Shown: positions 1-64,000 of the stretch, piece after piece
How the letters are laid out: each line of letters starts with the position of its first letter
How positions within the stretch are numbered: the stretch's first letter is position 1
DNA from: Enterobacterales bacterium
GTDB taxonomy: Bacteria; Pseudomonadota; Gammaproteobacteria; Enterobacterales; Kangiellaceae
DNA: 64,000 nt
Direction: 5' to 3'
Assembly (NCBI GenBank): GCA_030949565.1
Contig: JAUZSK010000083.1
Span: 1 to 64,000, forward strand
Notes under the pieces: generated by a model
The model's input: the letters and a program-made list of their open reading frames with translations, nothing else
What the model was told of the DNA's origin: nothing
The model's database searches: none
Position numbers and translations under genes: made by a program

Positions 1-1749
1 ATTCAACGGGATTATTATCTGAATGAACAGATGAAAGCCATTCAAAAAGAACTTGGCGATGAAGACGAAGTCTCTGATTTTGAGCAGATAGCAAGAAAGA
101 TAGAAACAGGTGGACTGAGTAAAGAAGCCAAAGAAAAATCCATCGCCGAGTTGAAGAAACTGAAAATGATGTCTCCTATGTCTGCAGAAGCAACAGTCGT
201 TAGAGGATACCTAGACTGGTTGGTTGACCTGCCATGGAAAAAAAGAACTAAATTGCATTCTGATCTAAGCAAAGCTCAAGCAACTCTAGAACGTGATCAT
301 TACGGTTTAGAGGAAGTCAAAGAAAGAATATTAGAGTTTCTCGCGGTGCAAACACGAGTCAAAAAGTTAAAGGGCCCTGTTTTATGCTTAGTTGGACCGC
401 CTGGAGTGGGTAAAACCTCATTAGGTGAATCAATTGCTAGTGCTACCGGTCGAGAATTTATTCGAATCTCGTTAGGTGGTGTGAGGGATGAAGCGGAAAT
501 ACGCGGTCATCGCAGAACTTATATCGGTTCCATGCCGGGTAAAATCATGCAAAAGCTAAATAAATCTAAGGTTAAAAACCCACTGATTCTACTCGATGAA
601 ATCGATAAAATGGCACAGGATATGCGCGGTGATCCTGCCTCAGCGTTGTTAGAGGTGTTAGATCCAGAACAGAATAATCGATTCAATGATCATTATCTAG
701 AAGTTGATTATGATTTATCCGAAGTGATGTTTGTGTGTACAGCAAATTCGATGAATATTCCCGCAGCTTTGTTAGATCGGATGGAAGTGATTAAATTATC
801 CGGCTATACCGAAGATGAGAAATTTAATATTGCAGAACGTTATTTATTACCTAAGCAGCGTAAAGTGAATGGGCTTTCTGAAAAAGATCTGCATATTTCG
901 CAGTCGGCGATGACTAATATTATTCGCCTCTACACGCGCGAGGCTGGCGTAAGAAACCTAGAGCGGGAACTGTCTAAAGTCTGCCGCAAAGTGGTTAAAC
1001 ACTTGATGCTCGATAAGAGCAAAGAGCATATAGGGCTTACCGTAAAAAATATTAATAAATATTTGGGTGTTGAAAAATTTGACTATGGGATAGTGGGAGA
1101 GAGAGATCAAATCGGGCAGGTAACCGGTTTGGCTTGGACCAATGTGGGAGGCGAACTTCTTACCATTGAATCAGTCATCACTTCAGGCAAGGGGAAAGCG
1201 ATATCCACAGGACATCTTGGCAAAGTCATGCAAGAATCGATTACTGCCGCTATTACAGTGGTTAGAAGTCGTGCAGCTTCATTAGGAATTAGTGAAGATT
1301 TTTACCAGAATAGCGATATTCATGTGCATGTTCCAGAAGGTGCGACTCCAAAAGACGGCCCAAGTGCTGGCTGTGCCATGTGTACCGCTTTAATTTCCTC
1401 TCTTACCCAAATACCGGTGAGACGAGATGTCGCCATGACAGGGGAGATTACCCTACGAGGTGAAGTACTTCCCATTGGTGGGTTAAAAGAGAAACTACTC
1501 GCTGCACATCGCGGTGGTATTCGGCAGGTGTTAATTCCGCAAAAAAATGTTAAAGATTTAGCTGATATTCCAGATAATGTTATTGGTAATTTGGAGATTA
1601 CTCCGGTCAAATGGATTGATCAGGTGCTTGAAAAAGCCCTGATTAGTATGCCAACACCAGCCCTTTTAAACCATAAAAAAGCCTTAAAAAAGACAAAAAG
1701 CAAACCTAAAACGGGTTCTAATTTGGGACAAAAGATAAAACCTCACTAA
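1..1749 (+). CDS. lon: Lon ATP-dependent protease (5' end outside window)
   Basis: This is the C-terminal three quarters of the Lon AAA+ serine protease, which degrades misfolded and regulatory proteins in the cytoplasm. The frame is open from base 1, and the first residues ([19 protein letters not shown]) are the conserved Lon linker, so the gene starts upstream. Counting from the Met at base 31, Walker A is GPPGVGKTS near residue 122 and Walker B is LILLDEIDK near 186. The catalytic Ser lies in PKDGPSAG and the partner Lys in [15 protein letters not shown] Lys-rich tail of about 25 residues follows the protease domain. hupB and ppiD follow, the usual gammaproteobacterial order after clpPX-lon. 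Confidence 0.97.
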
Positions 1750-1863
1750 TTATTATTTGAGACTAAATTTGTCTATAAATTAAGCGTTTTGCCAATAATA
1801 TGCCAAAGAAGACGTTAATTTTACTCAAAGCCACGGTTTTTCTAGCTTTAAGGGGAATTTTGC

Positions 1864-1893
1864 TTGACAGTAAAATCACTCCATTGGTATAAA
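1864..1893 (+). promoter_or_regulatory. Sigma-70 promoter of hupB
   Basis: TTGACA at 1864-1869 and TATAAA at 1888-1893 are separated by 18 bases, close to the sigma-70 consensus. The site lies about 80 bases before the hupB start, in the 225-base gap after lon. It would let hupB, and possibly the two tRNA genes after it, be transcribed independently of lon. Confidence 0.7.
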
Positions 1894-1974
1894 GTTAACC
1901 GGACGGAGCATGAAAGGAATTTATATCAAAAAATGTGCTCTAATTGACTACAGAAAAGAATTAAGGGGAATAAT

Positions 1975-2247
1975 GTGAATAAATCTGAATTAATCGATGC
2001 AGTTGCAGCGGGCGCTGACATATCAAAAGCTTCAGCAGGTCGTGCAATTGACGCAATGGTTGATGCAATTACTGAAAGTTTACGAAAAGGTGACCCAGTT
2101 GCCTTAGTGGGTTTTGGAACTTTTTCGGTTAAAGACCGAGCTGCTCGTCAAGGTCGTAACCCTCAAACGGGTGCAACTATCCAAATTCCAGCGGCGAGAG
2201 TACCTGGTTTTAAGGCTGGTAAAGGACTTAAAGACGCGGTAAACTAA
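1975..2247 (+). CDS. hupB: DNA-binding protein HU-beta
   Basis: HU is a small histone-like protein that bends and compacts DNA as a dimer. The product is 90 residues, the normal family length. It begins [18 protein letters not shown] and has the GFGTF beta-arm entry and the GRNPQTG signature of the DNA-binding arm. The start is GTG at 1975, preceded by AAGGGG at 1962-1967. An ATG two bases earlier is out of frame and runs straight into TGA. It has its own promoter behind lon and is followed within 30 bases by tRNA-Val. Confidence 0.97.
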
Positions 2248-2277
2248 CGGATTGAGAGATTTGTCGTTAGCTTAATC

Positions 2278-2353
2278 GGGCGCTTAGCTCAGTTGGGAGA
2301 GCATCGCCCTTACAAGGCGAGGGTCACTGGTTCGAGCCCAGTAGCGCCCACCA
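2278..2353 (+). tRNA. tRNA-Val (anticodon TAC)
   Basis: A 76-base cloverleaf. The acceptor stem GGGCGCT pairs with AGCGCCC, the T loop contains GGTTCGAGCC, and CCA is encoded at 2351-2353. The anticodon stem TCGCC/GGCGA encloses the loop CTTACAA, giving anticodon TAC (2311-2313), which reads Val GUA-type codons. No separate promoter is visible in the 30 bases after hupB, so it may be co-transcribed with hupB. Confidence 0.97.
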
Positions 2354-2407
2354 AGTTTTTCATTAAAATTTATAGTTAAATAGATTAATGAGGAATGAGT
2401 TGTTTGT

Positions 2408-2484
2408 GGAGCGGTAGTTCAGCTGGTTAGAATACCGGCCTGTCACGCCGGGGGTCGCGGGTTCGAGTCCCGTCCGCTCCGCCA
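2408..2484 (+). tRNA. tRNA-Asp (anticodon GTC)
   Basis: A 77-base cloverleaf. The acceptor GGAGCGG pairs with CCGCTCC, the T arm contains GGTTCGAGTCC, and the GCCA end is encoded. The anticodon stem CCGGC/GCCGG holds the loop CTGTCAC, giving anticodon GTC (2442-2444) for Asp. It lies 54 bases after tRNA-Val and directly before a terminator, so the two tRNAs probably form one transcript. Confidence 0.97.
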
Positions 2485-2490
2485 AGAATT

Positions 2491-2518
2491 AACGCGCCTT
2501 TCAAGGGCGCGTTTTTTA
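2491..2518 (+). terminator. Rho-independent terminator after the tRNA pair
   Basis: The stem AACGCGCC (2491-2498) pairs with GGCGCGTT (2506-2513) around a seven-base loop and is followed by a T run. It ends the hupB/tRNA transcript just before ppiD. Confidence 0.88.
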
Positions 2519-2540
2519 TTTAAAAAAGTGAATAATTGTT

Positions 2541-4442
2541 ATGATGGATAGTATTAGAGAAGGGGTGAAAAAACCCTGGGCAAAAGGTCTTATTTTTGTC
2601 ATTGTAATTTCTTTTGTTGGCGCTGGATATTTTACATCCGCGTTATTTTTAGGCGATCGCTTCGCTGCGGCTGTGGTTAATGATGAGAGTATTAGCACTC
2701 AAGAATTTGAGCGTGCTTACTCGCGTGCTAGGCAACAATATGGTGAAGCCTACAAACAAATTATTAAAACTGATGAGCAAGAACGTAATTTTAGAGAAAA
2801 CGTTTTGCAAAGTCAGATCACTCGGGTGATAGCGCTTCAAGCAGCCAAAGCCATGGGGATGCGTATTTCTGTAGCGGAACTTCGTCAGACCATACAGTCA
2901 ATGGAAGCACTACAAAAAGACGGTGTTTATTCCGCTGAAATGCTTGATCTTGCGCTTACGCGAATTGGTATGTCTCGTTCTGAATTTAAACGTAGTATGC
3001 AGTCAGACCTACTTTTAGGTCAATTATCTCGCGGCATCACTTCAACCGAGTTTTTATTAGCCTCCGAATCTGAAAACGAATATCGAATATTGGGTCAGCA
3101 GCGTAGTGGTCGAGCTTTGACTATTCCTTACGCATTGTTTAAACAAACAGCTGTGATAACTGACCAGGAAATTGAAGATTTTTACCAGAAAAATCTGATG
3201 CAGTTTAAAGTGGAAGAAAAGCTAGCGGTGGATTATATCGAACTAAATACTGAGGAAATGAAAAAGAATGTTAAAGTTTCTGAAGAGGCCATCGAAGAAT
3301 ATTATAATGACAATATTACTCGATTTAAAACCGATGATAAACGTCGAGTCTCGCATATTTTAATCGCCCTAGGTGATGATGAAGGTGCGGCTCTAACTAA
3401 GGCCACAGAGATTAAAAAGAAGCTGGATGCCGGCGCTGATTTTATTGCCTTAGTTAAATCTGAATCTGACGATGAATTTTCGGCAGAGTCTGACGGTGAT
3501 CTGGGTGTGATTGAAGCAGGTGCTATGGAAGAACCTTTTGAGCAGGCGGTGAGTCTGCTTTCTAACGTTGGTCAATTGTCTGAGCCGGTTAAAAGCTCTT
3601 TTGGTTACCACATTATTAAGTTAACCGAGTTGCAGTCTGGAACCACTAAAAAACTGGCCGATGTAAAGGATAAGATTAGTTCAATTTTACAAGGTCAATT
3701 GGCGGAAGAAGCTTTCTTCGCTAAATCTAAATTACTAGAAGAAAAATCTTATGAAGTATCTGATTCACTGACTGAGGTCGCAACGCTAGTAGAAACCCCA
3801 ATCAAAACCAGCCCTCTATTTTCTAGGAAACAGGCCACAGGCATCTTTGCTAATAATGAAGTGTTAAATGCTGCATTTAGCGATACCGTTTTACTTGATC
3901 AAATGAATTCGAAAATGATTTCAATTGATGATTCTCATGTGGTTGTGATGCGAATCAATAAGCATCAACCGAGCCATGTATTGGAATTATCAGTGGTTAA
4001 AGATAAAGTCGTCGCTCAACTTCAGATCGAGAAAGCGAAAACCAAAGCTTTGGAATTTGCAAATAAGCTACAGCAGATGATCTCTAATAAAGAAAATACT
4101 GAGAAGCTGTTAGCGGGACAAGGCTTAAAATGGAAAGACTTAGATAATATCGGTCGGACTGGAAACGATTTACCCTATATGCAATTGCAGCAATTCTTCA
4201 AGATGCGGCATCCTGATGCCAGTGGCATTAGAATTGATAAAGTCGAGTCATTCAGCGATGTTTCTATTTTGGTCTTAAACAAGGTGCTTGCAGGCGATAT
4301 AACGAAAGCTGAAGCATCAATGGTAGAGCAAAATAGAAAACGCCTGGAGCAGTTTTTCAGTGAAGCGGTTTATCGCTCCTTGGTTGAAAATGAGCGCTCT
4401 AAAGCAGATATAAGTCTTAACCTTGAGAATATTAATCGCTAG
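2541..4442 (+). CDS. ppiD: Periplasmic folding chaperone / peptidyl-prolyl isomerase PpiD
   Basis: PpiD is a membrane-anchored periplasmic chaperone that works near the SecYEG exit. The product is 633 residues, close to E. coli PpiD (about 620). It starts MMDSIREG, like the E. coli protein (MMDSLR), and has one transmembrane helix at about residues 17-36. A SurA-like N-terminal region follows. A parvulin (PpiC) domain lies at about 262-360, with RRVSHILIAL at its start and SFGYHIIKL at its end. The C-terminal third is a variable chaperone region. The upstream ribosome site is weak. The position after lon-hupB is canonical. Confidence 0.95.
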   Translation: MMDSIREGVKKPWAKGLIFVIVISFVGAGYFTSALFLGDRFAAAVVNDESISTQEFERAYSRARQQYGEAYKQIIKTDEQERNFRENVLQSQITRVIALQAAKAMGMRISVAELRQTIQSMEALQKDGVYSAEMLDLALTRIGMSRSEFKRSMQSDLLLGQLSRGITSTEFLLASESENEYRILGQQRSGRALTIPYALFKQTAVITDQEIEDFYQKNLMQFKVEEKLAVDYIELNTEEMKKNVKVSEEAIEEYYNDNITRFKTDDKRRVSHILIALGDDEGAALTKATEIKKKLDAGADFIALVKSESDDEFSAESDGDLGVIEAGAMEEPFEQAVSLLSNVGQLSEPVKSSFGYHIIKLTELQSGTTKKLADVKDKISSILQGQLAEEAFFAKSKLLEEKSYEVSDSLTEVATLVETPIKTSPLFSRKQATGIFANNEVLNAAFSDTVLLDQMNSKMISIDDSHVVVMRINKHQPSHVLELSVVKDKVVAQLQIEKAKTKALEFANKLQQMISNKENTEKLLAGQGLKWKDLDNIGRTGNDLPYMQLQQFFKMRHPDASGIRIDKVESFSDVSILVLNKVLAGDITKAEASMVEQNRKRLEQFFSEAVYRSLVENERSKADISLNLENINR

Positions 4443-4487
4443 TTAATCATTCGTAAATACGAGTAATTAGGCCCTAGCAATTAGGAT

Positions 4488-4518
4488 AAAGGCAGCGTGT
4501 AAAAAGGCTGCCTTTTTT
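4488..4518 (+). terminator. Terminator after ppiD
   Basis: AAGGCAGC (4489-4496) pairs with GCTGCCTT (4507-4514) and is followed by six T. It sits in the 236-base gap between the convergent ppiD and sapF genes. The other strand has a shorter T tract, so it may also slow sap read-through. Confidence 0.85.
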
Positions 4519-4678
4519 GTAACGCTCCAGCTTACCTCAAAAAACACTCATTTCTTCGTCCGGAAATGGACAAATAAACCACAGTATACTCACATTTTGT
4601 GCCCCAAAACGGCTGATTTTTGAGCCAACGCTGAGGCGTTACGGCGTTTTTGTATACTCGCCGACTAGTTACTTTTAT

Positions 4679-5632
4679 CTAATCAAACCTAAAGCAAGCT
4701 ATCTTGTAGTTTTCATCGGTTGCCACTAATTGAGGATTGTGAGTTAAGCATTTTGGCTCGCGGTAGGGGCAGCGGCTAGCAAAAACACAGGCGGATAATT
4801 GGTCTTCTATCGGCCGCTCAATACATTGTGTTTTATATTGAGGGAATTCGCCCTTATAGATTGGGGTAGAAGCAAATAAAGCCTGAGTGTATGGGTGCAG
4901 TGCTTCATCGAAAATCTGTGACACGTTGCCGTACTCGACCACGCGTCCTCGATACATCACTAGAATGGTGTCTGCTATATGTTCGACTACATTTAAATCA
5001 TGAGAAATAAAGATGTAGGATATCCCCATTTCTTCTTGCAAGCTTTGAAGTAGATTGATTATTTGTGCTTGAACTGAAACATCTAGGGCTGAAAGAGGTT
5101 CATCGGCAATAATAATACTAGGCTCAAGAATAATTGCACGAGCGATGGCGATACGTTGCCTTTGGCCACCTGAAAACATATACGGGTAGCGATATTGATG
5201 TTCTGGCATAAGACCGACATTTTTCAGGGTTTCCTCAATTTTTTGTTGGCGCTGTTTACGGTTTAAATGGGTATTGATGATTAACGTTTGCTCGAGCGAA
5301 TGGCCTACACGAACATTAGGGTTTAAAGATTCATAAGGATCTTGAAAGATCATTCGGATATTCTTGAATCGCTCTATGCGATCCTGCTTGTTGGCAAAAT
5401 CAAGCTCTTTACCATTGAGTAAAATACTACCTTCTGTCGGTTTTTCTATTCCTATAATTTGTCGTGCAAGAGTCGATTTGCCGGAGCCGGATTCACCAAC
5501 AATGGCTAATGTTTTTCCCTGCTCGAGAATTAGACTTATATCGTGGTTGGCAAGAAGTTCGGGCGCTCTATTAAATAAGCCGGAAGTCGACGTATAAGAT
5601 TTACTGAGTCGTTTGACCTGTAATAAGGGCAT
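4679..5632 (-). CDS. sapF: Peptide ABC transporter ATPase SapF
   Basis: One of two ATPases of the Sap (Opp/Dpp-type) transporter. In enteric bacteria this system is linked to antimicrobial-peptide resistance, and its SapBCDF part to putrescine export. Walker A is GESGSGKST, the signature is SGGQRQRIAIARA, and Walker B is IIIADEPLSALD. The C-terminal oligopeptide-transporter extension has the Cys pattern FASRCPYREPKC. At 317 residues it is longer than the E. coli protein (about 268) because of this extension. Its start overlaps the sapD stop by one base. Substrate specificity is not visible; the sap name rests on gene order with psp. Confidence 0.85.
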   Translation of the reverse strand: MPLLQVKRLSKSYTSTSGLFNRAPELLANHDISLILEQGKTLAIVGESGSGKSTLARQIIGIEKPTEGSILLNGKELDFANKQDRIERFKNIRMIFQDPYESLNPNVRVGHSLEQTLIINTHLNRKQRQQKIEETLKNVGLMPEHQYRYPYMFSGGQRQRIAIARAIILEPSIIIADEPLSALDVSVQAQIINLLQSLQEEMGISYIFISHDLNVVEHIADTILVMYRGRVVEYGNVSQIFDEALHPYTQALFASTPIYKGEFPQYKTQCIERPIEDQLSACVFASRCPYREPKCLTHNPQLVATDENYKIACFRFD

Positions 5633-6663
5633 TAAATATTGACCCCTTTTAATTGAAGTTCAGAAGGCAACAGTGGTTTTTTCTTTGCTCCATAACTATC
5701 GGCTATCAAATGGCAACGCACTTTACCGTGATTGGGCAGGCTAATCAGTCTTGGTGGATTAACGCATTGCTTTTCAGCCTTGGGACAACGTGGACCTAGG
5801 CGACAACCGACAGGCAATTTATCGATGGCTGGTATTTGGCCTTCAAGGGTATAGAGTCTACTGCCTTTTGAATGGCGTTTACCTAATTGTGGAACGCTAT
5901 TTAAAAGCGATTGGGTGTAAGGATGTTTAGGCTTGCTTAAAATATTTTTGGTTGATGCATGTTCCATCAATTGCCCTGAATAGACCACGCCAATTTTATC
6001 AGTATTACCTTTTAATAAAGCAAAATCATGGGTAATTAATATAACGCCGACACCTTCCTGTTTATTGAGTTTAACCAGTAAATCAAGGATCTGCGCTTGG
6101 ATAGTCACATCTAATGCGGTAGTCGGTTCATCTGCAATTAATAGCCGTGGTTTACAGGCTAATGCAAGGGCAATAGCCACCCTTTGGTTCATTCCTCCGG
6201 ATAATTGGTGAGGAAATAGGTTAAGGATTTTCTCCGGCTGCGTGATGCCGACTGAATCGAGTAGTTCAAGTACTCGGACGTTTCGTTGCGTTGAGTTGTG
6301 CATGCCGTGAGCCGCAACCGTTTCATTGATTTGTGATCCTATATCAAAGCAAGGGTTTAGGCTCGATCGTGGATTTTGGAATATAATCGAAGCTTTAGAG
6401 GATATATACTGCCGTCTATCGGCTAGCGACATTTTCATTAAGTCTTCACCATCTAAATTTAGATAGTCAGCCTTGAGCGGCATCTTGCTGGAAAGCAATC
6501 CCATAATGGCCAAAGCCAATATACTTTTGCCTGAACCTGATTCGCCGACAATGCCCAACGTCTCACCAACCGCCATACGTAAACTCAAACGTTCAATAAT
6601 TGGAAAGCTACCGGATTCATTGGTCAGCTCAACGGTGAGATTTTCTATATGTAGTAAATTCAT
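5632..6663 (-). CDS. sapD: Peptide ABC transporter ATPase SapD
   Basis: The second ATPase of the Sap transporter, 343 residues. Walker A reads GESGSGKSI, with Ile where Ser or Thr is usual at the end. The signature is LSGGMNQRVAIALAL and Walker B is LLIADEPTTALD. The oligo/dipeptide-transporter C-terminal motif is GCRLGPRCPKAEKQC. The start at 6663 directly abuts the sapC stop, and its end overlaps sapF by one base. These spacings point to translational coupling in a five-gene operon. Confidence 0.87.
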   Translation of the reverse strand: MNLLHIENLTVELTNESGSFPIIERLSLRMAVGETLGIVGESGSGKSILALAIMGLLSSKMPLKADYLNLDGEDLMKMSLADRRQYISSKASIIFQNPRSSLNPCFDIGSQINETVAAHGMHNSTQRNVRVLELLDSVGITQPEKILNLFPHQLSGGMNQRVAIALALACKPRLLIADEPTTALDVTIQAQILDLLVKLNKQEGVGVILITHDFALLKGNTDKIGVVYSGQLMEHASTKNILSKPKHPYTQSLLNSVPQLGKRHSKGSRLYTLEGQIPAIDKLPVGCRLGPRCPKAEKQCVNPPRLISLPNHGKVRCHLIADSYGAKKKPLLPSELQLKGVNI

Positions 6664-7557
6664 CTATTTGTTCTCTGTATCCATGGCGTCTCTTAATCCA
6701 TCTCCTAGCAGGTTGACACTTAATAAGGTAAAAAAGATTGCCAAGCCAGGGATGGTTACAGACCAAGGGGCGAACATAATATTATGGTGAGATTCGGATA
6801 GGATTGTGCCCCATTCTGGACGAGGCGGTTGGGCACCTAAGCCTAAAAATCCCAAAGCAGCGATTTCCAATATTGCAGTTGAAAATGCGAAAGTGAGTTG
6901 GACGATTATTGGTGGAAGAATATTGGGTAATATAGAATAAACAAATAAGCGACTTTTTGATGCGCCGTCTAGCACCATGGCGGTCACATATTCTTTTTGT
7001 AGTTGCTGTTTAATCGCGCTGCGAGTCACCAACACAAAATGAGGTGTTAGTACCAGAGCCACGGCGTAAATTGCATTTGGCAAACCGGGTCCCATGACTG
7101 CAACAATAACCACAGCAAGAAGCAAAGAAGGTACCGCTAGGATAAAATCCATTATGCGCATGATCAGCACATCTAACCAGTAGCTTGCAAAACTTGAAAC
7201 AACACCTAAAAAGATACCGATAGAAGCTGACAAAATGACCACCACGGCCGCCAAAAAAAGCGATAAACGTGCACCGTAAATCAAGCGAGAGAAAATGTCT
7301 CGACCAATATAGTCGGTACCAAAAATAAATTGAGTGGTTCCTTCATCGTACCAAGAGGGTGGCAAGTGAATGGAATCAGTAAACTGTTCGATAGGATCAT
7401 ATGGCGCAATAAAATTGGCAAAAATAGCTACTAGCATGATCAAAATAAATATGATCAAGGCCAGAAAGGCTAATCTATTTTGTTTAAAATAAAACCAATG
7501 TCGACTAAACGTACTGGGTATTTCCGTGTGAAAATAATATTGTTCCTTTGAATTCAT
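6664..7557 (-). CDS. sapC: Peptide ABC transporter permease SapC
   Basis: An inner-membrane permease of the DppC/OppC class, 297 residues (E. coli SapC about 296). A soluble N-terminus and one helix at about residues 32-52 precede an extracytoplasmic loop containing FGTDYIGRDIFSRLIYGAR, a family hallmark. Five further helices follow, with the EAA-like cytoplasmic loop MVLDGASKSRLF. Its start overlaps sapB by four bases (ATGA). It should pair with SapB to form the channel. Confidence 0.88.
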   Translation of the reverse strand: MNSKEQYYFHTEIPSTFSRHWFYFKQNRLAFLALIIFILIMLVAIFANFIAPYDPIEQFTDSIHLPPSWYDEGTTQFIFGTDYIGRDIFSRLIYGARLSLFLAAVVVILSASIGIFLGVVSSFASYWLDVLIMRIMDFILAVPSLLLAVVIVAVMGPGLPNAIYAVALVLTPHFVLVTRSAIKQQLQKEYVTAMVLDGASKSRLFVYSILPNILPPIIVQLTFAFSTAILEIAALGFLGLGAQPPRPEWGTILSESHHNIMFAPWSVTIPGLAIFFTLLSVNLLGDGLRDAMDTENK

Positions 7558-8570
7558 TGTTGTCTCCTTAGGTGAGGATCAACATAGGTTAGAATTAAAT
7601 CAAGTAATAGGTGCGTTAATATAACAAAACTGGCAATCGCTAAAATACCACCATGAATAACAGGGAAGTCTCTTCGATAAACAGCTTCAAGTAACCACTT
7701 ACCAGCTCCTGGCCAAGAAAATATGGTCTCAGTAATTAAAGAGCCGGTTAGAAGTAGCGTTACTTGCAATCCTAAAATAGTTAAAATAGGTATCATGGCA
7801 TTTCTAAATGCGTGTTTAAACAGCACCCGTGTTAATGATAAGCCTCTCGACTTTGCACTGCGAATGTAATCTTGTGCCAGCGCATCAATCATTGATGATC
7901 GAGTGGTTCGAGTGATGATGGCTAAGGGCACAGTACCTAATACCACGGATGGCAAGATAAGATGATTAAGCGCACTGTAAAAAGCTTCAGTCGCATAGGG
8001 TTGTTTTGAAAGTAGTGTGTCAATCAACATAAAACCAGTGATTGGGTGAATATCGTATTCAAAACCAATTCGACTAGCCACCGGGCTGATACCAAGCAGT
8101 AAAGAGAAAAGCATGACCAATAACATCGCCCACCAAAATATAGGCATTGAATAGCCGAACAAAGTGGTTGATACGATGAGTTTGTCCTGCCATAAATTTT
8201 TCTGTTTAGCCGCAATGATGCCTAAGGGTAAGCCCAAACCAAGCGCAAATATCATGGCGGTTATGGATAACTCGAGGGTTGCAGGAAAATAGATAAAGAA
8301 CTCTTCAAAAACCGATGTACCGCGAACGCTAGAAAAGCCTAATTGCCCGGAAAAAATTTGGTTTAAGTAATAATAATAGGACTGTGACAATTGAATGGTT
8401 AATTCAATGATATTAGTGGGTGTATCCTGTGCTAAAGAGGGATCAGTCAAAGGTTCAAAAATAAAGGATACACCTTGCGGAAAAAAATGCGCCAGTACAA
8501 AAGTAAATATAGTCAAAACCCAGAAACTGATGAGTAGGTTAAAAAAATGCTTGATAAGGATAATACCCAT
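7554..8570 (-). CDS. sapB: Peptide ABC transporter permease SapB
   Basis: The DppB/OppB-class permease partner of SapC, 338 residues. It starts with a hydrophobic helix (ISFWVLTIFTFVLAHFFPQG). Further helices lie at about 98-120, 133-160, 205-225, 250-275 and 300-325. The cytoplasmic EAA-type loop reads YIRSAKSRGLS. The GTG/ATG region shows TAATG coupling to the end of sapA (one-base overlap). The fold and place in the operon fix its role; the substrate is unknown. Confidence 0.88.
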   Translation of the reverse strand: MGIILIKHFFNLLISFWVLTIFTFVLAHFFPQGVSFIFEPLTDPSLAQDTPTNIIELTIQLSQSYYYYLNQIFSGQLGFSSVRGTSVFEEFFIYFPATLELSITAMIFALGLGLPLGIIAAKQKNLWQDKLIVSTTLFGYSMPIFWWAMLLVMLFSLLLGISPVASRIGFEYDIHPITGFMLIDTLLSKQPYATEAFYSALNHLILPSVVLGTVPLAIITRTTRSSMIDALAQDYIRSAKSRGLSLTRVLFKHAFRNAMIPILTILGLQVTLLLTGSLITETIFSWPGAGKWLLEAVYRRDFPVIHGGILAIASFVILTHLLLDLILTYVDPHLRRQQ

Positions 8571-10231
8571 TATTGTTCCTTATCAATTTGATTGTTTGAT
8601 GGTATGGTTTTTTCTGATGCTAGAGAAACGCCACTGAAGTACATACCATCGGTGGGTGTTAAATGGAAGTTCTTCACCCGCTGGTTGGTTAATACAAACT
8701 GCCTTGAATGGGCGATTGGTACCCAGGGGTTGGCTTGATTGAAAATGACCTGGGCTTTTTTGTAGAGCTTGGAACGGACTTTAATATTTGATTCAATACC
8801 CGCCTGTCTTACCAGTTGGTCAAACTCATCATCGCACCAAAAAGCTGAATTGTTACCAGACCGGGTTGCCGCGCAGCTGAGTAAAGAAGTAAAGAAATTA
8901 TCAGGATCACCATTATCACCGATCCAACCTAACAGTGCCGCTTGATGCTCCCCCTGCTTAATTTTGTGCAAATAAGTACCAAACTCATAACTAATGATTT
9001 TTGCAGAAATACCAATTTTTGCTAAATCTTGTTGGATTAATTCTGCCATTTTAATGGCATTGGGATTATAGCTTCTTTGCACAGGCATGGCCCAAAGTTC
9101 CATGCTAAAACCGTTTTCAAAGCCGGCTTCAGTGAGTAATTGCTTGGCCTTTTCTAGAGAAAAAGGAATTGGTTCAATAGCCTTATTATAAGACCACATA
9201 TTGGGTGGGATTGGGTTTTTAGCAGCTACCGCGGCATTATTATAAACAATTTTTATTAGCGCTTTTTTATTGATAGCATAATTAAGCGCTTTTCTAACCA
9301 GAGGGTTATCAAAAGGTTTTTTGTTGGTATTGAGAGCAAGGTATGCCACATTGGATCCAGGCTCGCTTAACACTTGCAGTTGCGGATAGTTTTTTGCAAC
9401 TTGAATATGAATGGGCAGGGGGCTTGCCATAAGATCGCATTCGCCGGCGATTAATCGTGCAAACCGCAACGAAGGGTTCTGTGTGATCGCAAATACTAGC
9501 CCATCCAGCGGTTCTTTACCTTTCCAGTAACCGGGGTGAGACTTATAACGAATGAAGGCGTCTGCTTGATAGCGGATAAATTGAAACGGGCCTGTCCCAA
9601 CTGGCTGGGTATCAATATTTTGCGGTGTACCCAATATAGATAGATAATCTGCATATTCTTTGGATAGAATTGACGCAAAATCCATGGCTAAAGTCGCTAC
9701 AAAAGGAGCGTCTGGCCGGGTCAGCAGAAATTTAACTTGGTAATCATTGATTTTCACAATGCGTTTAATCAGTTTTTTCATTCCCATGGTATCAAAGTAA
9801 CGAAAAGACAGTTGAGAAACATGGTGGTAGGGGTGGCTAGTCTTCCATTGTCTTTGAAAAGAGAATATGACGTCATCCGCATTAAAGTCACGACTCGGTT
9901 TAAAATAATTGGTATGGTGAAATTTGACGCCTTGACGCAGGTAAAAGGTGTATTCCAGGCCATCATCAGAAATTTCCCATCGCGTCGCCAAACTAGGCGT
10001 GAGCAAGCTTGTGCCTTGTTTGAATTCAATCAATCGATTGTATAGTTGACGTGATGAGGCATCGAAGGTCGGCCCAGAAGTTACCAGCTGGGGATTAAAG
10101 CTTTGCGGACTGGCTTCAGAACAATAAACTAAAACATGATCTCTAACCATCGATGGGGAACCATTGTTACAGCCTCCTATTGAGATAAGGATGATTAGAA
10201 TGAGTGGTATTCGATATTGCAATCTGTCCAT
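8570..10231 (-). CDS. sapA: Peptide ABC transporter substrate-binding lipoprotein SapA
   Basis: A periplasmic solute-binding protein of SBP family 5 (peptide-binding DppA/OppA/SapA), 553 residues from the chosen start. I place the start at the Met at 10231 because it gives a clean lipoprotein signal: positively charged start, hydrophobic core ILIILISI, lipobox IGGC with Cys21. A longer in-frame reading reaches back to 10390 but would overlap the pspF 3' end and bury the signal. The family segments YTFYLRQGVKFH and PVGTGPFQF are present. It is the first gene of the operon, 90 bases behind pspF. A lipidated SapA differs from the soluble enteric form as I remember it. Confidence 0.85.
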   Translation of the reverse strand: MDRLQYRIPLILIILISIGGCNNGSPSMVRDHVLVYCSEASPQSFNPQLVTSGPTFDASSRQLYNRLIEFKQGTSLLTPSLATRWEISDDGLEYTFYLRQGVKFHHTNYFKPSRDFNADDVIFSFQRQWKTSHPYHHVSQLSFRYFDTMGMKKLIKRIVKINDYQVKFLLTRPDAPFVATLAMDFASILSKEYADYLSILGTPQNIDTQPVGTGPFQFIRYQADAFIRYKSHPGYWKGKEPLDGLVFAITQNPSLRFARLIAGECDLMASPLPIHIQVAKNYPQLQVLSEPGSNVAYLALNTNKKPFDNPLVRKALNYAINKKALIKIVYNNAAVAAKNPIPPNMWSYNKAIEPIPFSLEKAKQLLTEAGFENGFSMELWAMPVQRSYNPNAIKMAELIQQDLAKIGISAKIISYEFGTYLHKIKQGEHQAALLGWIGDNGDPDNFFTSLLSCAATRSGNNSAFWCDDEFDQLVRQAGIESNIKVRSKLYKKAQVIFNQANPWVPIAHSRQFVLTNQRVKNFHLTPTDGMYFSGVSLASEKTIPSNNQIDKEQ

Positions 10232-10320
10232 TGACAAAATCACGCCTGAGTTTTGGTTGGCTTTGAGTCGGCTTTTGTAGTTTTTTTTTGAGCGGTGGTT
10301 ATTGTGCAAAAGCAACTCTT

Positions 10321-11437
10321 TTAAAGCAATTGATATTTTTTCAAATAGCCTCTTAGCTGATGATAAGTCAAGCCAAGCAGATCTGCACACTTTTTCTGAT
10401 TAAATTGTGCCTTTTTTAGTGCTTGTTGGATGAGATTGATTTCAAAATCGCCACTATGCTTCTTAAAATCAATGGGCCATTGTGTATTTATGTCATCCGT
10501 AGCGAGAGTTTTAGTTTGCTGTTGCGGTGGCAAGCTTGGCTGCTGTTCATTTGATACGCTTGACTTTTCAATCGTTTTCGATAAATCAGAAGAATCGCTA
10601 GCCACTGATCCAATGCTGGGTTCTTGTTCACTTGTTACCACAGAAAAAGCGGGAAACCTACGGTAAGGAGACTCAAATGGGTCAAACAGGATGCTTTTTA
10701 CGGTTTCTCCGGCAATCGACTTGTAGACATTTCTCTCAACCACATTTTTTTAGCTCTCGTACATTACCCGGCCAAGGGTATTGGTTAAGTTGCTGCGTTG
10801 CTTGCTCACTAAATCCGGCAAAAAAGTCGCGTTCTAGTTCGTGAGTCATGGCCAGCGCAAAATGTTGCGCTAAAATCATGATGTCCTGATCTCGATAACG
10901 CAGCGGTGGAAGGTTAATGACATCAAAAGCGAGGCGATCGAGTAAATCAGCCCTAAATAGACCTTGTTGCGCCTTGCTGGGTAAGTCTTCATTAGTTGCC
11001 GCCACGATACGCACGTCAACCTTAATGGTCTTATTGCCACCCACTCGCTCAAACTCACCATATTCAATCACCCTTAACAGCTTTTCTTGGACATTCTGAG
11101 AGGAGTTGCCAAGTTCATCTAAAAACAAGGTGCCTTTGTCAGCCAATTCAAAGCGGCCTAAATGCCTTTTACTGGCACCGGTAAAGGCGCCACTTTCGTG
11201 TCCAAATAACTCTGTTTCTAATAGGTTTTCATTAATGGCGGAACAATTTAGTTTAACCAGTGGTTGATCCCAACGGTTAGATAGGTAGTGTAAGCGTGCG
11301 GCAATCAGCTCTTTACCAGTACCTCTTTCACCAATAATCAGGATCGGTTTAATTAAAGGTGCTAATAAAGAAGCTTGTTCTAGTACTTCTAGAAACTGGC
11401 TTGATTCCCCGATAAGATTGTCGTTAGGCTGTTTCAT
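10321..11437 (-). pseudogene. pspF: Psp operon transcriptional activator PspF (one-base frameshift)
   Basis: PspF is a sigma-54 enhancer-binding protein that activates the psp operon. The first part (11437 down to 10736) has a complete AAA+ domain: Walker A GERGTGKE, the sigma-54-contact loop GAFTGA, and GTLFLDELG. There is no regulatory N-terminal domain, as is normal for PspF. The frame breaks in the conserved RELKNVVER region at a run of seven A (10745-10751 on the plus strand). Six A restores the next frame, VVERNVYKSIAGE. A long Ser/Gln-rich linker follows, then a Fis-type helix-turn-helix (KKCADLLGLTYHQLRGYLKK). The repaired length of about 371 residues exceeds E. coli PspF (325). Truncation, sequencing error or slippage are all possible. 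Confidence 0.88.
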
Positions 11438-11476
11438 AAGTTGGCTAGTAAGGGCTGTTCCGGTATTTGATTGGCT

Positions 11477-11562
11477 GCGACAAGGGAGTAAAAGCCTTGT
11501 TGCACTTGGTTAATTTGGCTAAAGTTTGGCTTATTTAAACACTGTTGGCTAGTCGCAACAAG
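11477..11562. promoter_or_regulatory. Candidate PspF enhancer sites
   Basis: Three related words sit between pspF and the candidate sigma-54 promoter. GCGACAAGG (11477-11485) and CCTTGTTGC (11495-11503) form an imperfect inverted repeat. TCGCAACAAG (11553-11562) is a third copy. They lie about 55-140 bases upstream of the -24 element, a normal distance for an enhancer-binding activator, and close to the pspF start, where autorepression would be expected. No match to a known PspF site was tested. Confidence 0.4.
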
Positions 11563-11616
11563 TAAGAATTTGTAAATAGTGATTAAAAACAGCGAGATAG
11601 ATGCAAAATAAAAAGC

Positions 11617-11632
11617 TGGCACGCATTGTGTA
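11617..11632 (+). promoter_or_regulatory. Candidate sigma-54 promoter of the psp operon
   Basis: TGGCAC at 11617-11622 matches the -24 element exactly. Five bases later comes GTGTA, which keeps the G of the -12 GC pair but has T in place of C. It points toward pspABC and lies downstream of the candidate enhancer words. It is 527 bases before pspA, leaving room for the small ORF at 11738. I found no GG-N10-GC site nearer to pspA. Confidence 0.45.
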
Positions 11633-11737
11633 TTATAACAACTATGGAATCTTTATTTAGCGTTTTTCACTAACTAAAGAGAATAGACCTAACGATTGAA
11701 AGCTTGGCTAACAACAAAAAAGGTGTTGGGAAAGAAA

Positions 11738-12058
11738 ATGAACAATCAATTAACAGCAGGGTGCGTTAAGTCTTTAAGCTTAAGGCAAGCACGCAGGCAT
11801 AGTAAAACTCTGGTCGAAATGACTATAGGTATTATCGGCTTGAGTGGATTATTGATGGCTCAGTTGGGACAAACTAACCAGCTTCAAGAAATCAACCAGT
11901 TGAGTAGTCTTTCAATAAACAACCAGCTGATTGCTAAACAGTCATCACAAGATAGACACCTAGTGACCTTTTTGTTAGCAAAAAGCTCTAAAGGAAGCCG
12001 AATTGCGACAAGTGCTAATAAGGCTTGTCAAAGTAGCTGGCTGGGTGTTTTTTTATAA
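11738..12058 (+). CDS. Hypothetical small membrane protein ahead of pspA
   Basis: An ORF of 106 codons, not recognised. The start chosen is ATG 11738 with GGGA at 11728-11731; an in-frame TTG at 11696 is an alternative. The product is basic at its N-terminus and has one hydrophobic stretch, TIGIIGLSGLLMAQL, at about residues 29-43. A Gln/Ser/Asn-rich tail follows. It lies between the candidate sigma-54 promoter and pspA, so if real it would be the first gene of the psp operon. Codon quality cannot be measured here, and the ORF could be chance. The end overlaps repeats resembling the upstream enhancer words. Confidence 0.35.
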   Translation: MNNQLTAGCVKSLSLRQARRHSKTLVEMTIGIIGLSGLLMAQLGQTNQLQEINQLSSLSINNQLIAKQSSQDRHLVTFLLAKSSKGSRIATSANKACQSSWLGVFL

Positions 12059-12158
12059 AGCGAGACCTTTGCCATAGTCTCGTACCAGGTCTCAAAGCAT
12101 TGCAATTGTTATGCGTTGCGTACAGAATCTAAATAATAGTGATTGGAGGTAGTTAAAA

Positions 12159-12872
12159 ATGGGTATATTTACTCGCTTTGCAGATATAGTTAATTCAAAT
12201 ATTAACTCTCTGCTTGATAAGGCTGAAGAGCCAGAAAAATTAATCCGCTTAATTATTCAGGAGATGGAAGACACTTTAGTTGAGGTGAGAACCGCCTCAG
12301 CAAGAACCATCGCTGATAAAAAAGAAGTGCTCAAGCGTATTGAACGGCTTGAGCAGGAAGCCAATGAATGGGAAAGCAAAGCTGAACTGGCTATCTCTAA
12401 AGGACGGGAAGACCTAGCCAAGGCGGCGCTGTTTGAAAGAAACCGCTCAGCCGACTTGCGCGACGAGCTTAACTCTGAGTTTCAAAAGATTGAATCTGAA
12501 TTACAGCGTTTGACCCAGGAGGTTGGTCAGTTGCAAGAGAAGCTAACCGATGCGAGAGCCAGACAAAAGACCTTATTAATGCGTCACAATACAACGTCTT
12601 CTCGACTAAAAGTTAAACGTCGTCTGTATGAAAGTGCGGGAGACGGTGCGGTAGATAAATTTGAACGCTTTGAACGAAAGTTGAATGATTTAGAATCCGA
12701 AGTTGAATCCTATGACGTTGCTGGTAACCGTTCATTGGCCGATGAAATTAATGATTTGGAGAAAGAAGAAGCTATTGATCAACAGTTAGCAGAGCTTAAA
12801 AAACGTGTTAAGGCGAATAATCAGACTAATAACAAATCTAAAAAACAATCTAAAAACAAGGGAGAAAGCTAA
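12159..12872 (+). CDS. pspA: Phage shock protein A
   Basis: PspA is an ESCRT-III-like peripheral membrane protein that stabilises a stressed inner membrane and, in enteric bacteria, holds PspF inactive. The product is 237 residues. It has the PspA/IM30 amphipathic start (MGIFTRFADIVNSNINSLLDK) and a long coiled coil from about residue 25 to 190, with the motif EEPEKLIRLIIQEMED. The Lys/Asn-rich tail is longer than in E. coli (222 residues). GGAGG at 12145-12149 precedes the ATG. Its stop overlaps the pspB start (TAATG). Confidence 0.96.
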   Translation: MGIFTRFADIVNSNINSLLDKAEEPEKLIRLIIQEMEDTLVEVRTASARTIADKKEVLKRIERLEQEANEWESKAELAISKGREDLAKAALFERNRSADLRDELNSEFQKIESELQRLTQEVGQLQEKLTDARARQKTLLMRHNTTSSRLKVKRRLYESAGDGAVDKFERFERKLNDLESEVESYDVAGNRSLADEINDLEKEEAIDQQLAELKKRVKANNQTNNKSKKQSKNKGES

Positions 12873-13093
12873 TGTGGGAAGCCCCGATAATACTCTTTAT
12901 GGTGGTGGTTGCGCCTATTTGGATTGTGATGCATTATCGCTCAAAGGGTGCCAAGCAAGGAGGTATTTCTGAAGCCGAGCACCAGCGACTTCAAGATTTA
13001 GCTAAAATAGCCGACTCAATGATGCAACGTATCGAAACTTTAGAAGCGATTTTGGACAAGGAAACGTCTAATTGGAGAGAAACTCATGAATAG
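12872..13093 (+). CDS. pspB: Phage shock protein B
   Basis: A 73-residue inner-membrane protein that, with PspC, senses membrane stress and releases PspF from PspA. One N-terminal helix (APIILFMVVVAPIWIVMHY) is followed by a cytoplasmic coiled coil containing DLAKIADSMMQRIETLEAILD, characteristic of PspB. The start overlaps the pspA stop by one base, and its end overlaps pspC by eight. Confidence 0.93.
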   Translation: MWEAPIILFMVVVAPIWIVMHYRSKGAKQGGISEAEHQRLQDLAKIADSMMQRIETLEAILDKETSNWRETHE

Positions 13094-13583
13094 GGACTCA
13101 CAACAATCTAAAAGACGTTATAACAGCAGACAAAATGACGATTCTACGTTTAGGGCAAGACGAGGCTTATACAAAAATCCGGATAAAGCCAAAATTTGCG
13201 GTGTATGCGTTGGTTTGGCTGAGTATTTCCAGTTTGAGACCTGGGTAGTGAGGCTGATTGCCTTCTCATTCTTTTTGTTTTCTGGTGGTAGCGCAATTAT
13301 CGCTTATTTTGTCGCCTGTCTTATTATGGACCCCAAACCAAGCACTAGAAGCAATAAAGGCTGTTTTGGTTCCGAAAAAAGAAGGCATTATCAGACTCAT
13401 GCTGAGGATAAACAATACAACCCTTCGGTTAAAGATGTATGGCGTAAAGGTGGTGCTCCAACGGAAACTCTTAGTAATTTGGAGGAAATATTTGATAATA
13501 TGGAAAATAAACTACAATCATTGGAGTCTTATGTGACCTCAAATCAATACCAATTAGCCAAAGAGTTTGAAAATATTAAATAG
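13086..13583 (+). CDS. pspC: Phage shock protein C (PspC domain protein)
   Basis: A polytopic stress sensor, 165 residues. The PspC domain at about residues 27-82 contains RRGLYKNPDKAKICGVCVGLAEY, quoted here only in part: LYKNPDKAKICGVCVGL. Two hydrophobic segments follow, with a final LIMDP. The C-terminal half is soluble and ends in a short helical segment (LSNLEEIFDNMENKLQSLE), as in enteric PspC. An N-terminal Arg/Gln/Asp-rich stretch precedes the domain. The gene overlaps pspB by eight bases. Confidence 0.93.
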   Translation: MNRDSQQSKRRYNSRQNDDSTFRARRGLYKNPDKAKICGVCVGLAEYFQFETWVVRLIAFSFFLFSGGSAIIAYFVACLIMDPKPSTRSNKGCFGSEKRRHYQTHAEDKQYNPSVKDVWRKGGAPTETLSNLEEIFDNMENKLQSLESYVTSNQYQLAKEFENIK

Positions 13584-13967
13584 TAGCCAAAACAACCTAT
13601 TTAAACGTTAAAATTAATTGTAACTAACGCCTTGCCCTATGATCGCCTTAAAAATCAAAGAGATAAAGGCAAGGTTATCTCTTTGATTGATAGTTTCAAA
13701 CGCCGGCAAAGCTGTTTTATGCTCTGAAACAGCACCAAAAAATACTAATTCCGCTATAAAAACCGCGAAAAATCCATTTAATACCACTCAAACCCCAAGA
13801 TTTTTTTTGTAACAAGAGGTTGACCTCACTGTTTAATAACGGTTAATATCGGCATTGGCAGATCAGGCCTTATGGCCAATAAAGGCGATAGTCGGACTAT
13901 TCGAACATAACGAACAGCGGATTTATCGTTAACTAACAACCTCCATGACAACCAGGGAGAATTAAAA
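13584..13967. other. Intergenic region between pspC and the TonB receptor
   Basis: 384 bases without a convincing gene. It holds a perfect 13-bp inverted repeat at 13654-13687, a short palindrome GAGGTTGACCTC at 13815-13826, and ATAGTCGGACTAT near 13888. TTGACC (13820-13825) followed 17 bases later by TTAATA is a weak promoter candidate for the receptor and would overlap the palindrome. Confidence 0.5.
13654..13687. repeat. Perfect 13-bp inverted repeat after pspC
   Basis: ATCAAAGAGATAA (13654-13666) and TTATCTCTTTGAT (13675-13687) flank the 8-base loop AGGCAAGG. No T tract follows, so it is not a standard terminator. It may protect the 3' end of the psp mRNA or act as an operator. Confidence 0.6.
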
Positions 13968-16637
13968 TTGAGTAACTTAAACAAACATAATCCGCTTGCA
14001 AAAGCGGTGAAAGTAGCACTATTAGCAGCTTCAGTTGCTTCTGCTTATTCAGCGCCAGCTGTATTCGCAGCAGAAGAAGACGAAGCTGAAGGGCAAAAAA
14101 TCCTAGTTACTGGTTCACGTATTAAGCGTGTTGCAGTTGAAGGAGCACAACCCGTCACTATCATTACACGAGAAGAATTAGACTTATCTGGTGATACCAG
14201 CGTTGCAGACGTATTAAGAAATCAGTCTGCGAACAGCTTTGGTTCTTGGAAGGGTCAATCAGGATTTGGAGCAGGCGCAACAGGTTCTGCAGAAATCAAT
14301 CTACGTGGTGTTGGTGCAACTTTAGTATTGGTTGACGGTCGTCGTCTTCCTGGTGTTGGCTACGATGGTGGCGCAACGCAAAACTTAAATAACATCCCTT
14401 TAGCAATCGTTGAAAGAATTGAAATTCTTCGCGGCGGCGCGTCAGCAATTTATGGTTCTGATGCAGTAGCTGGTGTTGTAAACATCATTACACGTACTGA
14501 AATTTCTGGCGGTAGTTTTTCTGTATTGAAAGAAAACCGTGGAATCGATGACGGCGGCAAGATGAAGTATGAATTTGCAGCGGGTGTTTCTGGTGACAAA
14601 GGTAGCATGTTAATTGTTGCTGAGCATACCAGTATTGATGAATTAGAAGATAACTCAGTCACTGGTTTTGATAACGGTGTATCTTGGTGGTCTCCTGTAG
14701 CCAATACTTTTTATGCTAGTCAATCTGCAGGCGCTTATGTATCTTGGTTTGAAGATACTTTATGTGAATCTGTGCCTAACACGGTTAATCAAGGTTTCCG
14801 TTGCGGATACGCTTATTCGAACGTAACTTGGTTATACCCTCAGCAAGATTCTGATTCTGTTTGGGCCAAATTTGATTATCAGTTAACTGAAAATATTAAA
14901 TTTAATGCTCGTCTAGGCTATGTTGGAACCAAAACACATTCTCGTTTTGCACCGACTCCTGTATCAACTAATTCAGTGACCATGCAGTTTGATAACCCTA
15001 ATGCTCCTGCGGTTGTTGCTAATGACATTATTAGCGGTTTCGATCCAAATATCTATATCTATCATCGTACTGCTCTATTAGGTAATCGTGATGCATACTT
15101 TGAAGATAGCGCCTTTGACCTAGTGTTCGGCCTAGAAGGTTTCTTAAACTTTGGTGAAGGTTTTGATTGGGAAGTTAATTATCAGCGCACTTTAAAAGAT
15201 GAAACATTACTTAATGAAAATTTAATTAATGACGTTGCTTTCCAAAACGGCATTGATAACGGTGATTTTGATATCTTTAATGTCCAAGGACGAACGACTG
15301 CCGCTTGGTCTCAACATGCCCTTGATTTTTATCAGAGTGTTGCTCACACAGGTATATTCAAAGTCAACCAAGTAAAAGAGATTGTCGACGGCAATATTAG
15401 CGGCGAGATCTTTTCAAATGAGTCTATGACATTAGCATTTGTTGCTGGTGGCGAATATGAAACAACTGACTTCACTCAAGTATCTGACCCTGAGTCTGGC
15501 CAAGGCTTCATTTCTGGTGGTTCAGGTGGTGATGATGTTTTTGCTAAAAGAGACAGAACTTCTGTTTACTCTGAATTCGCATTAGATTTTGATTTCGGAT
15601 TAGAACTAAGCGCAGCTGTACGTTATGACAACTATGACCAAACTGGTGATGTTGGCTTAACTGCTGATGCAAATCGTAGCTTCTCTGATACAACGACTAT
15701 GTTTACAGCGGCTTATAGACCGACTGACGACTTATTAATTCGTGCTGTAGTTGGTGAAGCTTTTAGAGCGCCAACGATGCCTGAGTTATTTGCCTCTCAG
15801 TCTTTTGGTTTCCCATCAGGTTACGATTATTACTATTGTGACACTCAAGGAAATGCCTCTACAGCTGGTGCCTATTGTGATGCGACTAATCAGCCACAAC
15901 ACTTAGTATTCTCTGGTGGTAACCCAACATTAGAGCCTGAGCAAGGTGATACAGTTGCTGCGGGTGTTGTATGGAGTCCTTCAGATGACTTAACTCTTGA
16001 ATGGGGTTATTATGGCATCAAGTACTTTAACAAGATTACTAGCGTTTCAGTAAACGATATTCTTTTACAGAATAACGCACAAGGTGGTAACACTGCAGCT
16101 GTAACTCGTGGTGCAAACGGCCAGATCGCTTCTATACAAGGTGGTTCTTTGAATCTTGATAGTCAAGAAACAACTGGTTGGGATTTTGCTCTTCGTTACA
16201 ACCTAGAAACTAGCTTTGGTAACTTTGTATTTAAACCTTCAGTCAGTCGTGTTATTGATTTCGTTAACATTGATACAGATTCAAATGGTAACGTCATTCG
16301 TCAAAACATTGCTAACAGAGTTGATTTACCAGAAATGCGTGCAAACATTTTAACTAGTTGGTCTATGGAAGATTTTTATGCCGCATGGCAAATAAACTTC
16401 ATCAAAGGTCAACCAGCTAACGGTTCTGCATTTGTAGATCTTAAAGATACTTATTACCATAACCTCCAAGTTGGTATGCACACAGCATGGAACGGTGAAG
16501 TAACAGTTGGTGTAAGAAATGTATTGGATGAGCAAATTCAATTCTATACAGGTCAAGCGGCGTGGAGAAACTTCAACACTACGCTATATTCACCAGAAGG
16601 AAGAACAGTATTTTTCAGATATAAGCAAAGCTTCTAA
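13968..16637 (+). CDS. TonB-dependent outer-membrane receptor
   Basis: A beta-barrel receptor for active uptake across the outer membrane, 889 residues. The start is TTG 13968 with AGGGAGA at 13954-13960. A signal peptide ends near VFA at residue 34. A TonB-box-like segment (KILVTGSRIKR) and the plug domain (about 45-175) follow, with INLRGVGATLVLVDGRRL and ERIEILRGGASAIYGSDAV. The rest is barrel, with QGDTVAAGVVWSP late in the sequence and a terminal Phe. It resembles the large receptors of Alteromonas/Shewanella/Caulobacter for peptides or carbohydrates. The substrate cannot be read. A terminator follows, so it is probably a single-gene transcript. Confidence 0.95.
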   Translation: MSNLNKHNPLAKAVKVALLAASVASAYSAPAVFAAEEDEAEGQKILVTGSRIKRVAVEGAQPVTIITREELDLSGDTSVADVLRNQSANSFGSWKGQSGFGAGATGSAEINLRGVGATLVLVDGRRLPGVGYDGGATQNLNNIPLAIVERIEILRGGASAIYGSDAVAGVVNIITRTEISGGSFSVLKENRGIDDGGKMKYEFAAGVSGDKGSMLIVAEHTSIDELEDNSVTGFDNGVSWWSPVANTFYASQSAGAYVSWFEDTLCESVPNTVNQGFRCGYAYSNVTWLYPQQDSDSVWAKFDYQLTENIKFNARLGYVGTKTHSRFAPTPVSTNSVTMQFDNPNAPAVVANDIISGFDPNIYIYHRTALLGNRDAYFEDSAFDLVFGLEGFLNFGEGFDWEVNYQRTLKDETLLNENLINDVAFQNGIDNGDFDIFNVQGRTTAAWSQHALDFYQSVAHTGIFKVNQVKEIVDGNISGEIFSNESMTLAFVAGGEYETTDFTQVSDPESGQGFISGGSGGDDVFAKRDRTSVYSEFALDFDFGLELSAAVRYDNYDQTGDVGLTADANRSFSDTTTMFTAAYRPTDDLLIRAVVGEAFRAPTMPELFASQSFGFPSGYDYYYCDTQGNASTAGAYCDATNQPQHLVFSGGNPTLEPEQGDTVAAGVVWSPSDDLTLEWGYYGIKYFNKITSVSVNDILLQNNAQGGNTAAVTRGANGQIASIQGGSLNLDSQETTGWDFALRYNLETSFGNFVFKPSVSRVIDFVNIDTDSNGNVIRQNIANRVDLPEMRANILTSWSMEDFYAAWQINFIKGQPANGSAFVDLKDTYYHNLQVGMHTAWNGEVTVGVRNVLDEQIQFYTGQAAWRNFNTTLYSPEGRTVFFRYKQSF

Positions 16638-16657
16638 TCTGATTTTTACAGTTTGAT

Positions 16658-16693
16658 AAAAAACGGTGAGTAACTACTCACCGTTTTTTTTTG
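16658..16693 (+). terminator. Strong terminator after the TonB receptor
   Basis: ACGGTGAGTA (16663-16672) pairs with TACTCACCGT (16675-16684). It is flanked by A on the left and a long T run on the right. The A/T flanks extend the stem, and the T tract makes it a standard rho-independent terminator. Confidence 0.92.
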
Positions 16694-16758
16694 CTTTTAG
16701 AAGCCTCAGATTAAATTTTAATATGCAATAAAATCGTTTTGTTTAAAGGTGATTGTTA

Positions 16759-18272
16759 ATGAACTCATTTACTTCAGAAAGTATTGATATTCAATACAGA
16801 AAAGCGATTGCGTTTTTAAAATCAAAGGAATATCTTTTGAGTAAAAAGATATTGCTAAAATTAAATAAAGTTTCTAGTCCTAGTGTAAAAATATTATCTC
16901 CTTGGCTTTTGTTTATCAAAACCTAGGAGATAGGAAATTAGCTTTGCAATATTACGAGCAAGCCTTAAATCTTGACGCCAATCATATTTTATCTTTACAA
17001 AATAGCGCGATATTATTGAAAGAAATTGGGCTGAATATGAAAGCTATCGCCTTATTAAAAAGGGCGATGAGAATCAATCCAAATATCCCGGAAGTCCTAC
17101 AAAATTTAGCGACTAACCAAGCTTCACTCGGTTTCACCGAGGAATCTATCATTAATTTTAGAAAAGCGATTGCGTTAGAGCCCTTGAATCCATCTCACCA
17201 TCATTGGCTTAATTTACTTTTGTGGTCTATCAAGGAAGAAAGTTTTCTTGCATCCTATAAAAGTGTTTTGGATAAGTTCCCCAATGCGTTTTTAATTAAG
17301 CGTGAGCTAGCCTATAAACTGATATTAGCGGATAGAAAAGTTGAAGCTGAATTGATTTTATTAGAATTGGTTAAAAAGGAACCTAATAATTCACTAAATT
17401 TTAAACTATTGGGAAACGTCAGTAGAAAATTGAGAAAATTTAATTGTGCAATTGACTATCACTTAAAAGCTTTGTGTCTAGAATCCAATAACCTATCGCT
17501 AAAAGAAGAACTTGCGACAAGTTATTTTAGTGCGGGTTTACCGCAGAAAGCAGAATGTATTCTGCTAGATATTTTAAAACAAAACCCTATTCATCAAGGC
17601 GCGCTAGCTCTTAAATCATTAGTATTAAGAGTTCTCGAAAAAGATGAGTATCATGAGTTATGTGATTATAAGTCTCTAATATTATACGAGAAACTCAATA
17701 CACCTAAAGGGTTTGAATCGTTAGATGAATTTAATTTGCTTTTGATTAAAACCTTGGAACCAATGCATATAAGCAAGAAACATCCACTTGAACAGTCTTT
17801 AACCGGTGGAACCCAATCAATCGGCAATCTTTTCTTGCAATCTAAAAAGCCTTTAAAAATTTTAAAAAATTTACTTTCTGATAAATTTAAGGAGTTTATT
17901 TCCAGTTTTCCTGTGGTGGCTAATCACCCGGTTTACTCGAGAAACAGCCAGCAATTTAAAGATGGTGGCTCCTGGTCTGTTAGATTAAATAGTTCGGGCT
18001 ATCATCGTTCACATTTCCATTCTCATGGCTGGTTTAGCGGTCCTTATTATGTTAGTTTACCACCACAGATACAAGATACCGAGGCTAAGGAAGGTTGGAT
18101 TAAGTTTGGTGAACCAGGAATTGAAAACGTTTACAATCTTGAGGCTGATTACCTATTGCAACCTAAAGAAGGCTACATGGCGCGTTTTCCTTCTTACTTT
18201 TGGCATGGTACAACAGCATTTAAATCAGAACAGACCAGGTTGGTTGTAACTCAAGATGTTATTCCATTCTAA
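16759..18272 (+). pseudogene. TPR protein with C-terminal 2OG-Fe(II) oxygenase domain (frameshifted)
   Basis: The real start is probably ATG 16759 with AAAGGTGA upstream. The first 47 codons read MNSFTSESIDIQYRKAIAF, then the frame shifts at CCTTGG (16900-16904). One extra T there joins it to AFVYQNLGDRKLALQYYEQAL, the continuing TPR. About seven TPRs run to residue 270. The last 130 residues match the putative 2OG-Fe(II) oxygenase type (Pfam 2OG-FeII_Oxy_5): HSHGWFSGPYYVSLP carries the iron His, and FPSYFWHGT the second His. No signal peptide is seen, so a cytoplasmic hydroxylase of a protein or peptide is likely. The substrate is unknown. The next gene encodes a sulfotransferase. Confidence 0.8.
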
Positions 18273-18350
18273 GCTTTTCCATTTTAGACAGCCGTTTATT
18301 CTATTTTGGAAGAACTTGATGAATATTATTTAATTTTTTAAAAGGCTTAA

Positions 18351-19151
18351 TTGCAACATATGATTATATCCAATTCTTATAATTTCGTTTTACTTAGAGT
18401 TCCCAAAGTTGCATCAACCTCAGTCGCCATGGCTATTTACGATAGTGAACTCGTGAGTCTTGGTAAAGATGCATCTCCTGGATTAGAGCGTGAATATTTT
18501 CCAGAAGAAGATCGTTCTCATAAAGGTCGGTTAGCGATAAATCCTCATGTTTTCAATCCAATTATTAAATCAAATCATCGACTGGATTGGGAAAACTGGT
18601 GGCCGTGGCCAAAAACGAATCCAATGTTTTATGCCCATGCGACGTATTCTCAATTAGTTGAAATGAAATTGATAGTTGATGGCATGCCATCGATTGCGAC
18701 CATAAGGCATCCAGTTGATCGGTTTTTGTCCGTGTGGTCTTTTCTTACAAAAGGTCTGAGATCGATGGGCAAGGAATACGAAGCTGCCTATGCAAATGCA
18801 TCGCCCGCGACAGCAAAAATTTTAAATGCTGATGCCAACGAATTTTTTGATTTGTTTATAACATTAAAACTTGATAATGATATGGCTCGGACACCTTTAA
18901 TATTTACTCAAATGTTACGTAAACCGCAAACCTACTGGGGCAATAATTCGACTGAATATTGGGCGATTGAGAATATCCATCGCGAGCTTCCAAAGTTTTT
19001 TGAAAGTAAAGGTGTAGAAAATATAAAAATCCATCATTTAAAAAAGGATAAAAAGCGTAAAAAGAGGGATATATTGTCACCGGAACGTCAGTCAGCAATT
19101 ATTGAATTATACCCAAAAGATTTTATAATTTGGGAGACTCAACAGATTTAA
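18351..19151 (+). CDS. Sulfotransferase family 2-like protein
   Basis: A likely cytoplasmic PAPS-dependent sulfotransferase, about 266 residues. The 5'-phosphosulfate-binding motif is LLRVPKVASTSVAMAIY near the start. The 3'-phosphate motif IRHPVDRFLSVWSFL lies at about residue 122. The start is either TTG 18351, with AAAGG five bases upstream, or ATG 18360; I kept the former. It resembles the Sulfotransfer_2 families that modify carbohydrates or proteins. It lies 78 bases after the TPR/2OG gene and about 110 before a second 2OG-oxygenase gene on the same strand. The acceptor is unknown. Confidence 0.8.
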   Translation: MQHMIISNSYNFVLLRVPKVASTSVAMAIYDSELVSLGKDASPGLEREYFPEEDRSHKGRLAINPHVFNPIIKSNHRLDWENWWPWPKTNPMFYAHATYSQLVEMKLIVDGMPSIATIRHPVDRFLSVWSFLTKGLRSMGKEYEAAYANASPATAKILNADANEFFDLFITLKLDNDMARTPLIFTQMLRKPQTYWGNNSTEYWAIENIHRELPKFFESKGVENIKIHHLKKDKKRKKRDILSPERQSAIIELYPKDFIIWETQQI

Positions 19152-19261
19152 ATGGGTCTTTACGATCCTGCTGATTGATTTCTATTGGATATCGTTAACG
19201 ACTACTGTATTATTATTGTATGCTAAAAAAACTACCTACTTATGATATTGCCACAGGATAT

Positions 19262-20338
19262 ATGTCTGATTTTGTCAGAAAAATATCCATTGGTATGCCT
19301 GCACCTTTATTTGAATCTCGAGATGAAACTGGGAGAATATTGTCTCTATCAGAAGATTCTTTATCCGGTAATTATTTAGTCCTTATTTTTATTAATAAAA
19401 CAGATAATGAAAGCGCGCGAGAATTTTTAGCAAGCTTTGCTCAATATCGCAACCAATTGAATGAGACAGGTGCCAATATTGTTGTTATCAGTGAAAATAG
19501 CGATGCTTCAGCAAATATTAAGTTAAAACAGGACTCAAAATTCAGCTGGCCAATTTTATCAGATGCCGGTGGGAGTTTATTTGCTTCATTTGGATTGCAT
19601 AAAGGTGAAAATCAATTCTTAAGAATTGTTTTAGTGACCCCGCTTCGACAAATACGTGCGTGGTACGACGATCCGAAAGATATAAAATCAACTATAGGTA
19701 CCATTATGAATCAAATTACACCTGTGCAGCTAGAAGAAAATAAAAAATGGGTTCCATTTCATGCGCCTATCCTAGTTATTCCTAATGTTTTAACTAGAGA
19801 CGATTGTATGAAATTAATAGAAGCGTTCGAATCTAAAGGGCAATTTCAAGTCAGTATGCCAACCGGTGAAGGTTTAAAATCTGATTATAAAATGCCGGTT
19901 TATGAACATAATCGCCAAGATCGAGTTGATCACATAATTAAGGACCGAGAAATGCTTGGTTTCTTAGACCAAAGAATCAATGAACGCATCAACCCAGAAA
20001 TTAAAAAAGCATTTTCTTTTGCAGTAACGAGGCGAGAAGAGCTTCACATTGCAAGGTATGTTGGTCCTCGAGGTGGGAATAAAATGGGACATCGCGATAA
20101 TACTGGCCCTGCTACGGCGTATCGAAGGTTTGCCCTTTCTATCAACTTAAATGACGATTATGAAGGCGGTGAATTATTATTTAAGGAGTATAGTGAGTTT
20201 GGCTATAAAGGGCCCGCAGGTACGGCTTTAATCTTCTCATCATCATTGTTACATGAAGTTCAGGAAACAACTGAAGGAACGCGCTATAATTTGATTTCTC
20301 ACTTATTTGATAATAGTTCCGCCCCTATAAAACGATAA
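19262..20338 (+). CDS. Redoxin-like / 2OG-Fe(II) prolyl-4-hydroxylase-type fusion
   Basis: 358 residues from ATG 19262, preferred because AGGA lies 4-7 bases upstream; ATG 19220 has no ribosome site. Residues 1-155 have a peroxiredoxin/AhpC-TSA fold pattern (IGMPAPLFESRDETGR, NYLVLIFINKTDN) but contain no Cys, so the peroxidatic residue is missing. Residues 165-355 form a P4H-type dioxygenase: the iron ligands are His and Asp in MGHRDN and His in SLLHEV, and the 2OG Arg is in EGTRYNL. It probably hydroxylates a protein or peptide, with the dead redoxin as a binding module. It runs convergent with the next gene, 9 bases away. Confidence 0.85.
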   Translation: MSDFVRKISIGMPAPLFESRDETGRILSLSEDSLSGNYLVLIFINKTDNESAREFLASFAQYRNQLNETGANIVVISENSDASANIKLKQDSKFSWPILSDAGGSLFASFGLHKGENQFLRIVLVTPLRQIRAWYDDPKDIKSTIGTIMNQITPVQLEENKKWVPFHAPILVIPNVLTRDDCMKLIEAFESKGQFQVSMPTGEGLKSDYKMPVYEHNRQDRVDHIIKDREMLGFLDQRINERINPEIKKAFSFAVTRREELHIARYVGPRGGNKMGHRDNTGPATAYRRFALSINLNDDYEGGELLFKEYSEFGYKGPAGTALIFSSSLLHEVQETTEGTRYNLISHLFDNSSAPIKR

Positions 20339-20347
20339 AATTTAGAT

Positions 20348-21997
20348 TCATTTTAAGAGTATCTGTTTTTCAATTGGCTCTAGGTAAGGAAGATAGTTTT
20401 GTATTCGCCCTATTGATGAGGAGTAGAGTTTTTTGTGGACTTGACCCACGCTAGCCGTACGTACGTAATTGTTAGATTTTTCAAAATCTAAGCAGTCAGT
20501 TTCCCACGGTAGGCCGACGAATTCTATAAGTGATCGAGCATTTTGTTCATAATTACTGATCAATTCTTCATACCGGATGATATGAATATCCTTTTTATAG
20601 AGTTTTTTCCAATGCTTGATGAGCCTGTCGGTTTGCTGATCGTAATCTACGATATGTTGAAAGCTTGTTGAAAATGTTGAAAGGTCGTTAAGTTGCTGAA
20701 AATAGATCGATAGGGCATTATCGGCTAAATTTCTTTTGGTAATAATGAACTTGGCATTGGGTATGAGGTGCTTGATAACGCCGATGAAAGCTAAATTCTC
20801 GGGGCGTTTATCGGTAAAAAATCCGCAGCTATAATTTTTCCCTGAAATTTCTGAAATATATTCCTGTTTTATATCTAGCATTTTCGCTTTATCATTCCCC
20901 CTAAGAAGATTCCAATAGGTGTCTTCGTTTTGATGAAAGAGTCTAACAAAAAACTCTACCTCACCTAATGCTTTGATATTAGAGTGCCTTGACATAATTT
21001 GTTCGATTAGTGTTGAACCTGAACGAAAATGACCAACAATAAATATTGGAGATATCGAATCATCTATGTCCATTTGCTGGGATATTATTTTTGTATCAAT
21101 GGTCTTATCAACAAAGTATTTCATCTTATCGGGATTATATTTTCCGATACGTAAGCGATTCAGTTGGTTCGCTTCTCTGTAGTTGGTTATGGCACTTTTG
21201 TAGTTCTGGAGATCGTCGTAACCTTTGCCTAGAGCATAGTTTAGTTTTTCTTTATCAAATTTATTAGCGAGCTTTAGTCTTGCTTGGGCAAGTTTCAGTA
21301 AATACTGGGATTGTTCGGTAATTTTAGAGAGATAAATCCTTCTTACTAATGCTTCAATAAGACTTGGGTGCTTATCAATAAGCTGGTCGAATAATATTGC
21401 TGCATCTTCATTGCTGCCTTTGGCTTGTAGCAGCGTAGCTAAATTGAATTTTGCTTGCTGATGCTGATTGTCGAGAGATAAGCAGGCCTCTAAATTCTTG
21501 ATCCCTTCACTTTCATTTCCTGATTCTATCTGACTTAGCGCTAAGCCAAAATGACATTCTACTCGGTTAAGGTGATTCTTGCTGGCGAAGGTTTTTTTAA
21601 AATACTCTATAGCCTCTTTATAACATTTTTCTGAATGGTAAACCAAAGCCAGTTGCATAAAGCCCCTTGCATCTTTTGGGTTGCCTTTTATAAATAATTT
21701 AAGATCCGATATTATGTTTGTTTTTTGACCATTTTTTGTTAAAAGGTCCTGTAAAGCCTTAAGGTATTCAAATTTGCCTTTATCTAATTTTAACAAGTTT
21801 CTTGTACACTTTATGGATTGATCCCAGGCTGCAATTTTAGCGTAAAGCGCAGCACATACCCTGAGTGCTAACTCATTATTTTTATGCTTAGTTTGTAATT
21901 TGTCCAAAATTTTATTGGCATCAGTTAATTTACCCTGATTTATTGCTAGCTGGGCTTTAAGTGCTTGTTTCTGAATGATATTATTTTTTGGGTTCAT
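20348..21997 (-). CDS. TPR-containing sulfotransferase
   Basis: 549 residues. About seven TPR-like units fill residues 1-290 (for example FMQLALVYHSEKCYKEAIEYFKK). A sulfotransferase domain follows, with the PAPS loop IVGHFRSGSTLIEQIMSRH at about 318-336 and the later motif IITKRNLADNALSIYFQQL. The C-terminal family pattern (VRTASVGQVHKKLYSSSIGR) is intact. There is no signal peptide. It is transcribed leftward, convergent with the redoxin/2OG fusion and divergent from the S9 peptidase with a 136-base gap. The TPR part probably recruits the acceptor protein, which is unknown. Confidence 0.9.
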   Translation of the reverse strand: MNPKNNIIQKQALKAQLAINQGKLTDANKILDKLQTKHKNNELALRVCAALYAKIAAWDQSIKCTRNLLKLDKGKFEYLKALQDLLTKNGQKTNIISDLKLFIKGNPKDARGFMQLALVYHSEKCYKEAIEYFKKTFASKNHLNRVECHFGLALSQIESGNESEGIKNLEACLSLDNQHQQAKFNLATLLQAKGSNEDAAILFDQLIDKHPSLIEALVRRIYLSKITEQSQYLLKLAQARLKLANKFDKEKLNYALGKGYDDLQNYKSAITNYREANQLNRLRIGKYNPDKMKYFVDKTIDTKIISQQMDIDDSISPIFIVGHFRSGSTLIEQIMSRHSNIKALGEVEFFVRLFHQNEDTYWNLLRGNDKAKMLDIKQEYISEISGKNYSCGFFTDKRPENLAFIGVIKHLIPNAKFIITKRNLADNALSIYFQQLNDLSTFSTSFQHIVDYDQQTDRLIKHWKKLYKKDIHIIRYEELISNYEQNARSLIEFVGLPWETDCLDFEKSNNYVRTASVGQVHKKLYSSSIGRIQNYLPYLEPIEKQILLK

Positions 21998-22133
21998 ATG
22001 GTAATATTTGGTCTTGATTTAATGGGCCAATGATTGTAATAATAGATAGTGGCACAAAACAATCAATTTGATTTGTTATTTTACCAAAAGATTGGGTAGG
22101 TAGCAAAATAGGACAATAGGATAATTTTATATT

Positions 22134-24077
22134 ATGAAACAAAGACATATATTGGCTCTCACGATACTACTTATATTCGGGAGTGTCGGACAAAGCTTTG
22201 CAGATGTTCCCTTAATATCGGTAGAAGATTTTGCGAAACCGGGTAAATATCAGAACATGAAAATATCGCCAGATGGTACCCACTTAGCTTTTAATTATAG
22301 AGATGGCAATCGGGTGAATTTAGCGGTTATGGACTTAAAATCAAAAAAGCTCATCAGTAGTTTCCGCTTTAAGGAATGGCGGCAAGTGGTTAATTTTCAC
22401 TGGGGAAATGATGAGAGATTGTTGTTAGAAGTGCAAAAAAGAGTGGGTTACCTCGATAAAAAAGGTGGGCCACGGGAGCTTTATGCGGCTGATATCGATG
22501 GTCGCCATCGGAAACAGATATTTAAAGCTGGAAGATCGAGTTACAGGATTGCGAGTTTGCTGGAAAATGATCCTAAACATATTTTGTTGTTGAAGTCTCA
22601 TGGCGGAGACTATCACGCAGGGAGTGAAACTTTACCTACTATAGCAGTTAAAATTAATATTTATACGGGTAATCTAAATCGATTGACTGGTCAACCAACG
22701 CAGGATGTTAATCAGATAATTTTTGACGAAAATGACGAAATGCGTCTGGCTGCTAATTATGTGACAGACAAAGAAAAATTTGGTTGGGGGGAGTACTTTA
22801 TCTATCTAAAGAATAGAAAGTCCGGACATTGGTTGCGCTCTGACATAGTAACCAAAACGGATACTCGATTTAATTTTGTTGGGTTATCAGCCGATGGTGA
22901 CACAGCTTATGTTACGAGTGATGAAGATGGGAAAACTAATGTTCTCTATTCGCTTGACCTTAAAACTAAAAAGAAAACTAAAATTTTTCAAAGTGACATC
23001 GTCGATATCGGGGGTATGTTGAGCTCTGAAGACGGTATTATTCTTGGTTACACGTATCAACCTAATTATAATGTTGTTGAGTTTTTAGACAAAAAACATC
23101 GAGAAAGTATAGCTTTGGCAGGCTTGTTTGCTGCATTCCCAGGTCAAGACGTTTCATTTACAAGCTATACAAAGAATGCTGAACAAGCAATTATATTTGT
23201 GAGAAGTGATACTAATCCGGGAGTGTTTTATCTATTTGATTTCGCATCCAACAGTTTAAAACGGCTTGCAAAGGTTAAGCCTTGGCTAAAAACTGAATAT
23301 TTAGCGGAAATGCAACCAATTCAGTATACAGCGAGAGATGGGTTGGTGATCAACGGTTATCTAACCATTCCAAAAGGCAAAAAAGCAAAAAATTTACCGC
23401 TAATTATTAATCCACACGGTGGTCCTCATGGTCCAAGAGATCGCTGGGGATTTAATCCGGATGTACAGTTTTTAGCTAATCGCGGTTATGCTGTTTTACA
23501 GATGAATTTTAGAGGTTCAGGTGGTTATGGGCGGGAGTTTGAAACAACGGGATACCGCAAATGGGGCCGAGAAATGCAGGATGATATTACTGACGCAACT
23601 CAATGGGCTATTAAAGCGGGTATCGCGGATCCAAATAGAGTCTGTATCTATGGTGGTAGTTACGGTGGCTACGCAACTTTAATGGGAGTTGTTAAAGAAC
23701 CTGATTTATACAAATGTGGATTAGGCTATGTCGGAGTTTATGACCTTGAAACGATGTACACCGATGGTGATACACACCAATCGAAAGGTGGTATTCGTTT
23801 TCTAGAACATATTCTCGGAACTGATAAAAATGAACTTCGAGCAAATTCTCCAGCAAGACATGTTGATAGAATAAAAGCTTCTCTATTTATCGCTCATGGT
23901 AAGGAAGACGTTAGAGTACCTATGGCACAGTTTTATGCTTTAACTAAAGCGCTAGATAGAGCTAAAATTCCTTATCAATCAATGGTAAAGGACGAGGGAC
24001 ATGGCTACCAAAAGCTTAAAAATAGAATTGCTTTTTACAAGGCTATGGAAAAGTTTTTTGAGAAAAATTTGAAGTAG
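22134..24077 (+). CDS. Secreted S9 family prolyl-oligopeptidase-like peptidase
   Basis: A serine peptidase of the S9 (POP/DPP4/acylaminoacyl) clan, 647 residues. A signal peptide (HILALTILLIFGSVGQSFA) ends near residue 23, so it acts in the periplasm or outside. An N-terminal beta-propeller (about 30-390) contains repeats like MKISPDGTHLAFN. The alpha/beta-hydrolase domain (about 395-647) has the nucleophile in GGSYGGYA, the Asp in HGKEDVRVP and the His in DEGHGYQKL. It could trim peptides for uptake through the nearby TonB receptor (inference). Confidence 0.92.
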   Translation: MKQRHILALTILLIFGSVGQSFADVPLISVEDFAKPGKYQNMKISPDGTHLAFNYRDGNRVNLAVMDLKSKKLISSFRFKEWRQVVNFHWGNDERLLLEVQKRVGYLDKKGGPRELYAADIDGRHRKQIFKAGRSSYRIASLLENDPKHILLLKSHGGDYHAGSETLPTIAVKINIYTGNLNRLTGQPTQDVNQIIFDENDEMRLAANYVTDKEKFGWGEYFIYLKNRKSGHWLRSDIVTKTDTRFNFVGLSADGDTAYVTSDEDGKTNVLYSLDLKTKKKTKIFQSDIVDIGGMLSSEDGIILGYTYQPNYNVVEFLDKKHRESIALAGLFAAFPGQDVSFTSYTKNAEQAIIFVRSDTNPGVFYLFDFASNSLKRLAKVKPWLKTEYLAEMQPIQYTARDGLVINGYLTIPKGKKAKNLPLIINPHGGPHGPRDRWGFNPDVQFLANRGYAVLQMNFRGSGGYGREFETTGYRKWGREMQDDITDATQWAIKAGIADPNRVCIYGGSYGGYATLMGVVKEPDLYKCGLGYVGVYDLETMYTDGDTHQSKGGIRFLEHILGTDKNELRANSPARHVDRIKASLFIAHGKEDVRVPMAQFYALTKALDRAKIPYQSMVKDEGHGYQKLKNRIAFYKAMEKFFEKNLK

Positions 24078-24112
24078 GTATAAATAGGGATAGGGATAGG
24101 GATATCTCATGC

Positions 24113-24142
24113 TTTTCCCCCAATGCATTGATTGGGGGAAAA
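24113..24142. repeat. Perfect 12-bp hairpin after the S9 peptidase gene
   Basis: TTTTCCCCCAAT (24113-24124) pairs with ATTGGGGGAAAA (24131-24142) around GCATTG. The 3' side ends in A, not T, on both strands, so it is not a standard rho-independent terminator, although it sits 36 bases after the stop codon. A role in mRNA 3'-end protection is possible. Confidence 0.6.
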
Positions 24143-24943
24143 TAACTCTTGAATATTAATGCTCATATTGGTATTAATTTTGAAGACGACTAATTGTCAG
24201 TTAGTCCAGAAAGAACTTTAATTCTGTCTTTCCTATCATATTAAGGGTCATTCTGACTCGAACTGTTACAGTTATTGAAATTCACTCACTTTTATCTCGA
24301 AATTCAAATTTAGTCAAACCGAACTGGAAATGTAATCCTTTGTATTGATTAATGTACTACTGTATCTAGAGCTATCCTCCATTTAAATCGATTGTTGCAA
24401 TGCACTATTGAACGGTTTTATGGCCGATAATGTGTCGAAGGATTCTATTTTTATTCGCCAACTACCTCGTGATGATTAAACGCGGCATTTGTTAAGTATC
24501 TGTTATGGCAATAGGGTTAGAAGTGTCGTCATGTGCTATATTTATCGAGATAACGCTAAGAATCCAACTTATAACTATTTTGCTAGAATTAGTTAGCCAG
24601 GTAACTTTGTTTCTTCATCTTATAACAGATTATTGTAAGCCGAGTTAGAGACTAAATCGTCATTATCAGCGATTGCTGTCAGAAACCGCTAAAAGTATCT
24701 TTGTCCGCATCCTTGTGTTACACTAGTAACAGAGGTGGCGATCACGCTTGAATACGGGCCTGTTAGCATAAATTAGTATGCCTAGTTAGCGGTACGGGAT
24801 AGGATATGGAATCCCCATTTTTTGTTAATAAATAAGCAATATTGATTATTCAGCAATAAAAATTGAAATCTTAGGGTAAAAAGTCTCGAAACTAGTGGTA
24901 TAACCGTTTGACTCGTTCAAAAATTCTGTTTATAGTCGGCACA

Positions 24944-24999
24944 TCGTGCAATTGTTACTAATCTATTGCACTTTGTAAGTAAAGATTTCGATTGCACGA
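24944..24999. promoter_or_regulatory. Three GTGCAAT words upstream of the TonB2 operon
   Basis: TCGTGCAAT (24944-24952) is repeated inverted as ATTGCAC (24965-24971) and ATTGCACGA (24991-24999). The first and third form a perfect 9-bp inverted pair. They lie about 150-210 bases before the DUF3450 start, a plausible place for an operator. No Fur-like sequence was seen here. Confidence 0.35.
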
Positions 25000-25151
25000 A
25001 ATACTAAAAAAGATATGAAGCGTGTAATCAATGTTAGTAAAAATAGGTCATACATCAATTTTTAATCGATTATTGTCCTTCGGTTTCAGGCCGAATCTTA
25101 CTAGCTTGTATCAAATTTTATTTCAACCCTGAAACATAATTAGGAAGCCAC

Positions 25152-25934
25152 ATGCATAGTCGCAACAAAAAAAACCTACTTAAGGCAACAGCGTTAACGC
25201 TGGGTGCTTTATTCATGGCTGGGAATGCTCTTGCAGGACCATATGATACGTCAGTATCGATTGAAAAAAAGATCAACAAAGACACTAAAGCCGCTCAAAA
25301 GCGGGTTGACCGTTTTGCCGAACAGGCCGTTGATCTTAACGCAGAGTATAAATCTACTTTGCAGTTAATCGATAGCCTTCGCATATATAATAACCAGCTT
25401 GAGCTTTTAATTAAGTCACAGGAAGAAGAAATGGCTTCCATCAAGCGAGAAATGGCCACTATTGACGCTACAGAACGTGGTGCGATTCCATTAATGAACG
25501 AAATGATTGCATCAATCGACAACTTTGTTCAAATCGATATGCCTTTTAAAAAGGAAAAGCGAACAGAACGAATCAATAAACTGAAAAACTACATGATTCG
25601 AGCTGACATTCCTAATTCTGAAAAATACCGCAAGATTTTAGAGGCTTATCAAGCTGAAATTGGTTACGGAGAGAGCATTAGTGCTTATCAGGATACCATT
25701 ATGGACGGCTCAGAAGAGGTTCAAGTTGAATTTCTACAAGTTGGACGAGTTGCGTTGGTTTATTTAACACTCGACGGTAAATCTGCTGGTTTTTGGAATA
25801 TTGAGAAGAAGCAATATGAAGAGCTTGACGATTCCTATATAAGAAGTATCCAACAAGGGATCAAAATGGCCAATAAACAAGCCACAATGAATCTAATCGA
25901 ACTACCAATCCCTGCAGCGAAGAGGGCTGAATAA
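25152..25934 (+). CDS. DUF3450 protein of the TonB2 operon
   Basis: A 260-residue exported protein with a signal peptide ending GNALA near residue 28. Coiled-coil segments cover about 30-110 (KDTKAAQKRVDRFAEQAVDLNAEY in part). A compact C-terminal region contains VGRVALVYLTLDGKSAGFW. This is the DUF3450 family, regularly found first in TtpC/ExbB/ExbD/TonB operons of Vibrio, Shewanella and relatives. It probably acts in the periplasm with the TonB motor, in a role not defined. AGGA at 25142-25145 precedes the ATG. The stop and the ttpC start overlap (TAATG). Confidence 0.88.
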   Translation: MHSRNKKNLLKATALTLGALFMAGNALAGPYDTSVSIEKKINKDTKAAQKRVDRFAEQAVDLNAEYKSTLQLIDSLRIYNNQLELLIKSQEEEMASIKREMATIDATERGAIPLMNEMIASIDNFVQIDMPFKKEKRTERINKLKNYMIRADIPNSEKYRKILEAYQAEIGYGESISAYQDTIMDGSEEVQVEFLQVGRVALVYLTLDGKSAGFWNIEKKQYEELDDSYIRSIQQGIKMANKQATMNLIELPIPAAKRAE

Positions 25935-27317
25935 TGAAAATCAATAAAATATTAGCTATTGCTATTTTGGTTGGCGCAAGCTTTAACATCTCGGCAGCCG
26001 AAGAAGCCAAAAAAGACACCGGTGCGATTGAAACACCTGCTGCACAGACTTTAAGCGAGCTTTTGACCTTGGTGAAAGAAGAGAAAATTCGACAGTCTCG
26101 CGTTAATCAAGCAAGAATCGCTGAATTTAAAAAAGAACGTAACAAGCAAAGAGCTCTTTTAAATAAAGCGCTGGCTGAAAAACGACGTGAAGAAGCTCGT
26201 ACTGACCGTTTAAAGGCGCAATACGCAGCTAATGATAAAAAACTAGCTGAATTAGAAGAAGCTAAATTACTAAAAGCTGGCTCTCTAGGCGAAATGATTG
26301 GTGTTGTTCGTCAAGTAGCTGGTGATTCAGCTGCACGTTTTAGACGTTCAATTGTCTCTGCACAGTATCCAGGACGTTTTACATTTTTAGAGAAACTAGC
26401 TCAAGCTAAGGTTTTTCCAGAAATACCAGAAATTCGTCGTTTATGGGTTGAGATTCAAACAGAAATGACTGAACAGTCAAAAATTGTTAAATTTACGACT
26501 GATATTGTTAACCGTGATGGTCGTAAAGAGCCGCGAACGATTGATCGTATTGGTGGTTTCAACTTAGTTTCAAATGGTGAATACTTAGTATTTAATGCAG
26601 AAGAGCAAGATATAAACCAACTTTTATCGCAGCCAAAAGGTAGCTTTGTTGATACTATCGACCCCTATCAGGAAACAACCGCTGGTGTCGCTCGTCTTGC
26701 GATTGACCCTTCACGAGGAAGCATCTTAACCATTGAAGTTCAGCGTGAATCTTGGCCTGAGCGTGTTGAAAAATACGCTGGGGTTGTTGGTTACTCTATT
26801 TTCGTAGTACTTGGTGTTGGTCTATTAATCGTGTTCGAACGTTTATTCACGTTACTTACATTACGTAAGCAAATGATGGCTCAGTCTAAGTCTAGTACTC
26901 CGGGTAACAATCCTCTTGGACGTATAATGGCTGTGTACCTTGCCAATAAAGACGATGATACTGAAAATCTAGAACTCAAGTTAGACGAGGCGGTTCTCAA
27001 AGAAACGCCACGTATTGAACGGGGTATAACCATTATCAAGGTATTTGCCGCTGTTGCTCCATTAATGGGTCTCTTAGGTACAGTAACCGGTATGATTGAA
27101 ACTTTCCAAAGTATTCCTGTACGGTGCTGGTGATCCAAAAGTAATGGCTGGTGGTATCTCTTCAGCGTTGATTACAACAGTACTAGGAATTGTTGCAGCC
27201 TTACCTCTTATCCTATTACACAGCGTTGTATCAGGTGTTGCTAAAGGTCTTAATCACATGTTGGAAGAGCAAAGCACTGGTTTAATTGCTCAACACGAAG
27301 AAGAAGCAGGAGCGTAA
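25934..27317 (+). pseudogene. ttpC: TtpC-type MotA/TolQ/ExbB protein (frameshifted)
   Basis: TtpC is the extra ExbB-like subunit needed by TonB2 systems in Vibrio. The first frame (to 27133) has a signal sequence, a long charged coiled coil (about 60-120), a periplasmic domain, a helix at about 288-307 (VVGYSIFVVLGVGLLIVF) and the MotA/ExbB motif LMGLLGTVTGMIETFQSI. The frame is lost at about 27113-27117. The last three helices and YGAGDPKVMAGGISSALITT continue in another frame to 27317. Removing one C, or adding two bases, rejoins them to about 460 residues, the expected length. ExbB follows after four bases. Confidence 0.87.
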
Positions 27318-27321
27318 GCCC

Positions 27322-27846
27322 ATGCTATTTCTTGAGGAAATATTGGCTACTGTCGAACAGTTTATTGATACTGGGGGCAGCGTGCTGTGGTTTATTGCAG
27401 CAGCTCTGTTAGCTATGTGGACCCTGATTATTGAAAGGTTGTGGTATTACAACCGTACTTATCCCAAAGTTGCACGTTTGATGATTGCAAGATGGGATGC
27501 GCGCGAGGATACCACTTCTTGGAAAGCTCACCGAATTCGTGAGGCTTGGATTTCTCAGATGAAACAAGAGCTTAATTCGGGCCTGCTGGTAATTAAAACC
27601 ATTGTCACCATTTGTCCGATGATCGGATTGCTAGGCACGGTAACGGGCATGGTTCAAGTATTTGAATTGATGGCTCTTGCTGGCACAGGAAGCGCACGAC
27701 TATTAGCCGCAGGTATATCGCAAGCAACCATCCCCACAATGGCGGGAATGGTGGCAGCGCTATCAGGTTTATTTATCAGCGCTCGTCTTGAGTATTCGGC
27801 TAACGTCCGTGCTCAAGAGCTAGCAGACCACATGCCTCACCATTAG
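27322..27846 (+). CDS. exbB: ExbB2-type proton-channel subunit
   Basis: An inner-membrane motor subunit of the TonB2 complex, 174 residues from ATG 27322 (AGGAG at 27308-27312). An in-frame TTG at 27286 would overlap ttpC and is less likely. The first helix is SVLWFIAAALLAMWTLIIE. The MotA/TolQ/ExbB channel region contains MIGLLGTVTGMVQVFELMA and the last helix includes TIPTMAGMVAALSGLFIS. With ExbD it uses the proton gradient to drive TonB. The start is four bases after ttpC. Confidence 0.93.
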   Translation: MLFLEEILATVEQFIDTGGSVLWFIAAALLAMWTLIIERLWYYNRTYPKVARLMIARWDAREDTTSWKAHRIREAWISQMKQELNSGLLVIKTIVTICPMIGLLGTVTGMVQVFELMALAGTGSARLLAAGISQATIPTMAGMVAALSGLFISARLEYSANVRAQELADHMPHH

Positions 27847-27869
27847 TGAGGCAATAGCTTTTTATTTGT

Positions 27870-27897
27870 TTAGCCAATGCTAATTTTTATTGGCTAA
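27870..27897. repeat. Hairpin between exbB and exbD
   Basis: TTAGCCAAT (27870-27878) pairs perfectly with ATTGGCTAA (27889-27897). It lies in the only sizeable gap (161 bases) of an otherwise overlapping operon. It lacks a trailing T run, so it could be a processing or stability element rather than a terminator. Confidence 0.5.
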
Positions 27898-28007
27898 AAG
27901 GATAAATTGTTATCTGGAGTAAATTAAGACTAGTTAACTATGGTAAGGCCTTCTTCCTTGTGAAAAGGTCTTGATAGTAAACTTATAGATTTTAGGATTA
28001 ACCTATT

Positions 28008-28409
28008 ATGGCAAAGAAAAGACTAAGTTCGGCTCAAGATGAAGCGCAAATTGATATGACGCCAATGCTAGACATTGTCTTCATCATGTTGATTTTCTTT
28101 ATTGTGACAGCTTCCTTTGTTAAAGAGTCGGGGATTACAGTAGATAAACCAATTGCTGAGACCTCGACTAAACGACCAAAAGCTAACATTTTCATTGGCA
28201 TTGACCAAAATGGCAATATCTATATGTTAAAAAACAAGGTTGATAAAGAAGCAGTCAAAGCGGGTCTCGAAGTAATGTTACTCGAAAATCCAGAAAGTAC
28301 CGTGGTAGTACAGGCAGATAGCCGTGCGGACGCTGGAGTTCTTTTAAAAGTTCTTGATTCGGCTAAAGCGGCAGGCGTTAAGAACGTATCAGTAGCGGCG
28401 GATTTATAA
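28008..28409 (+). CDS. exbD: ExbD2-type TonB motor subunit
   Basis: A 133-residue membrane protein with one helix near the start (LDIVFIMLIFFIVTASFV). The conserved Asp22 of MTPMLD is the proton-path residue in the ExbD/TolR family. A small periplasmic domain follows, with TVVVQADSRADAGVLLKVLD. It forms the motor with ExbB and TtpC. The stop overlaps the tonB start (TAATG), so the two are coupled. Confidence 0.95.
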   Translation: MAKKRLSSAQDEAQIDMTPMLDIVFIMLIFFIVTASFVKESGITVDKPIAETSTKRPKANIFIGIDQNGNIYMLKNKVDKEAVKAGLEVMLLENPESTVVVQADSRADAGVLLKVLDSAKAAGVKNVSVAADL

Positions 28410-29035
28410 TGCAACGTATAATTATAGGAATAGCGGCGGCACTGGGTATCACTTTTGCACTGTTTGTTTTGATGGCTTACTTAATTAAGGTTGAGCTAAA
28501 GCCCTTCGGCGACGCGAAAACACCATCTATTCAGATAAGCATGGTCGAACCTGATGACGATATTAATATTCGTGAAAGACGATTGCCTAAAAAGCCCGAG
28601 CCACCTAAAACACCACCACCCCCACAAAAACAGCGTGTGGCAAAAGCAGAGCGTCCTAAGGTTCAAAGTATGAATCTTAATATGGAAAGGCTAGATGTGG
28701 CGATTGCAGGCAACGGTATGTATTTAGGACCTCCTGGCGGCGGCAACATGGGTGATGGAGAAGCAATCCCTATGGTAATCATTCAGCCACGATATCCACG
28801 AAAAGCGGCAATGGAAGGAATTGAAGGTTGGGTAAAATTTAGATTTACCATTTCACCTGATGGTACACCTAAAAATGTCGAATTGATTGACGCAAAACCT
28901 CGACGTATTTTTGAGCGTGATGCAAGACGAGCTATATACAAATGGAAATTTAAACCTAATGTAGTAGACGGCAAAGCAGTCGAACAGCCCAATATGATTT
29001 ACACCATGCAATTTACGCTTGCAGCCGACGAATAG
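28409..29035 (+). CDS. tonB: TonB2 energy transducer
   Basis: Transmits energy from the ExbBD motor to outer-membrane receptors. The product is 208 residues, short as TonB2 proteins are. It has an N-terminal anchor helix (about 3-25), a short Pro/Lys spacer (KKPEPPKTPPPPQK) and a C-terminal TonB domain from about 125, with YPRKAAMEGIEGWV and the end pattern YTMQFTL. The receptor at 13968 is a plausible partner; this link is inferred from the 11 kb distance only. Confidence 0.94.
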   Translation: MQRIIIGIAAALGITFALFVLMAYLIKVELKPFGDAKTPSIQISMVEPDDDINIRERRLPKKPEPPKTPPPPQKQRVAKAERPKVQSMNLNMERLDVAIAGNGMYLGPPGGGNMGDGEAIPMVIIQPRYPRKAAMEGIEGWVKFRFTISPDGTPKNVELIDAKPRRIFERDARRAIYKWKFKPNVVDGKAVEQPNMIYTMQFTLAADE

Positions 29036-29050
29036 GAAGAGAATTTAAAG

Positions 29051-30343
29051 ATGAAACTACGTACACTAATTTATATTCCTTTTTTGCTGTCGGGCATCTT
29101 TGCGGTCAACGCAGCAAACGTTGTGCCAAAAACAAGTTTGACTAAAAATTGTAAGGTAATGATCGATAAAAACTTAAAGATCGCTAAGGTACCTATTAGA
29201 GGTTTGCCAGAGCGCTCTCATAAGCGAATTTCTCGAGCGCTAGAAAAATTAGCGGAAGAGAAGCATGACGAAGCAATTACGCTACTTAAATCATTATTGG
29301 AGTCAAGTAAAAACCTCTATGTTCAGGCGACAGTTGCCAAGTACATCGGTATTGCTTATGCACAAAAAAATGATACAAAAAATGCAACGGTCTACTTTAC
29401 TAAAGCACTGAATATCGGTAAAGGACAACTTCAGCATAAAGAAATCCAAGACCTAACTCAAAACGTCGCATCGATGCACTATAGTAATGATAATAGAAAG
29501 GAGTCTTTGCGTTTTCTTGAGCGTTGGATGAAAAATTCAAATGTTGATAATCATCAAGTTTATTTGCTCTATTCCGCAATTTTGTTTGATTCCGGTCGAT
29601 TAAAGGACGCTATTTGTCCCGCTTATTGGTCGGCCAAGGTTGCAAAGAAACCGCAAAAAAATGCCTTCGGTATTCTGTTAAATGCGCATTTTGAGTTTAA
29701 AGATTATCCAGGCACTATTGCACTATTGAAGCAGCTTATTTTAGATTTCCCGACGGAAAAACGTTACTGGCGTAATCTTGCTTCTATTTACATGCAGCAG
29801 GATATGATTGATGATGCATTAGCCGTTATGGAAATGTTTTATGTTCAGGGATTAATGGAATCTGAGAACGATTATAAGCAATTGTCTTCGATTTTTGCTT
29901 ACAGCGATATTCCTTACCGTACTGCGGTAATCCTTAAAGAAGGCATTGAGAAAGGTTTAGTAAAGGATACTGAGAAAAATTGGAAGAATATCGCATCCAA
30001 CTTTCATGTTGCCAGCGAGTTAGATAAAGCCATCGAAGCTTATGGGCGTTCAGCCGCTAAATCAGATGGTGGTGAAAATGACCAAAAGCGCGCCGAATTA
30101 TTGGCCGATAGAGAAAAGTACAAAGAAGCTATCGCAAGTTTTAATAAGGCACTTGAAAAAGGCAAGCTTAAAGATGAAGGTAAAGTTCATTTTAGAAAAG
30201 GTCTTGCTTATTTAGGCCTGAAGCAATATAACAGCGCAATTAGATCGCTTAATAAAGCGACAAAGTATAAAAGATGGCGTAGAGGTGCAGTTCAATGGAT
30301 AGGCTTTGTTAAGAACCAGCAGAAGAACGCTGCGAAGCTTTAA
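29051..30343 (+). CDS. TPR protein of the TonB2 operon
   Basis: A 430-residue exported protein, last gene of the operon. A signal peptide ends near VNA (residue 22). About eight tetratricopeptide-like repeats follow, for example YIGIAYAQKNDTKNATVYF and YLGLKQYNSAIRSLNKA. TPR proteins of this kind accompany TonB2 clusters in Vibrio and Shewanella and are thought to act in the periplasm as scaffolds. It starts 15 bases after tonB with GGAAGAG upstream, and a terminator follows. Confidence 0.87.
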   Translation: MKLRTLIYIPFLLSGIFAVNAANVVPKTSLTKNCKVMIDKNLKIAKVPIRGLPERSHKRISRALEKLAEEKHDEAITLLKSLLESSKNLYVQATVAKYIGIAYAQKNDTKNATVYFTKALNIGKGQLQHKEIQDLTQNVASMHYSNDNRKESLRFLERWMKNSNVDNHQVYLLYSAILFDSGRLKDAICPAYWSAKVAKKPQKNAFGILLNAHFEFKDYPGTIALLKQLILDFPTEKRYWRNLASIYMQQDMIDDALAVMEMFYVQGLMESENDYKQLSSIFAYSDIPYRTAVILKEGIEKGLVKDTEKNWKNIASNFHVASELDKAIEAYGRSAAKSDGGENDQKRAELLADREKYKEAIASFNKALEKGKLKDEGKVHFRKGLAYLGLKQYNSAIRSLNKATKYKRWRRGAVQWIGFVKNQQKNAAKL

Positions 30344-30365
30344 AACTTATCTGTAGGAAATATAG

Positions 30366-30389
30366 AAAGGGTCTTTGAGACCCTTTTTT
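30366..30389 (+). terminator. Terminator of the TonB2 operon
   Basis: AAAGGGTCT (30366-30374) pairs with AGACCCTTT (30378-30386) around a three-base loop and runs into six T. It lies 23 bases after the TPR gene. The remaining 260 bases before the convergent MacB-type gene hold nothing convincing. Confidence 0.92.
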
Positions 30390-30651
30390 ATTGGGCGTTT
30401 GATTAATACGGATAAAGCTAAAAGAGATAAGGGTATTGGGGTGTCATCATGAGGAAGGAAGGTTCTCACAAACTATCAGCGGAATAAGATTCCTCCTTTG
30501 CTGGATGACTACAATTCCTATCCATCCAAAGGCTCACTGGTCATATTTTTCCAACAACGAACGGGCTACCACCGCCCTATACTCTTTACTACATTCGACA
30601 CATCCCTGTAGGAAATGCAGAAAACGCAGCAGGCTATCCGTGGCGCCTTAG

Positions 30652-31881
30652 CTATTCGTATCTTAATGCATCGATGGGATCTAAATTGGCCGCTTTAGCT
30701 GCTGGGATGATACCAAATAGTATTCCGACAAAAGCTGAAAAACCAAAGGCTATTCCTATAGCCCACAAAGGGACATTGGCCGGAGGAAAACCCGGTATTG
30801 ATGCGGCCGCGAGCATACCTAACGCGTACCCTAATATTATTCCTATAATACCGCCTAACAAGGACAGCACAATTGCTTCAATTAGGAACTGCATTAAAAT
30901 ATGATGGCGTTTTGCGCCGATGGCCTTGCAGATCCCTATTTCACGGGTTCTTTCGGTGACGGATACCAGCATGATATTCATAATACCAATTCCACCGACC
31001 AGTAAAGAGATGCTGACAATACCTCCTAAAACAACGGTCATCGTGTCGATGATATTTGATATTCCCGAAGTAAGCTGTTCGGATGTCTGTATTTTAAAGT
31101 CGTCAGCTTCGTCCTTTTCTAAACGGTGGTTTTTTCTTAGTATTCGAACTAGGCGATCTTTAATGACCTCTAGTTGTTGCATATCTTTAAGTTGTAGCTG
31201 TAAAAAAATATCAGGACGGAGTAAATTCCCATTTAAAAAGCGCATGGTATTGTAGGGTAAGATTGCGAAATTGTCCTGACTAAAGCCAAAAAAAGATCCT
31301 TTAGGCTCTGCTAATCCAATGATTTTGAACCAAACGCCGGCATAACTAATAAACTCACCGACAGGGTCTTTTGGTAGTTCCAAATCTTCACGTAATTTTT
31401 CACCGATTACTACTACTTTGCGTCGGGATAGGTTATCGCTGTAGGATAGGAATCGTCCAAATTTAATATTAAGATTGCTAAGATCCTGAGAAGAATAGGT
31501 GGTACCCGAAACCTGAGCGAAACTAGTGTTTCCTCGAAATTGAATTCCGTTGGTACCGCCAAATTTTGACTGTAGTGAAGGGGTTATAAAGCTGATACCT
31601 TCGGAATGTTTTCTAATGGCAGCGACATCTTTATCTGTTATTCGTGAGCTTTTACCTTTCAGTCTTTCGCTTCGTGGTGTGTGCGAGGTGATTGAAATTG
31701 AATTAGCGCCAAAACCTTCAAATTGCTGATTAATTGAATAGCTTAATCCCTGAATGACGGAGACCACCGCTATGGTCGAACTTACGCCAATAATAATTCC
31801 TAAGGTGGTTAAAAAACTACGAAAACCATGTGCTCTGACAGAGCTAATTGCGCTTCTAAAGCTTTCGATTAGGCTAAACAT
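30652..31881 (-). CDS. MacB-type ABC transporter permease
   Basis: A 409-residue FtsX-like permease. An N-terminal helix (about 20-45; [20 protein letters not shown]) is followed by the large MacB_PCD periplasmic domain. Three C-terminal helices follow, with [19 protein letters not shown] and a final DPIDALRYE, both typical of the family. The ATPase is encoded separately in the overlapping upstream gene, unlike the fused E. coli MacB. With the HlyD-like adaptor it should form a tripartite-type efflux or lipoprotein/peptide export system. The substrate is unknown. Confidence 0.92.
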
Positions 31882-32587
31882 TGATCGTCTCCAATGAGTC
31901 TGCTTTAGTGTTCATTTGGTCAAGCACAACTTTACCATCGGATAGTCGAACTACTCGATGACAATGTTTGGCTATTTCGTCTTCATGGGTGACCATAATG
32001 ATGGTTTGTCCTTCTTCATGCAGCTGGTCAAACAATGCCATGATATCTTTAGTCGTTTGGCTATCAAGGTTACCGGTAGGCTCGTCTGCCAAAAGTATGG
32101 AAGGGTTAGTCACCAACGCTCTAGCGATCGCGACTCTTTGGCGTTGCCCTCCAGAAAGTTGATTAGGTAAATGGTCGCACCGATCGGACAGAGAGACCTT
32201 TGACATGGCGCTCATGGCTAACTCTTCTCTTTGTTTTAAAGGTATTCCTTTGTAAACAAGTGGTAGCATGACGTTATGCAGTGCCGTAGCTCTGGGTAAT
32301 AGGTTAAAACTTTGGAATATAAAACCGATTTCCTTATTTCTAATATCAGATAACTGGTCCTGACTAAGCTGTGAGACGTCCTTACCATTTAACGAATATT
32401 GTCCTATGGTTGGTTTATCTAAACAGCCTAATATATTCATCATGGTAGATTTGCCAGAACCGGAAGAACCTGTAAAAGCGATATACTCATTAGCGTTAAT
32501 GGTTAAATCGATATGTTGTAAAGCCCTCACTTCCTGGTCGCCCATGGTGTAGTATTTACAGATATCTTTAAATTGAATTAAACTCAT
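31874..32587 (-). CDS. ABC transporter ATPase (MacB/LolD type)
   Basis: A 237-residue ATPase with Walker [10 protein letters not shown], signature [16 protein letters not shown], Walker [13 protein letters not shown] and H-loop [12 protein letters not shown]. The sequence belongs to the MacB/LolD/FtsE group. It overlaps the permease gene by eight bases and the adaptor gene stop by one, so the three are one operon read leftward. It powers the MacB-type permease. Confidence 0.94.
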
Positions 32588-33804
32588 TATTGACTCGAGT
32601 CTGCATTGAACGATTGGCTAGCGGTTTTATCTAATTCCTTTTGATTGATAATTTCGACAGGCTCTGCATTCTTAAGATGTCTTAATACTTTATCCGGTCC
32701 AACGATTACCTGGGTTCCTTTTTCTAGACCTGATATAACTTCTTGAAAATCATCATCGGCGATACCTAATGTCACCTCAATTTTTTCTGCGTGACCATCT
32801 TTAGAGATAAAAACAAAATTCTTAATCGTATCTTTGTCATTATCTTCTTCTGTTTTTATTGCACGAATAGGTAATGCTAGTTTTTGTTGCTCTCCTTGAG
32901 TAAATATCTCTGCTCGACAGCTCATTCCTGGTCTTAAATTTAATTCTTGCTGTGGGCTAATTGCCAACTTAATTGCAAAACTTAAACTTTGCTGACCAGA
33001 ATTTCTTTTAGCACTTGAGGCTATCGACTCTACAGTTCCGATAATAGGCTTATTGGAAAAAGCGATGGCAATAATTTCGGCTTTTTGACCTAATGCAACC
33101 TGTGAAATATCGGCTTCATCAACCATTACCTCCGCCAACATACTCGCTGGATCGGCGATAGTCATTAACGAAGAACCCATAATATTAGTAGTGCCGGATA
33201 TTGCTGTTTCACCGGCTTTAATATCAAGTGAAGTAATCATGCCGTCGATGGGTGAACGTACCTTGGTTTTTGATAACTTATCGCGAGCCTGCTCTAAACT
33301 AGCTTCTACCTGCTTTAAAACTTCAAAATTACCGCGCAGATCGACTAAAGCTACTCGATATGCATTATCGATTGCTTGGTAGCCATCTTCATCCAATAGT
33401 TTCTTTTTATAAAGTTGTTTCTTACGATTCACTTGCTGTTTGAGGTTGGTAATTACTAGCTTTTGTTTTTCAATGGCTATTTTTTGCTGATTAACCACCG
33501 CGGTTTGTCGCTCAACTGCGGCAATATAGGACTCCGCGTCTATTTGCAGAACCAATTGTCCTTTAACAACATAATCGCCTTCTTTAACAAAAAGTTTAGT
33601 TACTTTACCGATGACCTCTGCCGATAGCTTTACCTGTTGCTCATGCTTTAGTTGGCCTGAAGCTAAAATAGAAGCTTTAATCGGATGAAAGGCAAGTACT
33701 TCTAGATTGACTTGCTTGGCTTTATCACTAGAGAAATATCTTTTGGTTAACGGAAAACCAATAACTAAAAGTAGAACTAAGGAAATAACTAACGGCTTTT
33801 TCAT
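32587..33804 (-). CDS. HlyD/MacA-type periplasmic adaptor
   Basis: A membrane-fusion protein of about 405 residues. The start is the ATG at 33804 with AGGAA eight bases upstream; an earlier in-frame codon at 33819 is less likely. One N-terminal helix ([16 protein letters not shown]) is followed by a biotinyl-lipoyl half ([20 protein letters not shown]), a coiled coil (about 90-165) and a second half ([20 protein letters not shown]). A beta-barrel ends near [17 protein letters not shown]. It links the inner-membrane ABC pair to an outer-membrane channel, not present here. Confidence 0.92.
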
Positions 33805-34338
33805 GCAAATTCCTGTCAATTGAGCGCTTTTTTAAAGCCCGTCAATCGTATTTTAGTAAATTTTGATTAATCCTCGATAAGTTGAAGCTTACCGAGGTTT
33901 GATTTTATTAGGTGGTCAATCACTAAATAAATAGAAACCACGCTATATAGAAAATGACATACGGCGTTAACACAATACTGGCTGATTTAACCACGGGCTT
34001 TTTAGTCCACTGGCTGTAACCGATGGTCATTACAGCAAAGCTCCAGAATTGGGCTAAATGTAGGGTTGATAATAGCTTGCCAATTCCTTTAGACGGTTCT
34101 AATCCAAATATTAATTCATTGAGACTTAACTGATTAATTGAATCAGGTGCAATTTGTGCGTTACTTGAAGTTGCTAAATAAGCAAAAGAGGCGAGAATCG
34201 CAACAAGGTTGGGCAGAGAAGACCAACTAATGAATGAATACCACTGTTTGAACTCTATACCATCACCGTAAATATTGGACATGATGACAAAGTAAACTGA
34301 TTGAACGACATACATGATAGGTATCATAATTAGAATGG

Positions 34339-34348
34339 TAACGACAGA
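34339..34348. repeat. Target-site duplication, left copy
   Basis: TAACGACAGA directly precedes the CAGGGC terminus of the insertion sequence and is identical to 35551-35560. A perfect 10-base duplication indicates a recent insertion. Confidence 0.92.
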
Positions 34349-35550
34349 CAGGGCAACCGCATACTTTGTACTAATTTTGACCAAAAATTAGTTCAGAGCG
34401 AAATTTATCACTCCATCCTGCCTGCTTCAATTTACCTCTCATACTATTTTTTTGAGGGTGTAGTTTCGTTAAGTTCAAAGCAAATCGTCGGATAACAGCA
34501 ACATTTTCAGCCCCGTCACCATTTCGGATCCGACAGTCATCTTCTTTAAACGTCACATCAAGGGATCCAATGGGTGCTTTCCACTCCCCAATGACTGCGA
34601 ATGGCTTTACCTATTCTTTCCACATCCGGCGCCAAAGAACTAATGTAATACAAGGTTTCTTGCTGCACCACTTCACCTTTAATATGTCGCTCTCGCTCAA
34701 CCTCTATAACCGTTTGAATATTGGACCAATTACTCGCCTCACTAATCCATTCATTCACCCTGAGTTGCCTATATTTCCTGACTTCAATGCGACCATGACC
34801 ACTATCAACTTCCTCAAACTCTTCAATAAACTCAGGTGTTTCTCTTTTGATTTTATGGAAATAACCGGCAATTTCATGACGTAATTTCTTATGGTTCAAT
34901 TTGACACAAAGCACATAGTCCGCTTTCTTTTCAACAATAGTATTGACGATTTTTTTCTGTGTATTCATCGCATCGGCGCTTATCAACGCACCTTTGATAT
35001 TCAGCACATTGAGCATGTCAATAACCGAAGCATTTTCATTTTTTTACCCGTCGATTTTAATTGAGCAAGAACCAATCCTTGTGAGCGACTCCAAGCGGTA
35101 ATACTGTGTAATGCGGTTTGCCTATCTCCATCAAATGAACGGCGTAATGTTTTCCATCAAGCGCTATTTGTTCTTGCCCCTTATCGACCCTCACTTCATT
35201 AACCCAATTAATAAATGCCTGGTTTAATTGTGCAGGCTCGATTGCCCTTATGATCCGAGCAATGGTGTCATCGACCGGTATTCCGTTTTTAAAGTCTCTA
35301 TATTGTCTTAGCCAATCGAGCTTGTTATCGCCAAACTCTTTAATGTCCTTCCAGCCTTCTGCACCTGATAATACAGCACTTACCGTTAAAAATAGCACAT
35401 CTAAAAGGTCATGTTTAACGTTAATATTCGTTCGTGGATCTTCTATTGAAGTAAAATGGTCTATAAATGTCATAGCAGTATCTCCTCGTGGTTGATACTG
35501 ATCTGATCACCAATTTACCTAAAAGTTCAATAAAGTACGATCTTGCCCTG
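34349..35550 (-). mobile_element. ISAs1-like insertion sequence
   Basis: A 1,202-base element with imperfect terminal inverted repeats. The left end begins CAGGGCAACCGCATACTTTG and the right end, read inward, begins CAGGGCAAGATCGTACTTTA. It is flanked by a perfect 10-base duplication, TAACGACAGA. Its single transposase gene is of the ISAs1 (H-repeat) type. It interrupts a YIP1 family gene. The clean ends and perfect duplication indicate a recent insertion, but the transposase frame is broken. Confidence 0.92.
34371..35473 (-). pseudogene. ISAs1 family transposase (three frame breaks)
   Basis: Together the pieces match a full ISAs1/H-repeat transposase. The first (35473-35057) has the N-terminal FIDHFTSIEDPRTNINVKHDLLD and the catalytic region ALDGKHYAV. 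The second (to 34558) has LNVLNIKGALISADAMNTQKKIV and the HWGVESTHW box. The third (to 34371) has DVTFKEDDCRIRNGDGAENVAV. The breaks lie near 35090-35098, in a T7 run at 35039-35045 (plus strand) and in GGG at 34562-34564. Single-base repairs restore all three. As written it cannot make an active transposase. Confidence 0.87.
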
Positions 35551-35560
35551 TAACGACAGA
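35551..35560. repeat. Target-site duplication, right copy
   Basis: TAACGACAGA directly follows the right terminus of the insertion sequence, identical to 34339-34348. Confidence 0.92.
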
Positions 35561-35872
35561 TACAATTCCCATAGTGTTTTGCGACATCATTGACATAGCT
35601 GCGCGGGTAGTATCCTGTTCAGCTTTGCTGAGGTCGCCAGCACTTATTTGAACCATATAATCTATGAACCATTTAAAATCTAGTACCGAATAATAATAAA
35701 GCATCATTGCTGCAGATAGTAAGGAAACCATCATTAAAGGAAATAGAATAGAATAAGAGGCTCTTACTTGTGCCATTCCTAGGTTGGGATCAGTAAAAAT
35801 ATTGGTCAATATGGTGAGTTTACCAATAGACTCGGTCGTGTCGTTGTCTTGTTGTGGATTATTGTCCGACAT

Positions 35873-36200
35873 TGTGATTCTCCTAATGGGTTGTTGTGGT
35901 ATATATTGTTGTTTGCCTACGTCATAAAATGTTTGCTAACAAATTAAACACATTTTACTTGAAGCAATTTCACTAAAAATAGTGGAAAATAGCCATCTTG
36001 AAATAAAAAGCCTGCTAATTCGTTAGTTTAATAATGCGAATTCATACATAAGAGTATTAAGTATGTCTGACGCTATCGAAAGATAAACGATTAATAAGCG
36101 ATACTATTCCATATTCGTACATTAAACACAAAGGTACAATTGTTATTATTTGTGTAATTAACCTGAATAATAAACTAGCATATCATAAATGGAGAAAATA
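35873..36200. other. Divergent promoter region between the YIP1 and NatA-like genes
   Basis: 328 AT-rich bases. There is no gene and no strong consensus promoter. A short inverted repeat TCACTA/TAGTGG lies near 35970. This region must drive the leftward YIP1 gene and the rightward ABC genes. Confidence 0.4.
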
Positions 36201-37168
36201 ATGGGTTATGCCTTAGAAGCCAGAGGGCTTTACAAGAGTTTTGGCGATTTTGTCGCTGTCGAAGATGTTTCTTTTACCATACCAGAAGGCGCCGTGTTTG
36301 GCTTACTTGGGCGTAATGGTGCTGGTAAAACCACGTGCATTCGGATGTTGATGAATATCTATTATCCGGACCAAGGTGAGGTTTTATTGCGAGGCACAAC
36401 AGTTGGCCAAGAATTTCGTAATCGCGTCGGTTATCTTCCAGAAGAACGCGGGCTATACAAAAAAATGAAATTACTTGAGGTGATTTTATTTTTTGCAGAA
36501 TTGAAAGGCGTTAGTGGTAAAGCGGTAAAAGACAAAGCGCTTGATTATTTAAAAGGTTCGGCCTCTCGGATAGGATCTATGCCAAAATAGAGGATTTGTC
36601 CAAAGGTAATCAGCAGAAGGTGCAGTTTATTTGTACCATTATCCATGATCCAGAATTCATCATATTAGATGAACCTTTTTCAGGGCTTGACCCAGTCAAC
36701 ACCAATCTTTTAAAAGATATCATCCTTGATCTCAAAAAAGCAGGTAAAGTCATCATATTTTCCACCCACCTGATGGATTTTGCTGAAAAAATGTGTGATC
36801 ACATCGCGATTATTCATCAAGGGAAAATGCTAAAGCAGGGCTCTCTCACTGAGTTAAAGCAAGAATATAGCCAACGAAATATTAGTTTAGTTTACGAAGG
36901 TGATATTTCATTCCTTGAAGGTAATCCCATCATTGAAAAAATCGAAGATTTTGGCCGCTTTACTGGTATTAGTGTGCATACTCCAGATGATGTGCAGATC
37001 TTACTAAAACTATTGGTTGAAAATCAAATTGTGGTTAAGCGATTTGATGCCAATGATATATCTTTACATGAAATATTTATTAATCTAACGGGTAATGATG
37101 AGTTGCCGAAAGATAAAATCGAACAAGTATCCACTGAATCTGAAACAGGGAGTACAAGCCATGCTTAA
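36201..37168 (+). pseudogene. NatA-like ABC transporter ATPase (frameshifted)
   Basis: The ATPase of an ABC-2 exporter related to NatA. The start chosen is ATG 36201, because GGAGAAA at 36190-36196 would be its ribosome site and overlaps an earlier ATG at 36189. Walker A GRNGAGKTT and the Q-loop region are in the first frame. At the A4 run 36551-36554 the frame is lost; five A would give KRFGLSDRIYAKIEDLSKGNQQKVQF, quoted here in part as YAKIEDLSKGNQQKVQF. The second frame has Walker B FIILDEPFSGLD, the H-loop FSTHLMDF and a C-terminal regulatory part. Repaired length is about 322 residues. It overlaps the permease gene by eight bases. Confidence 0.87.
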
Positions 37169-38431
37169 ATTATTTTCTTTTAGAACCATGGCCATAATCA
37201 AGCGAGAGTTAAGAGCTCAGATTATGAATAAGACCTTCATTTTTACAACAATTTTTGTACCTGTCATTATGGTTGGTTTGATGAGTTTGCAAACCTTTTT
37301 AATGATGTTTGAAGATAAGAAGGTTATCAACGTTGAAGTTATTGTAGAAAATGTTCAACTGCTGAGTATGATTGAACAAGAGTACAAACAAAGTGATGAT
37401 TTCAACCATGAAATGTTTCATCTTGTGGTCAGCAAAAAATCACGTAACGATCTCGACACTTATATTCAAACAGTTAAACCTAAACTACTTGACTCTAGTC
37501 TTAACGGTGTATTTTTATACCATCGGGAGAAAAATACGATAAGGGGATAGAGTATTATTCATCAAACCCCAAAAATAGTAATATCACTCGTAAAATAAAA
37601 AGCTTGGTGAACAGTGTCCTTGTAGAAAAGCACTTTGAAGGTAAGTCTGTATCAGAAGATGACATTAAATATGCTCGTGACAGAATGCAATTACAGAATT
37701 TTAAGATTAGTCAAAAAGAGGAAGTTGAGAAAGACAACTATGGAGCGTTTATATTGGCTGGGGTTTTAGCTTTTATGTTGTATATGAGTTTAATAATGAT
37801 AGGTATGCAGATTTTAAAAGCTGTCATAGAAGAAAAGGAAAATAGGGTGGTTGAAGTTTTACTTTCTTCGGTTCACGCTAATGAACTCATGTCGGCAAAA
37901 ATAATAGCAACTACCTGTGCAGGGCTATTACAAATTATTATTTGGATGCTACCTTTTATCTTTGTCAGTGTGACTAGCTTATTTGTTTTACCTGAAAAAT
38001 TTCAATTTAGTATTAGTTTGTTTCAAATAGGCTATTTCATTCTTAATTATGGCTTAGGCTTAGTGACATTTTTGGGGCTTTATGCCGCAGTAGGTGCTAT
38101 TTTTGATAATATTTCAGAGGCACAACAGGGTGCTATGCCAATTATGTTCCTGATTTTAATACCTTTTTATATTTGTTTCACTCTAATAAAAGATCCAACT
38201 AACTCCATTGCTGAAATCAGTTCAATGCTGCCTTTTGCCGCAATAGTGGTTATGCCAGTACGGATGGCTATTATCGATGTGCCCTTATGGCAGGTGGGTA
38301 TAGCAACAGGCATTAATCTTATGACGCTATTGTTTGTTTTTTCTTTTGCGGGAAAGATTTACCGAATTGGAGTACTTAAAAGCGGTAAAAAACCAAAATG
38401 GAAAGATGTCTATCGTTGGATTAAAGATTGA
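37161..38431 (+). pseudogene. NatB-like ABC-2 permease (frameshifted)
   Basis: The permease partner of the NatA-like ATPase, starting at ATG 37161 inside the end of that gene. The first frame has a cytoplasmic start, a helix (FIFTTIFVPVIMVGLMSL) and part of a large extracytoplasmic domain. It ends at 37550 after the A5 run 37530-37534. One more A continues as KKYDKGIEYYSSNPKNSN. The second frame (to 38431) has about five helices and the family motif KAVIEEKENRVVEVLLSS. Repaired length is about 423 residues. Such pairs export sodium, drugs or peptides; the substrate is not evident. Confidence 0.85.
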
Positions 38432-38445
38432 CCATCGCTTGAACA

Positions 38446-38478
38446 AAGTCGGCGAGACCTAGCCGACTTATTCTTTTT
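38446..38478. terminator. Convergent terminator between the NatB-like and GT2 genes
   Basis: AAGTCGGC (38446-38453) pairs with GCCGACTT (38462-38469) and is followed by ATTCTTTTT. It lies 15 bases after the permease stop, and its right arm overlaps the stop of the leftward glycosyltransferase gene. Confidence 0.82.
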
Positions 38479-39241
38479 CAATGTTATATCTATTATTTTC
38501 CTCTAATTCATAGAGTTTGGCTTCTTTTATAAAAGCGTAGTGTGCTTGAATGATGGATAGAATAATTCCCCGTATACCGAAAAATATTTTTCGATTAAAG
38601 ATCCATTGCTGAATAAAAACAATCGGAAATATAAGTAGTAGTTTAGCTAATGAATATGTCTTTTTACGGTGATGTTTTTCTTTGGCTTTTAGCGATGAGT
38701 AACTATTTTTTTTATCGATTAGACGATGTATATCATCATAGCCATAATGTATTAGAAACTGTTTAATATAAATCTCTTTACCCTTAACCGATGCACTTTC
38801 ATGAACCAGTTGTTTTGGGTCAAACTGAGCCATTGATTTGCGGTAACAGCGCAGGTTGTTGGCTTTTTTGGTCCAGTTAGGTGGCGGCTTAGAAATAAAT
38901 ACGTCTTTACGTGCGCAGCGTATGCTGGTGTATTGTTCTTGTTTAATAATAGCGGTTATTTTTTCGGCTAGTGGTAGGCTAATTTCTTCGTCAGCATCGA
39001 GGTTAAATACCCAATCGTTTTTACATTGCTCCATGGCAAATTGTTTTTGCTTGGAATAGCCAGGCCAGTCATTATGAATCGGTGTAATACCATATGATTG
39101 AACTATTTCTAGTGTTTTATCTGTGCTGCCACAGTCCACCACAATGATCTCATCACAAAACTGAGCGCTTTCTATGGCGCGAGCAATATTTTTCTGTTCG
39201 TTCAGTGTAATAATAAAAACGCTAATAGCGGTTTTTTTCAT
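38468..39241 (-). CDS. Glycosyltransferase family 2 (WaaE/KdtX-like)
   Basis: A 257-residue GT-A fold glycosyltransferase. The nucleotide-sugar region is ISVFIITLNEQKNIARAIES, the DxD-type motif is FNLDADEEI, and the acceptor-side motif is LVHESASVKG. It resembles the LPS-core beta-glucosyltransferases WaaE/KdtX, so a role in lipopolysaccharide or glycolipid assembly at the inner membrane is likely. A hydrophobic segment (LLLIFPIVFIQQWIF) lies near the C-terminus. It is 15 bases after the GDPD-like gene on the same strand. Confidence 0.87.
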   Translation of the reverse strand: MKKTAISVFIITLNEQKNIARAIESAQFCDEIIVVDCGSTDKTLEIVQSYGITPIHNDWPGYSKQKQFAMEQCKNDWVFNLDADEEISLPLAEKITAIIKQEQYTSIRCARKDVFISKPPPNWTKKANNLRCYRKSMAQFDPKQLVHESASVKGKEIYIKQFLIHYGYDDIHRLIDKKNSYSSLKAKEKHHRKKTYSLAKLLLIFPIVFIQQWIFNRKIFFGIRGIILSIIQAHYAFIKEAKLYELEENNRYNIEKE

Positions 39242-39256
39242 ATTTATTTCCGGTCG

Positions 39257-40153
39257 CTAATCATGGGATAAATTTTGACAGCTATTGAGTTGAAAACGGT
39301 CAGCGCTGTGGTCGGTATTGAGCATTACTTTCACGTTTTTCATATCCGAATATTTCTGTAATAGAGCGATGTTATCAGGAATATGGTATAAAAATAGTGG
39401 CACGTTAGAAAGTATTATCTCGGCATCTTGGTCGAAAATGGGATCATCAATCGCACCAGAATTCATTGCCATCACACTAAAATCATTAAAATAGAAAATC
39501 ATTTTATATAGTGTCATAACAAAGTCACTTAACCAGTAACTGCCTTTAAGTGGTTGAGTATCAAAAATAGTGTGGAACTGTGCGTCACGAAAGGCAGCAA
39601 GATTAATTGGATCTTCACCTTCAATATAGATTTTATTACGAATACTTTGACCCTCTGTTATTTTTAATAAACGTGCTGCAGCCGCTTGTGCCTGAGGTTT
39701 GCTAAGTCTGCCTAATTTTTTTAAATCTAGCCAAAGATAATAGTCATTGCCAATGTTTGAAATTAGTTCTTGCAAGCTGAGTAATTTACCATCTTTTAAA
39801 CGGTAGGGGAAATTATGAGACAGAATAAAACGGTCCATTTTGACATCATAAAAAAGGTCAATTTCACTCCCCTTAGTACCATGTTTAAATGCTAACTGAA
39901 TGGTTTTGATTGAGTTGCCGGAACTAGTGAGTGATCTATCGCCCACCGTCACTAAGCCACGTGTAGCCCAAATTTTGTAGCAACTTTGGTATAGGGATGC
40001 ATCAGATTTTTTGGCTAATTGGTCATCGACATAAGTATTTACAAGTTTGAAAATTAAAACAAGCAAAAGATAGCCAATAAAAGAAAAGCTCAGCCATTTT
40101 GGTATTTTATAGTTGGTTTTTAAATATGAAATCATAGAAATGGTTCTAGTCAA
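39257..40153 (-). CDS. Membrane-anchored GDPD-like phosphodiesterase family protein
   Basis: 298 residues, with a start at 40153 or at the Met six codons later. One N-terminal helix (FSFIGYLLLVLIFKLV) anchors it. The rest resembles the PLC-like/glycerophosphodiester phosphodiesterase barrel: GSEIDLFYDVKMDRFILSHNF carries the E-x-D and later His pattern. The first catalytic His of the usual HRG motif is replaced (ATRGL), so activity is doubtful. It sits between mltD and the GT2 gene, 8 and 15 bases apart, suggesting one cell-envelope operon. The function is not known. Confidence 0.65.
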   Translation of the reverse strand: MTRTISMISYLKTNYKIPKWLSFSFIGYLLLVLIFKLVNTYVDDQLAKKSDASLYQSCYKIWATRGLVTVGDRSLTSSGNSIKTIQLAFKHGTKGSEIDLFYDVKMDRFILSHNFPYRLKDGKLLSLQELISNIGNDYYLWLDLKKLGRLSKPQAQAAAARLLKITEGQSIRNKIYIEGEDPINLAAFRDAQFHTIFDTQPLKGSYWLSDFVMTLYKMIFYFNDFSVMAMNSGAIDDPIFDQDAEIILSNVPLFLYHIPDNIALLQKYSDMKNVKVMLNTDHSADRFQLNSCQNLSHD

Positions 40154-40161
40154 AAATGTGA

Positions 40162-41750
40162 TTAAAATTGTCGGGTAATGTCAACAAAGAGTATTAAGGA
40201 TTGCCCTGGTTGTAAGTATTTTTTACCACTAAGTGTTCGATTCCAGCGCTTGATTTTTGCCAAGCTGACATTAAATTTATCTGCTATTCTAGCAAAAGAA
40301 TCGCCATTTCGTACCTTGTAATGTATTTTCTTGGTTCTTTTCTGTTGGTTGAGGCTCGCGTTGCTAGTGAGTTTACTCGATTGGCTCCAAAGCACCAATT
40401 TCTGCCCAATTTTTAAAGGGTCAGTGGGCGCCATGTTGTTCCAACTAGCCAATTGGCGCATATTGACTTTATAATGCCTTGAAAGGGTCCAGAAGGAATC
40501 ACCAGATTGAATGCGTATGGCTATTTTTTTTCCTTGCGATGTCTATTTTGTTTTGCTAATAAACGTTGGTTGCTACTTTTTAAATAGCGGTCTCTGGTTT
40601 TGGTTGCGGTGGGTATCATCAGTGAATGCCCAACACGAATATTATTGCCCCGGATAGGGTTATGCATTTTTAATAAAGTGACACTGGTTGAAAATCGATG
40701 CGCAATTTGACTTAAACTATCACCATTTTTAATGGTATAGCGTTTAAATGCGATCCTTTCTTTAGGCGGAATATGCTTGAGGTTTTCATTAAAAACGGCC
40801 ACTTTATCAATCGGTATTAATAGATAATGCGGGCCTTTGGGTGGCGTTGCCCACTGGTTAAAGGCCGGATTTAGTTGATAAAATGTTTCCATACTGAGTT
40901 CACTCAATTCAGAGGCTAAAGTTAGGTCAATTTGAAATTGAGCGTCTACCCGAGCAAAATAGGGTTCATTGTTGATCTGATGTAGTGGGCTTTTTTGGTT
41001 CATTTTATTTTTGAATATTTCTGCCAGAGCTAATAATTTTGGTACATAGGCTTTTGTTTCTTTAGGTAGTTTTAATGACCAAAAATCAGTGGGTTTGCCA
41101 CGTTTTCTATTTTTACGGATGGCTTTTCTGACATTACCTTGGCCTGAATTGTAGGCTGCCAAAGCATGCAACCAATTGCCCTTAAAACGTTTGTTAAGGT
41201 AGGATAAATAGTCTAAGGCGGCGTGAGTTGATAGGAAAACGTCTCGTCGTCCGTCGTACCACCAGTTTTGTTTCAGGCCATAACCTTTGCCTGTGCCGGG
41301 TATAAATTGCCACATACCTGAGGCCCTACCGTGTGAATAGGCAAAAGGGTCATAGGCGCTTTCTACAATGGGTAATAGGGCTAGTTCTAAGGGTAATCCT
41401 CGTTTTTCAATTTCGGTTACGATAAAATATAAGTAGGGTGCCGCTCGTTTAGTGACTCGATTTAAGTACTTAGGATGCTTTAAATACCAATTTTTTTGTG
41501 CGGTAACACGCTTATTCTGTGGTATTTCTAGATGTGATTGCAATGCCACTCTTTGCCATAAATCGGGTAAAGATTCTGGGTCTAAAACCGTTTCTTGCAT
41601 TGGGCAGAGTTCAAACTTGGGCTGTTGTTGCTGAATCTCCAGAGGTTTTTGAGGATGATTTGAAACAAGTTGGGTGTCCTTTTGAGGTTCTAGGCTTGCA
41701 CAACTGCTTGTTAGTAGTGTACAAACTAAAATAAATACTGCACGGTTCAA
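40162..41750 (-). pseudogene. mltD: Membrane-bound lytic transglycosylase D (frameshifted)
   Basis: A peptidoglycan lytic transglycosylase. The start is probably TTG 41750 with AAGGGG upstream; it yields a lipoprotein signal (VFILVCTLLTSSC). The SLT domain has the catalytic Glu in VESAYDPFAYSHGRASGMWQF, quoted in part as ESAYDPFAYSHG, and AAYNSGQGNVRKAI. LysM repeats follow. The frame stops at 40521 just after the first LysM, at a T8 run (40524-40531 plus strand). One more A on the coding strand reads through KKIAIRIQSGDSFWTLS into two further LysM repeats, ending at 40162. Repaired, it has three LysM repeats against two in E. coli. Confidence 0.88.
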
Positions 41751-42185
41751 ATGAAACCCCTTTGTGTTGGCTGTACAAAGGTCGTGCTTAAGCTGTTTTT
41801 TAACCAGTAATAAGCGCAACCTTATCGATTGGTTTAGATGGTATTTTTTATCTTAGCCTATGTCAATCTTGATGCTCTATTCAAGGCCGATTAGGTGGTT
41901 TTTAGATCAAATAAACCTGATAAAATTGGTTATAGGGTCACCTGAGGCTAACTAAGTTGTGATTCTGGTGGTTATAGCCCTCCATATAACTTTTAGGCCT
42001 TGCTGACTTATTTAAACGGTTTTAAAGCTAATTTGAAGTAAACACTCCCTTAACCAGTTTTGAAATATAGTCTGACTAGTGGTTCTCCCTAGCCATTTTT
42101 TAGTGACTGCGCTATTATTGGCTGATAGGTTATGTCTAAGTGGTTCCAATTTATAGCCTATAACAACTATAGGTAAATTTGTGTT
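41751..42185. other. Divergent gap between mltD and the methyltransferase gene
   Basis: 435 bases with no convincing gene. In E. coli gloB lies between mltD and yafS in this neighbourhood; no trace of gloB is visible here. The region is AT-rich, with short TATAGCCTATA-type words near 42150. No consensus promoter was identified with confidence. Confidence 0.4.
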
Positions 42186-42977
42186 ATGCGAAAGAATAAT
42201 CTAGTGCTGGAGAAAATTGATTTAGCCTTAAAAGCCTGGCGCAAAATGATTAATAGCCATAAGGAGTCAATTCCTAAGGTCTATTTTGAGCAGGCCAAGA
42301 GCCGTTTAGCGGATGTTCTGAGTGGTATATTTGGTTATTACGCTTTACTTTATTCTGACAAAGCAACCGAATTGGTCGGTGACAATCTGGTGATTCGTCA
42401 CTCTTTAACCATATCTAAAGTATTAGACGGATCTGACATTGTTGGACATTACGAAGCCTTACCTATCGCCACTGATTCTATTGATCTGCTAGTGTTACCC
42501 GAGATTCTACGTCATAGTAGCGATCCTCACCAAATATTGCGTGAAGCAGAACGGGTATTAATACCTGAAGGCTATATATTATTATTGGTGGCCAATCCGC
42601 TGAGTGTTCGAGGAATGAAGCATCGATTATTAGAAAAGCTTGACCGTAAAATGGCAAAGACTCATTGGATTGGCAAAGGGCGGCTGGCTGATTGGTTTGG
42701 TTTACTCGGTTTTGAAGTGACTGATTATATTGCGATTGGCGGAACGGCTAAATGGCTTTCCAAAGAAGCACCAAAACACTGGTATACAAAACTCAATAAT
42801 CGTCTTCGCGGCTATTTTGCGAGCTATCTTATTATTGTAGCCAAGAAAAAAGTGTCCACTTTAACGCCCATCCGTCCTAGTTGGCGAAGCAATCCTAAAT
42901 TGGTGGGGTCTCGTCTTGCTGATCCCAGTGTCACTAGCGAAGTTGATAGTTGGATGCAAAATTTCAAGCGTCTTTAG
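42186..42977 (+). CDS. SAM-dependent methyltransferase (YafS-like)
   Basis: A 263-residue class I methyltransferase-like protein. The middle region matches Methyltransf_11: ALPIATDSIDLLVLPEILRH, then EAERVLIPEGYILLLVANP. The usual glycine-rich SAM motif is poorly preserved near residue 60. It precedes rnhA and dnaQ, where E. coli has yafS, which supports a YafS-type assignment. The ribosome site is weak. The substrate is unknown. Confidence 0.78.
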   Translation: MRKNNLVLEKIDLALKAWRKMINSHKESIPKVYFEQAKSRLADVLSGIFGYYALLYSDKATELVGDNLVIRHSLTISKVLDGSDIVGHYEALPIATDSIDLLVLPEILRHSSDPHQILREAERVLIPEGYILLLVANPLSVRGMKHRLLEKLDRKMAKTHWIGKGRLADWFGLLGFEVTDYIAIGGTAKWLSKEAPKHWYTKLNNRLRGYFASYLIIVAKKKVSTLTPIRPSWRSNPKLVGSRLADPSVTSEVDSWMQNFKRL

Positions 42978-43085
42978 TTATTTTTGTGTAGAATATCCGC
43001 TGTAATAATCTGACTAATTGAAGCTGTTCTAATTAATCAGGTGCCTATCTGTTTTAACATTAACAACCAATAAAGGAATAAATTT

Positions 43086-43517
43086 TTGAGCCAAATTGAA
43101 ATTTTCACTGATGGTGCTTGTAAAGGCAATCCTGGTCCTGGTGGTTGGGGCGCTTTATTACGCGCAGGTAAGCACCAAAAAGAACTCTTTGGCGGAGAAA
43201 AGCATACCACTAATAACCGTATGGAATTGATGGCTGCCATTAAAGCCTTAGAAGCGGTTAAAAAACCTAGTAGCATAAGCCTCACCACAGACTCTCAATA
43301 TGTGCGCAAAGGTATTACCGAGTGGATTGAGGGCTGGAAACTAAAAGGTTGGAAAAACTCACAAAGAAAACCGGTAAAAAACGCCGATCTTTGGCAGCAA
43401 CTAGATATTCAAAATCAACGGCATCAGGTAGAGTGGTATTGGGTCAAAGGACATAGCGGCCATCCTGAAAATGAAATAGCAGATGAGCTTGCTAATAAAG
43501 GTATCGAGTCACTCTAA
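43086..43517 (+). CDS. rnhA: Ribonuclease HI
   Basis: Removes RNA from RNA-DNA hybrids. The product is 143 residues and starts at TTG 43086, with AAAGGAA upstream; no better start exists. The catalytic acidic set is visible: Asp9 in [16 protein letters not shown], Glu in NRMELMAA, Asp in TTDSQYV and Asp in NEIADELA. The handle [12 protein letters not shown] is present. It sits before dnaQ, as in most gammaproteobacteria, with 44 bases between. Confidence 0.97.
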
Positions 43518-43561
43518 GCTATTACGGTGGAATAAATAATAAAGGCATTAAAAGGTAAGGT

Positions 43562-44269
43562 ATGCGACAAATAGTACTAGATACAGAAACAACCGGTCTT
43601 GAACCTAGACAGGGACATAAGATTATTGAAATCGGTTGTGTCGAATTAGTTGACCGAAAACTTACCGGTAATCATTTTCATGTTTATCTCAATCCAGAAA
43701 GAAAAATTGACGCTGGCGCGATTGAAGTGCATGGAATAACCAATGAGTTTTTACAAGATAAACCTCTTTTCAAAGATGTCGCCAAGGATTTTATCGAGTT
43801 TGTACAAGGCACCGAGTTAATCATCCATAATGCGCCTTTCGATATTGGCTTTCTTAACCGGGAGCTTTCTCTGCTAATTCCTACTGGCGGTAAAATGGAA
43901 GATTTTTGCAGCGTGTTGGATACGTTAGTTTTAGCCAGACAAATGTTTCCTGGCCAAAAAAATAGTCTTGATGCGCTCTGCCGACGTTATTTCATTGATA
44001 ATAGTCATCGAGAATTACATGGTGCTCTATTGGATTCTGAGATTCTAGCAGAAGTCTATTTACACATGACCGGTGGTCAAACCGATCTAGGCTTGACTCA
44101 AAAACAAGATTACTTAACTGCCAAGCGCGATAGTGAAGGAATTCGCCGCTTACCGAGTAAACGTGAAGCATTTAAAATCATCAAAGCCTCAGAACAAGAA
44201 TTACAAAATCACCAAACCTATCTTGAGAAAATTTCAAAGGAAAATGGCGGTAAAATTGTTTGGCAGTAA
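43562..44269 (+). CDS. dnaQ: DNA polymerase III epsilon subunit (proofreading exonuclease)
   Basis: The 3'-5' exonuclease of the replicative polymerase, 235 residues. The DEDDh motifs are seen: VLDTETTGLEP (Asp7, Glu9), IIHNAPFDIGFLNREL for motif II, and HGALLDSEILAEVY for motif III. The C-terminal tail for binding the alpha subunit follows (about 185-235). Standard length is about 243, so it is slightly short but complete. Confidence 0.97.
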   Translation: MRQIVLDTETTGLEPRQGHKIIEIGCVELVDRKLTGNHFHVYLNPERKIDAGAIEVHGITNEFLQDKPLFKDVAKDFIEFVQGTELIIHNAPFDIGFLNRELSLLIPTGGKMEDFCSVLDTLVLARQMFPGQKNSLDALCRRYFIDNSHRELHGALLDSEILAEVYLHMTGGQTDLGLTQKQDYLTAKRDSEGIRRLPSKREAFKIIKASEQELQNHQTYLEKISKENGGKIVWQ

Positions 44270-44486
44270 TGCTCGTTTCTGAGAATGTTTGACTAGCTTT
44301 AATAAATTGAATAAATTAATTATTTAAACTCGACGCTCAGTAACAAATAACTAATCGTTTTTCAAAGATGCCCACTATTTAACAATATATAGCATAAGTA
44401 TAATTAATCGGGATGAGAGGAGTGGATGGCTGTATTATAAAGCTCGGATCAGAAATAATAATTAGAATAGTGAGTATGGAAATTAA

Positions 44487-45896
44487 ATGACTAGTAGCGA
44501 AACTTGTAAATATCACCCTAGAGAATCCGCTGCATGGTTTTGTTGCCATTGTCGTATCCATTTTTGTGGTCATTGCGTTCCTAGGAAAACTAATGCTCCC
44601 CATCCCAATTGTACTCTGTGCCGCCGAAGTTTAAGCAGGCTTAGTGTTGCAAAAGATATACCACCGTTTTGGAATCGTTTATCTTTGTTTTTCCTTGCCC
44701 CTTTTAATAAAAATATTTTGATTATGTTAATAGTTTATTCCTTTTTGGGGACGATGTTGCCAATCGGTGTGATTGGTCAAGTTGCTTTTGTTATATTACT
44801 TATTCCTTTTGTTTCGGCAGAATTTGATATGCTAGAAAAGCTATCGATAGGGCAAAAACTAAATTTCACTGCAAGCCAATTAATCCATTCAAAACAATCA
44901 TCTTTAACAATAAAAGCCTTTATTGTATTTGCTTTAGCGTTATTATTAGTCAATAAGGTAGGGTTTATTTTTGGCGCCAGCAGCGGTTATTTTCTAGCCA
45001 TATTATTGTTGTTAGGTGTGCCGGCATCTCTAGTCATTTTTATGATGGAAAAAAATATCTTATCGCCTATCAATCCTTTGAAAATAGTGATGTTGATAAA
45101 GCTATTTGGTAAAGCATATAGTTTTTTATTTTTAATTTCATTGCTTACTGGATTTTTTGTTTCAAAGACCTATCAATTGGTGGCTGAACCAGATAACCCT
45201 TTTATGGTTTCGATGCTGCTGTTTGTTGTATCTTTTTATTTAGTTACGGTGATTTTTTTAATGCTTGGTTATTTGCTTTATCAGTATCATGTTGAACTTA
45301 ACTATTCAATCAATGCCTTTGACCCTAAGGCGACAATTTCACATAAAAGTACAGATGAAGATGGCATGGAGGTTGTTGAAATCTATCTTCAGGAAGGGCG
45401 ATTTGATGACGCCAAGACTTTACTGTTGAAAAAAGTGAAGCTAGATCCGCTTAACTATAAAGCTAATGAGAAATTGATTTTATTGTTCGCTGCGCTGAAT
45501 AAAACAGATTATCTTCAGAAACTTGTTGACCAATATTTTTCATTATTAATTGAACTGAATAAGGCCAAACAAGCAGCAGATTTCTATTGTCAATTGTTAT
45601 TGAGGGAGGTGCCGTATCAACCATCCTCATCTGCTCTCGTGATCGCAATGCTACCTTTTATGAATAATTTAGAACAATATAAATCAGCACTAACGCTATT
45701 AAATTCATGCTCTTTGGATCCAGCGCATGAGAAAAGATGGGATGAACTTGCTCTTTTAAAAGCAAAAATCCTTATTGAATATGAGCAGGATAATACCAAT
45801 GCGATTAGTTTGTTTAATTTGATCGAAAAGAGAAGTTTAAATCAGGCTCTACTTGAGGAGGCTGAAAATCTGGCTAATCTGCATCAGAGATTGTAA
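44487..45896 (+). CDS. B-box-like zinc finger membrane protein with C-terminal TPR-like region
   Basis: 469 residues, function unknown. The N-terminus has a dense Cys/His zinc motif (CKYHPRESAAWFCCHCRIH, then FCGHCV and CTLCRR), matching B-box type zinc fingers seen in bacterial membrane proteins. About six hydrophobic helices follow (about 65-280). The last 170 residues are helical and repeat-like (VEIYLQEGRFDDAKTLLLKK). A cytoplasmic zinc head, a membrane domain and a TPR-like tail suggest a signalling or assembly role. It is 217 bases after dnaQ, with no clear operon link. Confidence 0.75.
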   Translation: MTSSETCKYHPRESAAWFCCHCRIHFCGHCVPRKTNAPHPNCTLCRRSLSRLSVAKDIPPFWNRLSLFFLAPFNKNILIMLIVYSFLGTMLPIGVIGQVAFVILLIPFVSAEFDMLEKLSIGQKLNFTASQLIHSKQSSLTIKAFIVFALALLLVNKVGFIFGASSGYFLAILLLLGVPASLVIFMMEKNILSPINPLKIVMLIKLFGKAYSFLFLISLLTGFFVSKTYQLVAEPDNPFMVSMLLFVVSFYLVTVIFLMLGYLLYQYHVELNYSINAFDPKATISHKSTDEDGMEVVEIYLQEGRFDDAKTLLLKKVKLDPLNYKANEKLILLFAALNKTDYLQKLVDQYFSLLIELNKAKQAADFYCQLLLREVPYQPSSSALVIAMLPFMNNLEQYKSALTLLNSCSLDPAHEKRWDELALLKAKILIEYEQDNTNAISLFNLIEKRSLNQALLEEAENLANLHQRL

Positions 45897-46101
45897 ATTT
45901 GGTAGTATTTACTATTGTAGTGAAATTGAAGATTCGATATACTTACAGATACTCTCATGAAATTGATAATTGTATTTTTGATGTGCAAGCAGGCAAAATT
46001 GAATCGATTTCGATTATAGGGTGATAATAAAATTAATAATAAAAGTAAGCTCAATAGAAATTTCTCAGAGAAATAGTTTTGAATAATTCAAGGAAGGTAG
46101 C

Positions 46102-46401
46102 ATGGACCACTTAAAAAACTTTAATCCCATTGAAGGCATGTCGGCCAATCAAATTGTACTACTTTTTGAGCGAGCCACGGGGAATGATTTAGAATATAAT
46201 CGAAAAATATTGGCCATTAAAATGGTTGAAGAGCACCTCGATTTTGTGCCTGAAGCGACAATCCGGACTTGTTTAACTGCTTTGTTGCGTATTGAAATGC
46301 TTCGAGATTTTACGGTTCCTTGTTTTAAAGTCTTGCTATTAGAAGATAAATCAGAGCTATTAGAAGAGGAGTCTAACCTTTTAGATCAATGGCTTACCTA
46401 G
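46102..46401 (+). CDS. Hypothetical protein, 99 residues
   Basis: A soluble, acidic, helical product with no recognised domain. The reading frame is well placed, with AAGGAAGG at 46091-46098 before the ATG. Leu/Glu-rich segments include LLLEDKSELLEEESNLLDQWL. There is no signal peptide or membrane segment. It is convergent with the next gene, 35 bases apart. I cannot assign a function. Confidence 0.55.
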   Translation: MDHLKNFNPIEGMSANQIVLLFERATGNDLEYNRKILAIKMVEEHLDFVPEATIRTCLTALLRIEMLRDFTVPCFKVLLLEDKSELLEEESNLLDQWLT

Positions 46402-46436
46402 CATTGAGACTAATTCGGTTACACCCGTGAATAAGC

Positions 46437-46997
46437 CTATAGAATCGCTTTAAGCAAATGCTCCGCTGGGGCTCTGACCTCGTTTTCCGCATAATAGAGT
46501 AATAAATATTTTAGTTCCTCTCGAGCTCGAATTATTCTTTTGTCTTTTATTAACCCCTCACAAAAATTATACATCACTCGTGGTGTTAGCAGGTCATCTG
46601 CGAAACGAGTTTTCACTTCTTCATAAAGGCGGTCGGAATCTCTATGACCGCGCTGATGACTTAAATGAAATAGCAGATTAAATATTTGTTGTCGATTAAA
46701 ACCATTCAGTTTAAATTGCGGGTCTATCATTGTTTTATAGTCGCTAACGGCTTGTATGACGATGGGCGTTAGTTCACTGCTCATGGATTTAATAGAGAAA
46801 ACATGCCAGCATATTTTTCTAAATCCGGAGTTTGATTGACGTCCCCATTCGATATTATATATTTGTTCAATTAAAGAGTGTTGGTGAGGTTTTTCATTGA
46901 GAAGTTGATACAAGATCGGAAGTGCACGATTAAAATCTAGCGCCCGAATTAGTTTGAGCGCGTTATCCAGTTGGCTAGTGTAGTGAAAAGTATCCAA
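46437..46997 (-). CDS. Hypothetical helical protein, 186 residues
   Basis: A soluble, probably all-helical product, possibly TPR-like (LDNALKLIRALDFNRALPILYQLL). No domain was recognised. It starts at 46997 with ATAGTCA upstream, no strong ribosome site. It is leftward, after the 47-52 kb cluster on the same strand but separated by about 110 bases, and it has no exported features, so I do not include it in that cluster. Confidence 0.5.
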   Translation of the reverse strand: MDTFHYTSQLDNALKLIRALDFNRALPILYQLLNEKPHQHSLIEQIYNIEWGRQSNSGFRKICWHVFSIKSMSSELTPIVIQAVSDYKTMIDPQFKLNGFNRQQIFNLLFHLSHQRGHRDSDRLYEEVKTRFADDLLTPRVMYNFCEGLIKDKRIIRAREELKYLLLYYAENEVRAPAEHLLKAIL

Positions 46998-47107
46998 GTC
47001 GATTGACTATCCTTTTGACCATTGAGTATAGACTAAAAAATCGAATGATTGATTAGTTCAATCATTTCGATTTTACTGCGGGTCAAAATTGCTTTCAATC
47101 GAATTGA

Positions 47108-48709
47108 TTAAGCGCCAATGACTCCATTGACAATCGGTTGAAAGGCGGTAAGGCTGTCTTGAAGCGCTACGTTGCCCAATCCATTAGTTGGGAATAGGCT
47201 AGCAAATTGGTTTTGTTGACCATGCAATGCCATATAGTTTAATAGAACTGTCTCGACAAGTAAATTAGGATTGTTAGCAGCGGGTGAGGATGCGGTTTCA
47301 ACCGAAGCATCTGAACGCATGTAGCCTAATTGCTGATGGATCGCTTGTTCTTCAGGAGTTGCACCGATTAAATTAGCACGCCCAGTGGGATTGTAAACCA
47401 TAAAAAATGAAGCCGCGGCCGAAGAATTATCGCCGGTCCATACGCCTTTACCGCGACCATCGACAGAATTATCAATATTGCCATTACTGGCCACGGAACC
47501 ATCGCTAAACACGTAAATCATCAGTGGTACACCCACTCGTTTGGCGTATTCTAAACAAGCACCCATACACTTGCCAGCCCTAAGGTCACGGATTTCACCG
47601 GTTGAACGATCACCGGTATGATAATCAAATCCGCCCATAGTGACAGTGCCTGCGCCTGCATATCCGTTGATCACAAGCTTCATTATGGCGGCTGTTTTTC
47701 TAAATTCTGAATCTTGATCAAACTCTGCTTGAGTAAAGATACCAGTGGGACCAACAATGTTAGCATCTAATGCCGGATCGAGACTACTGGGATCGCCAAA
47801 CCGGTCTGCGATATCCGCACTTTTGACGTAACCACACCTAACGAGTTCCTTAATGGTTGCATCTGAGCTAAGTTTGGTTTGAACTTTATTTAGTTTAACA
47901 TCGGATAATCGGTATACAGATTCCATCACCGATACAGCATCCGCTTGGCTTAACAAACCCACCAGATCACCAACGTCCACTAAGCCTGTTACATCACTTG
48001 GACGATCAACTTTGGTTGGTCGAACAGATAAATCAATCATTGAAGCTGGGGACATAGAGTTGCCGCCTGAATCAGTATTTCTTGATCCTATGAGTGTGAG
48101 AAGCGAGCCATCCGCCCCAATTTTATTAATGCCATACATAGGGTTGTGCTGATTATTTCCGGTATCATTATCTGAACGTGCAGGTATAACTGCCCCTGCT
48201 GTATTGGCAGCGGTTGTGGTATCTGTTTTGTTTTGTATACCTCGTAAAAAAGCACTGTCCGAGTGGAATGCTAGTCCGTAATCGGTATTGATAAAATCCG
48301 ACAATCCTGTTTGTGCATTGACCACAGGCGGGATCATATCTCCAGGTAAACCTAGTTTGCTGTATCCTGCAGATGATAAGAAGTCGAGTTGCCCACCTTG
48401 TTTGCCCACTAAAACATTGGAACCGGCAATGTTTGCGCCACCGGCTAAATCGAAGCAAATAAAAGGGATTTTACCGGCGCCTTGGGTGGCGATTCCACAG
48501 GCAGCTTTTAACGCTTCAATATCTGGTGAGAGGGCTGCATTAGCGGTGTTTGAACGGGCTAGCATGCCACCTAATAAACTTGGTGCAACAATGGAAGCCG
48601 AGCCTGTTAGCATGCTCTGCGCGATAAAATCTCTTCGGGTGACCGGGCGTTTATGGCTTGAATGATAAAGCGGTGCATCGGCAGATAAATTGTGTTTTTT
48701 ATGGCTCAT
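47108..48709 (-). CDS. Tat-exported DUF1501-like protein
   Basis: 533 residues with a twin-arginine signal (TRRDFIAQSMLTGSASIVAPSLL, Arg25-Arg26), so it is exported folded. The body has GGFDYHTGDRSTG and VYVFSDGSV-type segments (MIYVFSDGSVASNG) resembling the DUF1501 alkaline-phosphatase-like group. DUF1501 proteins are usually encoded with cytochrome-like DUF1549/1553/1588/1592 partners, as here. It starts 12 bases after the LamG/cytochrome gene. A redox or structural role in the periplasm is inferred; enzyme activity is not shown. Confidence 0.72.
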   Translation of the reverse strand: MSHKKHNLSADAPLYHSSHKRPVTRRDFIAQSMLTGSASIVAPSLLGGMLARSNTANAALSPDIEALKAACGIATQGAGKIPFICFDLAGGANIAGSNVLVGKQGGQLDFLSSAGYSKLGLPGDMIPPVVNAQTGLSDFINTDYGLAFHSDSAFLRGIQNKTDTTTAANTAGAVIPARSDNDTGNNQHNPMYGINKIGADGSLLTLIGSRNTDSGGNSMSPASMIDLSVRPTKVDRPSDVTGLVDVGDLVGLLSQADAVSVMESVYRLSDVKLNKVQTKLSSDATIKELVRCGYVKSADIADRFGDPSSLDPALDANIVGPTGIFTQAEFDQDSEFRKTAAIMKLVINGYAGAGTVTMGGFDYHTGDRSTGEIRDLRAGKCMGACLEYAKRVGVPLMIYVFSDGSVASNGNIDNSVDGRGKGVWTGDNSSAAASFFMVYNPTGRANLIGATPEEQAIHQQLGYMRSDASVETASSPAANNPNLLVETVLLNYMALHGQQNQFASLFPTNGLGNVALQDSLTAFQPIVNGVIGA

Positions 48710-48721
48710 TTTATCTAACTC

Positions 48722-51202
48722 CTACTGTACTAACATGGCAGCGTTGGCAATGGTTGTGGCACAGACTGCCTTCACAACAGTTGCTGTGCGATTTACATCA
48801 CAGGCGGTTCCACAAGCTGTCAATTTATCTGTGAGATTATTTAATTCTAGTTTAATTTCAGCATCATTAGGCTGAGTCAATAAATTAGTACCGATGCTTC
48901 GACTAATTAAAGGATCGAAAAGAAGATTCCGTTTGATGTTTGAATTAAAAGCTAAATCAGCCGTTTCAGCAAAATTAAATCCGCTAAAATAGTTGCTACT
49001 TGCGGTGGTGTCATTCACCAATTCATTACAATAACTAATTGCTAATTGCGTCACCCCCATTTGTTGAGAAGAAACAAAAATATCAATATCGGTTAATGTG
49101 GGTAGTTGCTGTTTCACCGTTAAATAAGTTGCCATAACATTGGAATTAGACATACTCACTCCCGTCGCTTGAGACATGGTGGCATTAATTTCAGCAAAAT
49201 CACGAATGCCTATATCAGGTCGGGCAGTTAGATCAGCTGCTGGTGGTAACGGCGGTACAGGAGGTTCGACAAAAGCGTTAGTTTGCCCATTTATTTTTTC
49301 AAAGGTTAGAAAAAACTCATCTGAAACAGGGCCTTTTTCAAGCGAAATGACAGTCCCTAGCCTAGACAATAGCTGGCCGGTTTGTATGCTGTAACTATTT
49401 GATTCAACCAAGGATGCTAAATTACTATAAGCTTGGCCGGTTATCGCTTCTTGACCATTGATGGCGATTCTAATTTTTTCGATATCAATATTATTAGGCA
49501 CGTTGTTTGGATCAAGATTGATATAAGTGGGTTCGGTAAATAAATAGCTATAGCTATCATATTGACTGACTTCATACATAATGTAGGAATCGGGTAGATT
49601 AACTAAGTGAGAGATACTAAATAGCATGAAGAATTTTTCACCTACGCCCACATCAAAGTTTTGCATCACCTGCTGTTGCGTCAGCGCACGATTGTGGATG
49701 GCAATCATACGGAAAGTACCCGCAAATGAACGATCACTCGAAACTTCATTACCTATTACAAAAGCATATGTGTCGTTCCAATCCGCAAGGCTACCTCCCG
49801 CCAAATCATCAGAAGCAACTAGCACACCATTGACATAAATCATTCGACCTTCGGTCGGTGAAAATGTGGCAACTACATGTTGCAATGATGTTTGAAGTAT
49901 TTCATCCGCATCCGCTGTGGACAATTGTGGTAAACCATTTTGATCGGCGAGCGTGCTGCGATTAAGAAAATCATAATTGTAAAGGGTTTGGCCAAGGGTG
50001 AAATTTCGGTTGGTAGTGCCAGCTGAGTAACTAATAATTCCGGCAGGTCCTTCTTGGGTAACATTGGCTGGGACGACCCAAGCTTCAATGGAATATTCAC
50101 CAGTTGCCGTTATCAGATCATGTAACTTTTTACTATTTGAAGTAGTGCCTTGGCCTTTACCATTGACAATATTGACGCCCCAACCACCAACCCAGCTGTA
50201 TTCGCCACTTAAATTTAGATCAATCGCGGGTTCAACACCGCTGGTATCAAAAGCAGTACTACCACTACCGGTTTTAAAATTCCAAAGTGCAATAATACTC
50301 GCATCATAACGACCTCCACCACTAGCAACAATTCCGTCAGAGAGGAACAGTGCTTTACTTTTTAACAGATTAGGATCAACTTGAGTGAGCGGTATTTGAC
50401 CGGCAAAGGCCGCTATCGCATTTTCCATTTCAGTCGCATTAGCGCCACAATCACTCCAGCAATTATGAAACTCATTGCGAAGTCTAAGCACGAACCGTGA
50501 ATTAGCAGGTGTATCTAAATCAATTTTTGCTTTGGCTGCTTCATAGGCCGCAGCCACGTCGCTGTTAGCAAAGAAGGGGGCAATAGGACTAGCCGCTGTA
50601 TCGGTATGACAATTAGCACAATTAGCCACTAACAAGGGATGAATGGTCGTTCCAAAAAGAGTCGGATCGGTTGGAAAATTGCGACTATCGCCGGGGTCTT
50701 TAATCGGTGGTGCTTCCAGTGTTATGGAATTGCTACTACCTGCTGAATCGCCTGCCCAAGCGGTAATATAACTGGTGATAATATCCGCGCAAGCGGTATC
50801 GCTGGTTAACCAGCAGTTATGACCTGCCGCTACCTTGGTAACCATTCTTGAGTCTTTAGGCGATGCGAGATCGACTATAGTGTTTGCTTCTGAATAGGCA
50901 AGATTAACATCATCTAGATTAACAAATTCTGGTGTTTGTCCAATACCATGACATTGTCCACAACGATTTGATGGTGACAGATTATCCCAAACATTAATTT
51001 TGAACGATTGTACATCATTAGTGGTTGGTGGTGGACCCACATAGTTATTCGATGTCGGTGGTGGTTGAGACGGATTCAGCTGTACATCTGCGCCGCCTCC
51101 AGAACAAGCCACTAGAAAAATAAGAGCGGTTGCAGCAACTAAACTAGTTAGCCGATTGATGGTCCGCGAGTAGAAACCTGAAGTGATTTTAGTGATCGAC
51201 AT
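48722..51202 (-). CDS. Lipoprotein with two CxxCH modules and a LamG domain
   Basis: 826 residues. A lipoprotein signal gives Cys33 in FLVACSGGG, so it is membrane-anchored and exported. Two similar cytochrome-like modules follow at about 65-150 and 180-270. They share a CxxCH (NRCGQCHG, ANCANCHT) and a later HNCW motif, so they look like a tandem duplication. A LamG/concanavalin-like domain fills about 305-530 (SIEAWVVP, MIYVNGVLVASDDL). The C-terminal 290 residues are unassigned. The upstream gene stops four bases before its start. It may carry c-type haem, which needs biochemical proof. Confidence 0.78.
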   Translation of the reverse strand: MSITKITSGFYSRTINRLTSLVAATALIFLVACSGGGADVQLNPSQPPPTSNNYVGPPPTTNDVQSFKINVWDNLSPSNRCGQCHGIGQTPEFVNLDDVNLAYSEANTIVDLASPKDSRMVTKVAAGHNCWLTSDTACADIITSYITAWAGDSAGSSNSITLEAPPIKDPGDSRNFPTDPTLFGTTIHPLLVANCANCHTDTAASPIAPFFANSDVAAAYEAAKAKIDLDTPANSRFVLRLRNEFHNCWSDCGANATEMENAIAAFAGQIPLTQVDPNLLKSKALFLSDGIVASGGGRYDASIIALWNFKTGSGSTAFDTSGVEPAIDLNLSGEYSWVGGWGVNIVNGKGQGTTSNSKKLHDLITATGEYSIEAWVVPANVTQEGPAGIISYSAGTTNRNFTLGQTLYNYDFLNRSTLADQNGLPQLSTADADEILQTSLQHVVATFSPTEGRMIYVNGVLVASDDLAGGSLADWNDTYAFVIGNEVSSDRSFAGTFRMIAIHNRALTQQQVMQNFDVGVGEKFFMLFSISHLVNLPDSYIMYEVSQYDSYSYLFTEPTYINLDPNNVPNNIDIEKIRIAINGQEAITGQAYSNLASLVESNSYSIQTGQLLSRLGTVISLEKGPVSDEFFLTFEKINGQTNAFVEPPVPPLPPAADLTARPDIGIRDFAEINATMSQATGVSMSNSNVMATYLTVKQQLPTLTDIDIFVSSQQMGVTQLAISYCNELVNDTTASSNYFSGFNFAETADLAFNSNIKRNLLFDPLISRSIGTNLLTQPNDAEIKLELNNLTDKLTACGTACDVNRTATVVKAVCATTIANAAMLVQ

Positions 51203-51205
51203 TTT

Positions 51206-52438
51206 CTAATCTCCCATACAATAAACGGCTGACTCAGCAAAGGTCCGTTTTAGCTGATAATTATTATTAGCAAGTGAGGTTACCATGCTATCAATTTGTG
51301 CTCTATCTGCCGCATTTCCGGGTTTTCTTAGACACACATTGGTAAATACTTTCTCGACTTGGCATTGAGCAAACTTGGCACTATAGGCGAGTTCTTGTCC
51401 CATGGTTTTAGCGCCTGCTCCACTGCCAGCTAAACTAGTATCCCAACCAATGGTAGAATTTTGGCCTTGTCGCCAATAGTTATCCCACTTATCATCTTGG
51501 GTAACAAAGCCATAGGGAAAATTAGCGCTGTTGTTGTGGTACTTGGCAACCACTCGGGTGCCGGTCGTGGGATTGATTGAACCGACATCGTTATAAACCA
51601 GACTGCCATTATCGCCTTCTGGATCGGTGTTGACATCGTATTGATAGTTGTAATAAGCGAAGGATTGAATCATCGGATCCATTCCAGCATGACAACCGTA
51701 ACAGGAGTTGTTGTAGATACGACTGTCGCCTCCAGGACTTCGAGCAACATCTTGGCGAATACGGTCGGCGGCTCGAGAAATATCTTTTAGCGGTTCTAGG
51801 TCGCCGCAAAGATGGTTGATTAAGGTGAATCGAAAAAGTGCTCGGTTAGTGCCGTCAATTAAAAAGGCTTTAGCTGAAGCGCGAGTGGTTAAAACTCCGG
51901 CGGTGGCTTCTGCGGGTAAACCGGTGACACTTGACTGAGTGGATTGTTGCAGAACCGCTTGAAGATCCAAGGCTTGGTTTTCCGCCTGCTCATAATGTGT
52001 ATTATTACTGATGGAGTAGGGTGTGAGGCCTGGTGAATTTGCAGTGTAAATAATATCGCCAATCAGTATTTGTCTTATATCAATGTCGTCTCGAATAATA
52101 CCTATCACAGTGGCAGTGTAGTCATTAAGTGGAGCGAAAACCGTTTGCGCTTCATTAGTCCATGGTGTGACAAAGTTTTTAAGTGTGACTGAATAAAAAG
52201 CACTATTATCCATTGCCTTGTATGCTGCGGCCACTTGATTATTGGCGAGGATATCCGTTTCCATGGCGTTCAAAACCGACGCAGAAGGTGGTACGCCAGC
52301 TAAGCGATCATGAATACGCTTGGCTTGTTCTCTGGGGCCCGCTATTGTATCGAATGCTGTTATAAGTGATAGGCCAAAGGCTATCAATAACCATAGTCGG
52401 TGAGCTGTCACTGTTTGCTTTTGTTTTGCTTGTGTCAT
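51206..52438 (-). CDS. Exported CxxCH protein related to DUF1588/DUF1585
   Basis: About 410 residues from ATG 52438, which gives an N-terminal signal (LWLLIAFGLSLITAFDTIAG); longer in-frame starts up to 52570 lack this arrangement. CYGCHAGMDPMIQSFAYYNY resembles the DUF1588 pattern C-x2-CH-x-MDP, and the C-terminal FAQCQVEKVFTNVCLRKPGN resembles DUF1585. These domains normally occur in planctomycete-type cytochrome proteins beside DUF1501. It is first in the leftward three-gene operon. Haem binding is inferred from one CxxCH. Confidence 0.75.
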   Translation of the reverse strand: MTQAKQKQTVTAHRLWLLIAFGLSLITAFDTIAGPREQAKRIHDRLAGVPPSASVLNAMETDILANNQVAAAYKAMDNSAFYSVTLKNFVTPWTNEAQTVFAPLNDYTATVIGIIRDDIDIRQILIGDIIYTANSPGLTPYSISNNTHYEQAENQALDLQAVLQQSTQSSVTGLPAEATAGVLTTRASAKAFLIDGTNRALFRFTLINHLCGDLEPLKDISRAADRIRQDVARSPGGDSRIYNNSCYGCHAGMDPMIQSFAYYNYQYDVNTDPEGDNGSLVYNDVGSINPTTGTRVVAKYHNNSANFPYGFVTQDDKWDNYWRQGQNSTIGWDTSLAGSGAGAKTMGQELAYSAKFAQCQVEKVFTNVCLRKPGNAADRAQIDSMVTSLANNNYQLKRTFAESAVYCMGD

Positions 52439-52828
52439 AATAAAATCCAAGGGAAACGCATTTATAAAGAAATGCTTTTTATATTTATTCACAGAGACTA
52501 ATAATGGAAGATAATTAATGTTTCTGCTTACAAATATTGGCCTTTTGGCCAAATATCTAGACAAGTGCAATTACTTTAGCTTAACTGAAATTTAGTTTTC
52601 GTGATGTTTCGCACAGAAATCAGTAATTGATTGTTTAATAATTGAACCATCATATCTCAAAGCATCTATACTTCTCTTAAAGCTGTTTATCGGCATTGAA
52701 ATGGAAATCTTGATTAGACCTAGGGCCGTGAGCGATAGATAGTTGAAATTAGCGGATAATCGGTCATAGCATTTAGAGATTTTTATTGGCTTAATGACTG
52801 GCAAAACTCTTGTTACTAAAGGTTAAAT
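52439..52828. other. Divergent promoter region of the redox cluster
   Basis: 390 bases between the leftward and rightward envelope operons. On the minus strand, 52804-52592, an open frame of 70 codons reads NYLSLTALGLIKISISMPIN and ends FCAKHHEN. It resembles no family I can name and could be a remnant of a coding sequence. No consensus promoter was confirmed. Confidence 0.4.
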
Positions 52829-55507
52829 ATGAAGGTATTTTTTTTTCAACCCTATAACTAAACTACTGGTTTTGATCGTTTTGGTGCAACTATTAAGCGC
52901 TTGTACCAGCGGTAGTGCAACGCTTGATGGCGGCGGTCAGGAAGGTGATGCTGTTGCTGTCGATTACCCTATTGCTTATGTTAAACGGTTACTACCGGTT
53001 GTCCCCGATGCTAATAATATTGATCAAGCAGTGGTGGTTAATTTAAGAGAACCTGTCAACTTTTTTACCCGGCGCGGCTCTCTACATAAGAGATCGAGCG
53101 ACACCTAGTGCGGCTGAAGTCAACCTAACCGACGCGCTATTTGCTGAAGGCGCCTTGTATGATGTAAAAGACCTTGACACCAACTATGAAGGAACCAAAA
53201 TCATCTTTGCCATGCGCGCGCCTATGATTGATGGGCTGCCCCCTGAAGAGCAACCCACTTGGAATCTTTGGGAATACGATCTTCCTAATCAGACCCTACG
53301 TCGTTTAATCACTTCTGATATTACGGCAGACGAGGGGCAGGATATATCGCCTCATTATTTACCTGATGGGCGAATTGTGTTTTGCTTCCAATCGTCAACG
53401 AACAGCCAAAGCGGTTCTATTGGATGAAGGTAAACCCCAGTATGATGCAATGGATGAAGATCGCAATGTTCCAGCCATGGCTCTGCATGTCATGGATACG
53501 GATGGTAGCAATATAAAACAAATCACCTTTAATCAAAGTCATGATTTAGCCCCCAGCGTTTTATTGAATGGCAAAATTGTGTTCAGTCGTTGGGATGATG
53601 CCGGCGGCAATGACCAAATTAGTTTATATCAAGTCAATCCTGATGGTACGGGCCTTGAGATCTTGTATGGACGACATTCTCATTTTACCGGTAGTGACGC
53701 ATCATTTGTCGAATTTATGCAAGCAAGGCAAGCACCTGATGGTCGCTTAATCGTTAAATTACGACCCAACTTTTCAACCCGACTCGGTGGCGAGCTAGTT
53801 TATATCGATTTTGCTAACTTTACCGAAATCAACCAAACCACTATTCCGTCAAGTGGCACAGCCGGCCCCGCTCAAGTTAGCGCAACACCTTTTGATGTTC
53901 GAACCGATGATGCGCCATCGGTCGGTGGGCGATTTGCAAACGTTTATCCGCTGTATGATGGTTCGGGGCGCTTTTTGGTGAGTTGGACGCCTTGTCGGCT
54001 TAACGATGTAGATGCGGCGGGTAATCCCATTATTATTCCTTGTACGGATGCTGATATAGCAGCCGGTAAGCAAGAGGCTCAACCACTTTATGGTATCTGG
54101 AGCTATGATCCCAGCAATGGTACTTTGAGGCCCATTGTTGTCGGTATTGAAGGCATGGTGATTCATGATGTTGTTGCTTTGGCGCCAAGGGATATAGCGA
54201 CGGTAATAATCGATAGTACGTCCACATCAGATCAAACCTTAGTGACTGAGAATGTTGGAGTGGTGCATATTGAAAGTGTTTATGACTTTGATGGGATTGA
54301 TTTGAGTCCAAATGGTATAGCAACCCTTGCCGATCCAGTTCAAACAACAGCCGCTGGTCGACCCGCTAGATTTTTAAGGATTGTCAAAGCGGTTTCGTTA
54401 CCCGACCGAGACTTAGTGACCCTTCGAAATACAGCATTTGGACGCAGCTCTGCTCAGGGAATGCGGGATATTCTGGGTTATACAGTGGTGGAGCCCGATG
54501 GTTCGGCGATGTTTAAGGTGCCGGCTAATGTGGCTTTTTCAATTAGCGTGTTAGATGCCAATGGGCGACGGCTGACACCTCGCCACCAAAATTGGATTAG
54601 TTTAAAGGCTGGTGAAGTAAAAACTTGTCATGGGTGTCATGCTAGCGATAGCGAATTGCCTCATGGTCGCTACATGGCGGAAGCGGACTCGATTAATTTA
54701 GGAGCGCCAGCAGCTGCACCTTTCCCTAATACCGATCCAGCATTAGTTGCTGAGATGGGTGAAACGATGGCCCAAACCACCAACCGATTGAATGGGTTTC
54801 AGGATTTATCGGTGAATGTCTATTATAGGGATTACTGGACTGATCCCAACTTAAGTGCGGCAAATCCAAACATTAGCTACCTATATTCCCAACTAACCAC
54901 GCCAGCACCGACAAGTGTCGGTTGCTTGACTAGTTGGAGCGGCTTGTGCCGTATTTCGATTAATTATGTCGATAATATACAGCCTCTTTGGGAAACGACA
55001 CGACAAGAGTTTGATGCGATGGGCAACCTCATCGTTGACAATACCTGTACGCTTTGTCATAACCGTGTGGATGCAATGGGTGCCACACAGATACCAGCCG
55101 GGCAGCTGGAATTAACTGGTGAAGCATCGGTTGATGAACCGGATCATGTAACCTCTTACCGAGAATTATTGTTTCCTGATAATGCATTGGCCTTGGTGAA
55201 TGGTGCTTTGGTTGATGAATCAATGTTAGTGTTTGATGCTAATGGCAATCCTGTGTATGAAACCGACGCTAATGGGAATCTTATTTTGGATGCCAATGGT
55301 GACCCAATACAGGTGACACAGACTGTCGCTGTTACACCAAGTATGCGTGTATCGGGCGCCAGAAATAGCGCGCAGTTCTTTAATCGATTTAACGCCGGTG
55401 GTACTCACGCCGGTCGATTGAATGATGCTGAGTTAAGATTATTGTCTGAATGGCTCGATATTGGCGGACAGTATTACAATAATCCTTTTGATGTACCGCA
55501 AAATTGA
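52829..55507 (+). pseudogene. HzsA-like exported cytochrome lipoprotein (three frame breaks)
   Basis: The repaired gene starts at ATG 52829 (AAAGG upstream) and makes a lipoprotein of about 892 residues with Cys in QLLSACTSG. Three T runs break it: T9 at 52838-52846, T6 at 53061-53066 and T4 at 53380-53383. Dropping one T at each gives FLPGAALYIRDRATPSAAEV and GRIVFASNRQRTAK in one frame. The middle is a beta-propeller-like PD40 region (MALHVMDTDGSNIKQITFN). The C-terminal part has CHGCHASDSE and CTLCHNRVDAMG, two CxxCH motifs. This matches proteins called hydrazine synthase alpha-related. It has no other hydrazine-synthase partners here, so anammox is not implied. Confidence 0.78.
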
Positions 55508-55618
55508 TTGGCATTAATCGGTTTTACTGGATAAACTAGGTAAAGTTCAGAAATTAAACGATATAACAGGTGTAACTATCTGTTTAAACTAAAAATTTAA
55601 GAATGGAACATTTAAAAT

Positions 55619-56380
55619 TTGGAATTATTTAAGCGAGTTTTCGACCGGTTAGGAATTATTCTATTACTTATGGTGATAGGTGTTTCGCAGCTGCAGGCCG
55701 ATGAAGAAGTCTATCAAAAGGTGACTATTTTGGAACCTTTTATTGAGTTCCATACCGGTCCTGGGCGTGGCTATCCAGTTTTTTATGTGGTCGAGCGTGG
55801 TCAGCAGGTTGAATTGATCAAGAAAAAAACGCAGTGGTACAAGGTTCGTTCTGTCAAGGGGCATGAAGGTTGGGTTCATGAAAATACAATGGAAAAAACC
55901 TTAGCCGAAGATAATTCAAAATTTGATAGTAATAATGACGCACAAAAAGATTTCGTCAGCCGTGAATGGGAAGCCGGCGTTTTAGCAGGGAATTTTGGTG
56001 GCGCCACCAGTTTAACGCTCTATGGCGGTTGGAATTTTACTAAAAACCTAACCAGTGAGTTCTCTATTTCACAAGTTTTAGGCAATGTTTCCGATATTCG
56101 TCATGCAGATATTAGTCTTATACATCAGGCTTTTCCTGAGTGGCGATACTCACCTTTTATTAACCTAGGTGCTGGCATAATTCAAACAGTACCCTTTAGT
56201 ACTTTAGTACAATCGCAGGATCGAACCGATCAAATGGTTCATGTAGGACTCGGGGTGAAAGCCTATATTTCGCGGCAGTTTTTTATAAGAGCGGAATATA
56301 CAAGCTACACCATTTTAACCAGTAGAAACGACAACGATGAAGTGGAAGAATGGAAATTAGGATTCAGCATATTTTTCTAA
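55619..56380 (+). CDS. SH3-domain outer-membrane beta-barrel protein
   Basis: 253 residues, starting at TTG 55619; the ribosome site is poor, and an upstream ATG at 55602 is out of frame by one base. A signal peptide ends near LQADEE (about residue 22). A bacterial SH3 domain follows at about 30-90 (IEFHTGPGRGYPVFYVVERG, HEGWVHENTM). The rest is a small beta-barrel with alternating aromatic strands and a terminal Phe (KLGFSIFF). It is likely an outer-membrane anchor or scaffold binding peptidoglycan. It overlaps the next gene by 31 bases. Confidence 0.78.
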   Translation: MELFKRVFDRLGIILLLMVIGVSQLQADEEVYQKVTILEPFIEFHTGPGRGYPVFYVVERGQQVELIKKKTQWYKVRSVKGHEGWVHENTMEKTLAEDNSKFDSNNDAQKDFVSREWEAGVLAGNFGGATSLTLYGGWNFTKNLTSEFSISQVLGNVSDIRHADISLIHQAFPEWRYSPFINLGAGIIQTVPFSTLVQSQDRTDQMVHVGLGVKAYISRQFFIRAEYTSYTILTSRNDNDEVEEWKLGFSIFF

Positions 56381-57036
56381 AATTAGCGACCCTGTTTAGC
56401 AGCACGGTTTTTTGTTTACTTTTGGCACTGCCAAGCATTGCTGCTGAAGGAGCGGAAGAAACCGACACGTCTGACGATCTCGGTGGTATTTTCGATCCCA
56501 AAGTAGAACGGCGTGAGGTGAGCCGCGATGCCATTGATTCCGAAAATTGGGAAATTGGCCTCTATTATGGCGTTATCAGCGTGGAAGATTTTGGTGCTAG
56601 CGAAATTAAAGGGCTGCGTGTCGCTTATCATGTGACCGAAGACTTCTTTATTGAAACAAGCTACGCTCAAACTCGAGCGGGCCTATCCAGTTTTGAGCGC
56701 TTGAATGGCAATGTGGTGTTACTCACGGATAGTCAAAGGAAGTATTCTCATTACAATATCAGCTTAGGTTTTAATGTTTTACCCGGAGAAGGATTTGTTG
56801 GTGATAGCACGGCGTTTAGTAGCCAATTGTATTTTTTGACGGGTTTGGGTAGTACCAATTTTGCCGGTGAACAGCGTTCAACCATTATGATTGGCGGCGG
56901 CTATCGCGTGTTATTTACTGATTGGTTTGCGGCTCACCTTACGCTAAAAGACCATCTCTATGATATTGAGTTGTTGGGTAGTGCTAAAACCGCCAGTGAT
57001 CTCGAAATTTCGACGACTTTTAGCTTTTATTTTTAG
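56350..57036 (+). CDS. Outer-membrane beta-barrel protein
   Basis: 228 residues with a signal peptide ending IAAEG near residue 32 (FSSTVFCLLLALPSIAA). The body has alternating strands with periodic aromatics (YHVTEDFFIETSYAQTRAGL) and ends in FSFYF, a C-terminal Phe typical of barrel assembly. It resembles the preceding barrel without its SH3 domain, so a duplication is possible. The start lies within the end of the previous gene. Confidence 0.78.
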   Translation: MEIRIQHIFLKLATLFSSTVFCLLLALPSIAAEGAEETDTSDDLGGIFDPKVERREVSRDAIDSENWEIGLYYGVISVEDFGASEIKGLRVAYHVTEDFFIETSYAQTRAGLSSFERLNGNVVLLTDSQRKYSHYNISLGFNVLPGEGFVGDSTAFSSQLYFLTGLGSTNFAGEQRSTIMIGGGYRVLFTDWFAAHLTLKDHLYDIELLGSAKTASDLEISTTFSFYF

Positions 57037-57084
57037 CCATCGTCTATAATTTAGCTTGTCTAAAACTAAATAAGGAATATCAAT

Positions 57085-57597
57085 ATGACTTTTGCTAAAA
57101 ATGGGTTTCATTTTATTCAAGTGGCTTTGTTGGTTCTTGTGTTGGGAAGTGTTTTTAGCACTAGTGTCGATGCAAAAAAGATCAAAGCTCCTGACTTTAC
57201 TTTAAAAAGTCGAGATGGCAAGAATGTCCGTTTATCAGATTTACGTGGCCAAGTGGTACTGCTTAATTTTTGGGCATCCTGGTGCGGTCCTTGTCGTCAG
57301 GAAATGCCTATCTTAGATCAGCTACAGACGAAATATAGCCAAGCAGGCTTTAGTGTGTTGGGTGTTAACCTCGATGCTAAGTCGGCTAAAGCGATTAAAT
57401 ATTTAAAGGACACACCGGTCAATTTTACGGTACTTTACGATCCACAAGGCAAAGTCAGTGAGCAGTATGGTGTGCAAGCCATGCCAAGTACCGTAATTAT
57501 TGACCGAGACGGTAATGTTCGTTATCTACATAAAGGGTTTAAAGCGGGCTACACCGAGAAATATCACAAGCAAATAAAAGCCCTACTAAGAGAGTAA
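57085..57597 (+). CDS. TlpA-like thiol-disulfide oxidoreductase
   Basis: 170 residues with a signal sequence (about 1-28, ending VDA). A thioredoxin fold of the TlpA/ResA class has the active site FWASWCGPCRQEMP. The cis-Pro region AMPSTVIIDRDGN is intact. It is exported and may reduce the CxxCH cysteines for haem attachment or serve another step in the cluster; this role is inferred. It follows the barrel gene by 49 bases and is 14 bases ahead of the DUF4266 gene. Confidence 0.9.
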   Translation: MTFAKNGFHFIQVALLVLVLGSVFSTSVDAKKIKAPDFTLKSRDGKNVRLSDLRGQVVLLNFWASWCGPCRQEMPILDQLQTKYSQAGFSVLGVNLDAKSAKAIKYLKDTPVNFTVLYDPQGKVSEQYGVQAMPSTVIIDRDGNVRYLHKGFKAGYTEKYHKQIKALLRE

Positions 57598-57610
57598 GCA
57601 AGAGAGCTAT

Positions 57611-57847
57611 ATGACGCAAAAAACACTGATTCGGCGATTAATGATTCTACTGAGTTTTTCAATCTTGGCTGGTTGTTCTAGCATAGAACCATGGGTTAAA
57701 CCCTATGAAAGACAAAATCTTGCCGATCCAATTACCTTTTTTGGTCGTGACCCAGTTGCGGATAATTATATGCACCATGTGCATCAAGCGCGTGAAAGTG
57801 CGCGCGGTGCTGAAGGCGGATCAGGAGGTGGATGTGGTTGTAACTAG
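57611..57847 (+). CDS. DUF4266 lipoprotein
   Basis: 78 residues with a lipoprotein signal, lipobox LAGCSS. The conserved body PWVKPYERQNLADPITFF and the Gly/Cys-rich tail GGSGGGCGCN match DUF4266. The tail with two Cys is unusual for so small a protein. DUF4266 and DUF3570 are commonly adjacent in exported redox loci. Its 3' end overlaps the DUF3570 start by 14 bases. Confidence 0.85.
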   Translation: MTQKTLIRRLMILLSFSILAGCSSIEPWVKPYERQNLADPITFFGRDPVADNYMHHVHQARESARGAEGGSGGGCGCN

Positions 57848-59009
57848 TCGCATAATAAGTCGCATAACAAGTCGCATAACAAGGACTCAGTTAATCACCG
57901 TGGCAGCGTTATTATTTTTCTTTTCGCTACTGAGTCAAGCCGCAGTATTACCCGAAGATAGAGCCGACGCGCTTTATCATCGCTATGAGGGCGGCGGTGT
58001 TGTTATTGATGGCCCTTCTATACTGGTGCGAAAGTCCTTTAAAGATACCATTTCGGTATCAGCTAATTACTATGTGGATAATGTGAGTAGCGCATCCATT
58101 GATGTAGTCACCACCGCAAGCGCCTATACTGAAAAACGTACCGAGGGTTCGATTGGGGTTGATTATTTACGCGACAAAACGACTCTTTCAATGAACTATA
58201 CCAATAGTACAGAAAATGACTACAGGGCCTCCACTGCCAGCTTTAATTTTAGTCAAGATTTCTTTGGTGACCTTACTACGGTTTCTGCAGGTTATTCTCA
58301 AGGTTGGGATGTGGTGACCAAACGCGGTGATGCCAATTTCTCCAAACAGGTCAAGCGTCGTCAATATCGAATGGGACTTTCTCAAATAATTACCAGAAAT
58401 AGCTTAATCGGCATGACCTGGGAAACCATCAGTGATGAGGGTTTTTTAAATAATCCGTATCGTTCCGTGCGCTATCTCGACCCAACCAGCTCGCTTGGTT
58501 ATGCCTATCAGTCAGAACTGTATCCGGGAACTCGAACCAGTGATGCATTTGCTGTTCGCGGTATGTATTATTTGTCTTATCGAGCGGCAATAAAAGCTGA
58601 AGCTAGGATTTTTGTGGATACTTGGGGAGTTGAGGCTAAAAACTTTGAGTTAACTTATACGCATCCTTTGAAAAAGTCATGGATTTTTGATATTAAATTA
58701 CGTCACTATCAGCAAACCAAAGCTGATTTCTATAACGATTTATTCACTCGGATTGACGCCCAAAATTTCTTAGCACGAGACAAAGAATTAAGCACCTACA
58801 GTGATGATAGTATTAGTTTTGGGGTGAGCTTTGATAAAGAGGTTGAATGGGGGCCTGTAGATCGTTTTAGCCTTAATTTTGCGGTTGATTACATCCAGTT
58901 TGACTACAAAGATTTCCGTGACCTAAGAGTGCAAACAACGCCGGGGCAGGAGCCACTATACAACTTTGATGCCATCGTTACTCGAATGTTCTTTTCCATC
59001 TGGTATTAA
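57834..59009 (+). CDS. DUF3570 outer-membrane protein
   Basis: About 391 residues. The start chosen is GTG 57834, because AGGAGG at 57823-57828 is five bases upstream; longer in-frame starts would overlap the DUF4266 gene. A signal peptide ends near SQAAV (about residue 35) and is preceded by the repeated SRIISRITSRIT motif. The rest has strand-rich segments (ISVSANYYVDNVSSASIDVV in part) and ends MFFSIWY, as in a barrel. DUF3570 has no settled function. Confidence 0.83.
   Translation: MVVTSRIISRITSRITRTQLITVAALLFFFSLLSQAAVLPEDRADALYHRYEGGGVVIDGPSILVRKSFKDTISVSANYYVDNVSSASIDVVTTASAYTEKRTEGSIGVDYLRDKTTLSMNYTNSTENDYRASTASFNFSQDFFGDLTTVSAGYSQGWDVVTKRGDANFSKQVKRRQYRMGLSQIITRNSLIGMTWETISDEGFLNNPYRSVRYLDPTSSLGYAYQSELYPGTRTSDAFAVRGMYYLSYRAAIKAEARIFVDTWGVEAKNFELTYTHPLKKSWIFDIKLRHYQQTKADFYNDLFTRIDAQNFLARDKELSTYSDDSISFGVSFDKEVEWGPVDRFSLNFAVDYIQFDYKDFRDLRVQTTPGQEPLYNFDAIVTRMFFSIWY
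57846..57881 (+). repeat. Three 12-bp tandem repeats in the DUF3570 signal peptide
   Basis: AGTCGCATAATA, then AGTCGCATAACA twice, at 57846, 57858 and 57870. They are in frame, encode SRII/SRIT/SRIT and lengthen the positive part of the signal peptide. Copy number could vary without shifting the frame. Confidence 0.85.
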
Positions 59010-59039
59010 GTCCTATTTTACAAAAACCGGTTAACTAAA

Positions 59040-60335
59040 TTAGTCCTCATCTTCCGCTGCTTCTTCTGCTCGATATAATTCGGGCCATACTTTAACACTT
59101 TTGACTCGGTTTGACTGAATGTGTAAAATTTCCAAGGGGTAACCAGCAAGCCGTAAACTAGTCCCCGACTGAGGTATCGATTCCAAGTGTTCCAAGATAA
59201 GACCATTAATCGTTTTGGGACCATCGGTTGGAAAAGACCAATTGAGCGCGCGATTAATATCCCTGAGTGTTGCACTGGCATCGATAATGACGCTACCATC
59301 TTTTTCTATCTGAATGTCCTTACTGGACGCGGAAAAATCGGTAGTAAATTCACCCACTATTTCTTCTAGGATATCTTCAAGAGTCACCAGTCCCTGAATA
59401 TCGCCATATTCATCAACTACTAGGCCAATACGTTTCTTCTTGCGTTGGAAATTGAGTAGTTGCGTATTAAGGGGCGTTATTTCTGGAATAAATACAACTG
59501 GGGTCAGGTTCCTTTTTAATTCCTCCAAATCGAGCTCATTTTGGTCTAGGGTGAGCAGTTTAACAATTTGTTTAGCATGCAGAAAGCCTTGTATTTGGTC
59601 GATTTCGCCATTAAAAACTGGCATACGAGTATGTATGGCCCCTCTCAATTGCTTGATTATCTGCTTAATATCCTGATCAATATCAATCCCTGTCACTTCG
59701 GAACGAGGGATCATGATGTCTTCAACTGTTACTTTTTCTAAATCTAATATGCTCAGCAGCATATTTTGGTGACTTTTAGGGATTAATGCTCCGGCTTCAT
59801 TGACTATAATTTTAAGCTCATCGGAATTAACGCTGTCATTGTTAGAATTGTCCGTATTTACCCCCATAAAACGCAGTAAACCATTGGTTAAACCGATCAC
59901 CATCGAGACCAGAGGGTAAAACAGTTTTTGCAGAGGCGTTAAAATAAATGAGGCAGGAAAAGCGACTTTTTCGGGATGCAGTGCGGCAAGGGTTTTAGGT
60001 GTAATTTCAGCAAAAACTAAAACGATAATGGTTAAACCACCAGTGGCAATAAGATAGCCTGCGTCACCCCACACTCGTACACAAATGACACTGGCAATTG
60101 AAGCTGCTAAAATATTCACGAAGTTATTGCCAATTAAAATTAAGCCGATTAAACGGTCAGGCTGTTGTAGTAAGGCTTGAGTTAATTTGGCACCGCGGTT
60201 GTTTTTTTTCACTAGGCTTTTAAGTCGATATCGATTAATCGACATTAAACTGGTTTCTGCACTAGAAAAAAAAGCAGAAAAGACGATTAAAAACGCTAAT
60301 AGAATGATTAGGTTAAGGGTGGAAATACTGTCCAA
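59040..60335 (-). CDS. yfjD: CNNM/CorC family membrane transporter (YfjD-like)
   Basis: 431 residues. An N-terminal CNNM domain with about four helices contains FFSSAETSLMS and VFAEITPKTLAA. A CBS pair follows (about 195-320; EDIMIPRSEVTG, VVDEYGDIQGLVTLEDILEE). A C-terminal CorC_HlyC domain contains DASATLRDINRALNW. This family is linked to magnesium and cobalt handling. The start is TTG 60335 with GAGAG upstream. It is 77 bases after ypjD on the same strand, as near ffh in E. coli. Confidence 0.9.
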   Translation of the reverse strand: MDSISTLNLIILLAFLIVFSAFFSSAETSLMSINRYRLKSLVKKNNRGAKLTQALLQQPDRLIGLILIGNNFVNILAASIASVICVRVWGDAGYLIATGGLTIIVLVFAEITPKTLAALHPEKVAFPASFILTPLQKLFYPLVSMVIGLTNGLLRFMGVNTDNSNNDSVNSDELKIIVNEAGALIPKSHQNMLLSILDLEKVTVEDIMIPRSEVTGIDIDQDIKQIIKQLRGAIHTRMPVFNGEIDQIQGFLHAKQIVKLLTLDQNELDLEELKRNLTPVVFIPEITPLNTQLLNFQRKKKRIGLVVDEYGDIQGLVTLEDILEEIVGEFTTDFSASSKDIQIEKDGSVIIDASATLRDINRALNWSFPTDGPKTINGLILEHLESIPQSGTSLRLAGYPLEILHIQSNRVKSVKVWPELYRAEEAAEDED

Positions 60336-60412
60336 TCAATTTCTCTCTTGTGGATAAAGGGTGGACAAAATAGCGCTTTTAGCGACTAAAGTCACATCAA
60401 TGAAAAGATTAA

Positions 60413-61210
60413 TCATCGATTCAATATAAATTCTAGCACGAGTTTACTACCAAAATAGCCTAACAGCAGCAAAAATACACCAATTAGCGTCCATTTTGCC
60501 GCAAATACCCCGCGCCAGCCTCTCTTGGCATGACCTAACAGCAAGCCACCTAATACCAGCCAGGACAACAGCGTAAGAATGATTTTATGCAGGCTTTGAT
60601 TGCTAGTCGATTCTAACGGATAGAAAAAAGCTAATCCAAGGGATAAGGTCATCAACACAAAACCGCTGGATAAGAGTTGTATTAAAAAACGTTCCATACT
60701 TTGCAGAGGTCCAAGCCAAGAATGGATACTGGCTGGATGATGGCGTAGCCCTCGATCAATATATAACACCAGTATTGATTGCATTGCTGCTAGCATCAAA
60801 ATACTCATTGAGCCGATACCGAGTAAAATATGCCAGATATCAATACCATTTTGCCGTAATTGAATGGGCATCGACTTAGACAAAAGAGCCACTTCTAAAA
60901 TACTGAGGGCAGCAATGGGCAGTGAAATAAGGAGTAATGCATGGGATTCATGTTTAATAAGGTTCCAATAAACAATCACCATGGCTATCCAAGTAGTCAT
61001 AACTAAAATATTAAATAAGCCGAAGTCTTGGCCATTGCCACCATCAATTTTCAGATAAGCCACTGCGCCATGTAGCAATATAGCCAATAAGAGCAGCTTA
61101 GGTATCAAACGCCCCAGTGGTTTAGAGGCCGATAATGTTCGCCACGAATGCCAAAATAGGCCGCCGTACAAAACAATACTAAGGATTTCTAAACTAACCA
61201 AAAATGTCAT
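60413..61210 (-). CDS. ypjD: Inner-membrane protein YpjD (CcsA/HemX-like)
   Basis: 265 residues from ATG 61210, chosen over an in-frame upstream GTG because it starts directly at the first helix. About eight helices cover the whole protein. It belongs to the cytochrome c assembly CcsA/HemX-like family (cytochrome c biogenesis fold), with HILLGIGSMSILMLAAMQSI. It lies divergent from ffh and is usual at this place. The function is not established. Confidence 0.87.
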   Translation of the reverse strand: MTFLVSLEILSIVLYGGLFWHSWRTLSASKPLGRLIPKLLLLAILLHGAVAYLKIDGGNGQDFGLFNILVMTTWIAMVIVYWNLIKHESHALLLISLPIAALSILEVALLSKSMPIQLRQNGIDIWHILLGIGSMSILMLAAMQSILVLYIDRGLRHHPASIHSWLGPLQSMERFLIQLLSSGFVLMTLSLGLAFFYPLESTSNQSLHKIILTLLSWLVLGGLLLGHAKRGWRGVFAAKWTLIGVFLLLLGYFGSKLVLEFILNR

Positions 61211-61377
61211 GATATATCCTAAAAGAAGCCCCTCGTAGCTTTTGAAGCTTAACTTCCGTTGAGCCACTAGAGGGATTGCTATTGTAAAATGCTAGATTAC
61301 CCGACTATTATTGATTATATGAACCAGGGTATCAACCAACTTGAGCCTGAATGGAGCTATTTGCCTGATAAAATTAG

Positions 61378-61405
61378 TTGTTCAAGCTGAATATGCCGCT
61401 ATAAT
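61378..61405 (+). promoter_or_regulatory. Probable promoter of ffh
   Basis: TATAAT at 61400-61405 is a perfect -10 box. TTGTTC at 61378-61383 is a weak -35 box 16 bases upstream. It is about 50 bases before the ffh start, within the 247-base divergent gap to ypjD. Confidence 0.55.
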
Positions 61406-61457
61406 AGCCATCAATTTCGATAATCTAGTACAAAAATCCATTTCGGTGAATTAATCA

Positions 61458-62831
61458 ATGTTTGATAGCTTAAGTGAACGACTAAATAAAGTCTTAAAAA
61501 ATATTAGCGGTAAAGGTCGAATAACTGAAGATAATATTCAGAAAACCTTGCGCCAAGTTCGTATGGCATTACTGGAAGCCGACGTCGCTTTACCGGTAGT
61601 CAAAGACTTTGTTACTAAGGTCAAATACAGAGCCATGGGTAAAGAGGTTAAGGCCAGTTTATCACCGGGACAAGCTTTTATTAAGGTGGTACAAAGTGAA
61701 ATGGTCAAAGCTATGGGTGATGCGAATGAATCACTTAACCTTAAAGCTAAGCCCCCGGCAGTGGTATTGATGGCAGGCCTGCAAGGTGCTGGTAAAACAA
61801 CTTCTAGTGCAAAGCTGGCTAAATATTTAATGGAGCGAGAAAAGAAGTCCGTCATGCTGGTCAGTGTCGATGTCTATCGCCCAGCAGCGATTGAGCAATT
61901 ACAACGGGTCAGTGAAGAAGTCGGAGCAAGCTTTTTTCCTAGTAGCAGTGATCAAAAGCCGGCAGAGATAGCAAAAGCGGCGATTAAACAAGCCAAAAAA
62001 GAGTTTGCCGATGTGCTTATTATCGATACCGCAGGTCGTTTAGCGGTAGACGAAGCCATGATGGATGAAATCAAGCAATTGCACAAACTAGTATCTCCAG
62101 TAGAAACATTATTCGTGGTTGATAGTATGACCGGTCAAGATGCAGCCAATACGGCGAAGGCTTTTGACCAAGCGTTACCGCTGACCGGCGTGATCTTAAC
62201 TAAAGCGGATGGTGACGCACGGGGCGGGGCGGCACTTTCTATAAGACAGATCACTGGTAAACCGATTAAGTTTATCGGTATGGGCGAAAAGCTGGATGCG
62301 CTAGAACCTTTTCACCCGGATCGTATTGCCCAACGTATCCTTGGTATGGGTGACATTTTATCCTTGATCGAAGAGGTTGAACGTAAGGTTGATAAGAAAA
62401 AAGCGGAAAAACTCGCTAAAAAGGTGATGAAGGGTAAAGGCTTTGATTTGGAAGATTTTCGTGAGCAGCTAGTCCAAATGAAAAGTATGGGCGGTTTAAC
62501 CAGCATGATGGATAAACTGCCAGGTATGGGGAATGTCCCGCAAGCGGCTAAAGACCAGCTAAATGATAAGGTGACAGTACGTATGGAAGCTATCATCAAT
62601 TCCATGACTCCTAAAGAGAAATCTTATCCTGAGGTGATTAAGGGCTCTCGGAAAAGACGTATCGCCATGGGATCGGGTACTGAAATCCAAGATGTGAATC
62701 GAATGCTAAAACAGTTTAAACAAATGCAGAAAATGATGAAAAAGATGTCTGGCAAAGGTGGAATGATGAAAATGATGCGTGGAATGAAAGGAATGATGCC
62801 TCCGGGCGGTGGCATGCCACCGCTAGGTTAG
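61458..62831 (+). CDS. ffh: Signal recognition particle protein Ffh
   Basis: SRP54-type GTPase that targets inner-membrane proteins co-translationally. The product is 457 residues (E. coli 453). The N domain is residues 1-90. The G domain has GLQGAGKTTSSAKLAKYL, VDVYRPAAIEQL and DTAGRLAVDEAMM. The Met-rich M domain covers about 330-457, ending MKGMMPPGGGMPPLG. It is upstream of rpsP and rimM. Confidence 0.98.
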   Translation: MFDSLSERLNKVLKNISGKGRITEDNIQKTLRQVRMALLEADVALPVVKDFVTKVKYRAMGKEVKASLSPGQAFIKVVQSEMVKAMGDANESLNLKAKPPAVVLMAGLQGAGKTTSSAKLAKYLMEREKKSVMLVSVDVYRPAAIEQLQRVSEEVGASFFPSSSDQKPAEIAKAAIKQAKKEFADVLIIDTAGRLAVDEAMMDEIKQLHKLVSPVETLFVVDSMTGQDAANTAKAFDQALPLTGVILTKADGDARGGAALSIRQITGKPIKFIGMGEKLDALEPFHPDRIAQRILGMGDILSLIEEVERKVDKKKAEKLAKKVMKGKGFDLEDFREQLVQMKSMGGLTSMMDKLPGMGNVPQAAKDQLNDKVTVRMEAIINSMTPKEKSYPEVIKGSRKRRIAMGSGTEIQDVNRMLKQFKQMQKMMKKMSGKGGMMKMMRGMKGMMPPGGGMPPLG

Positions 62832-63222
62832 CTCAAAAGCCCATAAAAATAGGCCTTTAGAGCAGAATTTCAATAAAAACTAAAAAAACATTCAGTTTCA
62901 ACCTAAAAAAGGTTTCCAAATGGCGCATTTAGCGATAAAATGCGCGTCCTTTGTGCTCTGAGCGAAAGTTCACTGGCCAAAAAGGGGCTGTTTTAGTGGT
63001 TTAGACGCTATAATTAGCCAAAAGGTCAATGCAATAAACCACTGCTGAAGTTTAATTCAAACAGTGAGCAATTGAAGCGTTAGTTCCCGAGCTATTAAAA
63101 CCAGCTTTTAAGCTCAGGATTTAAACCTATTTTTGCATTTCAGAGACTACCCATTATGAGCTACTTGGATTAACCGGTGGCAAAAAGTCATTTTGACTAA
63201 GAATTTAGAGGAAATTTAACGC
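62832..63222. other. Leader and promoter region between ffh and rpsP
   Basis: 391 bases without a gene. An imperfect hairpin (GCTCAAAAGCC/GGCCTTTAGAGC) follows ffh but lacks a T run. GCGCATTT (62923-62930) pairs with AAATGCGC (62938-62945). TATAAT at 63009-63014 with a weak -35 box would give a 200-base rpsP leader. GAGCTATT/AGCTTTTAAGCTC forms a further stem near 63090. The length allows a regulatory leader. Confidence 0.45.
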
Positions 63223-63468
63223 ATGGTTACCATTCGTTTAGCCCGTGGAGGCTCAAAAAAGCGCCCATTTTATCACATGGTCGTTACCGACAAACGAAAT
63301 GCTCGTGACGGTCGTTTTATTGAACGCGTAGGCTTTTTTAATCCTGTTGCTAAAGGACAGGAAGAGCGTTTGCGTGTTGACAACGCCCGTATCGAACACT
63401 GGATTGGACTTGGTGCTCAAATGAGTGACCGCGTCAAAAAGCTTGTAAAAGATTCTAAAGCGGCTTAA
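63223..63468 (+). CDS. rpsP: 30S ribosomal protein S16
   Basis: 81 residues, normal for bS16. It begins [20 protein letters not shown] and contains [19 protein letters not shown], the family core. AGAGGAA at 63208-63214 precedes the ATG. It is the first gene of the rpsP-rimM-trmD-rplS operon; the last two lie outside the window. Confidence 0.98.
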
Positions 63469-63484
63469 TTTTAGCTGATTAGTG

Positions 63485-64000
63485 ATGGAATCGTCAGCTC
63501 CGGTAAATAATCCGATAGTGATCGGCCAGATTTCCGGAGTTTTTGGTGTTCATGGTTGGGTGAAAGTATTTACCCATACCGAGCCGAGAGAGAATATATT
63601 AAATTATAATCCTTGGCTGATTAAACAGAATCAACAATGGCAGCCGATGAAGCTGGTAAAGGGACGAAAACAGGGTAAAACGCTGGTTGCGCAAATAGAA
63701 GGTGTCGCCAACAGAGAGCAAGCGCACGCGCTAATCGGTAGCGATATCGGTATATTACCTGAACAGCTTAAAAAACTGGATGACAGCGACTTTTATTGGC
63801 GAGAGCTACAAGGTTTAGACGTTATCAACCTTGATGGCCAATTGTTAGGCAAAATTGATTACATGATGGCCACGGGTGCAAATGATGTGATTGTGGTTAA
63901 GTTGACTCAAGAAATGATTGAGTCAACTGAAGAAAAAGAGCTATTGATCCCCTATTTGATGGGGGAGGTTGTAAAAAGTGTTGATCTCGATAAGGGTTGC
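63485..64000 (+). CDS. rimM: Ribosome maturation factor RimM (3' end outside window)
   Basis: A 16S rRNA processing factor that binds S19 on the 30S subunit. The first 172 residues are present, of about 175-180 expected. The N-terminal beta-barrel has VIGQISGVFGVHGWVKVFTHT, quoted as GQISGVFGVHGWVKV, and the PRC-barrel half has FYWRELQGLDVINLDGQLLG in part. The frame is open to base 64000. A GTG at 63482 is an alternative start. It is 16 bases after rpsP. Confidence 0.96.
   Translation, partial: MESSAPVNNPIVIGQISGVFGVHGWVKVFTHTEPRENILNYNPWLIKQNQQWQPMKLVKGRKQGKTLVAQIEGVANREQAHALIGSDIGILPEQLKKLDDSDFYWRELQGLDVINLDGQLLGKIDYMMATGANDVIVVKLTQEMIESTEEKELLIPYLMGEVVKSVDLDKGC

Follow-up and report, generated by a model that had tools for sequence, protein, structure and literature searches.

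A variable cassette of candidate TPR-guided sulfotransferases and 2OG oxygenases beside a TonB-dependent receptor in a Kangiellaceae genome

Genes between PspC and the TonB2 motor operon

The window analysed here is a 64,000-nucleotide stretch on contig 84 of an Enterobacterales bacterium of the family Kangiellaceae, whose assembly comprises 3.58 Mb in 94 contigs. Pfam and NCBIfam scans located all six genes that an earlier note on this DNA had listed, at the positions given below, together with a TonB2 operon starting at 25152. The six genes occupy a slot bounded by PspA/PspC genes on one side and by the motor operon on the other:

12159–13583, plus strand: PspA and PspC genes, the left boundary of the slot (Pfam)
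13968–16637, plus strand: TonB-dependent receptor (TBDR) with plug and barrel, 889 aa (PF00593, 4e-26; PF07715, 8e-22)
16902–18272, plus strand: TPR protein with a PF13759 2OG oxygenase domain (TPR-2OG; Pfam), its N-terminus apparently frame-broken, with the first part in frame 16759–16926
18351–19151, plus strand: PF03567 sulfotransferase (Pfam, 4e-9)
19220–20338, plus strand: AhpC/TSA redoxin (Pfam) with a C-terminal PKHD/P4H-like 2OG domain
20348–21997, minus strand: TPR protein with a PF13469 TPST-like sulfotransferase domain, 549 aa (TPR-sulfotransferase; Pfam, 3e-33)
22134–24077, plus strand: S9 peptidase of the Dpp5-like type, exported, whose hydrophobic N-terminus resembles a signal (Pfam, 1e-50)
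25152–30343, plus strand: motor operon encoding DUF3450, a long ExbB (TtpC-type), ExbB2, ExbD2, TonB2 and a TPR protein, the right boundary of the slot

Signal peptide-like stretches are present on the receptor and the S9 protein and on none of the modifying enzymes. The GC content is 0.35–0.37 across 16.9–22.0 kb as against 0.40–0.41 for the receptor and motor genes, and the low value is consistent with this segment being exchangeable cargo. An AT-rich gap of 1,074 bp (24078–25151) precedes the TonB2 operon, where most relatives have 300–670 bp; it contains neither a convincing ORF nor an Rfam match. No Rfam RNA elements were found across 11–32 kb of the window, and the repeats are just short, chance-like pairs.

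Properties of the encoded enzymes

When the catalytic domain of the TPR-sulfotransferase was searched against the sequences of solved structures, human TPST1 was the closest match, followed by TPST2 and otherwise by one marginal match to CurM. The AlphaFold model of the protein (pLDDT 90.9) superposes on human TPST1 with bound peptide (5wrj) with a Z score of 21.9 and an rmsd of 2.5 over 233 residues, whereas the next sulfotransferase type scores 17.7 or less. Residues 325–329 (RSGST) correspond to the RSG[ST]T 5'-phosphosulfate binding loop, of which Arg325, Gly327 and Thr329 are invariant among 22 sequences. Glu346 and Lys397, likewise invariant in the 22 proteins, align with the Glu and Lys of TPST1 that we take to be its catalytic residues, and the invariant Ser516 lies within a TAS..QV motif that presumably corresponds to the STDQV motif of TPST. 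Judged by sequence and predicted structure, the enzyme is TPST-like, resembling the animal TPST1/2 in fold, P-loop and the positions of the catalytic Glu, Lys and Ser. Unlike it, TPST1/2 are Golgi membrane enzymes without TPRs, and tyrosine has been shown to be their acceptor; tyrosine as the acceptor of the TPR-sulfotransferase is an assumption carried over from TPST.

The PF13759 match of the TPR-2OG scores 69.7 bits against a curated Pfam cut-off of 27 bits. Its ORF encodes 456 aa from a TTG start, about 150 N-terminal residues fewer than most relatives (about 600 aa), and an upstream ATG frame at 16759–16926 encodes TPR-like sequence in a frame different from that of the ORF. Because the ORF is truncated and TPR-like coding continues upstream in another frame, the gene looks frameshifted, either really or through mis-assembly, and the window's own copy may be broken or inactive. 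A relative from the family genome G008 gave a predicted model with a pLDDT of 93. The fold search with the TPR-2OG model was dominated by TPR matches and was uninformative on the 2OG domain. An alignment of 19 sequences (L116:7710–9518 and 18 relatives) has in common His515, an HxH at 518–520, His582 and Arg593 (L116 numbering), and the HxD position is not acidic in any of them; the HxH...H...R pattern may represent an unusual three-His metal site. A full-length TPR-2OG used as query had matches in 17 of 394 genomes of the order. The TPR region of the TPR-2OG model superposes on the TPR domain of O-GlcNAc transferase (OGT), as does the TPR half of the sulfotransferase model on the OGT superhelix; this is a common fold, and for both enzymes the likeness is weak evidence by itself.

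The remaining three genes are conserved partly or not at all. The PF03567 sulfotransferase has the PAPS-site motifs PKVASTS and RHPVDRFLS and was found in the window's genome only, both among 40 genomes of the family and among the 394 genomes of the order (1/394), and was accordingly rejected as a conserved member of the cassette; a distant PF03567 protein, 23% identical over 133 residues, is present in a cassette of Asticcacaulis. In the redoxin/2OG protein, the C-terminal part falls below Pfam detection, its likeness to PKHD hydroxylases coming from a sub-threshold NCBIfam match (1e-9) and from a match to PiuC (E 0.01); an HxD at 291–293 and His345 are present. The single cysteine of the protein, residue 196, lies outside the redoxin domain, which is itself Cys-less and, having no peroxidatic cysteine, probably does not function as a peroxiredoxin. 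None of the five other genomes of the genus contains the protein. Relatives 42–61% identical occur in other Proteobacteria, in unrelated neighbourhoods without any gene recognisably related to the TBDR, TPR-sulfotransferase or TPR-2OG of the window, and a conserved neighbourhood for this gene was rejected on that ground. The Cys-less redoxin fused to a 2OG domain constitutes a stand-alone family with varied neighbourhoods (L006–L013). Since neither the PF03567 gene nor the redoxin/2OG gene recurs with the cassette, both are placed outside the conserved unit, either as passengers or as similar cargo specific to the strain.

The S9 peptidase has its catalytic motifs (GGSYGG, Asp and His) and is 65% identical to the copy in the G008 cassette, and it recurs in a few cassettes only. 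Against the NCBIfam model for lasso peptide isopeptidases (NF033523, Atxe2) it scores 63.4 bits, below the cut-off of 400. Fragmented S9 genes are seen in two sister cassettes (L131:15360–17086, oriented, and L224:5414–6941), which suggests decay of this member.

Recurrence of the TPR enzymes beside receptors and other surface proteins

The slot is empty in the family's distant genera, where the DUF3450/motor operon comes directly after PspA and PspC (L137, L140, L143–L146 and L148), whereas in close genera, and in another family, it holds a TBDR with modifying enzymes. Among the 40 family genomes searched, G008 carries at the same site a syntenic receptor, 70% identical to the window's TBDR, with a TPR-2OG, a TPR-sulfotransferase, an S9 peptidase and a second TPR-sulfotransferase, and G011 has a related locus. 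The slot of L131 holds receptors, two TPR-sulfotransferases, a methyltransferase and a 2OG oxygenase; that of L136 holds receptors, methyltransferases, 2OG enzymes and a subtilisin-type protease. A genome of the same genus has a TPR-sulfotransferase and two tryptophan halogenases directly upstream of the TonB2 operon (L130:4308–7527); the contig stops short of any receptor. Slots L134 and L135 contain a receptor, a methyltransferase and a radical SAM protein, the last being large (about 850 aa) and situated downstream of the other two (L134:2439–5018, L135:5705–8239). In the other family, the loci L171, L173 and L175 combine a TBDR, a TPR-2OG, a methyltransferase, an AspH-type hydroxylase, a TPR-sulfotransferase, two PF13661-type 2OG enzymes, DUF3450 and TonB2, and independent cassettes occur in further families of the class (L253 and L254). 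AspH (PF05118) and SapC members of the cassettes were identified by Pfam. The PF05118 proteins and the Ofd1/Tpa1-like PF13661 enzymes of sister cassettes resemble AspH and Ofd1/Tpa1, which are 2OG-dependent side-chain hydroxylases; the window's own 2OG genes differ in belonging to PF13759 and to a PKHD-like group, without a characterised substrate.

Four minimal loci (L177, L180, L181 and L184) consist of a TBDR, a TPR-2OG and the TonB2 motor only, which makes the receptor or the motor the candidate substrate. That the modifying enzymes act on the motor proteins (DUF3450, TtpC and TonB2) and not on the receptor is highly improbable: DUF3450 is also found near most TPR-2OG loci, but in L176, L178, L183, L253 and L254 the receptor is retained while the TonB2 operon is missing from the stretch examined. 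Given these minimal loci, in which the 2OG enzyme is the only modifying enzyme, and cassettes that have a sulfotransferase only, the ordered pathway of hydroxylation followed by sulfation that the earlier note had suggested is not supported.

A TBDR lies within 1 kb of the TPR-2OG in 13 of 19 loci and within 5 kb in 16, and within 5 kb of the TPR-sulfotransferase in 22 of 38; these loci are related by descent, so that the counts are not phylogenetically independent and binomial values overstate their significance. The chance expectation for a TBDR within 5 kb is about 11%, given a density of 200 TBDRs per 26.8 Mb, and among 20 arbitrary 15-kb control windows one contained a TBDR, at its edge. 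The receptor-enzyme link is real, though for part of the gene set only. The co-occurrence in relatives on which the original proposal depended holds for the two TPR enzymes and partly for the S9 peptidase, and fails for the PF03567 and redoxin/2OG genes.

When 65 receptors were placed in a tree, all 21 rows linked to a TPR-2OG (assigned by a 6-kb rule, so that some are incidental) and 13 of the 20 linked to a TPR-sulfotransferase fell into one group with few controls; the controls were the best PF00593 scorers and are biased to another receptor type, which accounts for part of the contrast. Six other sulfotransferase-linked receptors formed a second group. Distances between TBDRs correlated with those between TPR-sulfotransferases (r 0.41) and between TPR-2OGs (r 0.62), values reached in none of 2000 permutations; such co-inheritance fits any functional link. 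Tyrosines in an acidic context are not enriched in sulfotransferase-linked receptors, at 4.0 per 1000 aa compared with 5.4 in cassettes without a sulfotransferase and 3.8 in controls (p 0.34 and 1.0), a result that neither shows nor excludes tyrosine as the acceptor. Cassette-linked receptors among the 65 contain about 7–9 cysteines each, compared with 1.6 in the controls of the other receptor type, and may have disulfide-bonded loops.

TPR-sulfotransferases also adjoin surface proteins of other kinds. At 16 of 22 distinct plasmid loci an exported surface protein is encoded within about two to three genes: a TBDR in Pseudoalteromonas, Novosphingobium, Komagataeibacter and Asticcacaulis, and an autotransporter in Enterobacter/Lelliottia, Kluyvera, Thalassospira, Pacificitalea and Azospirillum. 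Strains in which the TPR-sulfotransferase has a TBDR as its neighbour include Pseudoalteromonas CuT4-3 and HL-AS2 and Novosphingobium US6-1. The neighbour is a porin in Cereibacter; in Comamonas it is a cadherin-domain adhesin, accompanied by a type I exporter (T1SS). The Asticcacaulis locus (Alphaproteobacteria), with a TBDR, a PF03567 sulfotransferase, AspH, a TPR-sulfotransferase and a further sulfotransferase, is independently similar to the window's mixture. In Paroceanicella profunda the enzyme adjoins flagellin within a flagellar cluster (L277:2792–5802), a candidate flagellin sulfotransferase. No obvious surface-protein neighbour was found for several TPR-sulfotransferases of small-genome relatives (L218–L222, L229 and L232) or at six of the 22 plasmid loci.

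On three Enterobacteriaceae plasmids (L259, L266 and L279) the TPR-sulfotransferase is accompanied by a GT8 glycosyltransferase and an autotransporter, a combination that could constitute an adhesin modification system. The GT8 gene beside these two in Enterobacter, Lelliottia and Kluyvera would also fit sulfotransferases that act on surface glycans (LPS, capsule or adhesin glycans), with the receptor a mere neighbour, and PF13469 and PF03567 are broad families that include enzymes with carbohydrate acceptors. We nevertheless consider a glycan acceptor very unlikely: the closest solved relatives are protein-tyrosine enzymes (Z 21.9 versus 17.7 for other sulfotransferases), the receptor cassettes examined lack polysaccharide genes, and the co-resident 2OG and AspH-type enzymes would be left unexplained.

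Because what the neighbours of the TPR-sulfotransferases share is export to the surface and not an imported ligand, modification of a surface protein before export is favoured. A receptor, an exported peptidase and a motor do make up a plausible uptake route, and the enzymes could instead act in the cytoplasm on the imported ligand, such as a foreign peptide or a siderophore, during its use. This would require entry of the ligand into the cytoplasm, but the cassettes have no recurrent inner-membrane importer; the S9 peptidase is present in few of them, and the TPR-sulfotransferase has neighbours other than receptors. Modification of the ligand is thus improbable, to about the same degree as a glycan acceptor.

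Candidate substrates and proposed function

The earlier note had left two branches standing, modification of the receptor or other exported proteins and production of a sulfated, hydroxylated peptide that is cleaved and imported. The second corresponds to enzymes acting on a small peptide or metabolite of RaxX- or RiPP-like type that is secreted, processed by the S9 peptidase and recaptured by the receptor. Clusters for lasso peptides contain S9 isopeptidases together with TBDRs, and the tryptophan halogenase, radical SAM protein and methyltransferase of the sister cassettes are typical tailoring enzymes. Protein tyrosine sulfation has been described in few bacteria only, through RaxST. This Xanthomonas enzyme is the known bacterial TPST, and its cytoplasmic action is on a small peptide that is then exported (PMC9372746, PMC6637879). 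The window's enzyme would share with RaxST a cytoplasmic location, TPST-likeness and action before export; it differs in being a TPR fusion beside a TBDR, whereas no TPR domain is mentioned for RaxST in the paper searched for one. No convincing precursor ORF, RaxX-like or other, is apparent in the intergenic gaps (short ORFs could be missed), no T1SS gene lies among the genes scanned around the sulfotransferase, and the loci scanned contain neither a dedicated exporter nor a RiPP core gene. The minimal loci described above, the 63-bit score of the S9 peptidase against the 400-bit lasso isopeptidase cut-off, and the pairing of the TPR-sulfotransferase with autotransporters, flagellin, porin and adhesin likewise count against a peptide product. 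We regard such a product as unlikely, though the least so of the alternatives, and the branch that invokes modification of exported proteins is the one retained.

We propose that the slot between PspC and TonB2 holds a variable receptor-modification cassette, in which cytoplasmic TPR enzymes modify the exported receptor before export and the modified receptor and the TonB2 complex take up a ligand. The proposal starts from the gene content, the conserved linkage, the TPST-like fold with its conserved catalytic residues, and modifying enzymes without a signal peptide-like stretch; taken as a whole, we judge it slightly more probable than an even balance. The TPR superhelices of the TPR-2OG and of the TPR-sulfotransferase would hold the unfolded receptor in the cytoplasm, or, in other bacteria, another exported surface protein in its place, and side chains would be hydroxylated or O-sulfated ahead of Sec export and of the assembly of the barrel. 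Once modified, the receptor would take up a ligand with the power of the adjacent TonB2 complex; in cassettes that include the exported S9 peptidase, this ligand is probably peptide-like. We infer the receptor as acceptor, the residues modified, and consequences for uptake or for recognition by phages or bacteriocins. Among the enzyme types of the cassettes, TPST, AspH and the Ofd1/Tpa1-like 2OG enzymes have best-known relatives that act on proteins.

TPR-guided or cytoplasmic modification of proteins is carried out by OGT and by the cytoplasmic adhesin and flagellin glycosyltransferases HMW1C and AAH, the bacterial cases acting before export. Those systems glycosylate, whereas sulfation and hydroxylation are proposed here, and the analogy is one of logic only. 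In largely open-access literature we found nothing on a TBDR with a TPR-sulfotransferase or TPR-2OG, on hydroxylation of outer-membrane receptors, or on the biochemistry of any cassette enzyme. The single relevant remark is in a 2022 review, an unpublished observation by Stewart and P.C. Ronald that bacterial TPST genes often adjoin genes for extracytoplasmic proteins; the passages concerned do not mention TBDRs, TPR fusions, 2OG partners or the PspC-TonB2 slot (PMC9372746). The enzyme set and its presumed target are best called new, and cytoplasmic modification of exported proteins a known kind of process.

A wider generalisation, that in many Proteobacteria TBDRs and further proteins of the surface are edited in the cytoplasm by TPR-guided sulfotransferases, hydroxylases, methyltransferases and halogenases in exchangeable sets, and that the cells thereby change their ligand range or evade phages and bacteriocins, is put forward tentatively and is more doubtful than the reading of this one cassette. 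If true, it would supply a substrate for orphan tryptophan halogenases that neighbour TBDR-linked genes. A conserved cassette in which a receptor and its motor are joined by enzymes of TPST-like and AspH-like type suggests a possible substrate for several orphan enzyme families encoded beside TBDRs, and it predicts, on named proteins of culturable Pseudoalteromonas and Novosphingobium, concrete modifications that would be testable by mass spectrometry.
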